From Desulfovibrio sp. UIB00 (lineage in GTDB: Bacteria > Desulfobacterota > Desulfovibrionia > Desulfovibrionales > Desulfovibrionaceae), in the NCBI RefSeq assembly GCF_022508225.1, contig NZ_JAETXJ010000002.1:558001-622000 (forward strand): 64,000 nt of DNA. Direction: 5' to 3'. The notes under the pieces were generated by a model. It was not told the origin of the DNA, did not search any database, and saw nothing but the letters and a program-made list of their open reading frames with translations. Numbering within the stretch: position 1 is the first letter of the stretch; every line of letters begins with the position of its first letter. Below are positions 1 through 64,000 of the stretch, one piece after another. The position numbers were made by a program, and so were the translations under genes.

Positions 1-4
1 AAGA

Positions 5-91
5 TGGTGCCGAAGGGGAGACTCGAACTCCCACTCCCTTGCGAGAACTAGACCCTGAACCTAGCGTGTCTACCAATTCCACCACTTCGGC
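5..91 (-). tRNA. tRNA-Leu (anticodon CAG)
   Basis: Read on the minus strand this is a complete 87-nt class II tRNA with encoded CCA (complement of 5-7). The 7-bp acceptor stem GCCGAAG/CTTCGGC closes, the T arm carries the GTTCGAGTC loop, the variable arm is long as in leucine and serine tRNAs, and the anticodon stem CTAGG/TCTAG encloses a TTCAGGG loop, which gives anticodon CAG. It decodes CUG, a major leucine codon in GC-rich genomes. A promoter-like sequence lies a few bases upstream. Confidence 0.95.
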
Positions 92-100
92 GCGAAGATG

Positions 101-129
101 TGTTTACGCCAACAGGGGGTGGCTGGCAA
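101..129 (-). promoter_or_regulatory. Putative sigma-70 promoter of tRNA-Leu(CAG)
   Basis: On the minus strand TTGCCA (complement of 124-129) is followed after 17 bases by TAAACA (complement of 101-106), about ten bases before the tRNA 5' end at 91. The -35 is good and the -10 is weak, so the assignment rests mainly on position. Confidence 0.4.
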
Positions 130-487
130 GTATTTTTTTTGATTTCGGCAAAAAAAGTTTATTGCGGCAAGTACGATAGACTCAATTTTCTTCCAAAGTT
201 GGCTCCTGGGGCCGAATTTTGGGCTTGTCAGTGATGGCGCGAGCAAATGCCGTTTTTATCCCCGTCAGGGGCTGCCTGTGGTCGCAGCAATTCAGCCGCC
301 GTGGCGGGGGCGTTTCGGGTAGACTCTTTTATCAATAATATGTGGGGCAACCTCAGAATCGTCTGGTTAGCGCTTGGGCACCATGCTTGCATCCACGGGC
401 TGTGAGCTGTGCTTGCAGCAGCCTGTGCCTTCTGCGCCTTTTCGGGGCTGCGCGAGCACGCAGGGGATATTTTCAACTGTACGGAAA

Positions 488-504
488 TTGGCCCGCATAT
501 TGCA
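488..504 (+). promoter_or_regulatory. Sigma-54 (RpoN) promoter upstream of flgF
   Basis: The sequence TTGGCCCGCATATTGCA has the invariant GG (490-491) and GC (502-503) separated by exactly ten bases, with good -24 (TTGGC) and -12 (TTGCA) boxes. Transcription would start near 514, leaving a leader of about 70 bases before flgF at 587. Sigma-54 control of rod and hook genes is common in flagellated bacteria, so context supports the motif. Confidence 0.65.
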
Positions 505-586
505 AAAGCTCTGGCAAGGGCCATCAGGCCCGAGGTAGACGGTGGCGCTTCACCTTTAGCGCTGCTGCCAACACAAGGAGCTGCTT

Positions 587-1381
587 ATGCAAGCAGGCAT
601 GTTTAGCGGACTTTTTGCCGCGCTGACCACAGAACACCGCATGAATTTCATCGCCAATAATTTGGCGAACGTGAACACGCGCGGCTACAAGCGGGAAACG
701 CTGGCGTTCAAGGACACCATGCCCACCTTTGCCTTTGACGAGATCCGGGAGCCGATTTTGAACCTCAAGTCTACGCCCCTGTTTCCCGAACCGATGAATG
801 CCGCAAGGGTTCGCGTGGCCGTTTCGCATACAGATTTTTCACAAGGATCCATGCAATATACCGGCAATGATCTTGATGTTGCCATTAACGGCGACAACGC
901 CTTTTTCCGGGTCAATACGCCTACGGGTCAGTACCTCACGCGCAATGGGGCCTTTGTGCTCAACGGCGATGGCATCCTCATGACGCCTCAGGGGTACACC
1001 GTGCAAGGCGCGGGCGGCGTTATCAACGTTCCCGCAGGTACGCGCCATTTGCAGATCAGCGGCGATGGTCAGGTACTTGCCGATGGCAACGTTATTGATC
1101 AGTTAGCTCTGGTCAGCGTGAATAACCCGCAGAATCTTGAAAAAATGGGCGGCAACCTCTTTCGCCCGCGCGATGGTGTTCAGATTGTTGAAGGCAATGC
1201 CTACGACAATGGCGCGCGGGTCGAGCAGGGCTTTACGGAAGCCGCCAATGTGGAAGTCGTGTCCGAAATGGTCAACATGATCGAAGTGCAGCGCCAGTTT
1301 GAAGCGTATCAAAAGGTCATGCAGACCTCAGACACGCTGGATCGAGCTGCCAACGAAAAAGTGGGCCGCCGCCAGGGTTAA
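587..1381 (+). CDS. flgF: Flagellar basal-body rod protein FlgF
   Basis: The 264-residue product is a FlgF-type proximal rod component that is exported through the flagellar type III apparatus and assembles in the periplasm. The N-terminal rod-family signature is clear (a MNFIANNLANVNTRGYKRE segment near residues 19-37, then the D0/D1 coiled part), and the C-terminal family motif VEVVSEMVNMIEVQRQFEAY precedes an amphipathic tail. The start at 587 is preceded by AAGGAG at 576-581 with a six-base spacer; the ATG four codons later is less well placed. flgG follows 58 bases downstream. FlgF and FlgG are close paralogues, but the order and the shorter N-terminal motif favour FlgF here. Confidence 0.9.
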   Translation: MQAGMFSGLFAALTTEHRMNFIANNLANVNTRGYKRETLAFKDTMPTFAFDEIREPILNLKSTPLFPEPMNAARVRVAVSHTDFSQGSMQYTGNDLDVAINGDNAFFRVNTPTGQYLTRNGAFVLNGDGILMTPQGYTVQGAGGVINVPAGTRHLQISGDGQVLADGNVIDQLALVSVNNPQNLEKMGGNLFRPRDGVQIVEGNAYDNGARVEQGFTEAANVEVVSEMVNMIEVQRQFEAYQKVMQTSDTLDRAANEKVGRRQG

Positions 1382-1439
1382 CCGGTGATGTTTAGCAGCA
1401 ACCGGCGGCCTCGCTGGTTATGTATAAGGAGAAATTCCC

Positions 1440-2225
1440 ATGATGCGATCGCTTTGGACAGGCGCCACCGGCATGGTGGCTCAACAGCTCAATATCGACG
1501 TGATTTCCAACAACCTGGCCAACGTCAACACCACGGGCTTTAAAAAGAGCAGGGCCGAGTTTGAAGATCTCATGTACCAGACCATGCGCATGGCCGGCGC
1601 CACCACCGAGGGTGACAACCGCCTGCCAGTGGGTATTCAGGTCGGTATGGGCGCTCGTCCCACAGCTGTGCACAAGTTTTTTACGCAGGGCGATTTTCAG
1701 AATACCGGCAACACTCTGGACGTAGCCATTGAAGGCGACGGCTTTTTCCAGGTGGATGTGAACGGCGAACTCATGTACACGCGCGCTGGTTCCTTCAAGC
1801 TCAATCAGGACGGCACGGTGGTCACCGCCAACGGCTATATTCTGCAACCGCAGTTTGCCGTGCCCGCGCAAACCAAGACCATTTCCATTTCATCCTCCGG
1901 CCACATGGCGGCTCTGGATGCACAGGGGCAGGAACTGGCTGGAGCCGAATTGCCGCTCTACACCTTTATCAATCCTGCGGGCCTTGATGCCCGTGGGCGC
2001 AACCTCTACACGCCCACCCAGGCTTCGGGTGATGCCACAGAAGGCGTGCCCGGCACAGACAATGTGGGTACCCTGGCTCAGGGGTTCCTGGAAATGTCCA
2101 ACGTGGAAGTTGTGGACGAAATGGTGAATATGATTGTGGGCCAGCGCGCCTATGAAGTGAACTCAAAGTCCATCCAGACATCAGACTCCATGCTGGGCAT
2201 CGCTGTACAGCTCAAGCGCAGCTAG
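1440..2225 (+). CDS. flgG: Flagellar basal-body distal rod protein FlgG
   Basis: The 261-residue product matches FlgG, the distal rod subunit that carries the P and L rings. It begins MMRSLWTGATGM and has the hallmark SNNLANVNTTGFKKSRAEFEDLMYQT region at residues 22-48, including the FlgG-specific loop. It ends with the family's VEVVDEMVNMIVGQRAYEVNSK segment and a terminal helix. A Shine-Dalgarno sequence (AAGGAGA) lies at suitable distance. It is probably co-transcribed with flgF from the sigma-54 site at 488-504. Confidence 0.95.
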   Translation: MMRSLWTGATGMVAQQLNIDVISNNLANVNTTGFKKSRAEFEDLMYQTMRMAGATTEGDNRLPVGIQVGMGARPTAVHKFFTQGDFQNTGNTLDVAIEGDGFFQVDVNGELMYTRAGSFKLNQDGTVVTANGYILQPQFAVPAQTKTISISSSGHMAALDAQGQELAGAELPLYTFINPAGLDARGRNLYTPTQASGDATEGVPGTDNVGTLAQGFLEMSNVEVVDEMVNMIVGQRAYEVNSKSIQTSDSMLGIAVQLKRS

Positions 2226-2304
2226 GGCTGATTATTGTTGAAATTGTTTGTCTGTTTTGCGCTGATTTTGAAAAAATCCGCGCCACGAAAGACTTGCTGG
2301 TGGC

Positions 2305-2320
2305 TGGCAGCAATGATGCG
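2305..2320 (+). promoter_or_regulatory. Possible second sigma-54 promoter, upstream of flgA
   Basis: TGGCAGCAATGATGCG contains GG (2306-2307) and GC (2318-2319) with the required ten-base spacing. The -24 box is good, but the -12 box has only one T before GC. The predicted start near 2331 is 40 bases before the flgA start codon. It could give flgA-flgH an independent promoter within the same regulon. Confidence 0.4.
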
Positions 2321-2370
2321 TCGCCGTCATGCAGGTATCTGAGCGTGAAAAGACATTAGGGGTATGCGTC

Positions 2371-3600
2371 ATGCGGTTTTTGCAGGTCATATGGGCAATG
2401 CGTAATGGTCAGGTGCTGCCTTTGCGCGCGCTTCTGGCTGCGACTCTAGTTTGCTGCCTGTGGGCCACGGCCTCCGTGGCGGCTCCGCAGGGCGGCGTTC
2501 CCAGCGCCACATGGCAGGATAATGACCGCAACCATCGCCGCTCACCCAATCAGATAGTCACGCAATTGCGCACTCCCCAGGCTCAGGCAGGGCAAATGCC
2601 CCTTGCGGATGATGCGCAGGATCAGCGGGCCGCCAAGGCGCGCAACCAGCTTGCCGCAGGCGAAGCCCCCGTGGCGCAGGATGGACAGCTGAACATGCTC
2701 GGACCCGACGATTGGCGGCTTAAAATCCTTTCAGCGGCGGTCACCAATTCAGATATGGTTTTGCTGGGTGATATTGCTGTCCCGCTGGGGCAGATGGGGC
2801 AGGATACCTGGGCGCAACTGCGCGTGCAGCAACTTTGGCCTGCCCCCCCGGAAGAAGGCAAACCCTTGCAGATCAGTCATTCTCGCCTTTCTCAGGCTTT
2901 ACGGCAGGCCTTGGGCAAGGATGTTGCCGGGCGTTGCATTTTGCCGTCTTCGCTGGTGATTCAGCGCGGGGGGCTGGTGTTTCATGAGGAAGACCTGCGT
3001 TCCTATGTGGTCAAAAGTCTGACACCACAACTGTCCGCCATGCCGGGGCAGGTGGAGCTGAGCGATTTTCGGCTGCCGGATTACATTTTTTTGGCTCATG
3101 CGCAGCAGCGGGTGCAACTTGAACCGGGCAAACTGTCGCCCGGCCGCGTGCCCTTGCGCTTTGCTGTGCAGGAAGTGGACGGCAACGTGCTTCGGCGTAT
3201 TTCCGGCACGGTCAACCTCACGCTCTGGATAACGGCTCCTGCGGCATCGCGCCCCATGAACAAAGGGGAAGCACTGGCGGCAGAGTCAGTCACCTTTATG
3301 AAGGTCAACGCCAGCCAGTTGCGTGATCTGCCGTGGGATGGGCGCGGCGGTCCCTGGCAGGTGAACCGCGCGCTGAACACCGGCGAGCCAATTTTGCAAA
3401 GCGACCTTGTGAGCCAGTTGATGGTACGGCGTGGCGATGTGGTCAACCTCATCTATATAAAAGGCAACCTGCGCATAGCCACGCAGGCCCAGGCCCTGGC
3501 CGACGGCGAGCCGGGGGCCACCATTGCGGTACGGAATCTGCAAACCAAGAAACAGGTATACGCCATTGTCAAAGATGGCAGCACCGTGGAAATCCACTAG
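2371..3600 (+). CDS. flgA: Flagella basal-body P-ring assembly protein FlgA
   Basis: The 409-residue product is FlgA, the periplasmic chaperone that promotes P-ring (FlgI) assembly. The start at 2371 was preferred over an in-frame ATG at 2329 because TAGGGG (2357-2362) lies eight bases upstream and because translation then opens with a basic segment and a hydrophobic stretch (to about residue 40) ending in SVA, a typical signal peptide. The C-terminal 150 residues carry the SAF-like domain of FlgA (RPMNKGEALAAESVTF, then LNTGEPILQSDL and RRGDVVNLIY). The middle 90 residues after the signal peptide are rich in Q, A and P and look like a linker. It is longer than the roughly 220-residue enteric form, as in other delta-proteobacteria. 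Confidence 0.88.
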   Translation: MRFLQVIWAMRNGQVLPLRALLAATLVCCLWATASVAAPQGGVPSATWQDNDRNHRRSPNQIVTQLRTPQAQAGQMPLADDAQDQRAAKARNQLAAGEAPVAQDGQLNMLGPDDWRLKILSAAVTNSDMVLLGDIAVPLGQMGQDTWAQLRVQQLWPAPPEEGKPLQISHSRLSQALRQALGKDVAGRCILPSSLVIQRGGLVFHEEDLRSYVVKSLTPQLSAMPGQVELSDFRLPDYIFLAHAQQRVQLEPGKLSPGRVPLRFAVQEVDGNVLRRISGTVNLTLWITAPAASRPMNKGEALAAESVTFMKVNASQLRDLPWDGRGGPWQVNRALNTGEPILQSDLVSQLMVRRGDVVNLIYIKGNLRIATQAQALADGEPGATIAVRNLQTKKQVYAIVKDGSTVEIH

Positions 3601-3627
3601 CATTTAAAGGTGGAAGGAGAGGAGCAT

Positions 3628-4347
3628 ATGCAGGCACGATACATAATACCCGTTCTGGCGCTGAGCTATCTGTTCTGCGTCGCCTGCGGTGGCAGCCCAA
3701 CCCGGCGACCTGCACTGCATCCGCCGGTAACACCGCCACAGGAATATCGGCAGGAGGCCAATTCGGCCAACAATCCGGGGTCGCTTTTTGCCGCCAGTGA
3801 AACAGATACCCTCTTTGAAGACAGCCGCGCCCGCCGCGTAGGCGATATTGTTGTGGTCAAACTGGTAGAAAACACCAAGGCCCAGAACAAGGCTGAAACC
3901 TCATCCAATAAAAAAAGTTCCAACAATTATCAGGTCGCAGACATGTTCAACAGGGGGCACGCGGGCTTTATTCCCTTTATGCCCATCGGGCCGCAGCCGT
4001 CTGTAGGTCTGCCAATACTTGATACAGACTCTGCCAGTGGGATTAATTCCACTGGCAAGACCAAGCGTGAAAACTATGTGACCACCTCGCTGGCCACGCG
4101 CGTACTCCGGGTGTTGCCGGGCGGCCTGATGGAAATTGAGGGCGCTCGCGAAATCCGCGTTAACGAAGAAACAGAGTATATGGTTGTGCGCGGCATGATC
4201 CGCTCCAAGGACGTCAGCGCAGACAACAGCGTTCTTTCAACACAGATAGCGGACGCAAGCATTGAATATTACGGCAAGGGCGTTCTGGCCGACAAGCAGA
4301 AGCCCGGCTGGTTCACTCGGCTTATGGATAACGTCTGGCCCTTCTAG
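3628..4347 (+). CDS. flgH: Flagellar L-ring protein FlgH
   Basis: The 239-residue product is FlgH, the outer-membrane lipoprotein that forms the L ring. Translation from the ATG at 3628 is supported by the GGAGAGGAG stretch just before it; a GTG at 3610 would lie inside that ribosome-binding site. The N terminus is a lipoprotein-type signal with Cys near residue 16 (LFCVAC, an imperfect lipobox). Family features follow: SLFAASETDTLFEDSRARRVGDIVVVKLVE, then NYVTTSLATRVLRVLPGG and the C-terminal IRSKDVSADNSVLSTQIADASIEYYGKG. The usual next gene, flgI, is not present downstream. Confidence 0.93.
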   Translation: MQARYIIPVLALSYLFCVACGGSPTRRPALHPPVTPPQEYRQEANSANNPGSLFAASETDTLFEDSRARRVGDIVVVKLVENTKAQNKAETSSNKKSSNNYQVADMFNRGHAGFIPFMPIGPQPSVGLPILDTDSASGINSTGKTKRENYVTTSLATRVLRVLPGGLMEIEGAREIRVNEETEYMVVRGMIRSKDVSADNSVLSTQIADASIEYYGKGVLADKQKPGWFTRLMDNVWPF

Positions 4348-4380
4348 GCGCTTTGCCCACAATATAGGATGGTATCTGCA

Positions 4381-4420
4381 CACCCCGTCAGCGCTGCATG
4401 CGTTGGCGGGGTGTTTGCGT
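4381..4420 (+). terminator. Hairpin terminator after flgH
   Basis: A 14-bp stem including two G-T pairs (4381-4394 with 4400-4413) and a five-base loop sits 33 bases after the flgH stop. Only three Ts follow, so it may be an inefficient intrinsic terminator or an mRNA 3'-end protector. Confidence 0.5.
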
Positions 4421-4605
4421 GAAGTCGCCAGAAAAACGGCAAATCAGCCGGATGTCTTCCAAGGGGCAATGCTTTTAGTTTCTGATTACAAGGGGCTGAA
4501 AAATTATAGAAAAATAGTCGTTATTTTTTACTATTATATTTTAGATAGTTATCTGAGCGGCTAAAAAGAAATGCGCAAAAAATATGTGAAAAATTGCGCA
4601 GCTCC

Positions 4606-4634
4606 TTGACCTAAGGATTCTTCCATTCTATGTT
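4606..4634 (+). promoter_or_regulatory. Possible sigma-70 promoter, + strand
   Basis: TTGACC (4606-4611), a 17-base spacer and TATGTT (4629-4634). No coding gene follows. A + strand transcript from about 4641 could run to the terminator at 4926-4959. Confidence 0.35.
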
Positions 4635-4734
4635 GATCGCAGTTCATTGAGCCCGTAGGCTGAAGAGCAGGGGCTCTGCGCCGAAACCCTTTGTTTGTTT
4701 GTTTTGTCTGTGTCCCGCGAGGGATTTGTGGACA

Positions 4735-4770
4735 AAATAAAAAAGCTCCTGAATCTTGCGATCCAGGAGC
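4735..4770 (-). terminator. Intrinsic terminator, minus strand
   Basis: The stem GCTCCTGGATC/GATTCAGGAGC with a GCAA loop (complement of 4745-4770) has one G-T pair and is followed on the minus strand by six Ts, then ATTTTG. It is one of the best intrinsic terminators in the window, yet no minus-strand protein gene precedes it. Confidence 0.8.
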
Positions 4771-4949
4771 CCCGGCGGAGAGTGGATTCAAACACCCGTC
4801 TGGCAATGCCAGTTTCGGAGTGTCCATATACAAGTGCCAGCGTCATAAGACGTTGACGTTCTTGTTGGTTTTTCCAGCCTCCTCCTGCGAACCAGACTGT
4901 TCTGCCGCAGTCTGGTTCCTATCCAAGCCCCTCCGTTACCCACGGGGGG
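4735..4949 (-). ncRNA. Candidate structured small RNA (unknown family)
   Basis: On the minus strand a promoter-like pair (4956-4984) is followed by about 210 bases without a reading frame and then by a near-perfect intrinsic terminator (4735-4770). Inside is an 11-bp perfect hairpin, GAACCAGACTG paired with CAGTCTGGTTC (complement of about 4889-4918), and a second short stem, CTGGC/GCCAG (complement of about 4799-4811). Size, promoter and terminator fit a stable RNA such as 6S RNA, but I cannot recognise a family signature. A piece near 4772-4798 resembles a degenerate tRNA T arm without a matching 5' acceptor strand. It is equally possible that the functional transcript is on the + strand. 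Confidence 0.35.
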
Positions 4950-4959
4950 CTTTTTTATT
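4926..4959 (+). terminator. Intrinsic terminator, + strand
   Basis: An 8-bp stem AGCCCCTC with GGGGGGCT (one G-T pair) encloses a loop around CGTTACCCAC and is followed directly by TTTTTTATT on the + strand. Confidence 0.65.
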
Positions 4960-4984
4960 AGCATGCTCACGGTAAAACGCCAAG
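4956..4984 (-). promoter_or_regulatory. Possible promoter of the minus-strand small RNA
   Basis: On the minus strand TTGGCG (complement of 4979-4984), a 17-base spacer and TAATAA (complement of 4956-4961). The -10 is weak and the -35 moderate. Its position just upstream of a non-coding transcript with a strong terminator is the main support. Confidence 0.35.
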
Positions 4985-5200
4985 CCCTGTCTTTTCTCTA
5001 TTTCTTCTTTGATAAAAAAGTAACAATTTCATTCTCATAACTGCCAGATCACCAAAAGCGCCGCATTGCTGTCGTTTGCTTGGCGCAAACTGGCTTTGGC
5101 CGGGCAGCAAGCGACAGATACTGTTGCATTGGATTTGCCGTACATTGAGTTTGCGCATGCCGGGTTTGTATTTCCACAGGCGGCAGGCCCTCTGGCCGTA

Positions 5201-5229
5201 TTGCGCACGGTGGACGCTGGGCGTATAGT
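5201..5229 (+). promoter_or_regulatory. Sigma-70 promoter of the aldolase-epimerase operon
   Basis: TTGCGC (5201-5206), a 17-base spacer and TATAGT (5224-5229; five of six consensus bases). Transcription would start near 5236, about 43 bases before the chosen aldolase start at 5279. Confidence 0.5.
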
Positions 5230-5278
5230 AGCGAACGTTTGTCGTAACCTTCAACCCTGCGGCGGCATGCCGCTTGAT

Positions 5279-6070
5279 ATGACTGTACATGAAATTCGCG
5301 CTCGGCTGGCGGTAGACAAGGCCACAGTTGGCACATGGCTGCAATTGCCCTCGCCTGACGTGGCCGAGCTTATGGCCCGCGCCGGTTATGACTGGGTTGC
5401 TGTTGATATGGAACACGGCTCTTTTGGCCGCACCGGGCTTCCGGATGTTTTCCGCGCCATTGAATGCGGCGGTGCGGCTCCTTTTGCGCGTCTTGGTGAA
5501 GCCAGCAAAACCCAGATCAAGGCCGCGCTGGAAGCCGGTGCTCAGGGGCTTATCTTCCCCATGATTGAAAGCCGCGCACAGCTTGACCGGGCCATTGATC
5601 TTTCTGTGTACCCGGGGCAGGACACCTGGCGCGCTGCGGGTGAAACCGCGCCCGAATACCGTGGCGTTGGCTATTGCCGCGCCAATGTGTTTGGCAAAAC
5701 GTTTGACGACTATCGCGCAAATCGTGCGCCCGAGATATTTTTGGTGGCTCAGATCGAGCACATCCGCGCGGTGGAAAATCTGGAGGCCATTCTGGCGCAT
5801 CCCCGTCTGGACGCCATTATGGTCGGCCCTTACGACCTTTCGGGTTCCATGGGGCTTACTGGCCAGTTTGACCACCCTGACTTCAAAGCTGCCATGGCGC
5901 GAATTGCCCAAGGTTGCGCCAAGGCGGGCGCCCGCATGGGCCTGCACATTGTGCAGCCTGACCCTGCGGAGCTTGCGCGGCAGATTGCCGCAGGCAGCCG
6001 TTTTATCGCTTATGGCATTGATTCGGTCTTTTTGTGGCGGGCGGCTGAACGCCCCAATTCGGGAGAATAA
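5279..6070 (+). CDS. HpcH/HpaI-family class II pyruvate aldolase
   Basis: The 263-residue product belongs to the HpcH/HpaI family, metal-dependent aldolases that join pyruvate to an aldehyde to form a 2-keto-3-deoxy (4-hydroxy) acid, or the reverse. Family features are AGYDWVAVDMEHGSFG (near residues 32-47), PMIESRAQLDRAID, the metal-ligand Glu in VAQIEH and the metal-ligand Asp in VGPYDLSGSMG. The ATG at 5279 was chosen because upstream in-frame codons encode a segment unlike the family and a promoter lies at 5201-5229; the ribosome-binding site is weak. The epimerase gene starts two bases after its stop. In this operon the aldolase probably builds the 3-deoxy-2-keto acid that the KdsB-like enzyme activates. 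That role is an inference. Confidence 0.82.
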   Translation: MTVHEIRARLAVDKATVGTWLQLPSPDVAELMARAGYDWVAVDMEHGSFGRTGLPDVFRAIECGGAAPFARLGEASKTQIKAALEAGAQGLIFPMIESRAQLDRAIDLSVYPGQDTWRAAGETAPEYRGVGYCRANVFGKTFDDYRANRAPEIFLVAQIEHIRAVENLEAILAHPRLDAIMVGPYDLSGSMGLTGQFDHPDFKAAMARIAQGCAKAGARMGLHIVQPDPAELARQIAAGSRFIAYGIDSVFLWRAAERPNSGE

Positions 6071-6072
6071 CT

Positions 6073-6987
6073 GTGAATATTACCGTCTTTGGCGGGTCCG
6101 GCTTTCTGGGCTCGCATATCTGCGACAAGCTTTCTGAAGCCGGGCATGCGGTCACCATTGTTGACCTGCATCCCTCGCCTTTTTTGCGGCCCGATCAGAC
6201 CATGCTTGCAGGCAATATTCTGGATGAAGAAACCGTCAACCGCGCCGTAGCCGGTGCGGATATGGTCTTCAACTACGCTGGCATTGCCGACATCGGCGAG
6301 GCCAACAACCGCCCGGTGGACACGGCGCGCATCAACGTTCTGGGCAATGTCATGGTGCTTGAGGCCTGCCGCAAGGCTGGCGTAAAGCGCTATGTATTTG
6401 CCAGTTCCCTGTACGTGTACGGCAAGTCCGGCGGCTTTTACCGTTGCAGCAAGCAGGCCTGCGAACTGTATATCGAAAACTATCAGGCCATGCACAACCT
6501 GCCGTACACCATCCTGCGCTACGGCTCGCTGTACGGCCCGCGTTCCGACCGTCGCAACGCCATCAACAGGTTTGTTTACGAGGCTTTGGCCAACGGCGCC
6601 ATCACCTACTACGGCGCGCCTACGGCCCTGCGCGAATACGTGCATGTGGACGATGCATCGGCAGCCACCCTGGCCGTGCTTGATCCCGAGTTTGAAAACC
6701 AGAACATCATCATCTCTGGCAATCAGCCCATGCGCGTGGGCGATCTGTTCAAGATGATCGGTGAAATGCTCGGCAAGGACCTGACCATCAATTATCTGAA
6801 TGATCCCAACAGCGGGCACTATCAGGTCACACCCTATGCCTTCATGCCCAAGGTGGGCCGTAAGCTGGTGCCGCCGCTGACTGTTGATCTGGGGCAGGGC
6901 ATCCTGCGCGTGATGGAAGAGGAACACAAGGAGCTGCACCCCGATCTGGCGTCTGAGGGCGGGTACCTCGTATCCACTGACGACTAG
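6073..6987 (+). CDS. NAD-dependent epimerase/dehydratase (extended SDR)
   Basis: The 304-residue product is an extended short-chain dehydrogenase of the nucleotide-sugar epimerase/dehydratase type. It has the NAD-binding glycine motif GGSGFLG (residues 7-13), the acidic end of strand 2 (TIVDLHP) and a Ser at ASSLYVYG. The usual YxxxK is altered: a Tyr-containing FYRCSKQACE segment occupies that position, preserving Tyr and Lys with three intervening residues. Translation starts at a GTG at 6073 behind GGGAGAA. It lies two bases after the aldolase. The substrate cannot be read from sequence. An oxidised, epimerised or dehydrated sugar for the same pathway is likely. Confidence 0.85.
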   Translation: MNITVFGGSGFLGSHICDKLSEAGHAVTIVDLHPSPFLRPDQTMLAGNILDEETVNRAVAGADMVFNYAGIADIGEANNRPVDTARINVLGNVMVLEACRKAGVKRYVFASSLYVYGKSGGFYRCSKQACELYIENYQAMHNLPYTILRYGSLYGPRSDRRNAINRFVYEALANGAITYYGAPTALREYVHVDDASAATLAVLDPEFENQNIIISGNQPMRVGDLFKMIGEMLGKDLTINYLNDPNSGHYQVTPYAFMPKVGRKLVPPLTVDLGQGILRVMEEEHKELHPDLASEGGYLVSTDD

Positions 6988-7090
6988 ACATGGGAACGGC
7001 AGTTGCCGCAAGGGCATACGTCCGTTTGCGGCATGATTGGATGCAGTTTTTTTACGCACACAAATTATTGAGGCCACAAGGAGCCGTCAG

Positions 7091-7861
7091 ATGAACATCA
7101 TTGCCATCATTCCCGCGCGTATGGGTTCCAGCCGTTACCCCGGCAAACCGCTTGCCCTTATCCACAACGTTCCCATGGTGGGGCATGTGGCCTTTCGTAC
7201 GGCCATGAGCAAGTGCCTTTCCGCCACCTATGTGGCCACCTGCGACGAGATCATTGAAAATTACTGCAAGGATGCCGGGCTCAAGAGCGTCATGACGGGC
7301 GACCATCACGTGCGCTGCTCCACGCGTACCGCTGAAGCCCTGCTGAAGATCGAAGCCGCCACCGGCCAGAAGGCCGATATCGTGGTCATGGTGCAGGGCG
7401 ATGAACCAATGGTGCGCCCCGAAATGATCGATGCCGCCGTGGCCCCCATGCTGGCAGATCCTTCCATCAACGTGGTCAACCTCATGGCCGATATGGATAC
7501 TCTTGAGGAATTTGAAGACCCCAACGAAGTCAAGGTCGTTGTGGATCATTGCAACAATGCGCTCTATTTTTCGCGCGAGCCCATTCCTTCGCGCAAAAAG
7601 GGGTCGGACAAGGTGCCCATGCGCAAGCAGGTCTGCATCATTCCCTTCCGCCGCGACTATCTGCTGCACTTCAACGAAATGCCTGAAAGCCCACTGGAAA
7701 TTTACGAATCCGTGGACATGATGCGCATTCTCGAACACGGCGAAAAGGTGCACATGGTGCCCACAGACTGCCGTTCGTGGAGTGTGGACACACCTGAAGA
7801 TCTGGCCCGCGTGGCCCGCCTTATGGAAGGCGATGATCTTATGAAGGAATACCGCAAGTAA
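7091..7861 (+). CDS. CMP-Kdo synthetase-like cytidylyltransferase
   Basis: The 256-residue product is a KdsB-type nucleotidyltransferase, expected to activate a 3-deoxy-ulosonic acid with CTP to a CMP sugar. It opens with the nucleotide-binding loop IIPARMGSSRYPGKPLA (residues 4-20) and has VVMVQGDEPMV near residue 100, ALYFSREPIPS and the C-terminal VDTPEDLARVARLM motif, all in KdsB order. The TGDHH...STRTAEAL segment replaces the strict KdsB HxSGTxR motif, so the preferred sugar is probably not Kdo itself. AAGGAG at 7078-7083 sets the start. The acyltransferase gene begins immediately after its stop. Confidence 0.85.
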   Translation: MNIIAIIPARMGSSRYPGKPLALIHNVPMVGHVAFRTAMSKCLSATYVATCDEIIENYCKDAGLKSVMTGDHHVRCSTRTAEALLKIEAATGQKADIVVMVQGDEPMVRPEMIDAAVAPMLADPSINVVNLMADMDTLEEFEDPNEVKVVVDHCNNALYFSREPIPSRKKGSDKVPMRKQVCIIPFRRDYLLHFNEMPESPLEIYESVDMMRILEHGEKVHMVPTDCRSWSVDTPEDLARVARLMEGDDLMKEYRK

Positions 7862-8689
7862 ATGGCGGGCGAGCTTAATTCCGCCTCTGCGCAAGGGGAC
7901 AAGGCCGCTGACGGTTCAAAAAGAGCATGCGCCGTGGGAGCACAAACCCACGGCGCTGCCGCCGAAACCACGGTATCGTCAGAGCAGGTGGACCAGTCCG
8001 AAGCTCAGCCCGAAGCGCAGTCAGCAGCCAAGGCCGAACATAAGGCCGAACATAAGGTCGTACAGCCAAAGCCGCATGCAGGGCCCGGGCTGTTCAGCAG
8101 GGTGTCGGCGGCGCTTGAAGAATTGTGGCTGGCCGCCTTTGCCTGGATCCCCACGCCGGTGGGCCTTGCATTGCGTCTGTTTGCCTGGCGCTGGCTTTTC
8201 AAAGGCTGCGGCTCGGCTCGTTTTGGCACGGGCCTGAGCCTGGCGGGCTGCCGCAACATGCGCATTGGCAACGGCGTACGCATGGGACGCGGCTGCTTTG
8301 TTACCGCCTCTGACGGCGAACTGGTGCTGCATGACTGCGTGGCCCTCTCGCCCAATGTGCATGTGGGGGCAGATGCGGGCCGTATAGAAATCGGCGCGCA
8401 TACCGCCGTGGGGCCAGGCACGGTTATCCGCGCGGCCAACCACTGCATTGCGCGGCAGGATGTGCCGATCATGCATCAGGGGCATGTTCCCGGTCAGATT
8501 ATTATTGAAGAAGACGTGTGGATTGGCGCCAACTGCGTCATTACGCCAGATGTGCGCATTGGCCGTGGGGCCGTGGTGGGCGCTGGCGCCGTGGTTACGC
8601 GCAATGTGGCCCCCTTCAGCATTGTGGGTGGCGTTCCGGCCAAACTTATCGGCATGCGCGGACAGGGCGGTCAGAAGCACTGGGATTAA
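7862..8689 (+). CDS. Hexapeptide-repeat acyltransferase
   Basis: The 275-residue product has an unusual N-terminal 75 residues rich in Ala, Glu, Gln and Lys with a short repeat (KAEHKAEHK), then a predicted amphipathic or membrane-facing stretch, then a left-handed beta-helix O-acetyltransferase domain (about residues 115-265). Hexapeptide turns such as IGNGVRMGRGCFV, IGAHTAVGPGTVI and IIIEEDVWIGANCVITPDVRIG are visible, ending in the common VGGVPAKLIG. The catalytic His expected in this class could be in IRAANHCI. ATG follows directly on the stop of the cytidylyltransferase gene, so the two are translationally coupled. Acetylation of the sugar or glycan is inferred. Confidence 0.8.
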   Translation: MAGELNSASAQGDKAADGSKRACAVGAQTHGAAAETTVSSEQVDQSEAQPEAQSAAKAEHKAEHKVVQPKPHAGPGLFSRVSAALEELWLAAFAWIPTPVGLALRLFAWRWLFKGCGSARFGTGLSLAGCRNMRIGNGVRMGRGCFVTASDGELVLHDCVALSPNVHVGADAGRIEIGAHTAVGPGTVIRAANHCIARQDVPIMHQGHVPGQIIIEEDVWIGANCVITPDVRIGRGAVVGAGAVVTRNVAPFSIVGGVPAKLIGMRGQGGQKHWD

Positions 8690-8767
8690 TGCGAGCCTTT
8701 CATGCTGGAATACTCTGGCAAGACGGGCCATGCGGCCCCGGACTCGAACAGCTTTTCAAGGAATATT

Positions 8768-9403
8768 ATGTCACTGCAATGCCTTGTTTTTGACTGCGAT
8801 GGCGTCATTCTTGACAGCGTACCCGTGAAGACACGGGCCTTTGGCCGCCTTATGGAGCCGTTTGGCCCCGAGGCGCGCGACCGCTTTTTGATGTACCACA
8901 AGGTGCACGGCGGCGTGAGCCGTTACAAAAAGTTTGAGTGGTTTTATGCAGATGTGCTGGGCAAGGCCATCACCACTGAGGAATCAGAGGCGCTTGGCAA
9001 CCGCTTTGCCGAATATGTGCTGGATGAGTTGCGCCGCTGCGAGCTGATACCCGGCATTCAGGAAACACTTGATTCCTGGCGCGGCAAGCTGCCCATGTTT
9101 GTCTGCTCCGGCGCGCCGCACGAAGAAGTGCTGGCCGTGCTGCACGAGCGTAAACTGGATGGCTATTTTGACGCCATCCATGGCTCCCCGCCAGCCAAGG
9201 CCGTGCTGCTGGCGCAAATTGTGAACAGGCAGAAGCTTGACCCCGCCGATGTGCTCATGGTGGGTGACGCCCCCACAGACAGGGACGCAGCCGAAACCGT
9301 GGGTACGCTATTTTACGGCGTGGGGCCGGAGCTCAAGGGCGGCTCGTTCCCCTGGGGCGAAGACCTCACGGGCCTGAACGCCTGGATAGCTGCCCGCGCC
9401 TAG
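8768..9403 (+). CDS. HAD-superfamily phosphatase
   Basis: The 211-residue product is a haloacid dehalogenase-like hydrolase of the beta-phosphoglucomutase/phosphoglycolate phosphatase type. Motif I is VFDCDGVILDS (residues 7-17, with the nucleophile and acid Asp pair), motif II is the CSGAP Ser, motif III a Lys before AVLL, and motif IV is MVGDAPTDRDAA. A helical cap sits between motifs I and II. The ATG at 8768 follows AAGGAAT. As the last gene of the operon, it may play the part that KdsC plays in Kdo synthesis, removing phosphate before CMP activation. This is an inference from context. Confidence 0.82.
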   Translation: MSLQCLVFDCDGVILDSVPVKTRAFGRLMEPFGPEARDRFLMYHKVHGGVSRYKKFEWFYADVLGKAITTEESEALGNRFAEYVLDELRRCELIPGIQETLDSWRGKLPMFVCSGAPHEEVLAVLHERKLDGYFDAIHGSPPAKAVLLAQIVNRQKLDPADVLMVGDAPTDRDAAETVGTLFYGVGPELKGGSFPWGEDLTGLNAWIAARA

Positions 9404-9448
9404 GTAGCCAGCCTGCGGGCAAATTTGCAACTACTTGTAACCACTACT

Positions 9449-9478
9449 GAACGTCCTGCCTTGCAACGCGGGACGTTC
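9449..9478. repeat. Inverted repeat between HAD gene and lipoprotein gene
   Basis: GAACGTCC (9449-9456) pairs with GGACGTTC (9471-9478) and the stem can extend to 11 bp with one G-T pair. No T run follows. It lies 14 bases before the lipoprotein start and could be a weak terminator, an operator or a leader hairpin. Confidence 0.5.
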
Positions 9479-9492
9479 GCTCATATACGCCA

Positions 9493-10488
9493 ATGAAAAA
9501 ATTCGTTCTTGCTCTGCTGCTGACCCTGAGTGTGGCCCTGCTTGTGACCGCCTGCGATTCCGGCAAAAAGGAAGAAGGTGCAAACGGCAAGCCCGTTGCC
9601 GAATCTTCCTCCAGCGCGCCCAAGGCGGAAACTGCGGTTCAGGTACAATCCGTGGAAGAAGCAACCCCGCCTCCCAGCCCGGAAGAACTGGACAGGGCAG
9701 ACCGGCTGGTGGCTTTTTCCAACACAGCCTCCATGGCGCTGGCAACAGGACGCTATGCCCAGGCCGACGTGCTGGCGGCCTACACCAAGTATTATCTGGC
9801 AGAGTGGCAACTGGCCAAACGGCCGGAACTGAATGCGGATCAGGATGCCGCCCTTGCCCGCCGCCTGACTCCCCCGGTCAGCCTTTTTACCCCTGAGCAG
9901 ACCAAAAAAATGGCCGCCTGCGTGCAGGACATGAATAAGGCCATCGTAGACATGCGGGCTGATTATCGCCTGCTCGAAAAGTACGTGGCCGACGAGAGCA
10001 TTCAGGATAACGGCGTCAAAGGCAAAGCCCTTGCTGCGGAAATACTCAAGGAACACGCCGCCTTTATCGTTGCGCGCGATGCCTATATGGCGATTGTGGA
10101 GGGCGAAGCCGCCCCTGCAGAAGATATCTTGCTGCGCAACCATCCGCTCAAACGGCAAATTCAGGCTGCGGAACGCATTTTCGCCGTGTTTGGCAAAACA
10201 GCAACACTGCTTACTCCCAGCAAGCCCGACAGAGATGCGCTGAAGGCCCAGCGTGACGAGCTTGCAGCAGCCATTGCGGACGGCGGACGGCCTCCCTTTA
10301 TGGCAGCACCGGAACTGGAGCGTCAGTACCGTGCTTTTCTCAAGCAGGCGGGCAGCTATGCGCAGCTTTTTGACCAGGGTCTTGAAGAAGAGTTTTACGT
10401 TCCTGTGCGGTTTGAAATGAACAAGGCCGCTCTGGCAACCCGGGCTGCCTACAATGATTTTGTCAAGGTTGCCAACCAGATGCGCTGA
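9493..10488 (+). CDS. Putative lipoprotein of unknown function
   Basis: The 331-residue product begins with a classic lipoprotein signal peptide: MKKF, a hydrophobic core and the lipobox LVTAC, with Cys at residue 21 and Asp following. The next 40 residues are low-complexity (S, A, E, P) as in a tether. The remaining 270 residues are predicted to be almost entirely helical, with no catalytic motif that I recognise; the pattern resembles helical DUF3829-type lipoproteins. An Asp at +2 would be an inner-membrane retention signal by E. coli rules, which may not hold here. No strong Shine-Dalgarno sequence is visible. Confidence 0.75.
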   Translation: MKKFVLALLLTLSVALLVTACDSGKKEEGANGKPVAESSSSAPKAETAVQVQSVEEATPPPSPEELDRADRLVAFSNTASMALATGRYAQADVLAAYTKYYLAEWQLAKRPELNADQDAALARRLTPPVSLFTPEQTKKMAACVQDMNKAIVDMRADYRLLEKYVADESIQDNGVKGKALAAEILKEHAAFIVARDAYMAIVEGEAAPAEDILLRNHPLKRQIQAAERIFAVFGKTATLLTPSKPDRDALKAQRDELAAAIADGGRPPFMAAPELERQYRAFLKQAGSYAQLFDQGLEEEFYVPVRFEMNKAALATRAAYNDFVKVANQMR

Positions 10489-10556
10489 CGAGTCAATGTT
10501 CTGACTGTCTACGTTGAGTGTTTTGTAACATGCTGTAGTTTAATGGTTAAGTTTGT

Positions 10557-10573
10557 TTGGCAAGGCCTTTGCA
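10557..10573 (+). promoter_or_regulatory. Near-consensus sigma-54 promoter upstream of the YbjQ-like gene
   Basis: TTGGCAAGGCCTTTGCA matches the sigma-54 consensus at nearly every informative base, with GG (10559-10560) and GC (10571-10572) exactly ten bases apart. The start point would be near 10583, 48 bases before the ATG at 10631. Confidence 0.75.
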
Positions 10574-10630
10574 GATTGAATGCAAACGGGTGTCAATTAC
10601 CCGAACATCCATCTGATCTGGAGGTTCAGC

Positions 10631-11050
10631 ATGTTTTTTTTGCTGGGAGGCCACGATAAAAAAAGCCGCAAGGCCGAGAGAACTGTGGGCATTTCTGACG
10701 CAAGCGCCAGAGTGCGTGAGGTTTTTCTGGCCGGGCGTTTTCCTGTGGTGACAACACATCAGGTGGAGGGGAGGCGTATTGCCAAGGTGCTTGGCCTTGT
10801 GTGTTGCCGGGGTTTTGACTCGGAAGAAGCCTTTTTTGGCATGGCGGCAAGGGCCATGAACAAGGGCGCACAGGCTATTGTGGGCTATAATGAAAACGTG
10901 GCCTTTCATCCCGATGGCAGCAAGTATTTTTCCTGCTTCGGAACTGCCGTGATGTTTGAGTATGACCCTGCCGACCCGGAATCATTGCCGCTCATGCTGC
11001 AACAGAAATTCAAGGCGCAGGAACAATCCGGCCTCAGCGAAATCATCTGA
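10631..11050 (+). CDS. YbjQ/UPF0145-like protein
   Basis: The 139-residue product contains the fold signature of the YbjQ family. A strand-turn (VTTHQVEGRRIAKVLGLV) is followed by a helix in which the residues around EEAFFGMAARAMNKGAQAIVGYNENVAF match the family's AxxxGADAVVGI motif, then FGTAVMFE. YbjQ proteins are small pentamer-forming proteins with no agreed function. The ATG at 10631 has GGAGG about six bases upstream; an earlier in-frame ATG at 10580 lies at the predicted transcription start and is unlikely. It is a single gene bounded by a sigma-54 promoter and a terminator. Confidence 0.75.
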   Translation: MFFLLGGHDKKSRKAERTVGISDASARVREVFLAGRFPVVTTHQVEGRRIAKVLGLVCCRGFDSEEAFFGMAARAMNKGAQAIVGYNENVAFHPDGSKYFSCFGTAVMFEYDPADPESLPLMLQQKFKAQEQSGLSEII

Positions 11051-11069
11051 TCAGGCTGGTTTTATATAT

Positions 11070-11104
11070 GCAAAGCCCCCGTTCATTATGAGCGGGGGCT
11101 TTGC
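11070..11104 (+). terminator. Terminator after the YbjQ-like gene
   Basis: A perfect 12-bp stem GCAAAGCCCCCG/CGGGGGCTTTGC (11070-11081, 11093-11104) with an 11-base loop, followed by ATTTGT. The stem itself supplies part of the U-rich end. Confidence 0.7.
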
Positions 11105-11261
11105 ATTTGTAACAGATGCTACGTTGAATGCTAGTTATGAGTGTCCATTCAATTTTTTTATAGCAGACGAGAGTCTTGCACTGCAAAATTTGAGATTTTT
11201 TTAGCCATATCATAATAGTATGGTTTGTATCGTACTTTTGAGACTAGGTAAAAATTTTAGT

Positions 11262-11290
11262 TTGAAATTGTATAAAGTATTGTTAATGAT
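11262..11290 (+). promoter_or_regulatory. Possible sigma-70 promoter of the chemoreceptor gene
   Basis: TTGAAA (11262-11267), a 17-base spacer and AATGAT (11285-11290), about 100 bases before the start codon in an AT-rich 290-base intergenic stretch that otherwise shows nothing distinctive. Confidence 0.3.
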
Positions 11291-11393
11291 AGACGATAAT
11301 TACTTTGAAGGTTGGAGCCGTCTATAAAGAGTATATCCGTATACTTTGAATGGATAAGCACCGGAAATTTGAAACAGTTTTTAGGGGGTTATT

Positions 11394-13145
11394 ATGAAGC
11401 TTTCGATAAAACTTGTGTTTCTTACAGCATTGTTAACGGCATTTTCAATAATTATTGGATTTATTTCTGTTATTGGAATGTCTTCTATAAATAAAGACGT
11501 CAAGGATATTTCCGAGAATTGGCTTCCAACAATAAAGGTTGTTGGTGAACTCAATAGTATGGTTAATGAGTACAGGCGCAATGAGTTGGTTCACATTCTC
11601 GCAACAGACGAATCAACAATGCGGCAGTATGAAAACAAGATACAGAGTTTGACCGGCAGTATTAATGAAAAAGTTAAAGAATATGAAAAATTAATCTCTG
11701 AACCAGAGGAAAAGGTCGCATATCCCAAGTTTCTTGCGGCATGGAAGGCTTATACGGAAAATCACGCGAAGGTTGAGGTTCTGTCCAAAAGCAATAAAAC
11801 CGAAGAAGCTGTCAAGCTGGTGCTTGGCCCGGCCAGAGCGCAGTACGGTGAAGCCCTTGATCAACTAAAGATTATTATTGATGTCAATGACAAGGGAAGC
11901 AAGGCTTCAGCTGTGGACGCGGAAGCTTCATATGAACAAGGGAAGTTGATTACGATCTCGTTGATAATCGCGGTCATGCTTGCTGCTACAGCCATTTCCA
12001 TTTTGATTATCAGGGGTGTAACAAAGCAGCTCGGCGAAGATCCCGGATATTTGCATTATGTGGCATCGGAAATAGCCGGTGGTCAGCTTGATCTCGCATT
12101 CAAGCCGTATTCCGGCGATGGCGGTGTTTACGGTGTGCTCATAAAAATGGTGGGCAATCTCAAAGCCAAGATCGCGGAAGCAGACAGCAAATCGCAGCAG
12201 GCCGAGCAGCAGGCAAAAGCCGCGCAGGAAGCAACCGCACTTGCCGAGGAGGCAACCCGCCGGGCAGAGCGGGCCAAGGCGGAAGGCATGCTCCAGGCTG
12301 CCCAGCAGCTGGAAGGGATCGTGCAGATCGTGTCGTCTGCGTCAGAAGCGCTTTCTGACCAGATTGCCCAGTCCAGCCGTGGGGCAGACGAGCAGTCGGG
12401 CCGGGTGCGTGAAACCGCCACAGCCATGGAAGAAATGAACGCCACCGTGCTGGAAGTAGCCAAAAACGCCCAGCAGGCTGCTGATGTTTCGCATCAGACC
12501 AGGGAGCAGGCAGAGGAAGGCTCGCAGATACTCAATGAAGCCGTAAAGGGCATCGAATCCGTCCACACGCAGTCCATTGCCATCAAGGAAGATATGGATG
12601 CTCTGGGCAAGCAGGCAGAGAGCATCGGCCAGATCATGGGGGTCATTGCCGACATTGCCGACCAGACCAACCTGCTGGCCCTGAACGCCGCCATTGAGGC
12701 CGCTCGCGCTGGTGATGCGGGCCGGGGCTTTGCCGTGGTTGCGGACGAAGTGCGCAAACTGGCGGAAAAAACAATGTCTGCCACGCAGGAAGTGGGTCAG
12801 GCCATTACGGGCATTCAGACTGGCACCCGCAAGAATATCCAGAATGTCGAGCAGGTTGCCGATACTATTGAAGGTGCAACCAACATGTCTGTACGCTCCG
12901 GTGAATCGCTCAAGAAAATTCTTGAGCTCGTCCATCTGGTCAATGATCAGGTTCAGTCCATTGCGACTGCCAGCGAGCAGCAATCCGCCGCCAGCGAGGA
13001 GATCAATCAGTCTGTTGAGCAGGTGGCGACCATTTCCGCGCAAACCGCTCAAGCCATGGAACAGGCTTCCGGTGCGGTTGCGGACCTGACGCAACAGGCT
13101 CAGTCACTCCAGCAGGTCATAGAAAAAATGAAGAATCAGTCTTAG
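11394..13145 (+). CDS. Methyl-accepting chemotaxis protein
   Basis: The 583-residue product is a transmembrane chemoreceptor. TM1 spans about residues 7-29. The periplasmic part (30-183) has the helical spacing of a four-helix-bundle (4HB_MCP) ligand-binding domain, TM2 lies near 186-206, a HAMP-like stretch follows, and a long coiled coil leads to the signalling domain. The hairpin tip, [20 protein letters not shown] around residues 423-442, followed by [15 protein letters not shown], is the universally conserved CheA/CheW contact. Glu/Gln pairs suited to methylation occur in the flanking helices. There is no C-terminal CheR-docking pentapeptide. The start is fixed by AGGGGG. Codon use in the first 250 codons is visibly more AT-rich than in the rest. 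Confidence 0.95.
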
Positions 13146-13166
13146 CCATCGCAGATTGATAAAAGG

Positions 13167-13196
13167 AAAAGGCCGTTCAGGGATGGACGGCCTTTT
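13167..13196. terminator. Bidirectional terminator between the chemoreceptor gene and truA
   Basis: AAAAGGCCGT (13167-13176) pairs with ACGGCCTTTT (13187-13196) around a ten-base loop. A/T runs on both sides let it serve the convergent genes. Confidence 0.75.
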
Positions 13197-13248
13197 GCAA
13201 TTATGGCTTTACACTTGCCGCAGAGGCGGCACAGCCGATGTAAGGCTG

Positions 13249-14028
13249 TCAGGCCTCGGGATATACCACGTTCACCAGAGCCAGACCTTGCGGTGGCGCA
13301 GTCACGGAGGGCACATCCCTGCGGTCGCGTGTGGCAAGCAGGGCGGGGATATCCTTTGGCTGCACCTTGCCTTGGCCGCAGGCAGCCAGCAGGCCTGCCA
13401 TATTGCGCACCATCTGCTTGAGAAAGCCATCGGCAGTCACAATAAAGCGCAGCATGGGAGCGTGCGGCGGATAGAATTCACAGAGGGGCATGGTGTGCAG
13501 CTCGGCTTGCAGCACCGTGCGCTCTGTGCTTTCCACATCCGTGCCCACATTGCGCAGCGCAGCAAAGTCGTGCAGGCCCGTCAGGTGAGGCAGGGCGGCG
13601 CGCATGGCTTCCATGTTCAGTGGGCCGCATTTCCACACAAAGGGCGTCAGCTGTGGCGGCATAAAGGTCTGTTCCAGCCAGAACTGATAGGCGTAGGTTT
13701 TGCGCAGGGCATCCTTGCGGGCGTGAAAGTCCGGCTCGGCCTGCATGGCCTCCAGTACTCGAATATCGCGGGGCAATACCGCATTGAGGCTACGCCGCCA
13801 GTCCATGTTGGCGCGTGCGTCGGGCACATCGCAGTGCACAACCTGCCCGTGGGCATGTACGCCGGAATCTGTGCGGCCCGAGCCGTGGGCGCGTATGTTC
13901 TGCCCTGTGATGGTGCGCAGGGCCTTTTCCATTTCGCCCTGAACTGTGGGTGGCGGGCTCGGTTTTTCCTGTATCTGCCAGCCGCTGTAGCAGGTGCCCA
14001 CATAGGCGATCAAAAGCTTGAGGCGCAT
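13249..14028 (-). CDS. truA: tRNA pseudouridine synthase A
   Basis: The 259-residue product is TruA, which converts U38-U40 in the anticodon arm of many tRNAs to pseudouridine. The opening LLIAYVGTCYSGWQ motif, the catalytic Asp54 in GSGRTDSGVHA, and the later NMAGLLAACGQG and PPQGLALVNVVYP motifs are all present, and length matches the family. The start codon shares a base with the upstream motE stop (TAATG), so the two are translationally coupled. A bidirectional terminator lies downstream. Confidence 0.95.
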   Translation of the reverse strand: MRLKLLIAYVGTCYSGWQIQEKPSPPPTVQGEMEKALRTITGQNIRAHGSGRTDSGVHAHGQVVHCDVPDARANMDWRRSLNAVLPRDIRVLEAMQAEPDFHARKDALRKTYAYQFWLEQTFMPPQLTPFVWKCGPLNMEAMRAALPHLTGLHDFAALRNVGTDVESTERTVLQAELHTMPLCEFYPPHAPMLRFIVTADGFLKQMVRNMAGLLAACGQGKVQPKDIPALLATRDRRDVPSVTAPPQGLALVNVVYPEA

Positions 14029-15332
14029 TAATCAGGTATCCTCATGCGGGTGATAAGCTCCGTAAGCTTGGCTGTCTTGGCCGGGGAAACGTAGGTGAGG
14101 ATTTCGCCTGACTGCTTGGGCGACATGCCGGAAAGAATGCGGATGGCCACACGTTCGTCCATGCTTTCCAGAGCCTTGGCCGCAGCCTTGGGTTTCATCA
14201 TGGAATAGGTGAGCACCAGTCGGTGAACTTTTTCGTTTTCAATGCCCTTGGCCTCGCGGATCATGTCCTGCATTTTCTTTTCAGTTTCCTGAATGTCCTT
14301 GAGGCGCTGATCCATCTGCTGGCGCAGCACAAGAATATCCTGCTGCTGGCGCGCCAGTTCCTGAGCCTTGGTATTGGGGTCGTTGGAATACGCGCCCTGA
14401 GGCTGCTGCACCGTGGGAACGGGCAGCGTGCCCGAGCTTTGCCCCTGCGGCAAGGGGGGCAAAAAGCCGTCGTTGTTGCCTGCCGCGCCGCGCGGCGGCA
14501 AAGGTGCGCCGTCCGTGCCCTGACCGCGTGGAATGTTTGCCGGGATGGGCGGAGCGCCGGGTATGGTCAGCGGAGCCGTCTGCTCTGCGGGAGCAAAGGG
14601 CGATTGCCCGCCAGTGGGCGTCTGGGGAACAGGCATATCCAGCGCTGCCGCGTGCGCGGCCTGCACGCTGCCAAGGCCGGGGATGGGTAGATTGCTCAGG
14701 CCCAGGGCGTCCAGCCATTCGGATTCGCTGGCGCGGTTGGGTCTGGCAGAAACAATCAAGCTGCCGGAGGGGGCGGAAGTGCCCGGTTCCGCCTGTGGGG
14801 CAGGCAGGGCCTGCGGTTCGGGAAAATTGGGAGAGAATGTCTGGCCTAGGGCCTTTGAAGCCGCAGCAGTTTCAGGTGCGCCGCCTGAGGCCGTTGCACG
14901 GATAAGCGGGGCGGGCAGGGCGGCATCGGTCACGCTGGTGGTTTGATCTGCGTGGGGTTTGACCGCTGCGGCCATGCGGGCGGCGGCAGAACCTTGCGGG
15001 TCGTTCTGGCTTTTTTCGGTTTTGTCCTTGATGTTGTCTACAACAGAATCAAGGGCCGAACCCATGGACGAAAGTGTAGAACTGACGCTTTGCGCCAGCC
15101 CAGAGGGGGCCGCATCAGCAACGGGGGCTACGGTTTCAGCTCGCTCCTGCCCAGTGCGCGGCTCGTTTACGGCTACCGTGGCATCCTTGGGCGATCCGCC
15201 AAGCCAGGAGGGCACGGGCACATCCAGCAGCAAAAGGCCGAGGATGGTAAGCTTCATAAAGCAGAGCACCGCCAGCCAGCGGAAAAGCTTAGAGAGCCGG
15301 AGCTTTGTAGCGGAGTGTGGCTGTTTCGTCAT
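14028..15332 (-). CDS. motE: MotE-like flagellar motor chaperone (MgtE-N domain protein)
   Basis: The 434-residue product has a basic N terminus and one membrane segment (residues 19-37), a long periplasmic or linker part rich in Ala, Pro, Gln and Gly (about 45-300), a coiled coil (about 305-360) and a C-terminal MgtE-N/FliG-like domain, YSMMKPKAAAKALESMDERVAIRILSGMSPKQSGEIL. This is the arrangement of MotE, the MotC chaperone next to fliJ in many bacteria. It overlaps fliJ upstream by 44 bases and truA downstream by one base. It is longer than typical MotE because of the low-complexity region. A later ATG (residue 26) would remove the overlap but also the basic residues before the membrane helix. 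Confidence 0.75.
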   Translation of the reverse strand: MTKQPHSATKLRLSKLFRWLAVLCFMKLTILGLLLLDVPVPSWLGGSPKDATVAVNEPRTGQERAETVAPVADAAPSGLAQSVSSTLSSMGSALDSVVDNIKDKTEKSQNDPQGSAAARMAAAVKPHADQTTSVTDAALPAPLIRATASGGAPETAAASKALGQTFSPNFPEPQALPAPQAEPGTSAPSGSLIVSARPNRASESEWLDALGLSNLPIPGLGSVQAAHAAALDMPVPQTPTGGQSPFAPAEQTAPLTIPGAPPIPANIPRGQGTDGAPLPPRGAAGNNDGFLPPLPQGQSSGTLPVPTVQQPQGAYSNDPNTKAQELARQQQDILVLRQQMDQRLKDIQETEKKMQDMIREAKGIENEKVHRLVLTYSMMKPKAAAKALESMDERVAIRILSGMSPKQSGEILTYVSPAKTAKLTELITRMRIPD

Positions 15333-15726
15333 TGACGCGTTGCTCCTTCAGTTGTTCCTCACGAAGATACTGCTGGTTTTGGCGCTCCTTGAGCTTTTCC
15401 AGCAGTTTTCTTTCAATGGCGCGCGCGGCCAGCAGTTTGCGGGCTTCGTCAACAAGTTGCTCGTGCATGCGGGCCTGCAAGGCCGCATTGGCAACATCGC
15501 CGCGCAATCCTTTTACATACTGTTCCAGCAGCCAGCGTTCCGCCTGCGGCACAAGGGCTGATTCAAACAAGCGGTCTTCGGTCTGGCGCAGTTCAGCCTT
15601 CAGGCGTTCAAAAAGGGCGCGCGCTTCTTCCAGAAGTCTTTGCTTGTTGGCCAGATCAACCTTGGCTTCTTCTTCAAGCTGTTCCCGGTAGTCGAGTATT
15701 TTCTGTAATTTGAAACGAAAAGGCAC
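15289..15726 (-). CDS. fliJ: Flagellar export chaperone FliJ
   Basis: A 145-residue, almost wholly coiled-coil protein beginning VPFRFKLQKILDYREQLEEEA, the characteristic FliJ N terminus (xFxLxxvLxxRexxE). FliJ is the stalk-like component of the flagellar type III ATPase complex and helps deliver chaperone-substrate pairs. I start at the GTG at 15726, which gives the normal family length; the open frame continues upstream without similarity. It overlaps motE by 44 bases in another frame. Confidence 0.85.
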   Translation of the reverse strand: MPFRFKLQKILDYREQLEEEAKVDLANKQRLLEEARALFERLKAELRQTEDRLFESALVPQAERWLLEQYVKGLRGDVANAALQARMHEQLVDEARKLLAARAIERKLLEKLKERQNQQYLREEQLKEQRVNDETATLRYKAPAL

Positions 15727-15845
15727 GCCGCACCGCCTTGATTTTGACACCCTGAATATCCACAGGGGGAAACTGCAAACAGCGGGCCAATCCGCCGCCA
15801 TGCGGCGGCGGAAAAGGGCCGTGCGGCTGGCAGGCGGGCAAATGC

Positions 15846-16649
15846 CTATTTGACGTTTAAATCTGCGGCGTGGTTTACAGGGCCGCAGCCCTTGCCGGGG
15901 GCGTAGCTTTTGCGCAGGGCGAGGTTCAGAAATTCCTGCGCCCGGGTTACAGCAACCTGCAGGGGCAAACCGCGCCCAAGCCCTGTGGCGATGGCGGCAG
16001 AAAGCGTGCAGCCCGTCCCATGGTTGTTTTCCGTCTCCACCTTGGCCTGCGGAAGGTGCTTGGGCTGTTCGCCGGGCACGCACAGGCAGTCTGTAACAAC
16101 GATGGAGCTTTCCATGTGCCCGCCCTTGATGAGCACTGCGCGCGCACCCATGGCAAGCAGCTTCTGGCCTGCGGTCTCCGCGTCTTCAAGGCTGCTGATG
16201 CTCATGCCGGTGAGCATTTCCGCCTCGGGGCGATTGGGGGTCAGCAGGTCGCAGCCGGGCAGCATTTCTTCCACAAGGGCAGTCACGGCGTCTTCCTGCA
16301 ACAGGCGGCTGCCGCTCTGGCTCACGGAAACAGGGTCAACAACGAGGGGAAAGTCGCGGTTGCGCAATTCGTCCGCAACCGCGCGGATGATAGGCGCGGA
16401 AAAGAGCATGCCCGTTTTGGCGGCCTTGACGGAAAAGCCCTCAAGCACCGTGCGCAGTTGCAAACGCACAAAATCGGCATCCGGCGCATGAATGCCCGTA
16501 ACGCCCAATCCGTTCTGCGCGGTCAGGGCGGTGATAACGCTCATGCCGTAACCGCCGAGCGCCATGATTGTTTTCAGGTCGGCCTGAATGCCCGCGCCGC
16601 CGCCGGAATCAGAACCGGCAATGGTGAGGATGTTGGCTGGGGTATGCAT
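15846..16649 (-). CDS. thiD: Hydroxymethylpyrimidine/phosphomethylpyrimidine kinase
   Basis: The 267-residue product is ThiD, which phosphorylates HMP and HMP-P in thiamine biosynthesis. It has ILTIAGSDSGGGAGIQADLKT at residues 7-27, the VITALTAQN motif, DPVSVSQSGSRLL, TPNRPEAEMLTG, and the catalytic anion-hole segment NNHGTGCTLSAAIATG with its conserved Cys. The length is normal. A promoter is seen 39 bases upstream. The short leader leaves no room for a TPP riboswitch, so regulation by that route is not supported. No other thi gene is adjacent. Confidence 0.95.
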   Translation of the reverse strand: MHTPANILTIAGSDSGGGAGIQADLKTIMALGGYGMSVITALTAQNGLGVTGIHAPDADFVRLQLRTVLEGFSVKAAKTGMLFSAPIIRAVADELRNRDFPLVVDPVSVSQSGSRLLQEDAVTALVEEMLPGCDLLTPNRPEAEMLTGMSISSLEDAETAGQKLLAMGARAVLIKGGHMESSIVVTDCLCVPGEQPKHLPQAKVETENNHGTGCTLSAAIATGLGRGLPLQVAVTRAQEFLNLALRKSYAPGKGCGPVNHAADLNVK

Positions 16650-16687
16650 AAAAAGCCTCTCGGTAAATACTGCGTACGAATTTTGTT

Positions 16688-16716
16688 ACTATACCCCGCC
16701 GCCCGCCGGGGTGCAA
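16688..16716 (-). promoter_or_regulatory. Sigma-70 promoter of thiD
   Basis: On the minus strand TTGCAC (complement of 16711-16716), a 17-base GC-rich spacer and TATAGT (complement of 16688-16693). Transcription would begin near 16681, about 32 bases before the thiD start codon. Confidence 0.55.
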
Positions 16717-16897
16717 TGCGGGCACTCCCCGCCCCGTATCCAGAAACTCTCTGGAAAATGTCTTCACAGCGCAGGGAAGCAATGCTAGCATTTACGCGCA
16801 ATAAACGGAAATAATGGCTTGCTGTGCCGTTTTTTGCAGCGGCCAATGCAGTGCGCCTTGTGCCACAGCCCCATGCCTGCCGCAGTAGGAGAATTTT

Positions 16898-18283
16898 ATG
16901 AAATTGGAAAAAAAGCCTCTGGACGTGCCGGACATAGTGAATATGCCCAAGCCCCGTCCCGCCCGCGCTGGCGCGCGCAAGGCCGTGGTGCTGGCGCTGC
17001 TGGCGGTTCTGGCCCTGGGCGGCGCGACCTACTGGCTTACACGCGATAAATCGACCCGCGACCAGTGGAAGGACAAAGCCGCCGACATCATAAACAACGC
17101 CACCAGCGGCACCCCGCTGGCCGGGGTGGGTGATGTGCTGCGCGATGCGCCCCCGCCCCCGCCCATTTCTGTTGTCAGCCCGCCCACCTCCCCCGGCACG
17201 CTGGCCGGGCAAACAGTGCAGGGCAGCGTGGGAGCGCCTGTGGACGGCTCAACGCCCGCCGGGTTGTATCCGCAACAGAACGGGGCGCAGATGCCCCAGA
17301 AGGTGACGGAAGACAGCCATATCCGCATGGAATTTGTGGAAGATCTGGCGGCCTTTGTTGTGGCCCGTTTCAAGCCCGGCCCGCAGAGCGGCACGCTGAA
17401 CGTCAGCGTGCAGGCGCTCAACCAGCGCTACGGCGCAAAGTTTGCCAATGTCACTGACGGCAAGGGCGGTCGCGAAGCCCTGCTGCGTTACGCCTTTCAT
17501 CCTACCATGCTGCGCGGGCTGTACACTCTGTATGCGGACCGCTTTCTGGATGCCGTCAATCGCGATGCTGCTTCCAAGGGCTTTACGCCAGAGCATATCC
17601 GCCAGTTGCACATGGCGCTGGCCGGGCGTCTTGTCATTCTGGCTGGCGCGCTTGAGGGCGTGGCCTCTGTTCCCAATCTTGACGCCCGCCTGCGCGAGCA
17701 GGACAAATCCGCGCAAGGAGTAGTGGAAATTAACGCCCAGATGGCCGAAGCCGTGTTCGCGGTAGACCAGCTGCGGGAGAACAATGCTTCCGAAGCGCAG
17801 ATATCCACGGCGCAACTGCGGGTGGACGGCCTGAGCGCCCGGTACCGCCGTGCGCTTGAGGAACGCGCCGCCTTGCAGCGCACCTTGGTTGCGGCCATAC
17901 GCCAGAACGGCGGGCAGACGCTGGACGATGATTCCCTGCTGTTTGTGGCCCAATGGGTTGATCGCCGCCTGCGCGCGGACGCTCAGGCTCTTGCCTCGGT
18001 ACAGGCCTCGGCTGGCGTGTTGCGCGATCTGGCGCGGCGAAGCGCGCAGGCAGGAACTGGTACGCCGTTCCTGCCGCAAAGCCCCGCACTGGGGGCGGTC
18101 CCTAATGGCGCAGGCAATGCCGTTCCAAATGCGGCTCCCAATGGCGCACAAAACGCCGGGCATATACAGACCTCCCCGCAGCTGACCCCGCCGATGGGGC
18201 ATGCGGCCCCCGCGTTGCCTGCGGAAAACGCGCGTGGCGCTGCAGAACATGCGCCTGCCCCCCGTGTGGGCGGTCAGCAGTAA
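16898..18283 (+). CDS. Unknown single-pass membrane protein
   Basis: The 461-residue product has a cytoplasmic N-terminal stretch of about 28 residues rich in Lys, Pro and Arg, one membrane helix (about 29-46) and then an extracytoplasmic part. A proline-rich linker (residues 85-140) leads to a largely helical domain (about 145-390), and the C-terminal 70 residues are low-complexity Ala, Pro, Gly and Asn. I recognise no family. AGGAG just before the ATG sets the start. Its stop overlaps the cobU start (TAATG), so it belongs to a three-gene unit with cobU and another unknown envelope protein. A periplasmic scaffold or coat role is possible, but nothing in the sequence proves it. Confidence 0.7.
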   Translation: MKLEKKPLDVPDIVNMPKPRPARAGARKAVVLALLAVLALGGATYWLTRDKSTRDQWKDKAADIINNATSGTPLAGVGDVLRDAPPPPPISVVSPPTSPGTLAGQTVQGSVGAPVDGSTPAGLYPQQNGAQMPQKVTEDSHIRMEFVEDLAAFVVARFKPGPQSGTLNVSVQALNQRYGAKFANVTDGKGGREALLRYAFHPTMLRGLYTLYADRFLDAVNRDAASKGFTPEHIRQLHMALAGRLVILAGALEGVASVPNLDARLREQDKSAQGVVEINAQMAEAVFAVDQLRENNASEAQISTAQLRVDGLSARYRRALEERAALQRTLVAAIRQNGGQTLDDDSLLFVAQWVDRRLRADAQALASVQASAGVLRDLARRSAQAGTGTPFLPQSPALGAVPNGAGNAVPNAAPNGAQNAGHIQTSPQLTPPMGHAAPALPAENARGAAEHAPAPRVGGQQ

Positions 18284-18846
18284 TGGGCGCAGCAGTTCTT
18301 TTTGTTGGCGGCACTCGCAGCGGCAAGAGCGGTCTGGCCCAGCGCTGGGCCGAGGCGCAAGCCCCACAGCGGCTGTATCTGGCCACGGGCCGTGCGGACG
18401 ATGAAGAAATGGCGGCGCGCATTGCCCGGCACAAGCAGGAGCGTGGTCTGGGCTGGCATTGTCTTGAAGAGCCGCTTGACCCGGCTGGCGCTCTGGCATC
18501 ACTTATGTCTGCGGTCCAACCCGACAGCAATGGGCCGGGGGTTGTGCTGTTTGACTGCGTGAGCCTGTGGGTAGCCAATCTTATGGCTGCGGACATGACG
18601 GAAAAGGACATTCTTGACCGCGTGGAGGCGCTGGCCGCCAGCATTGCGGCCTATCCACTGCCGCTGGCGCTGGTGAGTGTGGAGGCGGGCCTGGGCATGG
18701 TCGCCATGTCGAGCCTCGGACGTCGTTTTCAGGATACGCTGGGCCTTGCCAATCAGGCGCTGGCCCGCGTGTGCGGCACGGTAGTTTTTGTAAGCTGCGG
18801 TCTGCCCCTTGTGCTCAAGGGCCAGTTGCCGGAGGGAATATGCTGA
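18283..18846 (+). CDS. cobU: Adenosylcobinamide kinase/guanylyltransferase CobU
   Basis: The 187-residue product is CobU/CobP, which phosphorylates adenosylcobinamide and transfers GMP to it during assembly of the cobalamin nucleotide loop. The Walker A motif GGTRSGKS (residues 8-15) is followed by YLATGRADDEEMAARIARHKQER, which contains the guanylylated His, then VLFDCVSLWVANL and a C-terminal SLGRRFQDTLGLANQALARVCGTVVFVSCGLP, all in family order. It overlaps both neighbours by a few bases. No other cobalamin genes lie in the window, so the coupling to two unknown envelope proteins is unusual. Confidence 0.93.
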   Translation: MGAAVLFVGGTRSGKSGLAQRWAEAQAPQRLYLATGRADDEEMAARIARHKQERGLGWHCLEEPLDPAGALASLMSAVQPDSNGPGVVLFDCVSLWVANLMAADMTEKDILDRVEALAASIAAYPLPLALVSVEAGLGMVAMSSLGRRFQDTLGLANQALARVCGTVVFVSCGLPLVLKGQLPEGIC

Positions 18847-19538
18847 ATTTTGTTGGGCGGACTGCCAGTGTGGAGGCGGGCGCAAAATCGGGCGGCAAGG
18901 TCTTGTGCCGTGTGCCTTATTACTTCGTAGCGGCCCTGCTGTGGGCGGCGGTTGTGGTGCAGCCCAGCTTTGCCGTTGCGGCAAATGATCCGCGCCAGTG
19001 CATTCTGGAAGCTGGCGGTGCTGTGGACAAATCTGACGTGGCCGCTTTTGAGCGGCAGGTGGATGTGGACGCCATTCTTGAGCAGGCCCTGAATCTTTTT
19101 GTGCGCCGTGCGCAGGATCCGGAGGCGGCAAAGGACCTGCCGCCCATGGTTGCGCTGCTCTTTACCCAGGCAGCGTCCAAGGAGGGCAACGTGCGCTCAC
19201 TGCTGCTGAACGAAACCCGGGCCTTTGTGCTCAACGGCATTTCTTCCGGCGCATTTGCAGGCCGCAAGCCCTCGGGCAATAACGCACAGGGGCTGCTTGC
19301 CCCACTGTTTGCCGATGCCTCCACCGGGCGCAAGGAAATCAAGAACGTGGGGCAGGCCCGGCGCGATGGCGATGGCTGGCTTGTGCCCTTTGTGGTGCAT
19401 GACGGCGGCAACGGCGAATCCTATGACGTGACGGGCAGGGTGACATCCGCTAACGGCGAGATGCGTCTGACCTCCGTAGCCAATATGGAATCCCTGTTGC
19501 GCAAGGTGGCTGCAGAAAGCCGCGCAGTGGAGCCGTAG
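18840..19538 (+). CDS. Unknown exported protein
   Basis: The 232-residue product begins inside the end of cobU (ATGCTGA overlap) behind GGAGG. A hydrophobic segment (about residues 28-45) ending FAVAA predicts a signal peptide or anchor. The mature part contains one Cys (QCILEAGG), a helical middle, and a C-terminal beta-rich part (VGQARRDGDGWLVPFVVHDGGNGESYDVTGRVT). I do not recognise the family. Translational coupling to cobU and the membrane protein before it suggests co-regulation. A strong bidirectional terminator follows at 19581. Confidence 0.72.
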   Translation: MLNFVGRTASVEAGAKSGGKVLCRVPYYFVAALLWAAVVVQPSFAVAANDPRQCILEAGGAVDKSDVAAFERQVDVDAILEQALNLFVRRAQDPEAAKDLPPMVALLFTQAASKEGNVRSLLLNETRAFVLNGISSGAFAGRKPSGNNAQGLLAPLFADASTGRKEIKNVGQARRDGDGWLVPFVVHDGGNGESYDVTGRVTSANGEMRLTSVANMESLLRKVAAESRAVEP

Positions 19539-19580
19539 CAGAATCTGTTGACTTAGCGCGACCAAGCACCAGCAAGAAAT

Positions 19581-19610
19581 AAAAAAGGGAGCCATCTGGC
19601 TCCCTTTTTT
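19581..19610. terminator. Bidirectional terminator between the cobU unit and lon
   Basis: A near-perfect 30-base palindrome: AAAAAAGGGAGCCA and TGGCTCCCTTTTTT around a two-base centre (in practice a 13-bp stem with a four-base loop). A runs before and T runs after the stem terminate the convergent lon and cobU transcripts. Confidence 0.9.
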
Positions 19611-19642
19611 ATCGCTGATTTTTTATCACTGACGCCGTGCGG

Positions 19643-22081
19643 CTACTGCGCCGGCTGGTTCTTGTCGTCATCGTGCTTTTCAGGCCGCAGAATGCGGCTG
19701 ATGGGCAGCGCCGTGGCCCGGCCGGAGAAGATTTCTTCCGCCGTGGCGGCAAGGGCCTGAGGCAGAACCTCATCCACATGGTCAACAAAAACGATCTCCA
19801 GGTCGCGCAGTACTTCGTCCGGCACTTCCTTGAGGTCTTTTTCATTATCACGGGGCATGATCACTTTTTTGATACCGCTGCGTCGCGCTGCCAGCAGTTT
19901 TTCTCGCAGCCCGCCAATGGGCAGCACCCTGCCGCGCAAAGAGATTTCACCGGTCATGGCTACGTCGTTGCGCACAGGAATACCCAGCAGGGCGGAGGTG
20001 ATGGACGTTGCCAGGGTGATACCCGCCGAAGGGCCGTCCTTGGGCGTCGCGCCAGCAGGCACGTGCACGTGGATGTCTATCTTGCGGTGGAAGCGGGGAT
20101 CAAGGCCCAGCACTTCGGCCCGTGAACGCACATACGAAAGGGCCGCCTTGGCCGATTCCGTCATGACCTCGCCCAACTGACCCGTGGTCACCACATGACC
20201 GGAGCCAGCCATGAGGCTGGTTTCCACCAGCAGAATTTCGCCGCCGCGCTGATTGTAGGCAAGGCCAGCGCACACACCCACCTGAGGTTCGCTTTCGCGT
20301 TCGTCATGGCGATATTTTTTTACGCCCAGCATGGAGGGCAGGCTCTGGCGCGAGATGTTGACGCACTTTTCGGTGTCGTCGTCTTCCACAAGCTTGATGG
20401 CGGTCTTGCGGCACAGGGCGGCAATTTCGCGCTCAAGGTTGCGCACCCCGGCCTCGCGCGTGTAGGAGCGGATGATCTCAAGAATGGCGTTGTCCGACAC
20501 GCGGATGTTGCCTTCCTTGAGGCCGTGCTCCTCCAGCTGGCGGGGCAGCAGGAAGCGGCGGGCGATGTGGCGTTTTTCCGTTTCAAGGTAGCTGTTGAGC
20601 TCGATGATCTCCATACGGTCAAGCAGCGGCACAGGGATGGAGTGCAGCGAGTTGGCCGTGGTGATAAAGAAGACCTTGGAAAGATCATACTCCAGATCAA
20701 GGTAGTGATCCATGAAGGTATTGTTCTGTTCCGGGTCGAGCACTTCCAGCAGGGCCGAGGCCGGGTCGCCACGGTAGTCGGAGGTCATCTTGTCCACTTC
20801 GTCCAGGCAGAAAAGGGGATTGTTGAACTTCACCCGCTTGAGAGACTGGATGATCTTGCCCGGCAGCGCGCCCACATAGGTGCGGCGGTGGCCCCGGATT
20901 TCAGCTTCATCGCGTACGCCGCCAAGGGAGAGACGCACAAAATCGCGCCCTGTGGCGCGGGCCACGGACTTGGCAAGCGAGGTTTTACCCACGCCGGGAG
21001 GGCCGACAAAGCAGAGGATGGGGCCTTTGAGCCCCTGAGACAGTTTCTGCACGGCGAGGTATTCCAGAATGCGTTCCTTGGGTTTTTCAAGGCCAAAGTG
21101 GTCGCCGTCCAGAATTGCGCGCGCCTTTTCAAGGTTGATGTCTATCTGCTTGAGGTCGTTCCAGGGCAGATCCAGAATCCAGTCCACATAGTTGCGCACA
21201 ACCGTGTATTCCGCCGCAGAGGGCGGCATGCTGCGCAGCTTTCTGGCTTCGGAGAGCGCCTTTTCGCGCGCTTCTTCCGGCATGTCGCGGGCCTTGAGCT
21301 TTTGCTCTATTTCGTCAACTTCGGCCTGGGGGTCGTCATCGCGCCCCATTTCCTTGTTGATGGCCTTGATCTGCTCATTGAGGTAATACTCGCGCTGATT
21401 GCGCTCCATCTGCACCTTGACGCGGTTCTTGATGCGCTTTTCAACCGTGGCAAGGGCCACCTCGCCCTGCAAAAGCTCATAGGCAAGCTCCAGGCGCTGG
21501 GTGGCGTCGTCGATCTCAAGGGCTTCCTGCTTTTTGCGGTAATCAACCTTGAGGTGCGGGATGATGGCATCGGCCAGAGGGCCGATTTCCTGTAAGGCAA
21601 GAATGGAGAGCACAGCCTCCTGCGAAATCTTTTTGTTGTTCTTGCCGTATTCTTCAAGCGCCTCGTGCACGGCGCGCACAAGAGCTTCGCGTTCTTCAGG
21701 GCGGCTCTGCTTTTCAGCGCGGCGGCGCACACCCACCATGGCGCACTGCTCGTCTTCGTGCAGGTTTTCCCACGTAGCGCGGTACACGCCCTCAAACAGC
21801 ACCTTGATGGTGCCGTCGGGCAGGCGCAGCATCTGAAGCACCTTGCTGACCACGCCCACAGGCGAAAGATCCTGAGCATCGGGCTTTTCCAGCTCCGGCT
21901 CGCGCTGGGCCACAAGAAATATCTGCTTGCTATAGGTGGCCTGTGCGGCTTCGATGGCCTTGATGGAGGCCTCGCGCCCCACAAAGAGCGGCATGATGGA
22001 GCGGGGGAACATGACCACCTCGCGCAAAGGCATGATGGGCAGTTCAATATAAGCGTCAGAGCCGCGCATTTCGTCTGTCAT
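19643..22081 (-). CDS. lon: ATP-dependent protease La (Lon)
   Basis: The 812-residue product is a full-length LonA protease. The N-terminal substrate-recognition domain ([23 protein letters not shown] at residues 14-36), a coiled coil, the AAA+ module with Walker [10 protein letters not shown] (about residue 359) and Walker [11 protein letters not shown], and the C-terminal Ser-Lys dyad domain are all present. The catalytic Ser lies in KDGPSAG (about 683) and the Lys in [17 protein letters not shown] precedes the ATG. It follows tig-clpP-clpX in the same direction, but a terminator-like hairpin ends only a few bases before its Shine-Dalgarno sequence. Confidence 0.97.
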
Positions 22082-22093
22082 AATTCTCCCCTG

Positions 22094-22127
22094 AAAAAAA
22101 GCCGGACGGCGGCTTGCGCCGCCCGGC
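22094..22127 (-). terminator. Terminator-like hairpin directly before lon
   Basis: On the minus strand GCCGGGCGGC, a GCAA loop and GCCGCCGTCCGGC (bulged) are followed by seven Ts (complement of 22094-22100), the lon ribosome-binding site being next. It can end clpX transcripts or act as an attenuator in the lon leader. Confidence 0.7.
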
Positions 22128-22382
22128 GGAACTTAGAGCTTTTTTGCCGTGAAATGCCTTGCGTCAGGCGGGGTGTTAGCTGTTGCCCTGCGGCATGGCT
22201 GGCCGCAACATGGCTCAGGGTTCGCCGTGCAATCATTTCGCAGCGCGGATTTCAGGAAACCCGCACGGCGCACCGCAACAGTCGTACTGCCGGGCGCGCC
22301 ATGTTTGCCTGCGGGGCCAACCGCTCGGCGGCCCCTGTGCGCCCTGCTGCAATGGCAGACCGCACGCAATCCAGGCGGTTGG

Positions 22383-23675
22383 CTAAGAGGCCTTGTCGCC
22401 TCCGGCCTGGGCCTTGGGCGTATCGGCGTTTTCAGCCTTGTCGCCAAACAGCAGCACCGGTTCCTTGCCCTTGTCGATGACAGCCTGATTGATCAGGCAT
22501 TCGCGCACATTGGGCAGGGAGGGCAGCTTGAACATGATGTCGAGCATGGTGCGTTCCATCACGTTGCGCAGGCCGCGCGCGCCGGTTTTTCGCTCTATGG
22601 CCTTGGCGGCAATGGCCTTGAGGGCATTGGGCGTAAAGCGCAGGTCAACATTCTCAAGTTCAAAAAGCTTCTGGTACTGGCGCACCAGAGCGTTCTTGGG
22701 TTCAGTGAGAATACGCACCAGATCGGGTTCGTCCAGTTCGTCCACATGGGTGATGATGGGGATACGGCCCACAAATTCGGGGATAAGGCCGAACTTCACC
22801 AGATCCTGCGGATGCACCTTGTCGAGCAGTTCGCCAAGGGGCATCTCCTTGCTGGCACGCATCTTGGCGCCAAAACCCATGGCGCCGCCGCTCATGCGGC
22901 CGCCCACGATCTTGTCCAGGCCCACAAAAGCGCCGCCTACGATGAACAGGATGTTGCTCGTGTTCATGCGGATAAATTCCTGCTGGGGGTGCTTGCGCCC
23001 GCCCTTGGGAGGAATATTGGCCTCGGTGCCTTCGATGATCTTGAGCAGGGCCTGCTGCACGCCTTCGCCGGAGACGTCGCGCGTGATGGACGGACCGTCG
23101 CCCTTGCGGGAAATCTTGTCGATTTCATCAATATAGATGATGCCCTTGCTGGCGGCTTCCAGATCATAGTCCGCATTCTGAAGCAACTGCACCAGGATGT
23201 TTTCCACGTCTTCGCCCACATAGCCAGCTTCCGTGAGGGTGGTGGCATCAGCAATGGCAAAGGGCACGCGCAGCACGCGAGCCAAAGTTTTGGCAAGCAG
23301 GGTTTTACCGCTGCCCGAGGGGCCGACAAGGAGGATATTGCTTTTTTCAAGCTCAACCTCGTCACCAAGGGCGCTGGCGTAAAACACACGCTTGTAGTGG
23401 TTGTGCACCGCTACAGAAAGGATTTTCTTGGCCTCGTTCTGTCCGATGACATACTGGTCAAGGCGATCCTTGATTTCCTGAGGCGAAAGAAGGCGTTCTT
23501 CGCTCTGGGGGCTTTCCATCTGGTCGCGGGCGATAATTTCGTTGCAGGCCTTGATGCATTTGTCGCAAATGCTCGCGCCGTCCTGCACGATGAGATTGCG
23601 AACCTCAAGCTCAGTGCGCCCGCAAAAGGAGCAGCGCAGGGGTTCGCTCACCGTAGGTTTATCGTTCTTGGCCAT
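22383..23675 (-). CDS. clpX: ClpXP unfoldase subunit ClpX
   Basis: The 430-residue product is ClpX. It has an N-terminal zinc-binding domain with four cysteines (CSFCG...CDKC), Walker [16 protein letters not shown], Walker [11 protein letters not shown], the IGF-type loop region that docks ClpP, and the C-terminal sensor-2 [10 protein letters not shown]. The ATG at 23675 lies one base after the clpP stop, indicating coupling; an upstream frame extension has no family similarity. It recognises tagged substrates and feeds them to ClpP in the cytoplasm. Confidence 0.97.
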
Positions 23676-23676
23676 A

Positions 23677-24285
23677 TTACTCGCTCTTTTCCTGAGCCAT
23701 TTCATTGCGCGATACAAGCACGCGGTCAATGATGCCGAGTTCCTTGGCTTCCTCAGGAGTCAAAAAGTTATCGCGTTCGGTAGCTTTGACAATGTCCTTG
23801 TAGGGACGGCCCGTGTTGTCGGCCAGCATGCGGTTGAGGCGTTCCTTGAGGCGCAGCACCTCGCGCGCGTGGATTTCAATATCCGTGGCCTGACCCTGAA
23901 AACCGCCCGAAGGCTGGTGAATCATGATCTGACTGTTGGGCAAAGCAAAACGCATGCCAGGCTTGCCAGCGGCCAGCAAAAAAGCGCCCATGCTGGCGGC
24001 GCGGCCCATGCACACCGTCGCCACGGGCGAAGAGATAAAGCGCATGGTGTCATAAATGGCAAGCCCGGCGGTAACAGAGCCGCCGGGGGAATTTATGTAG
24101 AGATAGATTTCTTTTTCGGGGTCTTGCGATTCAAGGAACAGCAGCTGGGCGCAGATGAGGGAAGCAACGGTATCGTTGACCTCGGAGCCAAGCAAAACGA
24201 TACGATCCTTGAGCAGACGCGAATAGATGTCATAGGCCCGTTCAGAGCGGCCTGTGGTTTCAATAACCATGGGGACAAGCGACAT
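23677..24285 (-). CDS. clpP: ATP-dependent Clp protease proteolytic subunit ClpP
   Basis: The 202-residue product is ClpP, the serine peptidase barrel. It begins [29 protein letters not shown] like other ClpP proteins, so the ATG at 24285 was preferred over an upstream one. The catalytic Ser is in GRAASMGAF, the His in QIMIHQP, and the Asp lies near the [20 protein letters not shown] segment. It is preceded by a palindromic terminator after tig and followed at one base by clpX. Confidence 0.97.
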
Positions 24286-24344
24286 ATGAGCCTCTTGGCA
24301 CGGCGTGTGGGCCGGTTGGGTGCGGTGTTGCCGCAAAATAAAAC

Positions 24345-24368
24345 CAAAAGGCGGCCTTAAGGCCGCCT
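24345..24368 (-). terminator. Terminator between tig and clpP
   Basis: A perfect 20-base palindrome AGGCGGCCTTAAGGCCGCCT (24349-24368) is followed on the minus strand by TTTTGGTTTTA. Partial read-through would set tig/clpP stoichiometry. Confidence 0.6.
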
Positions 24369-24382
24369 CCCTTATACTTCAG

Positions 24383-25726
24383 TTAGTCCTGAGCGCTGGC
24401 GGGTGCGCCCGGCGCGGCGTCGCCCTCGGCTGGCGCCTTGGGCTCCACTTCGGTCACCTTGGACTTGGCGTAGATCAGATCCATGGCCTTGTCGGCCAGC
24501 ATGCGGTCACGCAGCACAAAGATCATGCCCGAGCGTTCATAGCTTTCACGCAGGGTTTTGAAATCTTCGCCAGTGCGCATGCTCATCTGGTAGATCTGAG
24601 TGTTGACCTCATTGTCGGTAACGTCAAGTGCTTCTTTCTTGGCGATGGAAAGCAGCAAAACCTGCGAGCGGGCCAGTTCGTCAGCCTGGGGCTGCACTTC
24701 GGCGCGCAGTTCGTCCATGCTCTTGCCAAGCGAATCAAGGCTGCGGCCCTGACGTTCAAGGCGGGAGGCCATGTCGCCAAGCAGGGTGCGCACCTGGGTG
24801 TCAACAAGGCTGGGCGGCAGTTCAAACTCAACCATCTTCAGCAGACGGTCAAGCAGGGTCTTCTGCGCGGCGCTCTTGTTGAGGTTGGCGCGGCTCTGGG
24901 TGTAGCTGCCGGTGATGGCTTCGCGCAGCTTTTCCACGCTTTCAAGGCCAACGGTCTTGGCGAGGTCGTCGTTCAGTTCAGGAAGCTTGCGCTCCTTGAT
25001 GGCGTGCACGCGCACCTTCATGGTGACGGTTTTGCCTGCCAGATCCTTGGCAAGAAAATCTTCGGGGAAGGTGATCTGGCCTTCGCCTTCTTCGCCGTAG
25101 TGGACGGTCTTCACCAGAGCTTCAAAATCTTCAAGGGCCTGACGTTCGCCAAGGGCGAGGTCAAAGCTTTCGGCCTTCACGCCTTCCAGGGGTTCGCCGT
25201 TTTCAAAAGCGGCAAAGTCAATGGTGGCAACCTGACCGTCCACAGCGGGGCCAGCGCCTTCAATGGGCACAAGCTCGCCACGGTCGCGGCGGATGCGGTC
25301 GATAACTTCCTGCACTTCCTTTTCGTCCACGACCACTTTTTCCTGTTCCACTTCCATACCTTCATAAGGAGGAAGGGTGAAGGAGGGCAGTATTTCAAAT
25401 TCGACGCTGTATTCGTAGCCCTGACCGCGTTCAAAGGTGCCCTTGGCGTCCACGTCAACGCCGGCAAGGGGCGAAACGTCGAGCTTCTGCATCACGTCGT
25501 TGATGTGGACGTTGATCAGATCCTGGCGGGCTTCTTCATAAATCTTGTCGCGGAAGCGCTGTTCGATGACCGACGCCGGAACCTTGCCCTTGCGGAAACC
25601 GTCCAGCTGCACCGATGTTTTGTACAGCGCCACGGCGCCCATGATGGCTGCTTCCACTTCCTGGGCTTCGGTGGTGATGACGACCTTTTTTCTGACCGGC
25701 GAAATGTCTTCTGCGCTATATTCCAC
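24383..25726 (-). CDS. tig: Trigger factor
   Basis: The 447-residue product is trigger factor, the ribosome-bound folding chaperone. The ribosome-binding signature GFRKGKVP occurs in the N-terminal domain (about residues 42-49), the FKBP-type domain is in the middle (residues 150-240), and the C-terminal helical arms follow. Translation starts at the GTG at 25726 ([15 protein letters not shown]), with GGAG seven bases upstream. The upstream in-frame ATG would fall inside the tRNA and is rejected. The gene begins 28 bases after the encoded CCA of tRNA-Leu(UAG), without a terminator between them. Confidence 0.95.
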
Positions 25727-25754
25727 GAGGGACTCCTTTTCTTGGTGAGGTAGA

Positions 25755-25838
25755 TGGTGCGAGAGGGGGGACTTGAACCCCCATACCAAAGGTGCTGGAT
25801 TCTAAGTCCAGTGCGTCTACCAATTCCGCCACTCTCGC
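25755..25838 (-). tRNA. tRNA-Leu (anticodon UAG)
   Basis: A complete 84-nt class II tRNA on the minus strand with encoded CCA (complement of 25755-25757). The acceptor stem is GCGAGAG/CTCTCGC, the T arm is GGGGG-TTCAAGT-CCCCC, and the anticodon stem CTGGA/TCCAG encloses CTTAGAA, giving anticodon UAG, which reads CUA and by wobble other CUN codons. It probably heads the tig transcript. Confidence 0.95.
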
Positions 25839-25848
25839 AAAGCGTGTT

Positions 25849-25877
25849 TCCATAGCACACTTGCCGGTGGGCTGCAA
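25849..25877 (-). promoter_or_regulatory. Sigma-70 promoter of tRNA-Leu(UAG) and probably tig
   Basis: On the minus strand TTGCAG (complement of 25872-25877), a 17-base spacer and TATGGA (complement of 25849-25854), about ten bases before the tRNA. The remaining bases 25878-26081 contain A/T runs at 25975-25995 but no gene. Confidence 0.5.
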
Positions 25878-26081
25878 GCCATGAGCGGCGCGCCTGTTGC
25901 CGTGGGCTGTGCCGGGCGGGAGGGCGTTAACCGAAAATCTCCGTCATAAATAAGTCGCAATGGCGGTACGGCAAGCAATTTTTTTAAAAAAAAGACCGAA
26001 ATCACCATCACGATGCGGAGCGCGCGGCGTGGGGGCTGCATGCGTTGTATGCTCAGCCCTGCCTCCGGGCTGCGCGCTGGG

Positions 26082-27140
26082 TTAGCGCAGCACCAGGGCT
26101 ATGCCATCAGGCCTTGGCGTAACAACCTCGCCCACCACGCAGGCCAGATCGCCGCCAGCCAGCAGCATTTCGCGCGCCTGCAGCACCAGCTCTGGCGGCA
26201 CGGCGAGCAACAGCCCGCCGGAGGTCTGCGCGTCAAAGGCAAGGCTTGTGAGCGCTTCGTCCACGCCGTCTTCCACAAGCGAGGAACAGGCCCAGTATTT
26301 TCTGTTCAGGTGGCTGCCTGCGGGTATAAGCCCATCGCGCGCATATTCAAGGGCGCGCGGCATGAGGGGCAGTGCCTCGGCATTCAGTATCACGGTAACG
26401 CCCGAGGCCAGTGCCATTTCAAGCGCGTGCCCGCCAAGGCCAAAGCCTGTTATGTCTGTGGCGGCGGCGATTTTGAGGTCGCGCACAACGCCCCCGGCAA
26501 CGCTGTTGAGGCGGGAGCACCAGCGCGTGACCTCGGCCTCGCTTTCTTCGGCTCCATCCCATCGGGCCTTGACCGCAGTGGCCAGTACCCCAGTGCCCAG
26601 CGGTTTGGTCAGCAGCAGGGTCTGGCCCGGTTTCAGGCCATCGTTGCGGGCCATGTGGCTGGGATCAATGATGCCCGTAACCGCCAGGCCGTATTTGAGT
26701 TCCTCGTCCTGCACCGTGTGACCGCCAGCCAGCACAGCCCCTGCTTCGTTCATGGCGTCAAGGCCGCCGCGCAGGATGTTTTCCAGTATATGCAGCGGGT
26801 CGTCCTCTGCCAGGGCCTGCGGAAAAAAGGCCACATTCATGGCGCTCCACGGCTGGCCGCCCATGGCGTAGACATCCGAAAGCGCGTTGGCGGCGGCAAT
26901 GCGTCCAAAGGCAAAGGCATCGTTGACAATGGGCGCAAGTATATCCACGGTCTGCACCAGGGCGCAGCCGGGGGGAACGGTCAGCACAACGGCGTCTTCG
27001 TTCCGGGCGCGACCAGCCAGAACCCTGGCCTCAAGGTCAGGGCGCGTATCAGACGGCAGGCCGCGTAAAAGTCGCTCCAGGGCCCCTGGAGCCAGCTTGG
27101 CGGCTCAACCGGCCGCGCGGGCTTTTTCCAGCAGTTTCAT
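26082..27140 (-). CDS. selD: Selenide, water dikinase SelD, a selenoprotein with in-frame UGA
   Basis: SelD makes selenophosphate from selenide and ATP, the selenium donor for selenocysteine. The conventional open frame begins only at about residue 50, but the same frame continues upstream through one TGA (27107-27105) to an ATG at 27140 behind GGGAG, giving 352 residues. The N terminus reads MKLLEKARAAG-U-AAKLAPGALERLL; the TGA sits exactly where other SelD proteins have the catalytic Cys or Sec of the GC/U-x-x-K motif, with the catalytic Lys three residues on. Downstream are DILAPIVNDAFAFGRIAAANALSDVYAMGG, AGGHTVQDEELKYGLAVTG and DITGFGLGGH, all typical. A hairpin follows the TGA as in bacterial SECIS elements. 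Confidence 0.92.
27074..27107 (-). promoter_or_regulatory. UGA-Sec codon and SECIS-like hairpin in selD
   Basis: The selenocysteine TGA is the complement of 27105-27107. Twelve bases later the minus strand forms an 8-bp stem, GCTCCAGG/CCTGGAGC, with a GGC loop (complement of 27074-27092). Bacterial SECIS elements lie within about 40 bases 3' of the UGA inside the coding region, so position fits. Exact SelB recognition cannot be judged by eye. Confidence 0.7.
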
Positions 27141-27207
27141 GCTGCGCTCCCTGGTATTTTTGTGTTCATCAGCCAAGTATGCCTTCTTAAAGGTAAAAGG
27201 TCAAAAT

Positions 27208-27237
27208 ATGACATATTGACGATCGAACCATTATAAT
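27208..27237 (+). promoter_or_regulatory. Sigma-70 promoter of the VanX-like gene
   Basis: ATGACA (27208-27213; five of six), an 18-base spacer and a perfect TATAAT (27232-27237). Transcription would start near 27244, leaving a 65-base leader. Confidence 0.55.
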
Positions 27238-27308
27238 GTGCAATACCGAACTGGTGTACTGGGTTTTGCCGTCAGCGCAGGGTGCTGAAAAAAATTGAGG
27301 AGACGACC

Positions 27309-28010
27309 ATGATTGCGTGCCGTAAATGCGATCCGCTTCTTTTTTTGCAGATGTTGGTGCTGGCCTTGGGGATGCTGCTTCCTTGGCACGCGCAGGCGGC
27401 CATGCACGATGGTTTTGTGCATGTAAGCGACCGATGCCAGAATATTATTCAGGAAATACGCTATTTTTCCTCCTACAACTTTGTGGGAGAGCGCATTAAT
27501 GGATATCTTGCACCACAGGCAATCTTGACCGAACCAGCGGCGAATGCACTGTGCAAGGCCGCAGCGGCGGCGGAAGAGAAGGGCTATACCCTGAAAATTT
27601 ATGACGCCTACCGCCCGCAATCAGCAGTGGATCATTTTGTACGCTGGGGCATGAACGCCGCCGACACGCGCATGAAGGCGATTTTTTACCCGCAGGTGGA
27701 CAAGGCGCGGGTGTTTGATCTGGGCTATGTTGCCACGCGCTCCGGGCATTCGCGCGGCAGCACGGTAGACCTCACCCTCGTTGACAGGATGAGCGGCAAA
27801 GAGGTGGACATGGGCACCCCCTTTGATTTTTTTGGCGCGGCCTCGCACCATGGGGCCAAGGGCCTGAGCCCGCAGCAGGAGGCCAATCGGGCTGTGCTCC
27901 TGGGCCTTATGGAGAATGCCGGGTTCAAGCGCTATGAAGAAGAGTGGTGGCACTACACGCTTAAAAACGAGCCTTACACGGATACCTATTTCAATTTTGC
28001 GGTGGAATAA
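27309..28010 (+). CDS. VanX/DdpX-family D-alanyl-D-alanine dipeptidase, exported
   Basis: The 233-residue product is a zinc D,D-dipeptidase of the M15 family. The zinc ligands are visible: His147 and Asp154 in SGHSRGSTVD, and the His of EEEWWHY near the C terminus with its catalytic Glu. A signal peptide (hydrophobic residues 10-28 ending AQA) sends it to the periplasm, where it would cleave D-Ala-D-Ala for recycling. VanX itself is cytoplasmic, so this is the DdpX-like or housekeeping type rather than a resistance gene; vanH and vanA are absent. GAGGAG precedes the ATG at 27309. Confidence 0.88.
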   Translation: MIACRKCDPLLFLQMLVLALGMLLPWHAQAAMHDGFVHVSDRCQNIIQEIRYFSSYNFVGERINGYLAPQAILTEPAANALCKAAAAAEEKGYTLKIYDAYRPQSAVDHFVRWGMNAADTRMKAIFYPQVDKARVFDLGYVATRSGHSRGSTVDLTLVDRMSGKEVDMGTPFDFFGAASHHGAKGLSPQQEANRAVLLGLMENAGFKRYEEEWWHYTLKNEPYTDTYFNFAVE

Positions 28011-28105
28011 AATGAGCTTCAGCGCATAACCACGGCATATTTCTTCTTTTCATGCAGAATCTTGCGGCGTAGCATGCTGGGCAATGTTCCACGAAAGGAT
28101 ATGCC

Positions 28106-28975
28106 GTGAAAGTTGTCGTTTGCGCCAAGAAGGATCTTGCAGGATGTGTCGCCCTTAACAGACTGCTGGCAGCCATTGCCCCCAAGCACGATGTTTTTGT
28201 GGTTCTTTCAGATTACGTGCTGGACGCGGAGTGCAGCAATGCCTACGCGGCAAGCCTTGTGGCCCACGAGCGGAACATGGTGCTTGAGCATATTCTGCCC
28301 TGGCTGGAAGCCCGCTTTCCTGAGGGCAATGCGGCGCTGTGCCAGACCTATGCGGGCCTGCAAAAACGTTACGGCATTGATATGGAGATGTGGGGACCCA
28401 TGCGGTCGCCAGCCTCCCGGCAAGCCATGCGCGACCTTGCGCCAGATGTCGTTATCTCTTGCCGGTACGACTACGTTATTCCCCCGGAAGTCATAGATAT
28501 GCCCCGGCTTGGCACCTATGGCATGCATCCCGGCGCGCTGCCTGATCTGCAAGGCCTGTGCAGCCCTTTTCGGGCTATGGAACATGGCAATGAGCGCTCT
28601 GGCTGTACGCTTTTCCACCTTGACGCAGGTCTGGATACCGGCCCCATAGTGGAGATCGGCTGGTGGCCCATCAACTATGACCGCTCCCTGCTGTGGAACT
28701 TTGTGCATACCTATTTTGCGGGTATAGATGCCCTGTTGCGGCACCTGCCGGAACTGGAGGCAGGGCGCGAGCTGACAACCCATGTGCAGAGCAGCGAAGG
28801 CCGAAAATACTTCAGCTATCCCACCGAAGACGAATTCCGCAGGTTTATCCAGAAGGGCGGGCATATAGTTCTGCCCGAAGATTATTACGAAGTCCTGTCG
28901 TGGTTTCTGCCCGGCGGCCTGGGTGATCCCGCCATGCCCGAACTGCGGGCGCTGGTCAGCTCGCTGGAGTCCTGA
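28106..28975 (+). CDS. Formyltransferase-fold protein of unknown substrate
   Basis: The 289-residue product has the formyl-transferase N-terminal fold: an opening VVVCAKKDLAGCVALNRLL, then GMHPGALPDLQG (the N-x-H-x-x-L-L-P loop of the family) and FHLDAGLDTGPIVEIGWW with the conserved Asp. The Asn two residues before the catalytic His in Fmt and PurN is Gly here, so either the chemistry is altered or Asn comes from elsewhere. Start is GTG at 28106 behind AAAGGA. The 3' end overlaps the convergent MFS gene by 20 bases. Formylation of an amino sugar or amino acid is possible; the substrate is not readable. Confidence 0.7.
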   Translation: MKVVVCAKKDLAGCVALNRLLAAIAPKHDVFVVLSDYVLDAECSNAYAASLVAHERNMVLEHILPWLEARFPEGNAALCQTYAGLQKRYGIDMEMWGPMRSPASRQAMRDLAPDVVISCRYDYVIPPEVIDMPRLGTYGMHPGALPDLQGLCSPFRAMEHGNERSGCTLFHLDAGLDTGPIVEIGWWPINYDRSLLWNFVHTYFAGIDALLRHLPELEAGRELTTHVQSSEGRKYFSYPTEDEFRRFIQKGGHIVLPEDYYEVLSWFLPGGLGDPAMPELRALVSSLES

Positions 28976-31358
28976 GCCGCCACATCAGGTGGAACAGCAA
29001 GGAAAGCGCGCAGACGATGCCGCCCATGAGCAACAGCGCGCTGGCAGGTGCCATGACGGTTACGGCAATGCCAAATACCACTGGCCCCGCCACCTGCCCC
29101 ATGCGCTCCAGGCCACGGTAAATCGAGGCTGTCTTTTCGCGGCCCAGAGTTTGCGCCGAGGCAAGAGTGAGAATACAGATCATTGATGCCGGGGCAGCCA
29201 GACACTGGGCCAGCCCAAGGGAGATGACCGCAGCGGCGGCTCCAGCCATAGTAGTAGCCGTTGCCGCAATGAGCAGCGTAATGCCGGAGAGCAGACCTGT
29301 GAGCGTCAGAAACAGGGATTTGTCTTTTCTGTGATCTATCCATTTGCCAAGCAATGGCCCCGCCGTAATAAAACACAGGCCGTACAGCATGAATATACGG
29401 CCGATATCCGATTGATCCACATGGGCGTTTGCAAGCCGCAACGGCAGCAGATAGTGCAAAAATCCGGTCAGGCACATGGCGGCGGGTATGCCCACCAGCC
29501 AGAGTATCATGTGCATGCGCGGGTCTTGCAGCAATTGCATGCAGCCTGAAAACATATGCCCCTGGGCAGCGGTCTGCGCACCAGAGCCCTGACAGGCCGC
29601 GTTGCCGGAACTGTTTGCTGCGGCCTCTGCGGGGTCTTTGCCAAGCATCACGGTGAACAGCGCCAGCAATATGGTGCAGGAGCCGGTCGCCAGAACGGCC
29701 TGAAACGAAACATGATCCGCCAGCATGGCCCCCGCTGCAGAGCCGCAGATGCTGCCGGAAAAAATGCCAGCAAACACACTTGTGAGCCCCGCCCCGGCAT
29801 TGGCCTTGCCCAGTGTGCCGATCTGCCCGGCCATGAGCACAAGGCCAAAGCCGAAGCCTGTGGCAACGCGCCCCATAATAAGCAGGTGCAGGCTGTTGGC
29901 CATGCCGCCCATCATCAGGCCCACAGCCGCAGCCAGAGTGCCGGCGGCAAAGACCTTTCGCCAGCCGTAGCGCAACGAAAAACCGCCGGAAAACAGCAGG
30001 GCAAAGCCCGCGCTGACCATTTCTGCCGAGATGGGCAGGCCAATGGCCACATCGCGGCTCAGGCCCATGAACGGCTCGTACAACTGGCGGGCCAGCAGGG
30101 GAATGAACGATATGCCCATGTCGTAGCCCAAAAAGAACACAAAGCCCGCTGCCCGCAAAGCCTGCACGGCGAGGGAATGATGGCTGCCCATAAGGGCGTT
30201 CGCCGCAGCATCCGGCGGGAGGTTGCGTTGCGCGATTAGGCCCAGCAGCTTTGAAAGCTCCAGCAGCAGCAAAAAGCTGATGAGTAGCGAGGCTCCAAGG
30301 TCAAGGGCCAACGCCGATATGCGGGCTGTGATGGCCTGGGGCTGCACGGCCAGTTGCAGACGCAGCACTTCCTGCTTTTGGCGGAAGCGGCTGGGCCAGT
30401 AGGTGCTCAGTGATTTTTCAACCGTGAGCGTCGGGTCGGGCACGTTCCCGGCAGAGGCCACAGCCGTGCCTTCAGGCGTTAGCAATTGCGCGCCCGCAAG
30501 TTCGCTGTTGGCTGCCAGCAACTGTTCAAGGGCCTGATCTTTGCCGCGCAGGCTGGCGATATCCACGCCTTTGTGGATGAGGTATTCAAAATCGCGCCCT
30601 GTGCCTTCGGCGAGGATGTCGGCCTTGGTGCGCACGGCCTGTTTGACGAAGGTATCGAACAGCACCAGCGTACCGCAGGCGTAGAGCAATTGCGATGTGC
30701 CGATGATGATGAGCAGCATTCTGGTCATGCCCGAAAGGCTTGTGCCCACCGCGCGTTGCCCGGTCAAGAGGCCAAGACGCCCGGCCAGAATCAGCCCCGC
30801 CACAAGGCAGGCCGCTGCAAGCAGAAGGGATGACAGGCGCAGAAAATCTTCCGTAGCTGCATTGATGGGCTTGCCGTCAATGTCCACCAGCAGGTGTCCC
30901 ACGGGCGTTTTGTTGCTCAGGGGTATGCGCAGTCGGTAGCCATCAGCGGTTTTGATTGCGCCTTGCGGGCCGTCTTTGCCCTCGCTGGTCTGTGAGGTCG
31001 TACCGGATGGCAATATGCCTTCCGCTGCTGAGCCCTGAGCTGGCTGGGCATAGAGTGTGGCCCCCCCCGCATCAATAATGGCCACACGTTTGATGCCCGC
31101 CGCGCTCTGACCCAGTTCCGCCAGCATTTCGTCCATTCCGGCGAACGAAGGCAGCGGCTTGCCAAAGCGCATGCCGCGTTCAATATCGCGGGCCAGACGT
31201 TCAGCACCGCTGCGATAGCCGGAAAGCACCATGTCGGTTGCCAGCGTATTCAGCGTGGAAACCGAGAGCAGCACGTTGAAGCCCAGAGTAACCAGCAGAA
31301 CTCCAAGCCCAAGCAGCAGGGCATTGATGCGCAGTTTGCGCGTGGCGCGGATAAGCAC
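28956..31358 (-). CDS. Two-sensor-domain MFS transporter fusion
   Basis: The 800-residue product has an architecture I do not know from standard transporters. TM1 (about 12-32) is followed by an extracytoplasmic domain (33-165), two TM helices (about 170-233), a second extracytoplasmic domain (234-340), another TM, and then a 12-helix major facilitator domain (about 395-795). MFS loop motifs include SLRYGWRKVFAAG and a GKWIDHRKDK loop between the halves. The extracytoplasmic parts have the size and flanks of histidine-kinase or chemoreceptor sensors (double Cache-like). The start is GTG at 31358 behind AAGGA, ten bases after SBP1. It is the last gene of the eight-gene operon and might couple ligand sensing to export or import. 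Confidence 0.75.
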   Translation of the reverse strand: MLIRATRKLRINALLLGLGVLLVTLGFNVLLSVSTLNTLATDMVLSGYRSGAERLARDIERGMRFGKPLPSFAGMDEMLAELGQSAAGIKRVAIIDAGGATLYAQPAQGSAAEGILPSGTTSQTSEGKDGPQGAIKTADGYRLRIPLSNKTPVGHLLVDIDGKPINAATEDFLRLSSLLLAAACLVAGLILAGRLGLLTGQRAVGTSLSGMTRMLLIIIGTSQLLYACGTLVLFDTFVKQAVRTKADILAEGTGRDFEYLIHKGVDIASLRGKDQALEQLLAANSELAGAQLLTPEGTAVASAGNVPDPTLTVEKSLSTYWPSRFRQKQEVLRLQLAVQPQAITARISALALDLGASLLISFLLLLELSKLLGLIAQRNLPPDAAANALMGSHHSLAVQALRAAGFVFFLGYDMGISFIPLLARQLYEPFMGLSRDVAIGLPISAEMVSAGFALLFSGGFSLRYGWRKVFAAGTLAAAVGLMMGGMANSLHLLIMGRVATGFGFGLVLMAGQIGTLGKANAGAGLTSVFAGIFSGSICGSAAGAMLADHVSFQAVLATGSCTILLALFTVMLGKDPAEAAANSSGNAACQGSGAQTAAQGHMFSGCMQLLQDPRMHMILWLVGIPAAMCLTGFLHYLLPLRLANAHVDQSDIGRIFMLYGLCFITAGPLLGKWIDHRKDKSLFLTLTGLLSGITLLIAATATTMAGAAAAVISLGLAQCLAAPASMICILTLASAQTLGREKTASIYRGLERMGQVAGPVVFGIAVTVMAPASALLLMGGIVCALSLLFHLMWRLRTPAS

Positions 31359-31367
31359 AGAAAATCC

Positions 31368-32513
31368 TTAGGGTGTACCGGAGTGCGGCTGGCTGATGGT
31401 TTCGTGCAGTTCGTCCGCCGTTACCAGCACGTCAAAGGGAAAATCAAAGCCGATGGCCTTGGCGGTGGCAAGGTTCAGGGCAATGGAAGGTTCGGACTGG
31501 TCAAGCATGGGCAATGTGCGCGGCTGCGTGCCGCCCAGTATGGCGTGGGCCTGCCCGGCCAGCGCAATGCCGCTGGGGCCGAAATTCCATGTGGAAAAGC
31601 CCATGAGCGCTCCGGCTTTGACATATTCCGAACCATCACGCGCAAAGGTGGGAATCTTCCACTGATTCAGTTTTTGCAGCAGCGGGGCCATGCCTTCGCC
31701 GCCGATATCAAAGCAGTTCAGCGGGCCGATAAAAAAGGCGTCCATGCCCTGTTTGCGCAGTTCGTCCAGCCCCTTGCGGCATTCCTCCGTACTTTCGGCA
31801 GAGGAGAGGCCATCGTAGAGTACAAGGGAAAATCCCAGCTCCGAGGCAATGGCTTGGGCATCGCCAAGTGCCGCATAGACGCGGCCTTCCTGACTGTTCT
31901 GGAACATGATGCCCATTTTGTGAAAGCGCACCACATCGTAAAAAACGCGGTACATGGAGGACCAGCGGTCAACTTCCACCCGGCAGGTAAAGTTGTCCAC
32001 GCCGGAATCCTGCGCGCTTTTGACAACTCCGGCAGCCACAGGGTCAGCCATGCCCATGCCCAGGATGGGCAAACGGCCATCGTTTACCGCCAGTAAGGCC
32101 TTGACCGCCGCCGTGCCCATGCCCACCACAAGGTCAAGATCCTTGCGCTGCAGAAGCTGTTTTGCCATTTCAGGCAGGCGGCGCATCTGCGCTGGTTCCC
32201 AGCCGGGGCTAAAGTGCGCATCGGCAGGATATTCGCATCGTATGTCGTCATACTTGCCCATACCTTCGCGAAAGGCGCTCCAGGTGTTGTCGAACAACCA
32301 GAACTGCCCGGCCTCGAGATAGCCGATGCGTTTTACAGCCGGATTGGCGCAGGCGGGCTGGCAGAAGACGAAAAACAGGCCGCCCAGAATGAACATGGCA
32401 ATAATCAGCTTGGTCAGGTGCTGCCAAAGTGCAGCTGCACAAGGGCTGTGCCCCTGCTTGTGCTGCGGGCGCAGCACAAGGCATGGGGCATTGGCTGTAA
32501 TTGGAAAGAGCAT
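31368..32513 (-). CDS. Periplasmic substrate-binding protein, PF04392-like (SBP1)
   Basis: The 381-residue product resembles the ABC_sub_bind (TrpX/BMP-like) family. A signal-type segment (residues 36-56, ending ACA) precedes KRIGYLEAGQFWLFDNTW, the VVGMGTAAVKALLAVNDGRLPILGMGMADPVAAGVV core, and a second lobe with FIGPLNCFDIGG. No ABC permease or matching ATPase lies nearby. A related but distinct protein (37170-38303) starts the same operon; both contain YLEAG/YFEAGPYW-like openings and ALNCFD. The N-terminal 35 residues before the hydrophobic core are unusual, and translation may start further in. Confidence 0.78.
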   Translation of the reverse strand: MLFPITANAPCLVLRPQHKQGHSPCAAALWQHLTKLIIAMFILGGLFFVFCQPACANPAVKRIGYLEAGQFWLFDNTWSAFREGMGKYDDIRCEYPADAHFSPGWEPAQMRRLPEMAKQLLQRKDLDLVVGMGTAAVKALLAVNDGRLPILGMGMADPVAAGVVKSAQDSGVDNFTCRVEVDRWSSMYRVFYDVVRFHKMGIMFQNSQEGRVYAALGDAQAIASELGFSLVLYDGLSSAESTEECRKGLDELRKQGMDAFFIGPLNCFDIGGEGMAPLLQKLNQWKIPTFARDGSEYVKAGALMGFSTWNFGPSGIALAGQAHAILGGTQPRTLPMLDQSEPSIALNLATAKAIGFDFPFDVLVTADELHETISQPHSGTP

Positions 32514-32566
32514 GCCTACTGCGCCGCGTGAAAGAGTGTGTTCATCAGAACCGTATCCGTTGCAGC

Positions 32567-32734
32567 CTAGCAGTCATTGGGCTTTTTGGGGCTTGAGGCA
32601 ATGACAAGCAGCAGCCCCACCAAGGGGGTCAGCAGAACACTGGCAAAAAAGTTGCCCCAGAATCCAAGCCGGGAATTGATGCCCAAAAGCCCGACCAGCA
32701 GGCTCATGCCCAGTATGAGAGCTAACAGTAGCAC
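32567..32734 (-). CDS. 55-residue membrane protein
   Basis: A small gene missed by length cut-offs. GTG at 32734 is preceded five bases away by a perfect GGGAGG (complement of 32740-32745) that begins right after the SPFH stop. The product has two hydrophobic helices (about residues 1-19 and 29-47) separated by a polar GINSRLGFWGNFFAS turn and ends SSPKKPNDC. The pattern N-R-x-x-G-F-W followed by a helix with L-x-P-L-x-G-L occurs in small membrane proteins of unknown function in other bacteria, recalled rather than searched. Tight spacing on both sides supports translation as part of the operon. Confidence 0.65.
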   Translation of the reverse strand: MLLLALILGMSLLVGLLGINSRLGFWGNFFASVLLTPLVGLLLVIASSPKKPNDC

Positions 32735-32745
32735 AGCGGCCTCCC

Positions 32746-34056
32746 TTATTGTCTGACAGCGCCGCCACGGTGCGGTTGCAGCAGTGTTTTATTCAACCTC
32801 TGAATATAATCCGATACGCTTTCGCCGGGGGCGATCCAGCCTACCCCGGCGGGCGCCTGGGCTTCGGCAGACGCGGCAGAATCCTGCCTTGCGGAGTCGT
32901 TACGCGGCCCGTACTTCGGCGCATACTGCGCCCCGGATTGGGACTCGTTCTGGATTTGAGGGCGCAGGCCAGAGTGCGAATTGGGCCGGAACGGGGGCGT
33001 TTTGCCGGGTTCGGGCCGCATCTGCCCTGGCTGAACCTGACCCGGCCGCAGGGCATCGGGCCGCTTCTGGTCTGGGCTTTCCGCATCTGTTCCGGGCATA
33101 TCCGGCTTGGCAGGCGTCTGCTGAGCGCCCTGCACGGAAGCCTTGGGGGCCGCCCCCTGATTGGCCGCTTTGCCAGAGTTTGGCGCATCGGGTGCGCCTG
33201 CGCCAGTGGGCGAATCGGCATTGAGAATAACAGGCAGGCCATCCTTGCCGCCGATCACAACCACCTTGGCGTTGGACGATGTGGCAAGCTCCTTGGTGGC
33301 CTGAATGCCTTCGTAGCGCAAGAAGTTCTGCGTCATGTTCTCATTGACAAGCGTCTGGTAGGCCTTGATGCCTTCGCCTTCAATGGTTTTGCGGCGGGCT
33401 TCCTGCTGTGCCTCAAGCAGAATGTACTTGTAGCGCAGGTAATCCTGCTCCGCTATGAGCTTGCGTTCAATGGCCTCGCGCAGCACTTCGGGCAGGGTGA
33501 TACTTTTGACCACAAAGCCCTGAATAAGAATGGGGATGCGCCCCATTTCTTCCACTGCGTCCACAAGCATCTGGTCTTGCAGTTCCTGCCGCGCTGTGGA
33601 GTAGAGGTCGTCTGGGCGGTAGCTGCCGATGGTTTGCCGCACAGCGGAATTCATGATGGGGATGACGACCTTGTCGCGGTAGAGCGGCCCGATCTCCTGA
33701 TGCAGGTTGGGCAGACGGTCGCGGATGATCTGAAAACGCAGCGAAATCTGCACGTTGATGGTCAGGCCGTCTACGGTCAGCACGTCGATGTTCTGGGTTT
33801 CTTCCTGTACGCGCACATCATAGATATACATGATGTTCCACGGCTGAATAAAATGTATGCCTTCCTCGTAGGTGTGCTGCAACTGTGTGCCGCCGCGAAA
33901 GCGCGCGTACAGAACGCCCAGCTCGCCGGGCTTGATGGAAATGACGATGCTCGGCCAGAGAAACAGGAGCAGCAGCGTTGCGATAACGCCCGCGACTATG
34001 ATCCGCAGGCGATTGCGGCGCAACACTTCCCGTATATTTGCACAGACGCTTTTCAT
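32746..34056 (-). CDS. SPFH/prohibitin-family membrane protein
   Basis: The 436-residue product has one N-terminal membrane helix (about 17-37), then a band-7/prohibitin domain (about 40-240; IKPGELGVLYARF, VLTVDGLTINVQISLRFQI, SAVRQTIGSYRPDDLYS), a long alpha helix rich in Glu, Lys and Arg (190-245), and a C-terminal tail of about 170 residues rich in Pro, Gln, Ala and Ser. SPFH proteins form large membrane-bound assemblies that organise microdomains or hold partner proteins. It overlaps the preceding small gene by ATGA and is followed at 11 bases by the 55-residue membrane protein, so all three probably act together. Confidence 0.85.
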   Translation of the reverse strand: MKSVCANIREVLRRNRLRIIVAGVIATLLLLFLWPSIVISIKPGELGVLYARFRGGTQLQHTYEEGIHFIQPWNIMYIYDVRVQEETQNIDVLTVDGLTINVQISLRFQIIRDRLPNLHQEIGPLYRDKVVIPIMNSAVRQTIGSYRPDDLYSTARQELQDQMLVDAVEEMGRIPILIQGFVVKSITLPEVLREAIERKLIAEQDYLRYKYILLEAQQEARRKTIEGEGIKAYQTLVNENMTQNFLRYEGIQATKELATSSNAKVVVIGGKDGLPVILNADSPTGAGAPDAPNSGKAANQGAAPKASVQGAQQTPAKPDMPGTDAESPDQKRPDALRPGQVQPGQMRPEPGKTPPFRPNSHSGLRPQIQNESQSGAQYAPKYGPRNDSARQDSAASAEAQAPAGVGWIAPGESVSDYIQRLNKTLLQPHRGGAVRQ

Positions 34057-34544
34057 TGGTCCAACCGGTAGGTTTGCTGTGTATATTGCGCGGAGCCGCG
34101 CCAGAACATATCAAGCGTATAGTCTATGCACTGCCTTTCAAACAGAATGCAGCGTTCTTTGTCGTCTTCCGTCTGACCCATACAGATATTGTAAAGAATG
34201 GGACACATATCAACATTGAGCACAAATTCGCCAAGGTTCGGACGCGAATGGATTCCCTTGCGGGCGAGGCGCACGAGGCTCTTGACATATTTGTTATTGC
34301 AAATCTGAATGCGCTGCCCGTAATCGTGGTTTTCTTCGTAACATTTCAGTCTGTTCTGAATGGCTTGCGTGTTTTCCACCGCATTCACTTCAGAGGGCAT
34401 GGTGTCGCGCACATTGTTGTACAGTTCCCGCACAAATTGGATGTTGGAATTGCCCGTAAGGTCTTTGGCCTCGGTCACGTGCTCTGTATACAGGCACAGC
34501 AGAGCCGTCAGGGTGAGGGCAAGCCGCAGAAAATGGCTGGTCAT
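34053..34544 (-). CDS. Small secreted cysteine-containing protein
   Basis: The 163-residue product has a signal peptide (hydrophobic residues 5-18, ending TEA) and five cysteines in the mature part (KCYE, ICNNK, DMCPIL, NICMG, RCIL, RQC region), suggesting disulfides in the periplasm. Predicted structure is helical. I recognise no family. Four-base ATGA overlaps with the ABC exporter gene before it and the SPFH gene after it imply strict coupling, so a role in export, immunity or assembly with those two is likely but unproven. Confidence 0.72.
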   Translation of the reverse strand: MTSHFLRLALTLTALLCLYTEHVTEAKDLTGNSNIQFVRELYNNVRDTMPSEVNAVENTQAIQNRLKCYEENHDYGQRIQICNNKYVKSLVRLARKGIHSRPNLGEFVLNVDMCPILYNICMGQTEDDKERCILFERQCIDYTLDMFWRGSAQYTQQTYRLDQ

Positions 34545-36223
34545 GCCTGCGTCCCTTCGCCAAAGGGCTCTTCCACAAAGCCGCCTTCGCGCATGGTCAG
34601 CACTCTGTCGGCCACATGGAAGTAGCGGTCATCATGCGAGATGGCCAGAATTGTACCGCCCTGGCGGATGATATCGGGCAGCAGTTCTTCATAAAAGTAG
34701 CGGCGGAAAACAGGGTCGAAATCTGCGGCCACTTCGTCAAACAGGTAGATATGGCGCTTTTCAAGCAGCGCGCAGGCCAGGGCAAGACGTTTGCGCTGCC
34801 CGGCAGAAAGATCAAGCGTGGAGAACGTGCCGTCTTCGAGCAGGCTCACCTTGGTTTCCATGTGCAGGGTGCGCAGCACATCCGTGAGCTGGGTCGGGGT
34901 GATGTTCAGGCCGAGGGGCCGGGAAAAAAGGTGATAGTCTGTAGGCACAATGGTGAAGAGGTTACGGTAGGATTCCATGTCAACGTCGGAAAGCATGACG
35001 TTGTTCAGGAGCATTTCTCCGCTCTCGGGCGCGTACAGCCCGGCCAGCACCTTCATGAAGGTGGACTTGCCCGACCCGTTGCCGCCGCGAATAAACACCA
35101 GTTCGCCCTTGCGCAGTTCAAAGCTGTCCACCGCAATGCCGAAAAGCCGTATGCCGTTGCGGTCATGGTAGTCAAAACGCACATCGCGCAGGGCGATGGA
35201 GTCAAAAGACGGCACCGTGGGGTCGGCCTGCTGCCAGCGCGCCTTGACTCCCGCGTTTTCAAATGGTTCCGTCACGGCGTCTATCTGCGATTCCACCGCT
35301 GCAAGTTCCTGCAGGCTCATTTCTACCTTTGCCATCATGGGCACCGAGGTAATCAGGCTGATGAGCGGGCTCAGGCTGAACATGCACAATACGAGCAAGG
35401 AGGAAGTTTCCGACGTTTCGAGGCTCAAAATCTTGGGCATGATAAAAAGTATCAGCCCCAAAATCAGCAGATTGAACATGGCGAAAAATGATATGCCAAG
35501 GGCGTGCCTGTGTTCGGTCGCGTCCCGGGCTTCTGATGCCACAGAAAGGTCGGGGATGATCTGCTCGCCAAACAGTGCTGTGGTCCTTGGCTTGTGCATC
35601 TTGAGTTGCAGCAGCCCGGCGTAAAGGTCGCGCAGGCCCGCGCAGAAGCGCTGGTCGGCTTGCATGGCTGGCCCCATGTGCGCATGCACCTTGTTGATAA
35701 GGTGCAGAAAAATCCAGAACCCCATGGCAAGAAAAAGAAAAACACCCAGCGTACCGGGTATGGAGACAGTTGCCATTTTGGCAAAAGAGAGCACGACCAT
35801 CACCGTATTGGCCGAGGCAGCCACCAGCATACGGGCCGCTTCAACCACCATTTCGCGTCCGTCAAGCAGGGCGGACTGGATACGGTTTTTGTCCAGTTTT
35901 TCATATTCCAGTAGGGAAACGCCGCGCAGCTTGGCGGCAATGCGCATGCGCCATTCCATGATGCCGCGCAGGGCAATCTGTGCCGAGCGCCCTGTGATGT
36001 AGCGGAAGAGAAAATAAAAGGAGGCGAGACTCACCAGAAAAGCAAGAAAGGTGCTGAATTCCAGCCCGTCTTCAGAAAGCTGCTGCAAGCCCTGAAGCAC
36101 AGAAAAAACGGCAAGCCCCTGCATGATGCCTGAGCCGAGGCAGGCGGCGGCAATTTTTTTGCCTTCCTCGCCGGCCTGTTCCCACAGAAGTTTCAGAAAA
36201 AGCGATTCTTTCAGTTGCAGCAT
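34541..36223 (-). CDS. Cyclic-peptide/siderophore-type ABC exporter
   Basis: The 560-residue product is a fused ABC half-transporter: about six N-terminal membrane helices (residues 20-300), then an ATPase with Walker A RGGNGSGKSTFMKVL (about 380), signature LSAGQRKRLAL (about 470) and Walker B IYLFDEVAADFDP. The helices-then-ATPase layout and the SAGQ signature with Asp-Glu-Val-Ala-Ala-Asp-Phe-Asp are typical of the SyrD/PvdE/YojI cyclic-peptide exporter family. Next to an NRPS locus this is the obvious candidate to carry the product across the inner membrane. It overlaps the small secreted protein gene by four bases. Confidence 0.88.
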   Translation of the reverse strand: MLQLKESLFLKLLWEQAGEEGKKIAAACLGSGIMQGLAVFSVLQGLQQLSEDGLEFSTFLAFLVSLASFYFLFRYITGRSAQIALRGIMEWRMRIAAKLRGVSLLEYEKLDKNRIQSALLDGREMVVEAARMLVAASANTVMVVLSFAKMATVSIPGTLGVFLFLAMGFWIFLHLINKVHAHMGPAMQADQRFCAGLRDLYAGLLQLKMHKPRTTALFGEQIIPDLSVASEARDATEHRHALGISFFAMFNLLILGLILFIMPKILSLETSETSSLLVLCMFSLSPLISLITSVPMMAKVEMSLQELAAVESQIDAVTEPFENAGVKARWQQADPTVPSFDSIALRDVRFDYHDRNGIRLFGIAVDSFELRKGELVFIRGGNGSGKSTFMKVLAGLYAPESGEMLLNNVMLSDVDMESYRNLFTIVPTDYHLFSRPLGLNITPTQLTDVLRTLHMETKVSLLEDGTFSTLDLSAGQRKRLALACALLEKRHIYLFDEVAADFDPVFRRYFYEELLPDIIRQGGTILAISHDDRYFHVADRVLTMREGGFVEEPFGEGTQA

Positions 36224-36434
36224 GTGGTTCTGTGGCCCCGGTGTTCAGGTGCGCCGCGCATTACAGCATGTCCGGCGGTCTTGTATGCGCCCCTTTGCAG
36301 TGCAGGGACTCTGACAAATCAATAGGTAACGCTGCCGCAACGGCAGCCACGCCTTTGCCAAGGCCAGGAGCGTACGCTCTGTCAGCCCGCTTCGGCATGC
36401 GCACGGCTGGGTACGGCAGGCGTAACAGCCAACA

Positions 36435-36470
36435 CTTCCGTAAGGGCCAGTTGCCCGGCCCATACGGAAG
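36435..36470. repeat. Imperfect inverted repeat in the 282-base gap before the exporter
   Basis: A 14-base arm starting CTTCCGTA (36435-36448) pairs with the arm ending TACGGAAG (36457-36470) with one mismatch and an eight-base loop. No T run follows on either strand. It could slow polymerase or protect mRNA between the DUF697-like gene and the exporter. Confidence 0.5.
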
Positions 36471-36505
36471 GTTCCGATTCCCGAAACCGTCAGAGATCGC
36501 CGAAA

Positions 36506-37129
36506 CTAGGCCGCGTTGGTGTCCGCTTCTTTGGCAGGGGCTTCAGCGGCGGTTTCGTTCTTGGCTTCCTTTTTCATCTTGTTCTTGATCTTGCCGACAA
36601 AGGTTTTGCCTTCTTCAACCTTTTCCTTGAAGTAGGTCTTGGCTTCTTCGGTATTGAAATCAATCAGGTTGCCGCCCTTTCTGAAGTGGCGGTCAAAAAC
36701 CCAGCCAAGGGCATAGGTGCTGGCGCCGCCCATGATGCTGATGGTGGCCGCGCCAGCGGTGAAGCCAATGACCGGAATGCTTTTCAGCAGCGAGGCGGCC
36801 AAGGGCACGCTTGCCGTGGTCAGCAGGCCGCCGCACAGCGAAGAAATGATGGATTTGACGCGTTCCTTTTTGAATTCAACGCCGTGGGCCTGGGCCAGCG
36901 CGTGAATAAGCTCAATCTGGAGGGCGGAAAGGCCCAGAAAATCTACAAGGGGGACCGGCACAAAACCAATGCCGATAGCGCCGTACACGCGCTTGCGGAT
37001 GATGGCGTCCACCACTTCTTCCGAAGGGCAGGCGCGTTCGCACGTTTCCGTTTCAGCAGCGGTTTCGGCCTGGCAGGCCATCTGATCTTCAACGCCGTCG
37101 ACCTTGTTTTCCAACGTATCTTTTGTCAT
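36506..37129 (-). CDS. DUF697/YcjF-like membrane protein
   Basis: The 207-residue product contains the DUF697 pattern: VVDAIIRKRVYGAIGIGFVPVPLVDFLGLSALQIELIHALAQAHG (residues 44-88), then two hydrophobic stretches (LCGGLLTTASVPLAASLLKSIPVIGF and a glycine-rich helix) and a GWVFDRHFRKGG segment. The N-terminal 40 residues are acidic with three Cys and the C-terminal 45 are Lys/Glu-rich. DUF697 proteins are usually partnered with membrane-associated GTPases, none of which is present here. The ATG at 37129 has GAGG upstream. It lies 40 bases after SBP2. Confidence 0.75.
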   Translation of the reverse strand: MTKDTLENKVDGVEDQMACQAETAAETETCERACPSEEVVDAIIRKRVYGAIGIGFVPVPLVDFLGLSALQIELIHALAQAHGVEFKKERVKSIISSLCGGLLTTASVPLAASLLKSIPVIGFTAGAATISIMGGASTYALGWVFDRHFRKGGNLIDFNTEEAKTYFKEKVEEGKTFVGKIKNKMKKEAKNETAAEAPAKEADTNAA

Positions 37130-37169
37130 GTGCAACCTCGTTGTGACCGGTTTCAGGGTTACGGGAATT

Positions 37170-38303
37170 TTATTGAGCAACGGCCGTTTTATCAACGCCC
37201 GCCAGTGTGACGTCAAAGAGTTCGTCTGCCGAAATGAGCAGAATCAGCGGTAGATCCATGCCCATCTTCTGGGCCGTCACCAGATTCAGCGCAATCTTGG
37301 GCGTGTAGGCCGCAGTCTCAAGCTGGGCATTAGGCGGCAGCAGGCCAAGCTGGGCGGCAATATGGTCAGCATAAAATTTGCCAAGGGGAACATAGTCAAG
37401 GGTCGAAAGCCCCATCAGCGCGCCCCTGCGCACGTGTACGCTGCCGTCGCGCGCAAAGGTCTTGATGTGGTGGGCGTTGAGCGTGTCAAAGATGGCCTGC
37501 GGGTTGGCCTGCGTCCAGTCAAAGCAGTTGAGGGCCGAAATGTAAAAGGCATCCACGCCAGCTGCCAACAGCCTGTCCACGCCTTTGGTGCACGATTCCA
37601 TGCTCTCCGCCTTGTCCAGAAAGGGGTACTCCACAAGAGTAAAGCCGCGCTCGCGCGCAACCTCGCGCGCTTCCCGCACGTTGGAGTATGAAAGTCCCTC
37701 GGGGCTGTCGTGATACATGATGCCAAGGCGAAGAAAGGGCAGCGCCTCATGAAACAGGGCAAAGACCTTGAACCATTTGTCCTTGGTGTAGCGGATGGTC
37801 AGGTTGGCGGCGCCCTTGCCGGTGGCGCGATCCACAATGCCAGCGCCTGCCGGGTCTGCCACGTCAACGCTCATGATGGGCGTTTTGCCGTTGTTTTCGG
37901 CAAGCAGGGCCTTGGTGGCCTCTGTTCCCATACTGATGATGACATCGATATTCGGATTTTGCATCAGTTTGCGGGCCTCTGCGCGGTAAACGCTCTCAGA
38001 GGCATCCCAGCCGGGGCTGATGTACAGCTCGTCCGGCAGGGTAATGCGGTCGGCAACCCCGCGTTGCCGCAGCGCTTTGATGATTTCTTTTTGCAGCAGG
38101 GTAAACTCCCAGTACGGTCCGGCTTCAAAATAGGCCGCAACCTTGAGGCGCGAGGCTTTGGGCTGGGAGGGCGCCGGGGCTGACGCTGTCATCTGTTCCA
38201 CAGGCTCGCGCTGGGGGGCCGCCTGCACGTTTGCGCACAGGAATATTGCGCAGCAAAACGCTGCGGCAAGTGTGGCGAAGAACGATCCGAGGCGGCTGCT
38301 CAT
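37170..38303 (-). CDS. Periplasmic substrate-binding protein, PF04392-like (SBP2)
   Basis: The 377-residue product starts MSSRLGSFFATLAAAFCCAIFLCANVQA, a signal peptide, so the ATG at 38303 was preferred over a longer frame. After a Pro/Gln-rich linker come VAAYFEAGPYWEFTLLQ, VIISMGTEATKALLAENNGKTPIMSVDVADPAGAGIV and FYISALNCFDWTQANP, matching SBP1 segment by segment. It heads the eight-gene minus-strand operon. No permease of the same ABC class is nearby, so the two proteins may serve the MFS fusion or act as sensors. A good Shine-Dalgarno sequence is not evident. Confidence 0.78.
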   Translation of the reverse strand: MSSRLGSFFATLAAAFCCAIFLCANVQAAPQREPVEQMTASAPAPSQPKASRLKVAAYFEAGPYWEFTLLQKEIIKALRQRGVADRITLPDELYISPGWDASESVYRAEARKLMQNPNIDVIISMGTEATKALLAENNGKTPIMSVDVADPAGAGIVDRATGKGAANLTIRYTKDKWFKVFALFHEALPFLRLGIMYHDSPEGLSYSNVREAREVARERGFTLVEYPFLDKAESMESCTKGVDRLLAAGVDAFYISALNCFDWTQANPQAIFDTLNAHHIKTFARDGSVHVRRGALMGLSTLDYVPLGKFYADHIAAQLGLLPPNAQLETAAYTPKIALNLVTAQKMGMDLPLILLISADELFDVTLAGVDKTAVAQ

Positions 38304-38391
38304 GGAACAAAATACCCTATGATGCGTTCTTGGTGACACAGTGGATCCGCCGCTCGGCGGTCCTGCCCAAAAACTGGAGTGGATTTTTTCC

Positions 38392-38464
38392 AAAATCCGT
38401 GTGGAGCAGACAAACTTTGTTATGGCAATCTGCGCTATTGGCGGTGTTGGGCCACACGGATTTT
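38392..38464. repeat. Perfect 13-bp inverted repeat with 47-base centre
   Basis: AAAATCCGTGTGG (38392-38404) is repeated inverted as CCACACGGATTTT (38452-38464). A second stem GCAGA/TCTGC can form inside. It occupies the 279-base gap between the PPTase stop and the SBP2 start, where a terminator and a promoter must lie. Confidence 0.65.
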
Positions 38465-38582
38465 CATCCGGGCGCAACGCCATACGCGCAGGTTTCAACA
38501 TATCAGAGGAAAAGCGGTATCGTCCACATGAATTTGGGGCGTGCATCGGCATTTCTGCATGTTTTTTGGCGGGTTGCAGGGA

Positions 38583-39326
38583 TCAACGGGCAAGGCAGAC
38601 CACAACGTCAAGGCAGGAGCTATGAGCCGCCACGCTGCACTGGTAATCCTCTGTTGTTCTGATGTCGAGGCTTGTCCATTGCCCGCCATCCTCAAGCATT
38701 GTAGCTGTGCCTTGGGCGGCGTTTGCAGTGAAGGATGCTATCCAGCCGCTGTCTTGCGGCCCGGTGTTTACGCTAAAGCTTTGCAGGGGAATGCTCAGGC
38801 CCATGCCCACAGCCTTGATTATGGCCTCCTTGCGCGTCCAGCAGCGGTAAAAGGCCGTTTGCAGCTCCGCCTGGGGCAGGGACAGCAGGTCTTTTTGCTC
38901 CTGCGGGTGCAGCTGGCTGGTCAGCTCCGCCGCATCGGGCAGGGGGCGCATGCTTTCCACATCAATGCCCACGCTCGCGCATCGGCAAAGGGCCACCCAT
39001 ACCATGCTGCCCGAATGGCTGATGGAAAAATCAGCGGATACTCCGGGGCAAAAGGGCTTGCCATAAGGGGAGCGGGCAAACTCTGCGACGCAATCCTGCC
39101 CAAAGGCGGCGCGCAGCAGACGCCGCGCCAGCGCCCTGCCTGCCAGATGCCGCGCCGCATCTTCTATATGCAGATAGCGTCCGGCCTCTTGTTGCTCCTG
39201 TGGGGAGGTGTGTAGCGCGCACTGGCTGGGCCATTCAGCGATGTTTTCAAGCTCCAGGCCAACACACAGGATGGACTTTTCCGGGGCGGACGGTGCGCGC
39301 CAGTTGCAAAAATGTTGCGCCAGCAC
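38583..39326 (-). CDS. Sfp-type 4'-phosphopantetheinyl transferase
   Basis: The 247-residue product is an Sfp/EntD-class PPTase. The N-terminal half contains RYLHIEDAARHLAGRALARRLL and FSISHSGSMVWVAL. The magnesium-binding motif VGIDVE and the WTRKEAIIKAVGMGLS helix follow in order, with length as in Sfp. It converts the T and ACP domains of the two megasynthases from apo to holo form by attaching phosphopantetheine to their Ser residues. Translation from a GTG at 39326, three bases after the thioesterase stop, couples it to the kamA-like operon. Confidence 0.93.
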   Translation of the reverse strand: MLAQHFCNWRAPSAPEKSILCVGLELENIAEWPSQCALHTSPQEQQEAGRYLHIEDAARHLAGRALARRLLRAAFGQDCVAEFARSPYGKPFCPGVSADFSISHSGSMVWVALCRCASVGIDVESMRPLPDAAELTSQLHPQEQKDLLSLPQAELQTAFYRCWTRKEAIIKAVGMGLSIPLQSFSVNTGPQDSGWIASFTANAAQGTATMLEDGGQWTSLDIRTTEDYQCSVAAHSSCLDVVVCLAR

Positions 39327-39329
39327 CGC

Positions 39330-40046
39330 CTAACCCGCCGTATGAAGGGCGCGCGCCATGTGGTCTGCCAATTCCTGCCAGTGATCCTGAACGTAAAAAT
39401 GGCCGCCGCTGAAGGTGCGCACCGTGCATTGCGCATCTGTCAGGGTTTGCCAGTGCAGGGCGTCAGCCTCGGTAACGAGATCATGGCTGCCAATGGTGGT
39501 GTGGATGGGCAAGGGTAACGGGCTGTAGGGGGCGGGCTGCCATCCTTCTATGGCCATAAAGTCAGCGCGGAGCACAGGTTCAAGGTAGTTTCTGAAATCC
39601 TGCGACTGCGCAATCTCGGGCGGAATGCCGCCCATGCGGGCCACGTAGTCCCACAGCGCGCCTTTGGGGAGCTGATCAACAGGGGATGAAATCCCGGTGC
39701 GCATCCGGCCTGGCGTGGTGGCGGACGAAATGAACAGGGCCGTAGGCAAGGGCAGCGCCGCATCGCAGGCAAAATGCGCGCAAAGAAAGGCCAGCATCCC
39801 GCCCATGCTGTGACCGAACAGGGCATAGGGGCCAGTGTGGGCGGCAGAGCGTATCTGTTCCAGCAGGTCGCGCCCCATGCTTTCCATGCTGGTAAGCAGC
39901 CGTTCCCGGCAGCGGCGGCCTTTGCCTGGCAGTTCCAGAGGTCTTACGGTGATCCATGCCGGAAAAAATTCGTTGAACCTCGCATAAAAGGCGGTATTGC
40001 CTCCGGCGTGGGGAATACAGAAAAGTGTTGTAGCCGTGTGTTGCAT
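39330..40046 (-). CDS. Type II thioesterase (GrsT/TycF-like)
   Basis: The 238-residue product is an alpha/beta hydrolase of the NRPS/PKS editing thioesterase family. It has LFCIPHAGGNTAFYARF near the start, the nucleophile elbow GHSMGG (about residue 93), the catalytic Asp in GSHDLVTEADALHW and the His in FSGGHFYVQDH. Such enzymes remove wrong acyl groups from carrier domains. It sits nine bases after the aminomutase-like gene and three bases before the PPTase gene. It is separate from the C-terminal thioesterase of the second NRPS. Confidence 0.93.
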   Translation of the reverse strand: MQHTATTLFCIPHAGGNTAFYARFNEFFPAWITVRPLELPGKGRRCRERLLTSMESMGRDLLEQIRSAAHTGPYALFGHSMGGMLAFLCAHFACDAALPLPTALFISSATTPGRMRTGISSPVDQLPKGALWDYVARMGGIPPEIAQSQDFRNYLEPVLRADFMAIEGWQPAPYSPLPLPIHTTIGSHDLVTEADALHWQTLTDAQCTVRTFSGGHFYVQDHWQELADHMARALHTAG

Positions 40047-40055
40047 GTGTTGCGC

Positions 40056-41192
40056 CTACAGTTCAACCCATCCGGCATCGTCATCAAGCTTTTGGATGAT
40101 GATGCGCGAGGCCTGTTCTTCGTGCCCGATGCGGGCATGCATCTGCTTGAGAACAATATTGCCCTCGCTCATGCCGCAGATTTCCAGCTTGCCGATGTCG
40201 TGGCCGATTATGTACTTGAAGCGCTTGCCATAGCCGCTGAGTTGCGCCTTTGCCTTGTCCACAATGGCGATGCCCTGCTTGAGCGGCAGTTGAAAATGGT
40301 GCCGCACTCGTGAGACCGGCATGCACTGGTACAGATAATACGGGTTCACACCAATGGAAAGCAGACGGTTCATCAGTTTGACAATGTCTTCCGTACTGTC
40401 GTTGACGCCGCGCAGCAGCACCGCCTGATTGTTGATGGTGGCCCCGCACAGGCGCAGCCTCTTGATGGCCTCGGCCGAGGTGAGCGTGATCTCGCGCGCA
40501 TGATTGTAGTGCGTGGCAATGTACAGAGCCTTGCGCTCAGCAAAGGTGCGCAGGGCGTCCATGAGGGTGTCGTCAAAGATGCGTAGCGGATATGTGACCG
40601 GAATGCGCGTACCGATGCGTACAAAATCCACATGGTCGATCCCGGCCAGCCCCTCCAGCATTTTTTGCAGCACCGGGGTTGCCAGCGTCAGGGGGTCGCC
40701 GCCGGAAAGAATGACGTTGTTGATCTTGGGATGGTCGGCAATGTATTGCAGCGCCCCGGCAAAGTTGCGCAGGGTCTGCTGGCTGGAGTGTCCTACAATG
40801 CGGCGGCGAAAGCAGTGGCGGCAGTGCATGGCGCAGCATTCTGTCGTGACCAGCAGTGCAGTGCAGTCGTATTTATGCAGTACGCCATTGCCCTTGTCAT
40901 GCTTGTCGTCGCCGTAGGGGTCGGCAGTTGTCGCGCCCATGGATCCGGCAACCACCAGTTCTTCCGCATCAGGGAAGCACATACGGCGGATGGGATCGCT
41001 GGGATCGTTTTTATCTATAAGGCTCAGATAATAGCGGGGAATGTTGACCGGGTGCACCTTGGCGACTTCACGAAGCGTCGCTTCCTCCTGTGGACTGAAG
41101 GTGGCGTATTGCTTCAACTGGTCGATGGTGACGACATTGTTGGCAAGTTCCTTTTTCCAGTCTAGGCATTTCCAGCAAGGTTCAGCTTCCAT
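40056..41192 (-). CDS. Lysine 2,3-aminomutase-family radical SAM enzyme with unusual substrate residues
   Basis: The 378-residue product belongs to the KamA family (PLP-dependent radical SAM amino-acid mutases). The iron-sulfur motif is CCAMHCRHC (CxxxCxxC), followed by RRRIVG, ILSGGDPLTL, RIGTRIPVTYPLRI and the family's QAVLLRGVN. In lysine aminomutase the side chain is held by two Asp: one in a YQCD motif, the other about 37 residues later. Here these positions read YQCMPV and YIIGHD, so neither Asp is kept, and the Lys/Asn pair described for glutamate 2,3-aminomutase is not obvious either. The substrate is probably another amino acid. As first gene of the operon with the thioesterase and PPTase, divergent from the NRPS, it likely supplies a beta-amino acid. 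Confidence 0.85.
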   Translation of the reverse strand: MEAEPCWKCLDWKKELANNVVTIDQLKQYATFSPQEEATLREVAKVHPVNIPRYYLSLIDKNDPSDPIRRMCFPDAEELVVAGSMGATTADPYGDDKHDKGNGVLHKYDCTALLVTTECCAMHCRHCFRRRIVGHSSQQTLRNFAGALQYIADHPKINNVILSGGDPLTLATPVLQKMLEGLAGIDHVDFVRIGTRIPVTYPLRIFDDTLMDALRTFAERKALYIATHYNHAREITLTSAEAIKRLRLCGATINNQAVLLRGVNDSTEDIVKLMNRLLSIGVNPYYLYQCMPVSRVRHHFQLPLKQGIAIVDKAKAQLSGYGKRFKYIIGHDIGKLEICGMSEGNIVLKQMHARIGHEEQASRIIIQKLDDDAGWVEL

Positions 41193-41430
41193 TATCCCGG
41201 CCTCTGTTTGCGGATGGATTTTCTGTTGTTCAGATGTTTTTGGCGTGCCTGAACACCCCGGATATTGTGTTGTTGTTGAAGAAGTGCATTCAATATCGGG
41301 GTTTCGCCCTGCTCAATAATTTATGACAAAAACTGTCCAAAGTATATGTAAAACTTGCTAATATGCAGGCTGTGAGCTATTTTGCCCACCATGTTGCACT
41401 AAGCGTATTAAAGCCGCAGCGGGGGACGGA
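41193..41430. promoter_or_regulatory. Divergent promoter region between the aminomutase and NRPS genes
   Basis: The 237-base gap is AT-richer than its surroundings. On the + strand an extended -10, TGCTAATAT (41356-41364), lacks a good -35. On the minus strand TATACT (complement of 41341-41346) could be a -10. An inverted repeat, CCCCGGATATTG (41256-41267) with CAATATCGGGG (41291-41301), differing by one extra G, lies in the aminomutase leader and is a candidate operator or leader hairpin. The NRPS start at 41431 has GGGGGACGG upstream. Confidence 0.4.
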
Positions 41431-44400
41431 ATGGCAAAGATTGTGCCTCTAACCGGGTGTCAAAAAGAACTGTGGCTCTCTGCAAAAGCGGCGCTGTCCG
41501 ACTATGCTGAAACCTCCATTCGGGGTTGTTATCACGTTGACGCCCGGCTCGATCCCGATCTGTTGCGCCAGGCCATCAAGCGTACGCTGCATTTCACGCC
41601 TCTGCCCGCCGCCTCCCTGTGCCAGGATGAAGCTGAGCCGTACTTTCTTGTGGGTGAACCGCAGGAGCCTGATTTCAGGGTTCTGGACGCCGCAGCGCAA
41701 CCGGATCCCGTCGCCGCTGCCGACCGCATGATCGACGAGTTTTTTGAAGAACCGGTCGAAAACCCCCTTATGCGCTACGCCCTTGTCATCACTGGCGAGG
41801 CAAGCTGCATCGTTGCCATGAAGTGCTCGCACGTGGTGTTGGACGGGCTGGCATTCTTTTTTCACATAGCTGTCATTGCGGACGTTTACACAGCACTCGC
41901 ACGCGGAGAAACGCCAGACCTTGGCGAGCCGTGCTCCTGCGAAGAAGCCTACCTTGAAGATCAGGCGCACTGCGCCTCGCCGCGTTTTCAGAAAGACATG
42001 GCCTTTTGGCAGGAACACCTCTCCCGCCTGCCAGAAAAACGCCTGCTGCGCGCCCTGCCGGGGCGGCCCGATGTGCTTGGCGAGAGCCGTCACCAGAAGT
42101 TTGTGCTGTCAGAAAAAGCCTCGCGCGAAACTTCTGCGCTCATTGCCGCCCACAAGGTCAGCCCTGCGGTGTTTTTTACGGGCGTCTACGCACTCATAGT
42201 GTCGTTCATGACTGGAGAAAAAGACATTGTGGCTCTTGCCCCCGTGGCCTACGGGGAGCGGAAGGTGTTGTACCGGCGGCAGGGGGCCATGATGTCGCTG
42301 CCGCCCCTGCTGGTGAACGTGCCCGCGCACGATACCCTTGCCGGGCTTCTGGAGGCCATCAGCGCGCAGAATGGCTCGTTTTACCGCCATGTGCGCACGC
42401 CTTATCAACTGGCTGCCCGCCAGCTTGAAGGCAAAAACTTTGCCTTTCTGGCAGATACCTTTGTCAATTTTCTGCCCCATACGCCTCCCGGCACGCCGGA
42501 ATTCCCCATTGTCGAGGCGGAGCAGAGGCATAGCGCCAAGGAGCCGATCCTTTTCGGCACTCTGGTTATGCAGGAACTGCGCTCGGGCTGCTTTTCGCTC
42601 ACGGTGCGCAACAGTCGCAACCACCTGAGCAATAGGGATGTGGAGCGTTTTGTCGCCCGCGTTGAGAGTGTAGTGGCCCAGCTTGCCGCTGGCATTGAGC
42701 CGCCGCAGCTTGATTATCTGCTGGATGAAGAAAAGCGGGAACTCGCGCAATGGCGCAGCGGCCCTGCCAGGACGTATGATATCCGTTCCTTGCCCGAACT
42801 TTTTGACACTGCTGCGGATGCCTTTGCCGAGCGCGTTGCCGTCAAGGACGAATGGGGCAATGCCCTTTCGTACGCGCAGGTGCGGGAAAATTCCCTGCGT
42901 TGCGCCTCGTGGCTGGCTGGGCAGGGCGTTACCCGGGGCGGCATTGTGGCTGTGTCGGCGCAGCGCACGGCCAATCTGCCCGAAGTTGTGCTTGGCATCC
43001 AGCGGCTTGGCGCAAGCTATCTACCCATCGACCCCAAGGCCTCACCCGAGCGCATGGCCTATATTGTGGAAGACGCCGGAGCAGACATCACGCTTGATCT
43101 GGCCGACCTTGCCTACCGCCAATCCCCAATAACGCCCCTGCCGCAAGCGCCCCGGGTAGAGGATGGAGCCTACCTGATCTACACCTCCGGCTCCACGGGC
43201 AAGCCCAAGGGGGTGCTGGCTCCGCACGGCGGCTTTGCCAATATGATTCAGGGGCAGATCGAGCTTTTTGGCGTACAGGCAGATGACCATGTCTTGCAGT
43301 TTGCGCCGCCCATTTTTGACGCCTCGTTGTCGGAAATGTTCATGGCTCTGCTGGCAGGGGCCGCCCTGTACCCGGTGAGCGACCAGTGCCGCAACGCGCC
43401 CTGGACGCTGCGACAGTACATGATTGATAACGACATAACCGTTGTCACCCTGCCGCCCTCGTACCTCAATCTTTTTGAGGGAGAGCCCTTCCCCGGCTTG
43501 CGAGTGCTCATAACGGCGGGCGAGCCGCCGGTGGTGGGCGATGCCCTGCACTATGCCAAGGGCCTGCGTTATTTCAACGCCTACGGGCCCACGGAAACGT
43601 GCGTCTGCGCGGCCATGAAGGAAGTTTTGCCCTTTGAGCCGCAACCCATCAGCGTGGGCAACCCCATCCCCAACGTGACGCTTTCCATCCGCAATGGCGA
43701 GGGGCGCGAGATGCCCGCAGGCATGGCGGGCGAACTGTGGATAGGCGGGGCAAGCCTTGCCATCGGCTACCACAACAAGCCTGAAATGACGGAGCAGCGT
43801 TTTATCCACCTGCCGCAGGAAAAAAACACCCGCTTTTACGCGTCTGGTGATCTGGCCTTATGGTCGGACAGGGGCGAAATCCTGCTGCTGGGCCGCGCTG
43901 ACGATCAGGTGAAGATTCGCGGCAACCGGGTGGAGCTGGCCGAGGTGGCCTGCCTGCTTGAAAGCTGTGAAAGCGTCAGTCAGGCGGCGGTGCTGGCCGT
44001 CAAGGATGCGGGCGGTCAGGCCAGCCTTGCGGCTTTTTTTGTGCTGCGGCCCGGCGCATCCATAGAAACGGTGGTTTCGTGGAGCAGAACAAGTCTGCCG
44101 CCCTACATGGTGCCCTCGGCCTGGCACGTGCTTGAAGCCATGCCCCTTGCCCCCACAGGCAAGATAGACCGCAAGGCTCTGCAAAATATTGCACGGCGCG
44201 GTGAAGCGCAGGGCGGCAGTGACCGTAAGCCCCATGCTGGGCTTCTGGAGATTTTTGAGCGCGTCCTTGGCCGGGCCTATGATCCCGAAAAAAGCTTTTT
44301 TGCCCAGGGCGGCAACAGCCTTAACGCCATGTCGTTGCTGCATGCCATCCGCAAAACTTTTAACGTTGATATCTCCTTCCGCAGTTTTGTCAGCTGCGAG

Positions 44401-47400
44401 ACGCTGTTTGATGTGGAAGCCCTGCTTGGCGGCGTTCGTGCGGAGTCGGCCCTTGCGGATATTGAAAGCGCGCCGCTCAGCACCGGGCAGTTCCGCATCT
44501 GGGCCTACCAGCAGGTGAACGAAGGCTCCATCGACTACAACATGCCCCTGCTGCTTGAACTGCACGGCGACAGAACAGCGGATTTTCTGGAAGGCCTGCG
44601 CAGGGCCGCCAACGCGCAGGAGCTTTTTCACTGCACAGTGGCGGGCGATATAGACAATCCCCATTTTGCGCGGGGCAAGGGCGAGGTCTATCTGTGCAGC
44701 GTGACCATTGCCGATGCGCGCGAAGCGGCGGTGTTTTTTGACCAGCAGATACACACGCCTTTTGACCTGCGTGTGGAGCCGCCCGTGCGCCTTGTGGCCG
44801 CTGTTTTGCCGCAGTGCGTTCAGGTGCTGGTGCTGGTGCACCATGTGGCGGGCGATGGCGAAACCCTTGAAATTCTGCTGCAAAATGCCTTGCGTTACTT
44901 GAGGGGCGAACCGCCCGTGCGCGGTCTGCTGGCTGTGCAGGAGACTTTTTGCCGCAGGCAGGCTGCCTATGCAGCATCGCCAGCCTGCGCAGATGATGCG
45001 GCCTACTGGCAGGAGGTGCTTACGCCGCCAGTGCCCACGGTGAATCAGGCGGCAGGAGCCGCCAGCCGCAAAGGCGCCATGATCGGCGTTGATCTTGATG
45101 CGGAAACCGCGCAGGGATTTGAAATCCTGGCAAAAAATTCTGGCGCGAGCGTACTGGCCTGCTTTGTGGCCTTGGCGGGGCGCGCGCTCTGCCGCCGTTT
45201 TGAAAGAAAAGAACTGCTGCTGGGTGTGCCCATGGGGCTGCGCGAAACGCAGGACGAATTCTGCGCTGCCGGGTTCTACGTCAACACCGTCCCCCTGCGT
45301 GTGCGCCTTGACGGCCTTGAAGACAGCGCCGCCGTGGCCGATGCCGCCCGGCAGATGCGCCAGGCCATTGAACACAGCCGTTATTGCGCTGCGGATATCG
45401 TACCCGAATTTTTGGCAACACATGCGCATTTTGAACCTGTGGGTGTTCCGGGGCTTGAACTGAACCGGTTGGAGCTGGAATTGCGGGCCAGCAAGCTCAC
45501 AGCCAGCTTTACCCTCGTAACGGGCACGGCTTCGCGCATTGTGCTGGAGTACGACGCGGGTTGCATAGCCGATGCCCCGGCCCTGCTGGATGATCTGGCG
45601 CAGAGCATGCGCCGCGCCTGCGAAGGCCTTGCCCGCCGCAATCCCCGGCAGGTATTGGCCGATGCCTGGCGCGAGATACTGCACCCCGGCAGTTCCAGCG
45701 CAGTGCAGGAAGAAAGCGACTTTTTCCGCGATGGCGGTGATTCCATCAAGGCTATCCAGATAACGGGCATTCTGCGCCGCAGCGGCATAACTGCCCTGAG
45801 TGCGCCGGATTTTTTGCGCAAGCCCCACTTTGGCGATCTCTGCATTCTGCTGGAAAGCGCCGACAGCGAGCTTTCTGCCGCGCAGGCGATGGACTACACG
45901 CCTGTTGCCCCTGGCGAGCAGGTTCCCCTGCTGCCTTTTGCCCGCTATTTCCTGGGTGCGCATCCCCTTCACTGGCAGCAGTTCTTCATGATGCTGCCGC
46001 TGGAAATCCGCGCGGATGTGCCAACGGCGACCATTGAAGCATGGCTGCAAACCCTGCCGGAAAATCATGAATCCCTGCGCATGGCCTTTGCGCCGGATCA
46101 TGCCGTGCTGCTGGCTGAGCCGCAAAAAATAATCCTGCACTGCCGAGATGTTGCCGACACTGTGGAGCAGACAAGCCTGCTGCGCGAGGCGGTGGGGGAG
46201 ATCACGGCGGGCCTTGATGCATCATGCGGCAAAACTCTGGGGGCCATGCTGGTCCGGCACGGCGAGAGGCGCTTCTTGCTGCTGGTGGGGCATCATCTTG
46301 CACTGGATGCGCTTTCGCTTGAAACCCTGCGGCAGGGCTTGCTCCATTACTGCCGGACAGGCAAAGCCCAGCGAGAAACGCACGGTCTTGGTCTGCGCGC
46401 TCGCGAGGTTGAGCGCTTGCGCGCTGGCGGGGTATTCCCTTCTGCGGCGCAGCGCGCCTTGTGGCAGGCTGCCTGCGTAGAACCATGCGTACCCTTGCGC
46501 GCTCTTTTGTCCCAGAGCCGGGACAGGGCAGCCAGCCGTGCCCGTCTGGCTGCGCAGCTTGAGGGCTTCCGGCTGGAATACTGCACCGATGCCAAGGCCG
46601 ATCTGCTGTCCGCTCTTGCCTGCGCCCTGCATGCTCAGGGGCAAAAGGGGGCGGTGCGCGTAACGCTTGAGAGCCACGGGCGCGATGAGCTTTTGCCGGG
46701 CTTTGACGCCAGTCGCAGCCTTGGCTGGTTTACGGCAGTCTGCCCCATGCCGCTTGAGCCTGCCCTGAACTGCCCGCAGGCCCGCGAAGTCCTCGGCCCC
46801 TGGCTGGCACAGCATTTCAGCCCGGAAAATTGCAATGCCTATGGATACTTGCGGCAGGAAAACCCGGCTGAATTTGGATATACGGCCCAGATTGCCTTTA
46901 ACTATCTGGGGCGTGTGACGGGCCAGCCTGACGAAGAGGCCTCTCTGATGCTCTCGGCTCTGGCTCCGGGGCTTATCCCCGAACTTGTCCACGCCGATAT
47001 GGAGGCGGATGCCCCGCTGGAGCTTTCGGTCTTCTTTGATCAGCAGGGCGTCCTGCACCTCGGGGCATGGTTCAGCCCTCACTGTCTCCCGTATGATTGG
47101 GTTTTCGGCTTGCTCCAGAGTTGGCTTGCCGCCCTGAAGACCCTGCCCGCCTATCTGCCGCAGCAGACCCTGGACGCCATTTTTGCCGCCTGCGGCTGCC
47201 ATGCGGACGAAGTGGAGCGCATCGCGCAGCCGGATGCCGGACATGCCCCCTTGCTGTATCAGTCCCTGCTTGCGCAACCAGGGGTTTATACCCAGCAGGT
47301 GGAATTTCATTTTCGCGGCCCGGTGGATATTTTTGCGCTCATGCGCGCGTGGGAAGCGCTCACCGCGCGGCACGAAAGCCTGCGTTCCCTCTTCCCCATG

Positions 47401-50400
47401 CCCGTGGAGGGCGAATTTTACCGCGTGGTGTTGCTCAAGGGCCGCACCAGCCTTGAGTTCCACGACTTCTCCCATTTGCCGGAGGCCGAGGCCGAAGCGG
47501 AAGCGCAGGCCCTGCTGCGTGCGGAACGGCAGCGCGGCTTTGACGTACAGCGCGGCCCTCTGCTGCGGGCGCGGTTTTTCCGCCGGGGTGGCGACCGCGT
47601 GGTCATGAGCTGGTGCTTCCACCATCTGCTTATGGACGGCTGGTGCATGGGCGTACTGCTACGGGAGCTTTTTGCCCTGGCCGGGGCCAAGGGCGGGCCG
47701 GAGAACAGCCGTTTGCCGGAGCCTTTCCCGCTGGAAATCTATTCCCGCTGGCGCGCGCAGTTTGATGAACGTGCGGCGCGGGCCTACTGGGCCGGATTGT
47801 TGCAGGATTTCAACGGACCGACCGGGGTTGAGCTGGCCCAACCAGTTCCCCATGCTGGCGCTTCCGGGGAATTTGACGAGCCGCAGACAGTGGAACTGGA
47901 GCTGGACGCCGCCCTGAGCGCCAGCCTGCAAGAACTGGCAAAAACGGAGGCGGTGACGCTCTCCGCCCTTGTTCAGGTTCTGTGGGCCATTGTGCTCGGC
48001 AATGCCAACAATGGCTGCCGCGATGTGGTCTTTGGCGTGGTCACTTCCGGCCGCCCGGCAGAGCTGGCGGGCATTGAGTCCGCCGTGGGGCTGTTCATCC
48101 AGACCTCGCCGCTGCGTGCGCGCTGGACAGCCAGCGACTCCCTCGGCGCGCTGTTGGCCCAGGTGAAAGAGCAGAGTCTGCAACAGATGCGCTATGGCTA
48201 TGTGCCCCTGGCGGCACTGGGCAGAAATCTGCTCGACCACCTGATGGTCTTTGAAAATTATCCTGTGGATACGAGTTTTGATCACAATCGTGTTGAACTG
48301 CGCGACATGCGCGGTTTTGAAAAGCTGCCTTACGCCCTTGGCATTTCGGTTATTCCCGGCGTGAATCTGCGTTTCCGCTTTTTGTATGATCCCGATCGGT
48401 TGCCAGAGGAGAGGGCGCTTGCCCTGCGCAACGCGCTGCATGCCGTGCTTGCGGCAACGGCTTCAGGGGCCGCGCGTACCTGCCTTGCGCTGGAAGACGC
48501 GGCGAACAACGCGTTGGCGGACGCAGAAAGGCCCGTCGGAGAGCAGGACGGAGCAGAGCCGTGCGTTGCAGAAAATGCGCCCGATAACGCTGCCGTCACA
48601 GCCGTGCAAGCCCTGGCCCCGCAGGCGCTGGATGTGGCGGATCTGGCGGAAACCGTGCGCGCGGCCTATGTCGCTGTGCTCGGTTGCCCTGTGGATTCTG
48701 TGGATGCGGATTTTTTCCAGCTTGGCGGTCACAGCCTCATAGCCATGAGTCTGCTCTCGCAGTTGAGCAAAAGCCTCTCCGTGGCAGTGGGCATAGAGGA
48801 CGTGATGGGTTATCCCAGCCCGCGTGCCTTGGCCTCCCGCATAGGCAGTCTGGCAAAACCGGATGCTGTTATTCCGCGAGTGGAAGGACTTGCAGCCTAC
48901 CCCCTGTCGCCAGCCCAGCAGCGTATCTGGTTTCTGCAAAAGCTGCATGAGGGCGGTCAGGTTTATGTGATTCCTTTTGCTGCGCTGCTGCGCGGCCCCG
49001 TTGATGCCGTGGCCCTGCAAAAGGCGCTGACCCTGCTTGAAGAAAGGCACGATGCCCTGCGCCTGCGCGTGGCGCTGGATACGCCGGAGCAAAGCCTTGC
49101 CCCTGCTGGCGGTCTGCGGCTTGAGTGCTATGATACGCCCCTGACCGATGCAACATATCTGGGCATGAGCCTGCCTCTGGGGCCGGAAAGGCCCTTGGTG
49201 CGCGTGGCCCTGTTCCGGCAGGAGGATGGCAGCCACGCGCTGCTGTTCTGCTTCCACCACATCATATTTGACGGCTGGTCGGCGGAAGTTATCACCCGCG
49301 AACTCAACGAAGCCTACGGCGCGGTGTTGCAAGGCAGTGTGCCGCAGTGGCGGCCTCTGGATCTGGATTTCGCAAGCTACGCCCTGTGGGAATCGCAGCG
49401 GGAGGCGGAAGGTCTTGAGCAGATATGCAGTGACCTCTCGCCCCTGCCGGAGCGTCTGCGCCTGCCGCTGGATTACCCCCGCCCGGCAGTGCAGCGTTTT
49501 GAAGGAGCCGTGCAAAGCTTTGATCTGGGGCTTGAGCGCAGCCATGCCCTCAAGGACTGGGCCCTGCGGGCCGGGGTAACGGTATTTCCCGTGCTGCTTG
49601 CGCTGGTGGATGCCTTTTTGCTCCGCCATACCGGGCAGGACGACATTATTGTAGGCTGCCCTGCGGCAAACAGGGAGCATGAGCAGGTTCAGGGACTTGT
49701 GGGCCTGTTTGTCAACACGCTGGCGGTGCGGGCGCGCATGAACGCGCAGGGCGGCTTTGCCGAACTGGCAGGCACGGTGGATGCCGCGTTCAGAAAATCA
49801 TTGTCCGCGCAAAACTGCCCCTTTGAAAAAGTTATCGAAGCCGTGGGGGTGGAGAGAAATGCCGCGCGCAATCCCGTGTTTGACGTATTTGCCGCGCTGG
49901 AAGACGCAAGCTGGAACAATTTTGGCCGCCCCCCCCTGTGCATGGAGCCTCTGCCTCTGCCGCACCTGTGCAGCAAGTTTGACCTGAGTTTTTACTTCAA
50001 GGAGCGGTCGGACGGCGGCTATACGGTGGATGTGGAATACTGCACCGAGCTTTTCAGCCCGCAGACAGTCCGCCGCATGACCGAGCGCCTGCTGACCCTT
50101 GCGGACGCCGTGCTGGCTGATGATGCAAAACCCTTGGCCGAACTGGATATTCTGCCAGCGCGGGAGCGCGCAGAACTTGCCAGCTTTAATGATACGGCGG
50201 AACCGCTGGATGTTGCCGCCGACATGGACAGCCGTTTTCGCGCTCAGGCTGCCCGCACTCCCCATGCCATGGCAGTGATGGACGCCGCAGGCACGGCTGT
50301 TTCCTATCGGCAGTTCAACGTACAGGTGGATGCCGTGTGCGCATGGCTGCAAGGGCAGGGCGTGGCGCGCGGTCAGTATGTGTGCGTGTGCTTTGAGCGC

Positions 50401-53400
50401 TCGCCCGCAATGCTGGCCTGCATTTTTGCCGTTTTGCGGCTTGGGGCAGTCTATGTGCCGCTTGCCGCCACATTGCCTGATGAACGCATGCGGTCCGTGT
50501 TTGAAGACCTCGGACAGTGCGTAGTGCTGTGCGAAGCGCGCTTTGCGGAGGCCTTCCGCAAAAATTTGCAGGACGGGCAGGACGGGCAGAATGGGCAGTG
50601 CGGCCAGCGCGTGCTCTCCCCTGATTTTGAGGCGCTGGTCGCTGGGGCGCAGGTGCCGGGCGCTGTTCCTCATTATGAAGCGGAACCCTTGCCGCCGGAT
50701 TCCCCGGCCTACGTGATCTTTACTTCCGGTTCCACCGGGCGGCCCAAGGGCGTGCCTATCGAACACGCCAGCGTTGCCAACCGTCTGTTGTGGATGCAGT
50801 CGCGCTTTCCCATCGGGCAGGGCGACGTGGTGCTGCAAAAAACCACCATCACCTTTGACGTGTCGGTGTGGGAGTTGTTCTGGTGGTCGTGGCAGGGCGC
50901 GGGCATTGCCCTGCTGGAACCGAATGCGGAGAAAAATCCCGCCCTCATCGTGCAGGCCATAGAGGCCCGCCGGGTCACGGTGCTGCATTTTGTGCCGTCC
51001 ATGCTGCGGGCCTTTCTGGATCATCTGGAGGGGCACCCCGGCGATGTGCGCAGGCTGCGGTCATTACGCTACGTGTTTACCAGCGGCGAGGCCTTGCCCC
51101 GCGAGCTTGTGGCGCGGTGGAACGCCCTGACGCATGCGGATCAGTTGCAGGTGGAACTGCACAATCTCTACGGCCCCACCGAGGCGACCGTGGACGTGTC
51201 GTGGCAGCCCTGCCTGAACACGCCGCCCCATGCGGTACCCATTGGCCGTCCGGTCAGCAATACCCGGCTGTACGTGCTGGATGCCTGCAAGAACCCTGTG
51301 CCGCTGGGCGTAACGGGCGAGATTTATATCTCGGGCATACAGGTTGCCAGAGGTTATCTGAACAGGCCCGACCTCACGGCCCAGCGGTTTATGGATGATC
51401 CTTTTGCTCCCGGCAGCCGGATGTACCGCACGGGCGATCTGGGGCGCTGGCTGGCTGATGGCGGCATTGAATACCTCGGGCGCAACGATGATCAGGTGAA
51501 AATTCGCGGCTTCCGCATTGAGCTTGGCGAGGTCGAGGCGGCGCTTGGGCGTTGCCGGGGCGTGTCGCAGGCAGTAGTGCGGATGGGCCGCATTGGCGAA
51601 TACGCGGCGCTTGAGGCCTTTTTGCTGCCGCAGGGCGGCGCGCGGCTTGATCTGGCGGGCATCCGCGCGGAGCTTGCGGCCCTGCTGCCCAACTACATGT
51701 GCCCGTCCCGTTTTTTTGTGGTGCAAGACATCCCGCTGAGTCCCTCGGGCAAGGCCGACCGCAAGCGCTTGCAGGGTCAGCCCTTGCTGGCGGGTGGAGA
51801 AAGGAGCGCCGTCCCTGAGCATGCCCCGGATGCATTGCAGTCTGGCCTTCAGTCTGGTCTGGAATCCGGCATCTCTCCCGCACTGATTGAAGCCGTGCGC
51901 GAAGTGTGGCGGCAGGTCATGCCAGAGGTGCAGGCCGAGCCTGATCTGGGATTTTTTGACGCGGGGGGCAATTCGCTCCTGCTGGTGCGGCTGCACACCC
52001 TGCTGGACAAGCAGTGGCCGGGAATATTCACGCTGGCGGGGCTTTTTTCAGAAAGCACCATCCGCGCCCAGGCCGCCTTTATTGCGCGTGTGCATCAGGG
52101 TGGCAGTACGGTTGCAACCCGCCATGCAACCACAGCGCCCATAGCCATTATCGGTATGGCCGTGCGCCTTGGCGATTATGCCGATGTGCAGAGCTTCTGG
52201 CGCGATCTTGCCAGAGGCGCGGACAAGAATATTCCCATGCCCGAAAAAAGGCGCGGCGAAACGCGGCAGATTTTTGATGCCGTGGGCCTTGCCTTTGACG
52301 ATGCCCGCCTGCGTGAGGCGGCCTATCTTTCGGACATTTCCTCCTTTGATTACCGGCGGTTCGGGCTTTCGCCCAACGATGCCAGCCTGCTTGACCCGGC
52401 CCAGCGCGTTTTTCTTGAAACAGCCCTGCGTGCCCTGGACGATGCGGGCTACGGCGGCAACGCCCTGGAAAACGCCGATGTGGGCGTTTTTGTGGGCGCA
52501 AGCCCGGTGCGCCTGTTCCAGACTGCCGTGACGCGGGCCTTTCCCGATCTGGCGGAGCAGACCTACCTGCTCAATGTGCCTTCCAACGTGCTGGCCCGTC
52601 TGAGCTACATGAAAAACTGGCACGGCCCTGCGGCCAGCATTGATACGGCCTGTTCGTCTGTGCTGGCGGCCCTGCATCAGGCCTGCCGCAGCCTGCACGA
52701 GGGCGAGTGCGCCGTGGCCCTTGTGGGCGGCGCGCATGTTATTGATCTGCCTGTAAAGGCCGATGCGCCCTTTGCCATCGAGTCTGCCTCTGGGCGCACC
52801 AGAACCTTTGACGCCGGGGCCGAAGGCGTTGGTGCGGGCGAAGGGGCGGCGGTATTTCTGCTCAAGCCGCTGGACGCCGCACTGCGCGATCACGATGCCA
52901 TACATGCGGTGATCCCCGGCAGCGCCGTCAATCAGGACGGCAAGTCCTCCAGCATGGCCGCGCCCAATCCTGAGGCGCAGGCCGAGGTCATTGACCGAGC
53001 TGCACGGAACGCGGGCGTCTCACTGGCGGACATCCAGTTTTTTGAGGCCCACGGCACGGCTACTGTTCTGGGCGACCCGGTGGAAATTGAGGGCCTGCGC
53101 AGGGCCTTTGCCCGGCAGGGCGCGCGGCGGGAGCACAAGGCGCTTATCGGTTCGGTCAAGGGTAATCTGGGGCATCTGGATGCCGCCGCTGGTGCTGCTG
53201 GCCTTGCCAAGGCCGTGCTCTGCCTTGAAAACGGCCTTGTGCCGCCGCAGCCGCATTTTGAGCGGCCCAATCCCCATATTGATTTTGAGGCCGCGCCCGT
53301 GCGCGTGGCGCAGATGCTTGAGCCGCTGCCCCCGCAGGAACGGCCCTGGCGTTGCGGCGTCAGTTCCTTCGGCCTCAGCGGCGTAAATACCCATGTGATT

Positions 53401-56400
53401 GTGGCGGAGCATCAGGCGCAGCCTTTGCCGCAGGACGACGGGCACTGGCAGTGCGTTGTGTTTTCCGCCCCGGACGAAACCTCGTTGCAGGACTATGCCA
53501 GGGCGGTCGCGGCGGCTGTGGCGCGCAACGAGGGCTGGCCCCTGCATGCCATTGCCGCCACCCTCATGGCAGGGCGGGATGCCCTGCCTGTGCGCGCGGC
53601 CCTTGTGGCGCGTTCCCGGCAGGAACTGCTTGAACAGCTGGACGCAGGGGTCTCGGGTGTTGCCGTACCCAGCGCGGGCCGCCAGGATAGCCGGAGCGGC
53701 ATGGAAGACGCCCTTCCCGGCGCATTCTTAACCTCGCTGGAAGCGGCGCAGGCAGCCGCCAGCGCTTTTCTTGCCGGGGCAAGCCTCGCGTGGCCCGCAG
53801 AAAGGCCCGTCTACAGGGTGCATCTGCCCGCAGCTCCTCTCGTCGCCGCTACATCGTGGCCGCGTTTTGCAGCGCATTTTCTTTCCGAGCCTGTTATGAC
53901 GCCTGCCGGAAAGGCCTTTGCCCTTGCCGTGGACAGGCCGGATTTCTGGCCTGCGGCGGAGCACAGGCTTGAAGGCGCCCCCTTGCTGGTGGGCATGAGC
54001 CTGCTGGATTGTCTGGGATGGATTGGCGGAGCCGCTCCCCTGAGCCTGCACGGCCTGCGCTGGCGCAAGCCCCTAACCTGCGGCCCTGGATGCCGTGCGG
54101 TGCTGCTGGCGCAGGAGCAGGGCAATGCCCTTGCCGTGGAATTGCACCACTTTGAACCTGCCACCCGCAATTCTGGTGAGGCTTCCACGAAAGGACAGAC
54201 CACCGGCACATGGAGCGTGGCCGCCAGCGGTCTGGTGCGCGGCGGAATTGCCCGCCCTGCAGCATTGAACCTGTCAACATTGCGCGAAAGCCTGCACGAA
54301 ATAGCGCAGCAAGATACGCCGGAAGATTCGCCGCTCATGGTCAGCGGGCGGTGGCAGTGCCGCAAGGCGCTCTGGGCGGCGGAGGACGGCAATACCCTGC
54401 TGGCAGAGTTGAGCCTGCCCGAGGCCTATCGGGCGGATTTCAATACCTTCCGCTGGCATCCGGCCATGATGGACATTGCCGCAAGCCTTGCCCTGCGCGG
54501 CGCTTACGGCTTTGTGCCCGCTGGTTGCCGCATGGTGCGGCTCCACAGCCCCCTGACCGCGCAGGCCTTTGCGCTGGTGCGTGTCACCGACCGTCAGCAG
54601 GGCATGATCGTGGCCGACTGCACGGTGACGGACGCCATGGGGCAGATTGTTGCGGAGCTTGAAGGAATGACCTTTATGGCCCTGCGCAAGGGCCAAACCG
54701 CTGGCATATCCGGCCCGGATACGCCGCAGATGCATCCTTTGCATGGTGATCTGCCGCAGCCGGAACTGTACGCCATTGGCTGGAACCAGGCCGATCTGGA
54801 AGGCTCTGTTGCCGGGCCGCAAAACATGATCTTGCTTGGCGGTCAGGGGAGCCTTTTGGGTGAAGCCTTGGCGCCGCTTGCGCACGCGCACCGTCCCTTG
54901 CCCTTGCAGGCGGATGAAGCCCGCGCTCTGGCGCGTGAAATCCTTGCTGGCCCCACAGACCATCTGCTCTGGCTGCCCAGCTTGAAGTCTGGCGCGCAAA
55001 ACGACACGTGGCCGCTCTGCGCCCTGTTGCAAGAGGTTTGCAGTGGTGGTCTGCGCCGACCCTTGCGCGTCACCGTTGTGGGCAGCGGGGCCTTTGTGCC
55101 GGATACCCCCGCCCATGAACCGCATCAGGAATGTTTGCCGCAGGGCGCATTGTATATGGGGCCGCTGCTCTGTCTGCCGTGGGAAGAACCCAGGATTTCC
55201 TGCGCCTATGTGGAGCTTGAGGAGCAGAACGCAGCTTCCGTAGCGGCCCTTGCGGCCAGCCTCGGGCTGGTTGACGGGCCGTATGTGGCGGCTTGCAACG
55301 GCACTGTGCGTGTGCGTAAGCTGGTCAAGCTGCCGCCTGCGCCTGCCTCTGCTGCCATGCCTGCCATCACAAAGGACGGTTGCGTGGTGATTACCGGCGG
55401 CCTCGGGGGCATGGGCCAGACGCTGGCGCGTCAGATTTATGAGCGTTATGGCGCGCACGTGGTTTTGCTGCACAGAAGCAGCCAGTTGCCGCCCCATGCG
55501 CTGGAGGGCGTGCCCTTTGCCGCCTTCCGCTGCGATGTCACGGATGCCGCGCAGGTTGAAGAGGTTTTTGCAAAAATCCGGAGCGAGGTCGGCCCGGTGC
55601 AGGGTGTCATTCATACGGCTGGCGTGGCTGGCAGGGGCTACCTGCTGACCAGTGAGAGGCAGGGATACGAATCCGTGCTGGCCCCCAAGGTGGCTGGAAC
55701 CTGGAACCTGCACAAGGCAACCCTTGGTGATGATCTGGCCTTTTTTGTGCTGGCTTCATCGCGCACGGCCCTTGTGGGCGCGCCGGGGCAGAGCGACTAC
55801 ACAGCCGCCAATGCCTTTTTGAACGCCTTTGCCGGGTATCGCCGCCGCCTTGGGCTGCCCGCGCTTTCCATCAACTGGAACACATGGTCGGGTGTGGGCA
55901 TGGCTGTTCGCGAGGGACTTGGCAACGGGCCGGAGGCCGCGACCATGCTTGCGCCTCAGCAGGCCCTTGCCGTGCTTGAGGCTGCGCTCGCCAGCGGCGA
56001 GGAGCTTGTGGCTGTGGGCATGACGGGCGAAAACGCAGAGGATTTCGCCCTTAACGGCCTGCCCGGCAGCGCGTCAATCAGCAGCAGTGCGGCGAAGGGC
56101 AATGCCACGCAGGCGCAACCCGGCGTTAATGCCGACAGTCTTGATGGGGCAGCTCTGCTTGAGATTATCCGCGATTGCCTTGGATATGACAGACCGCTGA
56201 CCAGAGAGGACGACTTTTTTGATCTGGGTGGCGATTCCATTGCCGCAACGCGTATTGTGAACCGGCTGGACAAGGAGGCGGGGCTTGCCCTCGCTGTGGC
56301 GGATCTGCTGGAAAGCGACACCCTCGGTGATATTGTCGACTGCGCCCTTGCCTCGCGCAAGCCAGCGCAGCCGCTGCAAAAGAACGAGGAAACAACACCA

Positions 56401-58212
56401 GTTCTGGATAAGTACCCCGTGGGCAACGAGCAGCTTGCCATCCTGTATGCCGACATGGTCAGCGAGGGCGATCTGGGTTTCAACCTGCCAGCATTCCTTG
56501 TGATGCCGCCAGATGCAGATGCGGCGCGACTTGAAAAGGCCCTTGCCCAGATTGTGGCGCGGCATGAGGCGCTGCGCACCAGCTTCTGCGACTTTGAGGC
56601 CGAGCGTCCGGCCATGATTATTCATCCGTTTACGGGATTTACCCTTGAAGAAAGGCGCATCCCCGATCTTGCGCACAAGGATGACATTATCCGGCCCTTT
56701 AACCTGCGCAACGAAACAGGCTTTCGCGCCTGCCTGCTTGTGACCGATGCGGGTGAAAAGATCTTGTTCATTGACCTGCACCACGCCCTTGGGGACGGCA
56801 GAACCATGTCGCTGCTCAATGTGGAGCTGTACCGCCTGTATCACGGGCTGGAGCTTGCGCCTGTGACCGCGCAGATGAAGGATATCGCCTGGCGGCAGGT
56901 CATGCATCCCGATCCCGAAGCGGCAGCCTACTGGCAGAATATTTACAAGGGTGAATTGCCTCGGCTGGACCTGCCCGCATCGCTTCCCCGGCCCCGGGTG
57001 CACACGGGCAGAGGCGGCACGTATGAATTCGACCTCGCGCCGGAACTTGTGCAGGCCATCAAGGGGTTGGCCCGCAGGGAAGGATTGACCAACTATCAGG
57101 TTTCGCTCTGCGCCTGGAGCCTGCTGGCGCAGGCCTACACCGGCTCGCAGGATATTGTGGTCGCTGTTTCAATGGACGCGCGGGGCGAACATCTCAACAC
57201 TGCGGGCATGCTGGCATCAGTGCTGCCGTTGCGTTTCAGCGTGGACCCCGACCAGCCTCTTTCCGCCCTGCTGCGCGCCACGCGGCAGGTCAGCAACGAG
57301 GGCATGCGCCACCGCGCCTACATCCTTAACAATCTGCTGGCCGACCTCAGGCAGACTGCATGGCCGGACAGATCGCCCCTGTCGGAGATCATCCTCTCGT
57401 ACATGAACTTTGAATTTGCCGCCGAAGGGCAGGGCCTGTTTGAATCCCTGCGGTTCAGCAAATTCTCCAGCAAGACGGATCTTTCCATCTTTGTGAGCGA
57501 TATTGGTGAGAGCATAAGCATTGCCCTTGAATACTACGCAGACCTGTTCAGCGAGGCCGATGTGCTGCGCATGGCCCGCGATTATGTGCATATGCTTGAG
57601 CTTATGACCTCCGCGCCTGCGGGTGCGCCGCTGCACTTTACACCTACTGACCTGCCGTGCGCCGCTGGCGGTGCGGTCAGCCTTGAAACGTGCGAGGCCT
57701 TGGCCCCGGCAGCCGTGCGGCAGGGCATTGAGGCCGTGGCGGCTGGCAAGGGCGCATCTGCCGAGGCTGTGTTGCTGGCGGTGTTTGCCGTGCTGCTGGG
57801 CAAGGTGACCCAGCAGGAGCAATTAGTGGTGGAAGTGCCGCCAGAGCGCGCCATCAGGTTCCGCATTGACGACAATATGGAGTTTGAAGAATTGCTGGCC
57901 TTCACGCAAAAGGGGCTGACGGATAAGGTCGGTATGGGTGATGTTGACCACGGGGTCTCTGGCCTTGCTGATGATGACATGCCCCTCATGCAAAGTGCCC
58001 TGCGTCTGGGTTTTGCATTTGCGCGGGGGGGCGTCTCTATCCCTGATGCGCAAGGGAGGGGGTATGGTCTTTTCTGCTCGGTCCAAGAACAGAAGGAAGG
58101 TCTGGCCCTGCATTTTGCGTATGATCCGCAGCAGCTTGGCGCGGAAACCGCTCAGGACTGGCTGACTTATTACGGGAATTTTCTTGAAGGCATAATTGAA
58201 GGGGCGGCATGA
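41431..58212 (+). CDS. Hybrid NRPS-PKS megasynthase, 5593 residues
   Basis: Domains by motif (approximate residues): C1 1-440 (SHVVLDG, His134); A1 454-920 (YTSGSTGKPKG 584, NAYGPTE 716, Lys911), code D-A-S-T-I-A-A-V-C-K, closest to known Tyr/aromatic codes; T1 Ser963; C2 1013-1405 (HHVAGDG 1137); T2 Ser1438; E 1490-1925 (HHLALDA 1621, GWFT, FNYLG); C3 1930-2340 (HHLLMDG 2064); T3 Ser2435; C4 2490-2920 (HHIIFDG 2609); A2 2920-3450 (FTSGSTGRPKG 3097, Lys3441), code D-V-W-H-F-S-L-V-D-K, serine; T4 Ser3515; KS 3570-4000 (Cys3741, His3874, His3915); DH 4150-4425 (His4178, Asp4348); KR 4640-4850 (TGGLGGMG, Tyr4790); ACP Ser4936; C5 4995-5400 (HHALGDG 5117); a C-domain-like tail to 5593. Modules 2 and 3 lack A and the PKS lacks AT. 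The stop overlaps the next gene by ATGA. Confidence 0.93.
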   Translation: MAKIVPLTGCQKELWLSAKAALSDYAETSIRGCYHVDARLDPDLLRQAIKRTLHFTPLPAASLCQDEAEPYFLVGEPQEPDFRVLDAAAQPDPVAAADRMIDEFFEEPVENPLMRYALVITGEASCIVAMKCSHVVLDGLAFFFHIAVIADVYTALARGETPDLGEPCSCEEAYLEDQAHCASPRFQKDMAFWQEHLSRLPEKRLLRALPGRPDVLGESRHQKFVLSEKASRETSALIAAHKVSPAVFFTGVYALIVSFMTGEKDIVALAPVAYGERKVLYRRQGAMMSLPPLLVNVPAHDTLAGLLEAISAQNGSFYRHVRTPYQLAARQLEGKNFAFLADTFVNFLPHTPPGTPEFPIVEAEQRHSAKEPILFGTLVMQELRSGCFSLTVRNSRNHLSNRDVERFVARVESVVAQLAAGIEPPQLDYLLDEEKRELAQWRSGPARTYDIRSLPELFDTAADAFAERVAVKDEWGNALSYAQVRENSLRCASWLAGQGVTRGGIVAVSAQRTANLPEVVLGIQRLGASYLPIDPKASPERMAYIVEDAGADITLDLADLAYRQSPITPLPQAPRVEDGAYLIYTSGSTGKPKGVLAPHGGFANMIQGQIELFGVQADDHVLQFAPPIFDASLSEMFMALLAGAALYPVSDQCRNAPWTLRQYMIDNDITVVTLPPSYLNLFEGEPFPGLRVLITAGEPPVVGDALHYAKGLRYFNAYGPTETCVCAAMKEVLPFEPQPISVGNPIPNVTLSIRNGEGREMPAGMAGELWIGGASLAIGYHNKPEMTEQRFIHLPQEKNTRFYASGDLALWSDRGEILLLGRADDQVKIRGNRVELAEVACLLESCESVSQAAVLAVKDAGGQASLAAFFVLRPGASIETVVSWSRTSLPPYMVPSAWHVLEAMPLAPTGKIDRKALQNIARRGEAQGGSDRKPHAGLLEIFERVLGRAYDPEKSFFAQGGNSLNAMSLLHAIRKTFNVDISFRSFVSCETLFDVEALLGGVRAESALADIESAPLSTGQFRIWAYQQVNEGSIDYNMPLLLELHGDRTADFLEGLRRAANAQELFHCTVAGDIDNPHFARGKGEVYLCSVTIADAREAAVFFDQQIHTPFDLRVEPPVRLVAAVLPQCVQVLVLVHHVAGDGETLEILLQNALRYLRGEPPVRGLLAVQETFCRRQAAYAASPACADDAAYWQEVLTPPVPTVNQAAGAASRKGAMIGVDLDAETAQGFEILAKNSGASVLACFVALAGRALCRRFERKELLLGVPMGLRETQDEFCAAGFYVNTVPLRVRLDGLEDSAAVADAARQMRQAIEHSRYCAADIVPEFLATHAHFEPVGVPGLELNRLELELRASKLTASFTLVTGTASRIVLEYDAGCIADAPALLDDLAQSMRRACEGLARRNPRQVLADAWREILHPGSSSAVQEESDFFRDGGDSIKAIQITGILRRSGITALSAPDFLRKPHFGDLCILLESADSELSAAQAMDYTPVAPGEQVPLLPFARYFLGAHPLHWQQFFMMLPLEIRADVPTATIEAWLQTLPENHESLRMAFAPDHAVLLAEPQKIILHCRDVADTVEQTSLLREAVGEITAGLDASCGKTLGAMLVRHGERRFLLLVGHHLALDALSLETLRQGLLHYCRTGKAQRETHGLGLRAREVERLRAGGVFPSAAQRALWQAACVEPCVPLRALLSQSRDRAASRARLAAQLEGFRLEYCTDAKADLLSALACALHAQGQKGAVRVTLESHGRDELLPGFDASRSLGWFTAVCPMPLEPALNCPQAREVLGPWLAQHFSPENCNAYGYLRQENPAEFGYTAQIAFNYLGRVTGQPDEEASLMLSALAPGLIPELVHADMEADAPLELSVFFDQQGVLHLGAWFSPHCLPYDWVFGLLQSWLAALKTLPAYLPQQTLDAIFAACGCHADEVERIAQPDAGHAPLLYQSLLAQPGVYTQQVEFHFRGPVDIFALMRAWEALTARHESLRSLFPMPVEGEFYRVVLLKGRTSLEFHDFSHLPEAEAEAEAQALLRAERQRGFDVQRGPLLRARFFRRGGDRVVMSWCFHHLLMDGWCMGVLLRELFALAGAKGGPENSRLPEPFPLEIYSRWRAQFDERAARAYWAGLLQDFNGPTGVELAQPVPHAGASGEFDEPQTVELELDAALSASLQELAKTEAVTLSALVQVLWAIVLGNANNGCRDVVFGVVTSGRPAELAGIESAVGLFIQTSPLRARWTASDSLGALLAQVKEQSLQQMRYGYVPLAALGRNLLDHLMVFENYPVDTSFDHNRVELRDMRGFEKLPYALGISVIPGVNLRFRFLYDPDRLPEERALALRNALHAVLAATASGAARTCLALEDAANNALADAERPVGEQDGAEPCVAENAPDNAAVTAVQALAPQALDVADLAETVRAAYVAVLGCPVDSVDADFFQLGGHSLIAMSLLSQLSKSLSVAVGIEDVMGYPSPRALASRIGSLAKPDAVIPRVEGLAAYPLSPAQQRIWFLQKLHEGGQVYVIPFAALLRGPVDAVALQKALTLLEERHDALRLRVALDTPEQSLAPAGGLRLECYDTPLTDATYLGMSLPLGPERPLVRVALFRQEDGSHALLFCFHHIIFDGWSAEVITRELNEAYGAVLQGSVPQWRPLDLDFASYALWESQREAEGLEQICSDLSPLPERLRLPLDYPRPAVQRFEGAVQSFDLGLERSHALKDWALRAGVTVFPVLLALVDAFLLRHTGQDDIIVGCPAANREHEQVQGLVGLFVNTLAVRARMNAQGGFAELAGTVDAAFRKSLSAQNCPFEKVIEAVGVERNAARNPVFDVFAALEDASWNNFGRPPLCMEPLPLPHLCSKFDLSFYFKERSDGGYTVDVEYCTELFSPQTVRRMTERLLTLADAVLADDAKPLAELDILPARERAELASFNDTAEPLDVAADMDSRFRAQAARTPHAMAVMDAAGTAVSYRQFNVQVDAVCAWLQGQGVARGQYVCVCFERSPAMLACIFAVLRLGAVYVPLAATLPDERMRSVFEDLGQCVVLCEARFAEAFRKNLQDGQDGQNGQCGQRVLSPDFEALVAGAQVPGAVPHYEAEPLPPDSPAYVIFTSGSTGRPKGVPIEHASVANRLLWMQSRFPIGQGDVVLQKTTITFDVSVWELFWWSWQGAGIALLEPNAEKNPALIVQAIEARRVTVLHFVPSMLRAFLDHLEGHPGDVRRLRSLRYVFTSGEALPRELVARWNALTHADQLQVELHNLYGPTEATVDVSWQPCLNTPPHAVPIGRPVSNTRLYVLDACKNPVPLGVTGEIYISGIQVARGYLNRPDLTAQRFMDDPFAPGSRMYRTGDLGRWLADGGIEYLGRNDDQVKIRGFRIELGEVEAALGRCRGVSQAVVRMGRIGEYAALEAFLLPQGGARLDLAGIRAELAALLPNYMCPSRFFVVQDIPLSPSGKADRKRLQGQPLLAGGERSAVPEHAPDALQSGLQSGLESGISPALIEAVREVWRQVMPEVQAEPDLGFFDAGGNSLLLVRLHTLLDKQWPGIFTLAGLFSESTIRAQAAFIARVHQGGSTVATRHATTAPIAIIGMAVRLGDYADVQSFWRDLARGADKNIPMPEKRRGETRQIFDAVGLAFDDARLREAAYLSDISSFDYRRFGLSPNDASLLDPAQRVFLETALRALDDAGYGGNALENADVGVFVGASPVRLFQTAVTRAFPDLAEQTYLLNVPSNVLARLSYMKNWHGPAASIDTACSSVLAALHQACRSLHEGECAVALVGGAHVIDLPVKADAPFAIESASGRTRTFDAGAEGVGAGEGAAVFLLKPLDAALRDHDAIHAVIPGSAVNQDGKSSSMAAPNPEAQAEVIDRAARNAGVSLADIQFFEAHGTATVLGDPVEIEGLRRAFARQGARREHKALIGSVKGNLGHLDAAAGAAGLAKAVLCLENGLVPPQPHFERPNPHIDFEAAPVRVAQMLEPLPPQERPWRCGVSSFGLSGVNTHVIVAEHQAQPLPQDDGHWQCVVFSAPDETSLQDYARAVAAAVARNEGWPLHAIAATLMAGRDALPVRAALVARSRQELLEQLDAGVSGVAVPSAGRQDSRSGMEDALPGAFLTSLEAAQAAASAFLAGASLAWPAERPVYRVHLPAAPLVAATSWPRFAAHFLSEPVMTPAGKAFALAVDRPDFWPAAEHRLEGAPLLVGMSLLDCLGWIGGAAPLSLHGLRWRKPLTCGPGCRAVLLAQEQGNALAVELHHFEPATRNSGEASTKGQTTGTWSVAASGLVRGGIARPAALNLSTLRESLHEIAQQDTPEDSPLMVSGRWQCRKALWAAEDGNTLLAELSLPEAYRADFNTFRWHPAMMDIAASLALRGAYGFVPAGCRMVRLHSPLTAQAFALVRVTDRQQGMIVADCTVTDAMGQIVAELEGMTFMALRKGQTAGISGPDTPQMHPLHGDLPQPELYAIGWNQADLEGSVAGPQNMILLGGQGSLLGEALAPLAHAHRPLPLQADEARALAREILAGPTDHLLWLPSLKSGAQNDTWPLCALLQEVCSGGLRRPLRVTVVGSGAFVPDTPAHEPHQECLPQGALYMGPLLCLPWEEPRISCAYVELEEQNAASVAALAASLGLVDGPYVAACNGTVRVRKLVKLPPAPASAAMPAITKDGCVVITGGLGGMGQTLARQIYERYGAHVVLLHRSSQLPPHALEGVPFAAFRCDVTDAAQVEEVFAKIRSEVGPVQGVIHTAGVAGRGYLLTSERQGYESVLAPKVAGTWNLHKATLGDDLAFFVLASSRTALVGAPGQSDYTAANAFLNAFAGYRRRLGLPALSINWNTWSGVGMAVREGLGNGPEAATMLAPQQALAVLEAALASGEELVAVGMTGENAEDFALNGLPGSASISSSAAKGNATQAQPGVNADSLDGAALLEIIRDCLGYDRPLTREDDFFDLGGDSIAATRIVNRLDKEAGLALAVADLLESDTLGDIVDCALASRKPAQPLQKNEETTPVLDKYPVGNEQLAILYADMVSEGDLGFNLPAFLVMPPDADAARLEKALAQIVARHEALRTSFCDFEAERPAMIIHPFTGFTLEERRIPDLAHKDDIIRPFNLRNETGFRACLLVTDAGEKILFIDLHHALGDGRTMSLLNVELYRLYHGLELAPVTAQMKDIAWRQVMHPDPEAAAYWQNIYKGELPRLDLPASLPRPRVHTGRGGTYEFDLAPELVQAIKGLARREGLTNYQVSLCAWSLLAQAYTGSQDIVVAVSMDARGEHLNTAGMLASVLPLRFSVDPDQPLSALLRATRQVSNEGMRHRAYILNNLLADLRQTAWPDRSPLSEIILSYMNFEFAAEGQGLFESLRFSKFSSKTDLSIFVSDIGESISIALEYYADLFSEADVLRMARDYVHMLELMTSAPAGAPLHFTPTDLPCAAGGAVSLETCEALAPAAVRQGIEAVAAGKGASAEAVLLAVFAVLLGKVTQQEQLVVEVPPERAIRFRIDDNMEFEELLAFTQKGLTDKVGMGDVDHGVSGLADDDMPLMQSALRLGFAFARGGVSIPDAQGRGYGLFCSVQEQKEGLALHFAYDPQQLGAETAQDWLTYYGNFLEGIIEGAA

Positions 58213-61200
58213 TGAAGTTATCGGATTTTTCCTTTGCCACTCCAGAAAAAAAATCTGCAAGGCCAGAGTCTGCCAGTATTTCCTGCTCTGGCCCGCATAC
58301 TGCGAGCGCCACGCAGGCAGGGGGGGAGTTTGCCAGCCTTGAGCATCTGTTCCGCAGCATTGCTGACGCAAGGCCAGAAGCCGAAGCTCTGACCGGGGGC
58401 GGCCCTGGGCTGACCTTCAGGGAGCTGGACGTTCTTTCGGAGCGCATTGCCCGTTTCATCCTTGCGCAGGGTTATGGGCACGAGGCTGTGGTGGGCGTAC
58501 TGTGCGCGCGCGGCGCGGTGTATCTGGCTGCGGCTCTGGGCGTCATGCGGGCCGGCGCGGTGTACCTGCCCGTGGAGCGCGAGCAGCCGCAAGGCCGCAA
58601 AGAGGCCATGCTGCGGCCTGCAAGCCTGATTATTGCCGACAGCGCCTGCCTGCGCGAGGCCGAGTATTTTCACTACAGAAATCCCGGCATCCGGCACGTA
58701 CTCTGCCTTGATGCGCAGGAGTATGACGATGCCGCCGAAAAAGGCACAGGCCTTGTGAGCACGGAATACTGGGAGCAGGTGGCTCAGGCTGGCAGCGACA
58801 TGGGCTGGAAGAGTGACTTTGACTCCGCCCCCTGCCCGCAAAGCGAACTCGCGGCCATGGCCGCTGCCGTACTTGAAAAATGCGGGCTGGCTCACAAAGC
58901 AGAGGCTCCCAGCGCGGAAGATTCCCGCGCAGGCTGCAAAGTGCTGGATGTGGGCAGCGGGTCTGGTTGCGTGGCGCAAGCGCTTGCCAAGGCCGTGCAG
59001 GAATATGCGGCTGTGGATCTGGCCCGCAATGAACTCAGCCGCCTTGCCAGTTTTGACGCTGCCGCCAGGGTGACGCCGTATCGTATGGAAGCGGCGGACA
59101 TTCATTTTCTTGAAGGTCAGGCCTTTGACGTGGTGGTCATGAACGGCGTGGTGGAAAATTTCCCCGGCTACAACTATCTGCGCAGGGTGCTGCATCACGC
59201 CGTGGAGATGCTCACGCCTGACGGCCTCGTTTTTGTGGGGGCGGTGCGCGATCTGGATTGCCGGGACGACCTGCGGGCTGCCTTGCAGGCCCATGCCCTT
59301 GCCACTGGCGATCAATCCGGCTTGCTGCGGCTTGATGCCTCTGCCGAGCTGTTTGTTCCCCGCCAGTTTTTTACGGAGTGGGCGGCGCGCTGCCCTGTGC
59401 CGGTGCAAGTGACGTTCTCGCCTTGTGTGCTGGGGAAAGACCGTGAGCAAAGCCGTGCAGATGGCGGCGAGCAGCACGGGGCGCAGGCCTTCCGCTATGA
59501 TGTGGTCATCCGTCCAGGCGGTAGCCGCCCCCAGGTTACGCTTTCGCGTTTTGGCGCGCAGTATCTGCCGCCTGCGGGCGGGCAAGCCCTGCCCCCATGC
59601 GAGCCATCTCAGGCGGCCTACATCGTGTATACCAGCGGTTCAACAGGCACTCCCAAGGGGGTGGTGGTTGAGCACTGCAACCTCATGCACATTTTGCGCG
59701 CCTTGCGGCCCTATGCGGCGGGCTGCGAAAGGGTGGGGCTGGTTGCGCCCCTGTCGTTTGACGCCTCGGTGCAGCAGTTGGCTGTGTCTGTCTTCAGCGG
59801 CAAAAGCCTGCACGTGCTGTCAGACGAAGAACGCAAGAACCCCTCGCTTTTTTGCGCCTGCGCGCGTGAGCGCGGGCTTGACCTGTGCGACATGACACCC
59901 GCGTTTTTCAACGTGCTTACAGACTGGCTTGCCGAGCAACGCCAGCCTTTGCCGCTCAAGGCCCTGCTGCTGGCGGGCGAGGTGCTGCGGCCTGATGTGA
60001 TCCGCAAATTTTACGCCATCCCCGGCAACGAGGGCGTGGTGCTGTTCAATGTGTACGGCCCCACGGAATGCACGGTGGACAGCAGCGCCTTTCGCATAGA
60101 TATGGGCAACCATCAGGATTTTACCGCCTATCCCATAGGCAAACCGCTTGAAGGCGTGCGCATCTGCGCGATGGACAAAAATTGTCAGGAGTTGCCTGAT
60201 TCCGTTACTGGCGAACTGTGGATTTTTGGCGATGGCGTGTCGCGCGGCTACCTGAATAACGCCAGCCCCGGTGCGTTTGTGGAAAAAGACGGCCAGCCCT
60301 GCTACCGCACGGGGGACAACGGCTATGTGCAGAACGGCCTTGTTTTTTACCGTGGGCGTGAAGACCAGCAGGTGAAGATACGTGGCAACCGGGTGGAGCT
60401 TGGCGAGGTGGAAAAAGCCGTGGCGGGCTTTCCGGGCGTGCGGCAGGTGGCGGTGGTGGCGGATACCTTCCGCGCCGGGGAGGAAAAAAACCTCGCCGTC
60501 TACGTGGTGGGCCATGTGGATATGGGCGTGCTGCGGGGGTATCTTGAACAACATTTGCCGCCGTACTGCGTGCCCGCCTATTTTGTCCCCATGATGGAAC
60601 TGCCGCTTTCGCTCAATCGCAAGATAGACAAAAAGGCTTTGCCGTCACCCCTGGGAGGAGTGGAAATTCAGCGCGGGCGCATGCCTACCGGGCCGTTAGA
60701 AGAAAAACTGGCCGGGATATGGAAGCGCCTGCTGGGATTTGAAATCACCGATGCCGATGCTGGATTTTTCAATTTGGGCGGTCACAGCATTCTTTCCATC
60801 AGGCTTATTGCCATGATTGAAAAGGAAATGGGCGTGCATGTGGCTGTGAATGAGCTGGTCACGCATTCAACTATTGCGCAGTTAGCGGCCCTGCTGGCCG
60901 GAAAGACCGAAAAGCGTGAAAGCCCTGTTATCCAGTTGCAACACTGCGAGGGCGGCAAGAATCTTGTGCTGTTTCATCCTGTTGGAGGCAGTGTGTTCTG
61001 CTACAGCGACCTTGCGCGCCTGCTTGGCGGCAAATATTCGGTCTACGCTGTTGAGGCGGCTGGCTTCAGCCAGAGGCGCACGTCGCTTACCACAGAGCTG
61101 CATACGGTTGAAAGTCTGGCGGAGTATTATCTGGACGAAATACTCAAGGTCGAGAGCCGCGATATCATCTGGGGCGGCTGGAGTTTTGGCGGTCTGCTGG

Positions 61201-61742
61201 CCTATGAATGCTCCCGGCGGTATGCGGCGCTGGGCAACCGCAGCGAGCCTGTCATTATTCTTGATACCGTGGCCGATAATACCCGCGCAAAACAGATGGC
61301 GGCCAAGGATGATATTGAACTGCTGCAGCTTATTTTGCAGGACGGCATGGCCTTTGACCCCGTAAAGCTGCGCGCCATGCCGCGCGAGCAGCAACTGGGC
61401 TACCTTGTGGAATGCGGGGAGAAAAGCGGATTGCTGCCTGCCGGGTTCAGCGCCGTGCAGATGGACAACCTGCTGCTGACCTATCGCGGCAACACCCTGG
61501 CCGCTGCGCGTTATGAGCGGCCAAGCCCCTCCGACTGCAAGCTGCTGCTGGTGCGCGCGCTGGATTTTGCAAGCAACCCGCAGATAATAATGAATGATGA
61601 CTACCAGGGCTGGGGCCGCTTTTTGAAAAAGGAAAACATCACGTTGCGCTGGACGCAAGGCACCCACGAATCCATGCTTTCTGCTGGCCTCGCCGCAAAC
61701 GTGGCACAGCTCATTCTGGAGTATCTTGAAGGCGAAGGGTAG
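58209..61742 (+). CDS. Termination NRPS: A (interrupted by methyltransferase)-T-TE
   Basis: The 1177-residue product lacks its own C domain and is coupled by ATGA to the megasynthase that ends in C5. The A domain starts near residue 40 (LEHLFRSIADARPEAEAL). Between core motifs A2 (AGAVYLPVE) and A3 (YTSGSTGTPKG, 475) an insertion of about 300 residues carries a SAM-binding motif, VLDVGSGSG (245-253), then VVVMNGVVENFPGYNYL and further Rossmann strands: an embedded methyltransferase. NVYGPTE is at 615 and the A10 Lys at 805. The specificity code D-A-Q-D-L-A-V-V-D-K is one residue from a known Gln code. T Ser is at 860 (LGGHSI). The thioesterase has GGWSFGG (Ser992), Asp in ILDT and a late His (GTHESM), for release by hydrolysis or cyclisation. 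Confidence 0.92.
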   Translation: MMKLSDFSFATPEKKSARPESASISCSGPHTASATQAGGEFASLEHLFRSIADARPEAEALTGGGPGLTFRELDVLSERIARFILAQGYGHEAVVGVLCARGAVYLAAALGVMRAGAVYLPVEREQPQGRKEAMLRPASLIIADSACLREAEYFHYRNPGIRHVLCLDAQEYDDAAEKGTGLVSTEYWEQVAQAGSDMGWKSDFDSAPCPQSELAAMAAAVLEKCGLAHKAEAPSAEDSRAGCKVLDVGSGSGCVAQALAKAVQEYAAVDLARNELSRLASFDAAARVTPYRMEAADIHFLEGQAFDVVVMNGVVENFPGYNYLRRVLHHAVEMLTPDGLVFVGAVRDLDCRDDLRAALQAHALATGDQSGLLRLDASAELFVPRQFFTEWAARCPVPVQVTFSPCVLGKDREQSRADGGEQHGAQAFRYDVVIRPGGSRPQVTLSRFGAQYLPPAGGQALPPCEPSQAAYIVYTSGSTGTPKGVVVEHCNLMHILRALRPYAAGCERVGLVAPLSFDASVQQLAVSVFSGKSLHVLSDEERKNPSLFCACARERGLDLCDMTPAFFNVLTDWLAEQRQPLPLKALLLAGEVLRPDVIRKFYAIPGNEGVVLFNVYGPTECTVDSSAFRIDMGNHQDFTAYPIGKPLEGVRICAMDKNCQELPDSVTGELWIFGDGVSRGYLNNASPGAFVEKDGQPCYRTGDNGYVQNGLVFYRGREDQQVKIRGNRVELGEVEKAVAGFPGVRQVAVVADTFRAGEEKNLAVYVVGHVDMGVLRGYLEQHLPPYCVPAYFVPMMELPLSLNRKIDKKALPSPLGGVEIQRGRMPTGPLEEKLAGIWKRLLGFEITDADAGFFNLGGHSILSIRLIAMIEKEMGVHVAVNELVTHSTIAQLAALLAGKTEKRESPVIQLQHCEGGKNLVLFHPVGGSVFCYSDLARLLGGKYSVYAVEAAGFSQRRTSLTTELHTVESLAEYYLDEILKVESRDIIWGGWSFGGLLAYECSRRYAALGNRSEPVIILDTVADNTRAKQMAAKDDIELLQLILQDGMAFDPVKLRAMPREQQLGYLVECGEKSGLLPAGFSAVQMDNLLLTYRGNTLAAARYERPSPSDCKLLLVRALDFASNPQIIMNDDYQGWGRFLKKENITLRWTQGTHESMLSAGLAANVAQLILEYLEGEG

Positions 61743-62598
61743 TCGAAAATATTGCCTATAAAAAGTCTAGATATGCTCTTGGAGTATTTCTTAACAATGT
61801 TGTAAAACTATTGTCGGTAAAAAGTGAGAGCTATTTCTATTTAGAGAGGGTGTGATGCCTGTCTTACAAACTACTTTTGCACGGAATTTGCCCTCAGAAT
61901 TATCTTTTCAGGTTCGGTGAAATTTTTTTTCATTTTCCCCTAAAGTTTTTGCTTGAATTTTATGTTCCGGAATGAAACAGTCGTCCTTACGCTCGCAAGG
62001 CTGTTTTTTTCCGGTATTTTTTTTGTTTTGCCACCCACAGGTGTGGATGGTGTGTGGCAGACCGCCAACGTTGCCCCTTGAGCACCAAATGCCTGTTGAG
62101 GCAACCGCCTGTCAGGCCAGCAGAAATATACCGATGCATTTTGCGCGCATCTGTTTTTGTAAGTGCATATTGGGGGCTTGCCTTGCTGGTACACGTGCGG
62201 TGTTGAAGTGACGCTTGTATGTGGTGATGCGTAATTGTAATTGTTTATTCTCGCGCGGCAGTATTCATGTAATCGTTTTATATACGTTGTGGGGCTTGTA
62301 TTTTATTTTACATCGAGGCTCCTATTTTTGTTCAGTTCTTTTGTCCAGGCGTTGCGGAACAGTGCATTGAGGGGGGTGACCTCGTGTTGATACCTTCTTG
62401 TTGCCAATAAATTAATATCTACTTTTATATCAGACTGCGTCGAATTTAAGGTTCATTTGGTATTAGTTATCAAGAATTACGCACTATTGTCTTTGATCTG
62501 GGTTTTCGTATAAGACAGGCTTTGGGTTCAGGCATCTGCCTGGGCAAGTTGTGTTACCGTGTGCAGGGGCAGTGCAAACCCTAGCTCAGGATTTTGCC
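61743..62598. other. 856-base AT-rich intergenic stretch
   Basis: No gene longer than about 20 codons with a credible start is seen. The composition is much more AT-rich than the NRPS genes, with several T runs. A terminator is recognised at 61976-62010. The remainder up to the HDOD gene at 62599 presumably carries its promoter, but no sequence stands out. Confidence 0.55.
61976..62010 (+). terminator. Likely terminator of the NRPS operon
   Basis: AACAG (61976-61980) and CCTT pair with AAGG and CTGTT (62001-62005) around an asymmetric internal loop, followed by a run of Ts to 62010. It lies about 235 bases after the NRPS stop. Confidence 0.5.
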
Positions 62599-63504
62599 AT
62601 GCAATCTCAAAAAGAGTCCAGGCTGTTTTTGCAAAAGCTTTTGCAAAATCCGCCCGCGCTGCCGTTTGAACCCAAACTGCTTCCCCTGCTGTTTGCGGTT
62701 ACCCAGGAAGGCTCCAATGCCTCGGTGCGATCGGTCGTTGCACTGATTGAAAAAAGCCCACGGCTCGCAACACGTGTGCTCACAGTGGCCAATTCGGCTG
62801 CATATGGGCTTGAATTCAAGGTTTCTACCCTGCAAAGAGCCATCAGCATCATGGGCCTGCGCGAAGTGCGTCTGCTTGTGCTTATGGTCGGCATGTCGTC
62901 GTTTATACGGGAGGCCCAGCTCCCCAAGGCGTTTGATACGGGCGCATTCTGGAGCCACCTGCTTTCTGTGGCAACCATTGCCAGAACTCTGGCGGATGTT
63001 CTTGGTGGAGATACCGGCGTATGCGGAACCTCTGCCTGCGCTGGCGAGCGCCTGGTCATGGTGCCGGACGAGGCATACATAGCTGGATTGCTCCATGATG
63101 TGGGCAAGATTTTTTTTGCTGCCGCTCGGCCAGACCTCTGGGAAAGGACGGCAGAAATGGAACAGACCGAAAATTGCGGCAGTTCCGAGGCTGAAACCGC
63201 GCAGCTTGGCATGGACCACGGACTCATTGGTGCGGCAGTGATGCACCAGTGGAAGCTGCCTCTGGTGCTTACCGAACCCATAAACCTGCACCATTCACCC
63301 GAACTTGCCACAACCTATAAAATGGAGGCGCGCCTGCTTGCTGCGGCCAACGCCCTGGCCCATTGCAGCCATGATGCGCCCATGCTGAGGAGCAAGGCAG
63401 GCGAACACCTGCCCGATGGGTGTGATCTTGATGCCGTGAGCGCTGCGGTGCTTGAAAGTATGGTCAGAATACAGGAAGCCGGTTTTGCTGAGCTTGATGC
63501 ATAG
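62599..63504 (+). CDS. HDOD-domain signalling protein
   Basis: The 301-residue product is an HDOD protein, a catalytically inactive relative of HD phosphohydrolases found in bacterial signalling and motility control. Residues 16-215 show the family pattern: LPLLFAVTQEGSNASVRSVVALIEKSPRLATRVLTVANSAAYG, then VSTLQRAISIMGLREVRLLVL, FWSHLLSVATIARTLA and YIAGLLHDVGKIFF. The H-D pair in LLHDVGK is preserved here. The ATG at 62599 gives a normal start; an upstream in-frame ATG adds 16 residues without similarity. The next gene, 70 bases on, encodes a GGDEF protein, so the pair may be a c-di-GMP-linked unit. Confidence 0.88.
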   Translation: MQSQKESRLFLQKLLQNPPALPFEPKLLPLLFAVTQEGSNASVRSVVALIEKSPRLATRVLTVANSAAYGLEFKVSTLQRAISIMGLREVRLLVLMVGMSSFIREAQLPKAFDTGAFWSHLLSVATIARTLADVLGGDTGVCGTSACAGERLVMVPDEAYIAGLLHDVGKIFFAAARPDLWERTAEMEQTENCGSSEAETAQLGMDHGLIGAAVMHQWKLPLVLTEPINLHHSPELATTYKMEARLLAAANALAHCSHDAPMLRSKAGEHLPDGCDLDAVSAAVLESMVRIQEAGFAELDA

Positions 63505-63574
63505 CCCGTGCGTGGGCCTGATGCCGCATTTGCTTTTTTCAACTTTTCTTGAGGCTCACACTTGAGGCGCGCAC

Positions 63575-64000
63575 ATGGATATTGAAACCGGCCTTGATAA
63601 TCTGCTGCGCGGGCAATTTGACGCTGCGTTGGCCGAATTTGAAGGCTGCGGGCAGCAGCCCACAGCAGAGAAACTGTGCGAGCTCACGCGGGCCTGCGCT
63701 GATCTTTCTGCCTATGCGGCGGCACTGGCAGAGGGGGATCTGTCTGTGCGCCCGCCCAAATCCTGCCGTCACTTTTCCACGCACCTTGAAAGCCTGCACG
63801 CCAAGCTCAAACGTCTGGCCCGGCAACTGCTCATATTCAGCGCAGGCTACCCCATGCCTGCGGTTGACGATATGGGCGACCTCTCTGACGGGCTGACCTT
63901 TCTTATCAATCAGGCGCAGACCTGCAAAAAGCAGGTCGAGCACGACCAGAATCACGATGTTGAAACCGGCCTCATGAACCGCCGGGCCTTTGTGCGCGGC
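63575..64000 (+). CDS. GGDEF-type protein, truncated by window end
   Basis: Only the first 142 codons are in the window. The ATG at 63575 has GAGG upstream. The visible part is a helical sensor or linker (MDIETGLDNLLRGQFDAALAEFEG, then a heptad-like stretch HLESLHAKLKRLARQLL) ending HDVETGLMNRRAFVRG, the HDxxTGLxNRR motif that opens diguanylate cyclase GGDEF domains. The catalytic loop lies beyond the window, so activity cannot be judged. The N-terminal architecture resembles cytoplasmic diguanylate cyclases. Confidence 0.8.
   Translation, partial: MDIETGLDNLLRGQFDAALAEFEGCGQQPTAEKLCELTRACADLSAYAAALAEGDLSVRPPKSCRHFSTHLESLHAKLKRLARQLLIFSAGYPMPAVDDMGDLSDGLTFLINQAQTCKKQVEHDQNHDVETGLMNRRAFVRG

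Follow-up and report, generated by a model that had tools for sequence, protein, structure and literature searches.

A conserved SPFH/ABC-exporter gene set that accompanies an NRPS/PKS cluster in Desulfovibrionales and recurs in smaller form beside other assembly lines

How the products of NRPS/PKS assembly lines pass through the Gram-negative inner membrane without harm to the producer is understood in few cases. The question is posed by a locus of Desulfovibrio sp. UIB00 at which a large NRPS/PKS cluster stands beside genes for an ABC exporter, an SPFH membrane protein and two solute-binding proteins (SBPs). The stretch of DNA analysed (the window, 64,000 nucleotides) corresponds to C2:558001-622000 of the 3.46-Mb genome (G000). 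The initial annotation described eight genes on one strand, with overlaps or short gaps apart from one gap of 282 bases, and read them as a single envelope machine serving the adjacent NRPS. All eight open reading frames are present in the ORF list, on the minus strand and together spanning 28956-38303 of the window. In the order of transcription, SBP2 and the DUF697 gene lie 40 bases apart and the DUF697 and ABC genes 282 bases apart; the ABC-Cys and Cys-SPFH junctions are 4-base overlaps; and gaps of 11, 53 and 9 bases separate the SPFH, 55-aa, SBP1 and MFS genes, so that every junction other than the long one measures between -4 and 53 bases. The features are listed below, fractions giving the occurrence of each gene in the fetched DNA of the 20 genomes that carry the small cysteine protein (Cys protein).

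37170..38303, minus strand: SBP2, soluble periplasmic solute-binding protein (PF04392; ORF extendable to 38552); 19/20
36506..37129, minus strand: DUF697 protein (PF05128; ATG start at 37129); 19/20
34541..36223, minus strand: ABC exporter of the PvdE/SyrD cyclic-peptide type (Pfam, NCBIfam); 20/20
34053..34544, minus strand: small, probably secreted protein in which six cysteines are invariant; no family above cut-off
32746..34056, minus strand: SPFH (Band_7) protein, prohibitin-like, with one N-terminal TM segment and a Pro-rich tail; 20/20
32567..32734, minus strand: 55-aa two-TM protein with an LGFWGxFFAS..LTP core; 18/20
31368..32513, minus strand: SBP1, solute-binding protein, paralogue of SBP2 (PF04392); 12/20
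28956..31358, minus strand: MFS protein whose N-terminal 400-residue part has two extracytoplasmic regions between TM segments; 13/20
28106..28975, plus strand: formyltransferase-like protein (PF00551), its gene convergent and co-occurring with the MFS gene; 12/20
38583..39326, minus strand: Sfp-type phosphopantetheinyl transferase (PPTase); 13/20
39330..40046, minus strand: type II thioesterase (TEII); 14/20
40056..41192, minus strand: KamA-family radical SAM protein, lysine 2,3-aminomutase-like; 14/20
41431..58212, plus strand: 5593-aa NRPS/PKS hybrid with KS, DH and KR but no AT domain match (domain matches)
58209..61742, plus strand: 1177-aa NRPS with an A domain interrupted by a methyltransferase, a PCP and a TE (domain matches)

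Pfam recognizes both SBPs (PF04392) and the DUF697, ABC (ABC_tran), SPFH (Band_7) and MFS (MFS_1) proteins; it returned nothing for the 55-aa protein and nothing above cut-off for the Cys protein. The KamA, TEII and PPTase genes precede SBP2 on the same strand, with a 279-base gap before SBP2, and run divergently from the two NRPS genes. At the other end, the formyltransferase-like gene lies tail to tail with the MFS gene, with a 20-base overlap. Scans of the sequence gave 5 promoter sites against 4.9 expected by chance and 21 terminators against 16.2, and Rfam matched two tRNAs only. A gene for a VanX-type D-Ala-D-Ala dipeptidase (27282-28010) adjoins the formyltransferase gene; among eight genomes compared it was matched in place in G068, G114 and G040 only.

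The Cys protein, which has no match above cut-off in the family libraries, served to find the set elsewhere. It is present in 9/149 genomes drawn from the family; an alignment search found it in 20/348 genomes of the order, covering 7/59 genera, and 395 genomes drawn from the phylum gave 6 matches, one of them outside the family. Around the 20 Cys-positive genomes of the order, in which the Cys protein itself is constant by choice, the families travel together: the ABC exporter and SPFH genes were found in all 20, DUF697 and SBP2 in 19, the two-TM gene in 18, KamA and TEII in 14, MFS and PPTase in 13, and SBP1 and the formyltransferase in 12. Gene order is the same in five relatives (G068, G114, G040, G038, G096); in G145 the set runs up to the contig end, and in G061 it is rearranged and lacks SBP1 and MFS. 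Content and order also recur in other genera, more than chance would give; the gene maps of several relatives come from a rough gene caller, with several names assigned by eye.

Contig ends account for the missing DUF697 and SBP2 genes of G590 and for the missing two-TM gene of G145 and G708. They also account for three of the eight genomes lacking SBP1 (G145, G538, G708), while some room is left in G061, G601, G667, G712 and G547 (the last of which lacks SBP1 only). The contig continues past the set in G061 and G601, about 7 kb is left in G667 and about 2.8 kb in G712; the absence of SBP1 and its neighbours has no contig end to explain it in the first two genomes and probably none in the other two. 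Because SBP1, MFS and the formyltransferase are missing where contigs go on, two blocks can be separated: SBP2, DUF697, ABC, Cys, SPFH and two-TM are nearly constant, and SBP1, MFS and formyltransferase are optional. The eight genes are therefore not a single indivisible machine, since SBP1 and MFS belong with the formyltransferase to the separable block. In G061, a gene for a PF00144 beta-lactamase-family hydrolase with an apparent signal peptide (L027:8705-9853) lies between the exporter and DUF697 genes; PF00144 enzymes can act on exported precursors, and one might guess at such a role here.

A connection of the set to the neighbouring NRPS had been proposed from its position, and the distribution of the genes bears it out. 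The 9/149 family genomes that carry the Cys protein are also the only ones in which the 1177-aa NRPS was found (E <= 1e-150), the two 149-genome draws being taken as the same set on agreeing handles; an identical nine would arise by chance with a probability of ~1e-14 if genomes were independent, which they are not. Joint presence persists after separation: in G021 the NRPS pair, KamA and TEII are on contig 3 and the envelope genes on contig 8, where a further NRPS of ~2264 aa is inserted between the DUF697 and ABC exporter genes (L025:1964-8758). NRPS/PKS domains lie near the Cys gene in 15/20 genomes, or 16 counting the A- and C-domain matches of G667, and in G547 condensation domains occur in a 5446-aa frame ~27 kb from it. 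Across the order a condensation domain was detected in 65/348 genomes, comprising 20/20 Cys-positive genomes versus 45/328 others, this and the other genome-wise comparisons (Cys, NRPS) being uncorrected for kinship. Dedication of the set to this NRPS is thus well supported.

Sequence analysis of the proteins indicates what such a set might do. The ABC protein, named an exporter at the outset, aligns over its full length to TIGR01194 (cyclic peptide export), a family that includes PvdE; with 280.9 bits against a cut-off of 286.2 it is classed as TIGR01194-like rather than as a member, because the score falls just under the cut-off. The SPFH protein belongs to the superfamily (PF01145, 99.6 bits, cut-off 23.6), and a profile search of the PDB placed it nearest to the prohibitins 8rrh, 9unl, 9o9z and 9urz (E 1.6e-16 to 1.8e-13), with HflC at E 0.044. 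Its only NCBIfam match is HflK (TIGR01933), at 28.7 bits against a cut-off of 159.4, which excludes membership; because HflK is nonetheless the best match in that library, SPFH may have a role in quality control. Positive charges precede the single TM segment, and the SPFH domain is therefore predicted to lie on the periplasmic side.

The Cys protein is probably secreted: its N-terminus resembles a signal peptide by eye, although a hydropathy scan flagged no TM segment. Six cysteines are invariant in the aligned members. Its structure model is all-helical (pLDDT 70.6), and a fold search with this model gave no match (best E 1.1). Both SBPs have the PF04392 domain, show about 40% identity between the SBP1 and SBP2 types, and are the sole PF04392 proteins of the genome; the nearest solved relatives of SBP1 belong to an amino-acid-type family. 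No cognate permease or ATPase is encoded within the set. The genome has ten PF02653 permease matches, in pairs on four other contigs and none on contig C2, so that both SBPs are, as far as tested, the orphans they were first taken for, though they may use one of the ten distant permeases. A plain uptake operon was rejected on the same grounds, namely the lack of a permease in the set and the location of the PF02653 permeases on other contigs. The MFS gene is single copy in the genome, and the sensor-like N-terminal part of its product gave a weak structure model (pLDDT 56). Counted at the outset as a second exporter, the MFS protein may transport in either direction. No family function is assigned to the DUF697 group or to the two-TM protein in the libraries searched.

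In the PKS part of the assembly line KS, DH, KR and a RhiE-like linker were found and no acyltransferase matched at E <= 1e-5, and it is called trans-AT type on this basis. Judged by eye against specificity codes, the two A domains read in the large NRPS are presumably aromatic (the first) and serine-like (the second), and that of the 1177-aa protein presumably glutamine-like. An aromatic residue in the product would fit an aromatic-binding SBP family, which is only a lead. In the 1177-aa NRPS (58209-61742) the methyltransferase interrupts the A domain near its N-terminal side, between early A-domain motifs. The genome carries a second NRPS of the 1177-aa type (G000:C3:57016-60477, 62-63% identity, with a counterpart in G068:C20), and the surrounding 60 kb holds no large NRPS and no envelope genes. 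A second copy of the set for this enzyme was looked for and rejected: there is none within 60 kb, and the genome has one Cys match and three Band_7 matches.

A search of genome contigs with the SPFH alignment revealed 61 loci. Seven of these (L028-L034, one labelled Desulfuromonadales) also carry the Cys protein. At 16 of the remaining 54, DUF697 and/or the two-TM protein is encoded close to SPFH; these loci derive from Acetobacteraceae, Magnetospirillum and other Alphaproteobacteria, two Methylococcaceae, two Delftia, an unclassified proteobacterium, Desulfosediminicola, Opitutaceae and Roseivirga. The exporter is present in the fetched DNA at 10/16, and all four core parts (SPFH, DUF697, two-TM, exporter) at nine: L046, L058 (where the two-TM match is weak, 22 bits), L060, L068, L073, L076, L083, L084 and L087. 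NRPS/PKS domains occur at 11/16 (L038, L041, L042, L049, L058, L060, L068, L073, L076, L083, L084) versus 1/38 loci without DUF697 or the two-TM protein (L088, a fragment), a difference with a Fisher value of 4.9e-7 for loci that are not independent: the SPFH rows of L083 and L084 are identical, L038, L041 and L042 are near copies, and 36/37 lone-SPFH rows form one clade, nearly all Bacteroidota. The Pfam check for PCP-TE pieces covered only those core loci that had a thioesterase-type match. A quick SPFH tree with long branches, from which L028-L032 and L088 were left out, spreads the core-linked rows over Desulfobacterota, Pseudomonadota, Verrucomicrobiota and Bacteroidota, with the Roseivirga row outside the lone clade.

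Four of the five core loci without NRPS/PKS domains nearby are in genomes with a condensation domain elsewhere; in the genome of the fifth, L087 (G740, a 2.2-Mb record), none was found. Of ten lone-SPFH genomes searched, three have a condensation domain and five a DUF697 gene of the set's type. DUF697 alone is no marker, because in these five it stands without the rest: the stretches fetched around it (L165-L169) gave no match to SPFH, the two-TM protein or the exporter. In one lone-SPFH genome, G748, a condensation domain lies ~12 kb from DUF697 on the same contig. Binding proteins recur as well. The gene after SPFH is a Peripla_BP_6 protein in L035, L041, L046 and L049 and an SBP_bac_8 protein in L060, and profile matches add an SBP near SPFH in L038, L042 and L044 (a piece cut by the contig end), giving 8/16; in the other eight the models used found none. 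With PF04392 in Desulfovibrionales, three Pfam classes of SBP thus stand near SPFH across lineages, and different classes in the same place suggest that the role calls for a binding protein rather than for one particular importer. Outside Desulfovibrionales the recurring parts are therefore SPFH, DUF697 and two-TM, often with the exporter and often with an SBP of another class.

Some of these distant loci hold further genes. A CmlA-type diiron beta-hydroxylase (PF18456) is encoded between the Delftia NRPS and the DUF697 gene (L083:4227-5843), and at three loci of Alphaproteobacteria SPFH is followed by a second, divergent DUF697 gene (L073:5251-5871, L076, L056). The Delftia gene map, named by eye, shows no TonB receptor. 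A paper on Delftia tsuruhatensis deals with a delftibactin-like NRPS cluster (PMC5099486), which may or may not be that of L084.

These data have led us to propose, tentatively and at somewhat less than an even chance, that the set forms an inner-membrane station for export and containment, reserved for what the neighbouring NRPS/PKS makes. The PvdE-type exporter would move the finished product into the periplasm, where the prohibitin-like SPFH protein would form a membrane-anchored dome around the exporter. The two-TM and DUF697 proteins may be membrane partners of the dome, DUF697 being turned towards the cytoplasm, where the assembly line lies. In or at the dome the exported product would be picked up by the Cys protein and the soluble SBPs, which would hold it away from the membrane of the producer and hand it on; SBP1 and the sensor-MFS protein, where present, might add a step of sensing or transport. 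In favour of such a station are the coincidence of Cys protein and NRPS in nine genomes, the condensation-domain contrast, the split contigs of G021, the nearest relatives of the exporter and of SPFH, the three SBP classes and the spread of core rows over several phyla. Against it stand the 6/16 distant loci without an exporter in the fetched DNA, the 8/16 without an SBP by the models used, HflK as the best NCBIfam match, the lone DUF697 genes and the L087 genome. A broader form of the proposal, possible and held with more reserve, would make the prohibitin-like dome, DUF697, the GFWG-type two-TM protein and the cyclic-peptide-type exporter a general Gram-negative module of secondary metabolism, in which finished NRPS/PKS products are collected from the assembly line and kept in a compartment of the periplasm, the SBPs that receive them being interchangeable.

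The same parts could instead organize synthesis, if SPFH, DUF697 and the two-TM protein hold the NRPS/PKS megaenzyme at a membrane microdomain, of which the exporter is only one client. Such a platform would explain why the core stands beside NRPS/PKS genes at most of the distant loci even though some have no exporter of this kind in the fetched DNA, and in L172 DUF697 directly precedes an NRPS gene; we consider it unlikely, however, as the SPFH domain is predicted to be periplasmic, away from the assembly line, and sequence places the SBPs and the Cys protein in the periplasm. If the product damages the producer membrane, SPFH and its partners might serve in quality control of the HflK/HflC kind, outside the export path. 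The sub-threshold HflK match points in this direction, and a part in stress responses would suit DUF697 and small membrane proteins, but the nearest solved relatives are prohibitins rather than HflK/C, the set includes no FtsH or NfeD gene, and the SBPs are left unexplained, which makes this quite improbable.

Close to the view of the initial annotation is a metallophore cycle as in pyoverdine, in which export and periplasmic maturation are followed by binding of the loaded compound by the two SBPs and its recovery. A TIGR01194-type exporter and two orphan SBPs are what it would need, yet no TonB receptor and no hydroxamate or catechol enzyme was found among the cluster proteins, to which the scan was confined, and the nearest solved relatives of SBP1 are of the amino-acid type. 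PF04392 is not known as a metallophore class of SBP, and we regard the cycle as more doubtful still. Mere co-location inherited from an ancestor, with no functional NRPS connection, is barely credible: the nine family genomes include several close relatives, with four in the home genus, but the distribution is patchy (20/348 genomes, 7/59 genera), joint presence outlasts separation onto different contigs, and the arrangement recurs in other phyla.

Comparison with known systems sets the proposed station apart from each. Like PvdE/SyrD-type NRPS clusters (TIGR01194), the locus combines an NRPS, a PPTase and a TEII with an exporter of that type, but its exporter scores just under the cut-off and is embedded in an SPFH/DUF697/two-TM/Cys/SBP set, which is not known from described clusters. 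The prohibitin complex provides the nearest solved relatives of the SPFH protein, likewise with a single N-terminal TM segment; the protein here has a Pro-rich tail, and its gene stands with those of an ABC exporter and an NRPS. For human prohibitins, a bell in the inner membrane has been proposed, built of 11 alternating subunits of two kinds (PMC11991916); the set has one SPFH gene. HflK/HflC and SPFH-NfeD operons also encode bacterial SPFH membrane proteins, but the protein of the set matches HflK weakly (28.7 bits) and is accompanied by no NfeD. TrpX/CD0873-type amino-acid uptake uses the PF04392 family as well, but here there is no permease in the set and no further PF04392 protein in the genome, and the SBPs score 52.9 and 45.4 bits against the TrpX family (cut-off 390).

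In keeping with the claim that no such combination had been described, the open-access literature, searched by full text and judged mostly from the titles and abstract starts of the best-ranked papers, yielded no account of a set joining SPFH/DUF697 with NRPS/PKS; the one paper to pair SPFH with nonribosomal peptides concerned cyclosporin in brain injury, and none paired DUF697 with nonribosomal peptide synthetases. Judged in the same way, no open-access paper listed on Desulfovibrio NRPS dealt with this cluster. The main text of a 2026 survey of SPFH loci in P. aeruginosa does not contain the terms NRPS, nonribosomal or pyoverdine (PMC13086221). Together with the smaller version found next to other assembly lines of several phyla, the set suggests that NRPS/PKS products are exported or contained in a way not yet described. 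It gives the DUF697 group, the two-TM protein and a prohibitin relative a shared, testable context, and could help to find NRPS/PKS clusters, in anaerobes as elsewhere. In three lineages the set is bordered by RND-type efflux genes, at L087:10952-14431, L126 (G547) and L024 (G021), with one adaptor protein confirmed by Pfam in L087 and the other RND names assigned by eye.
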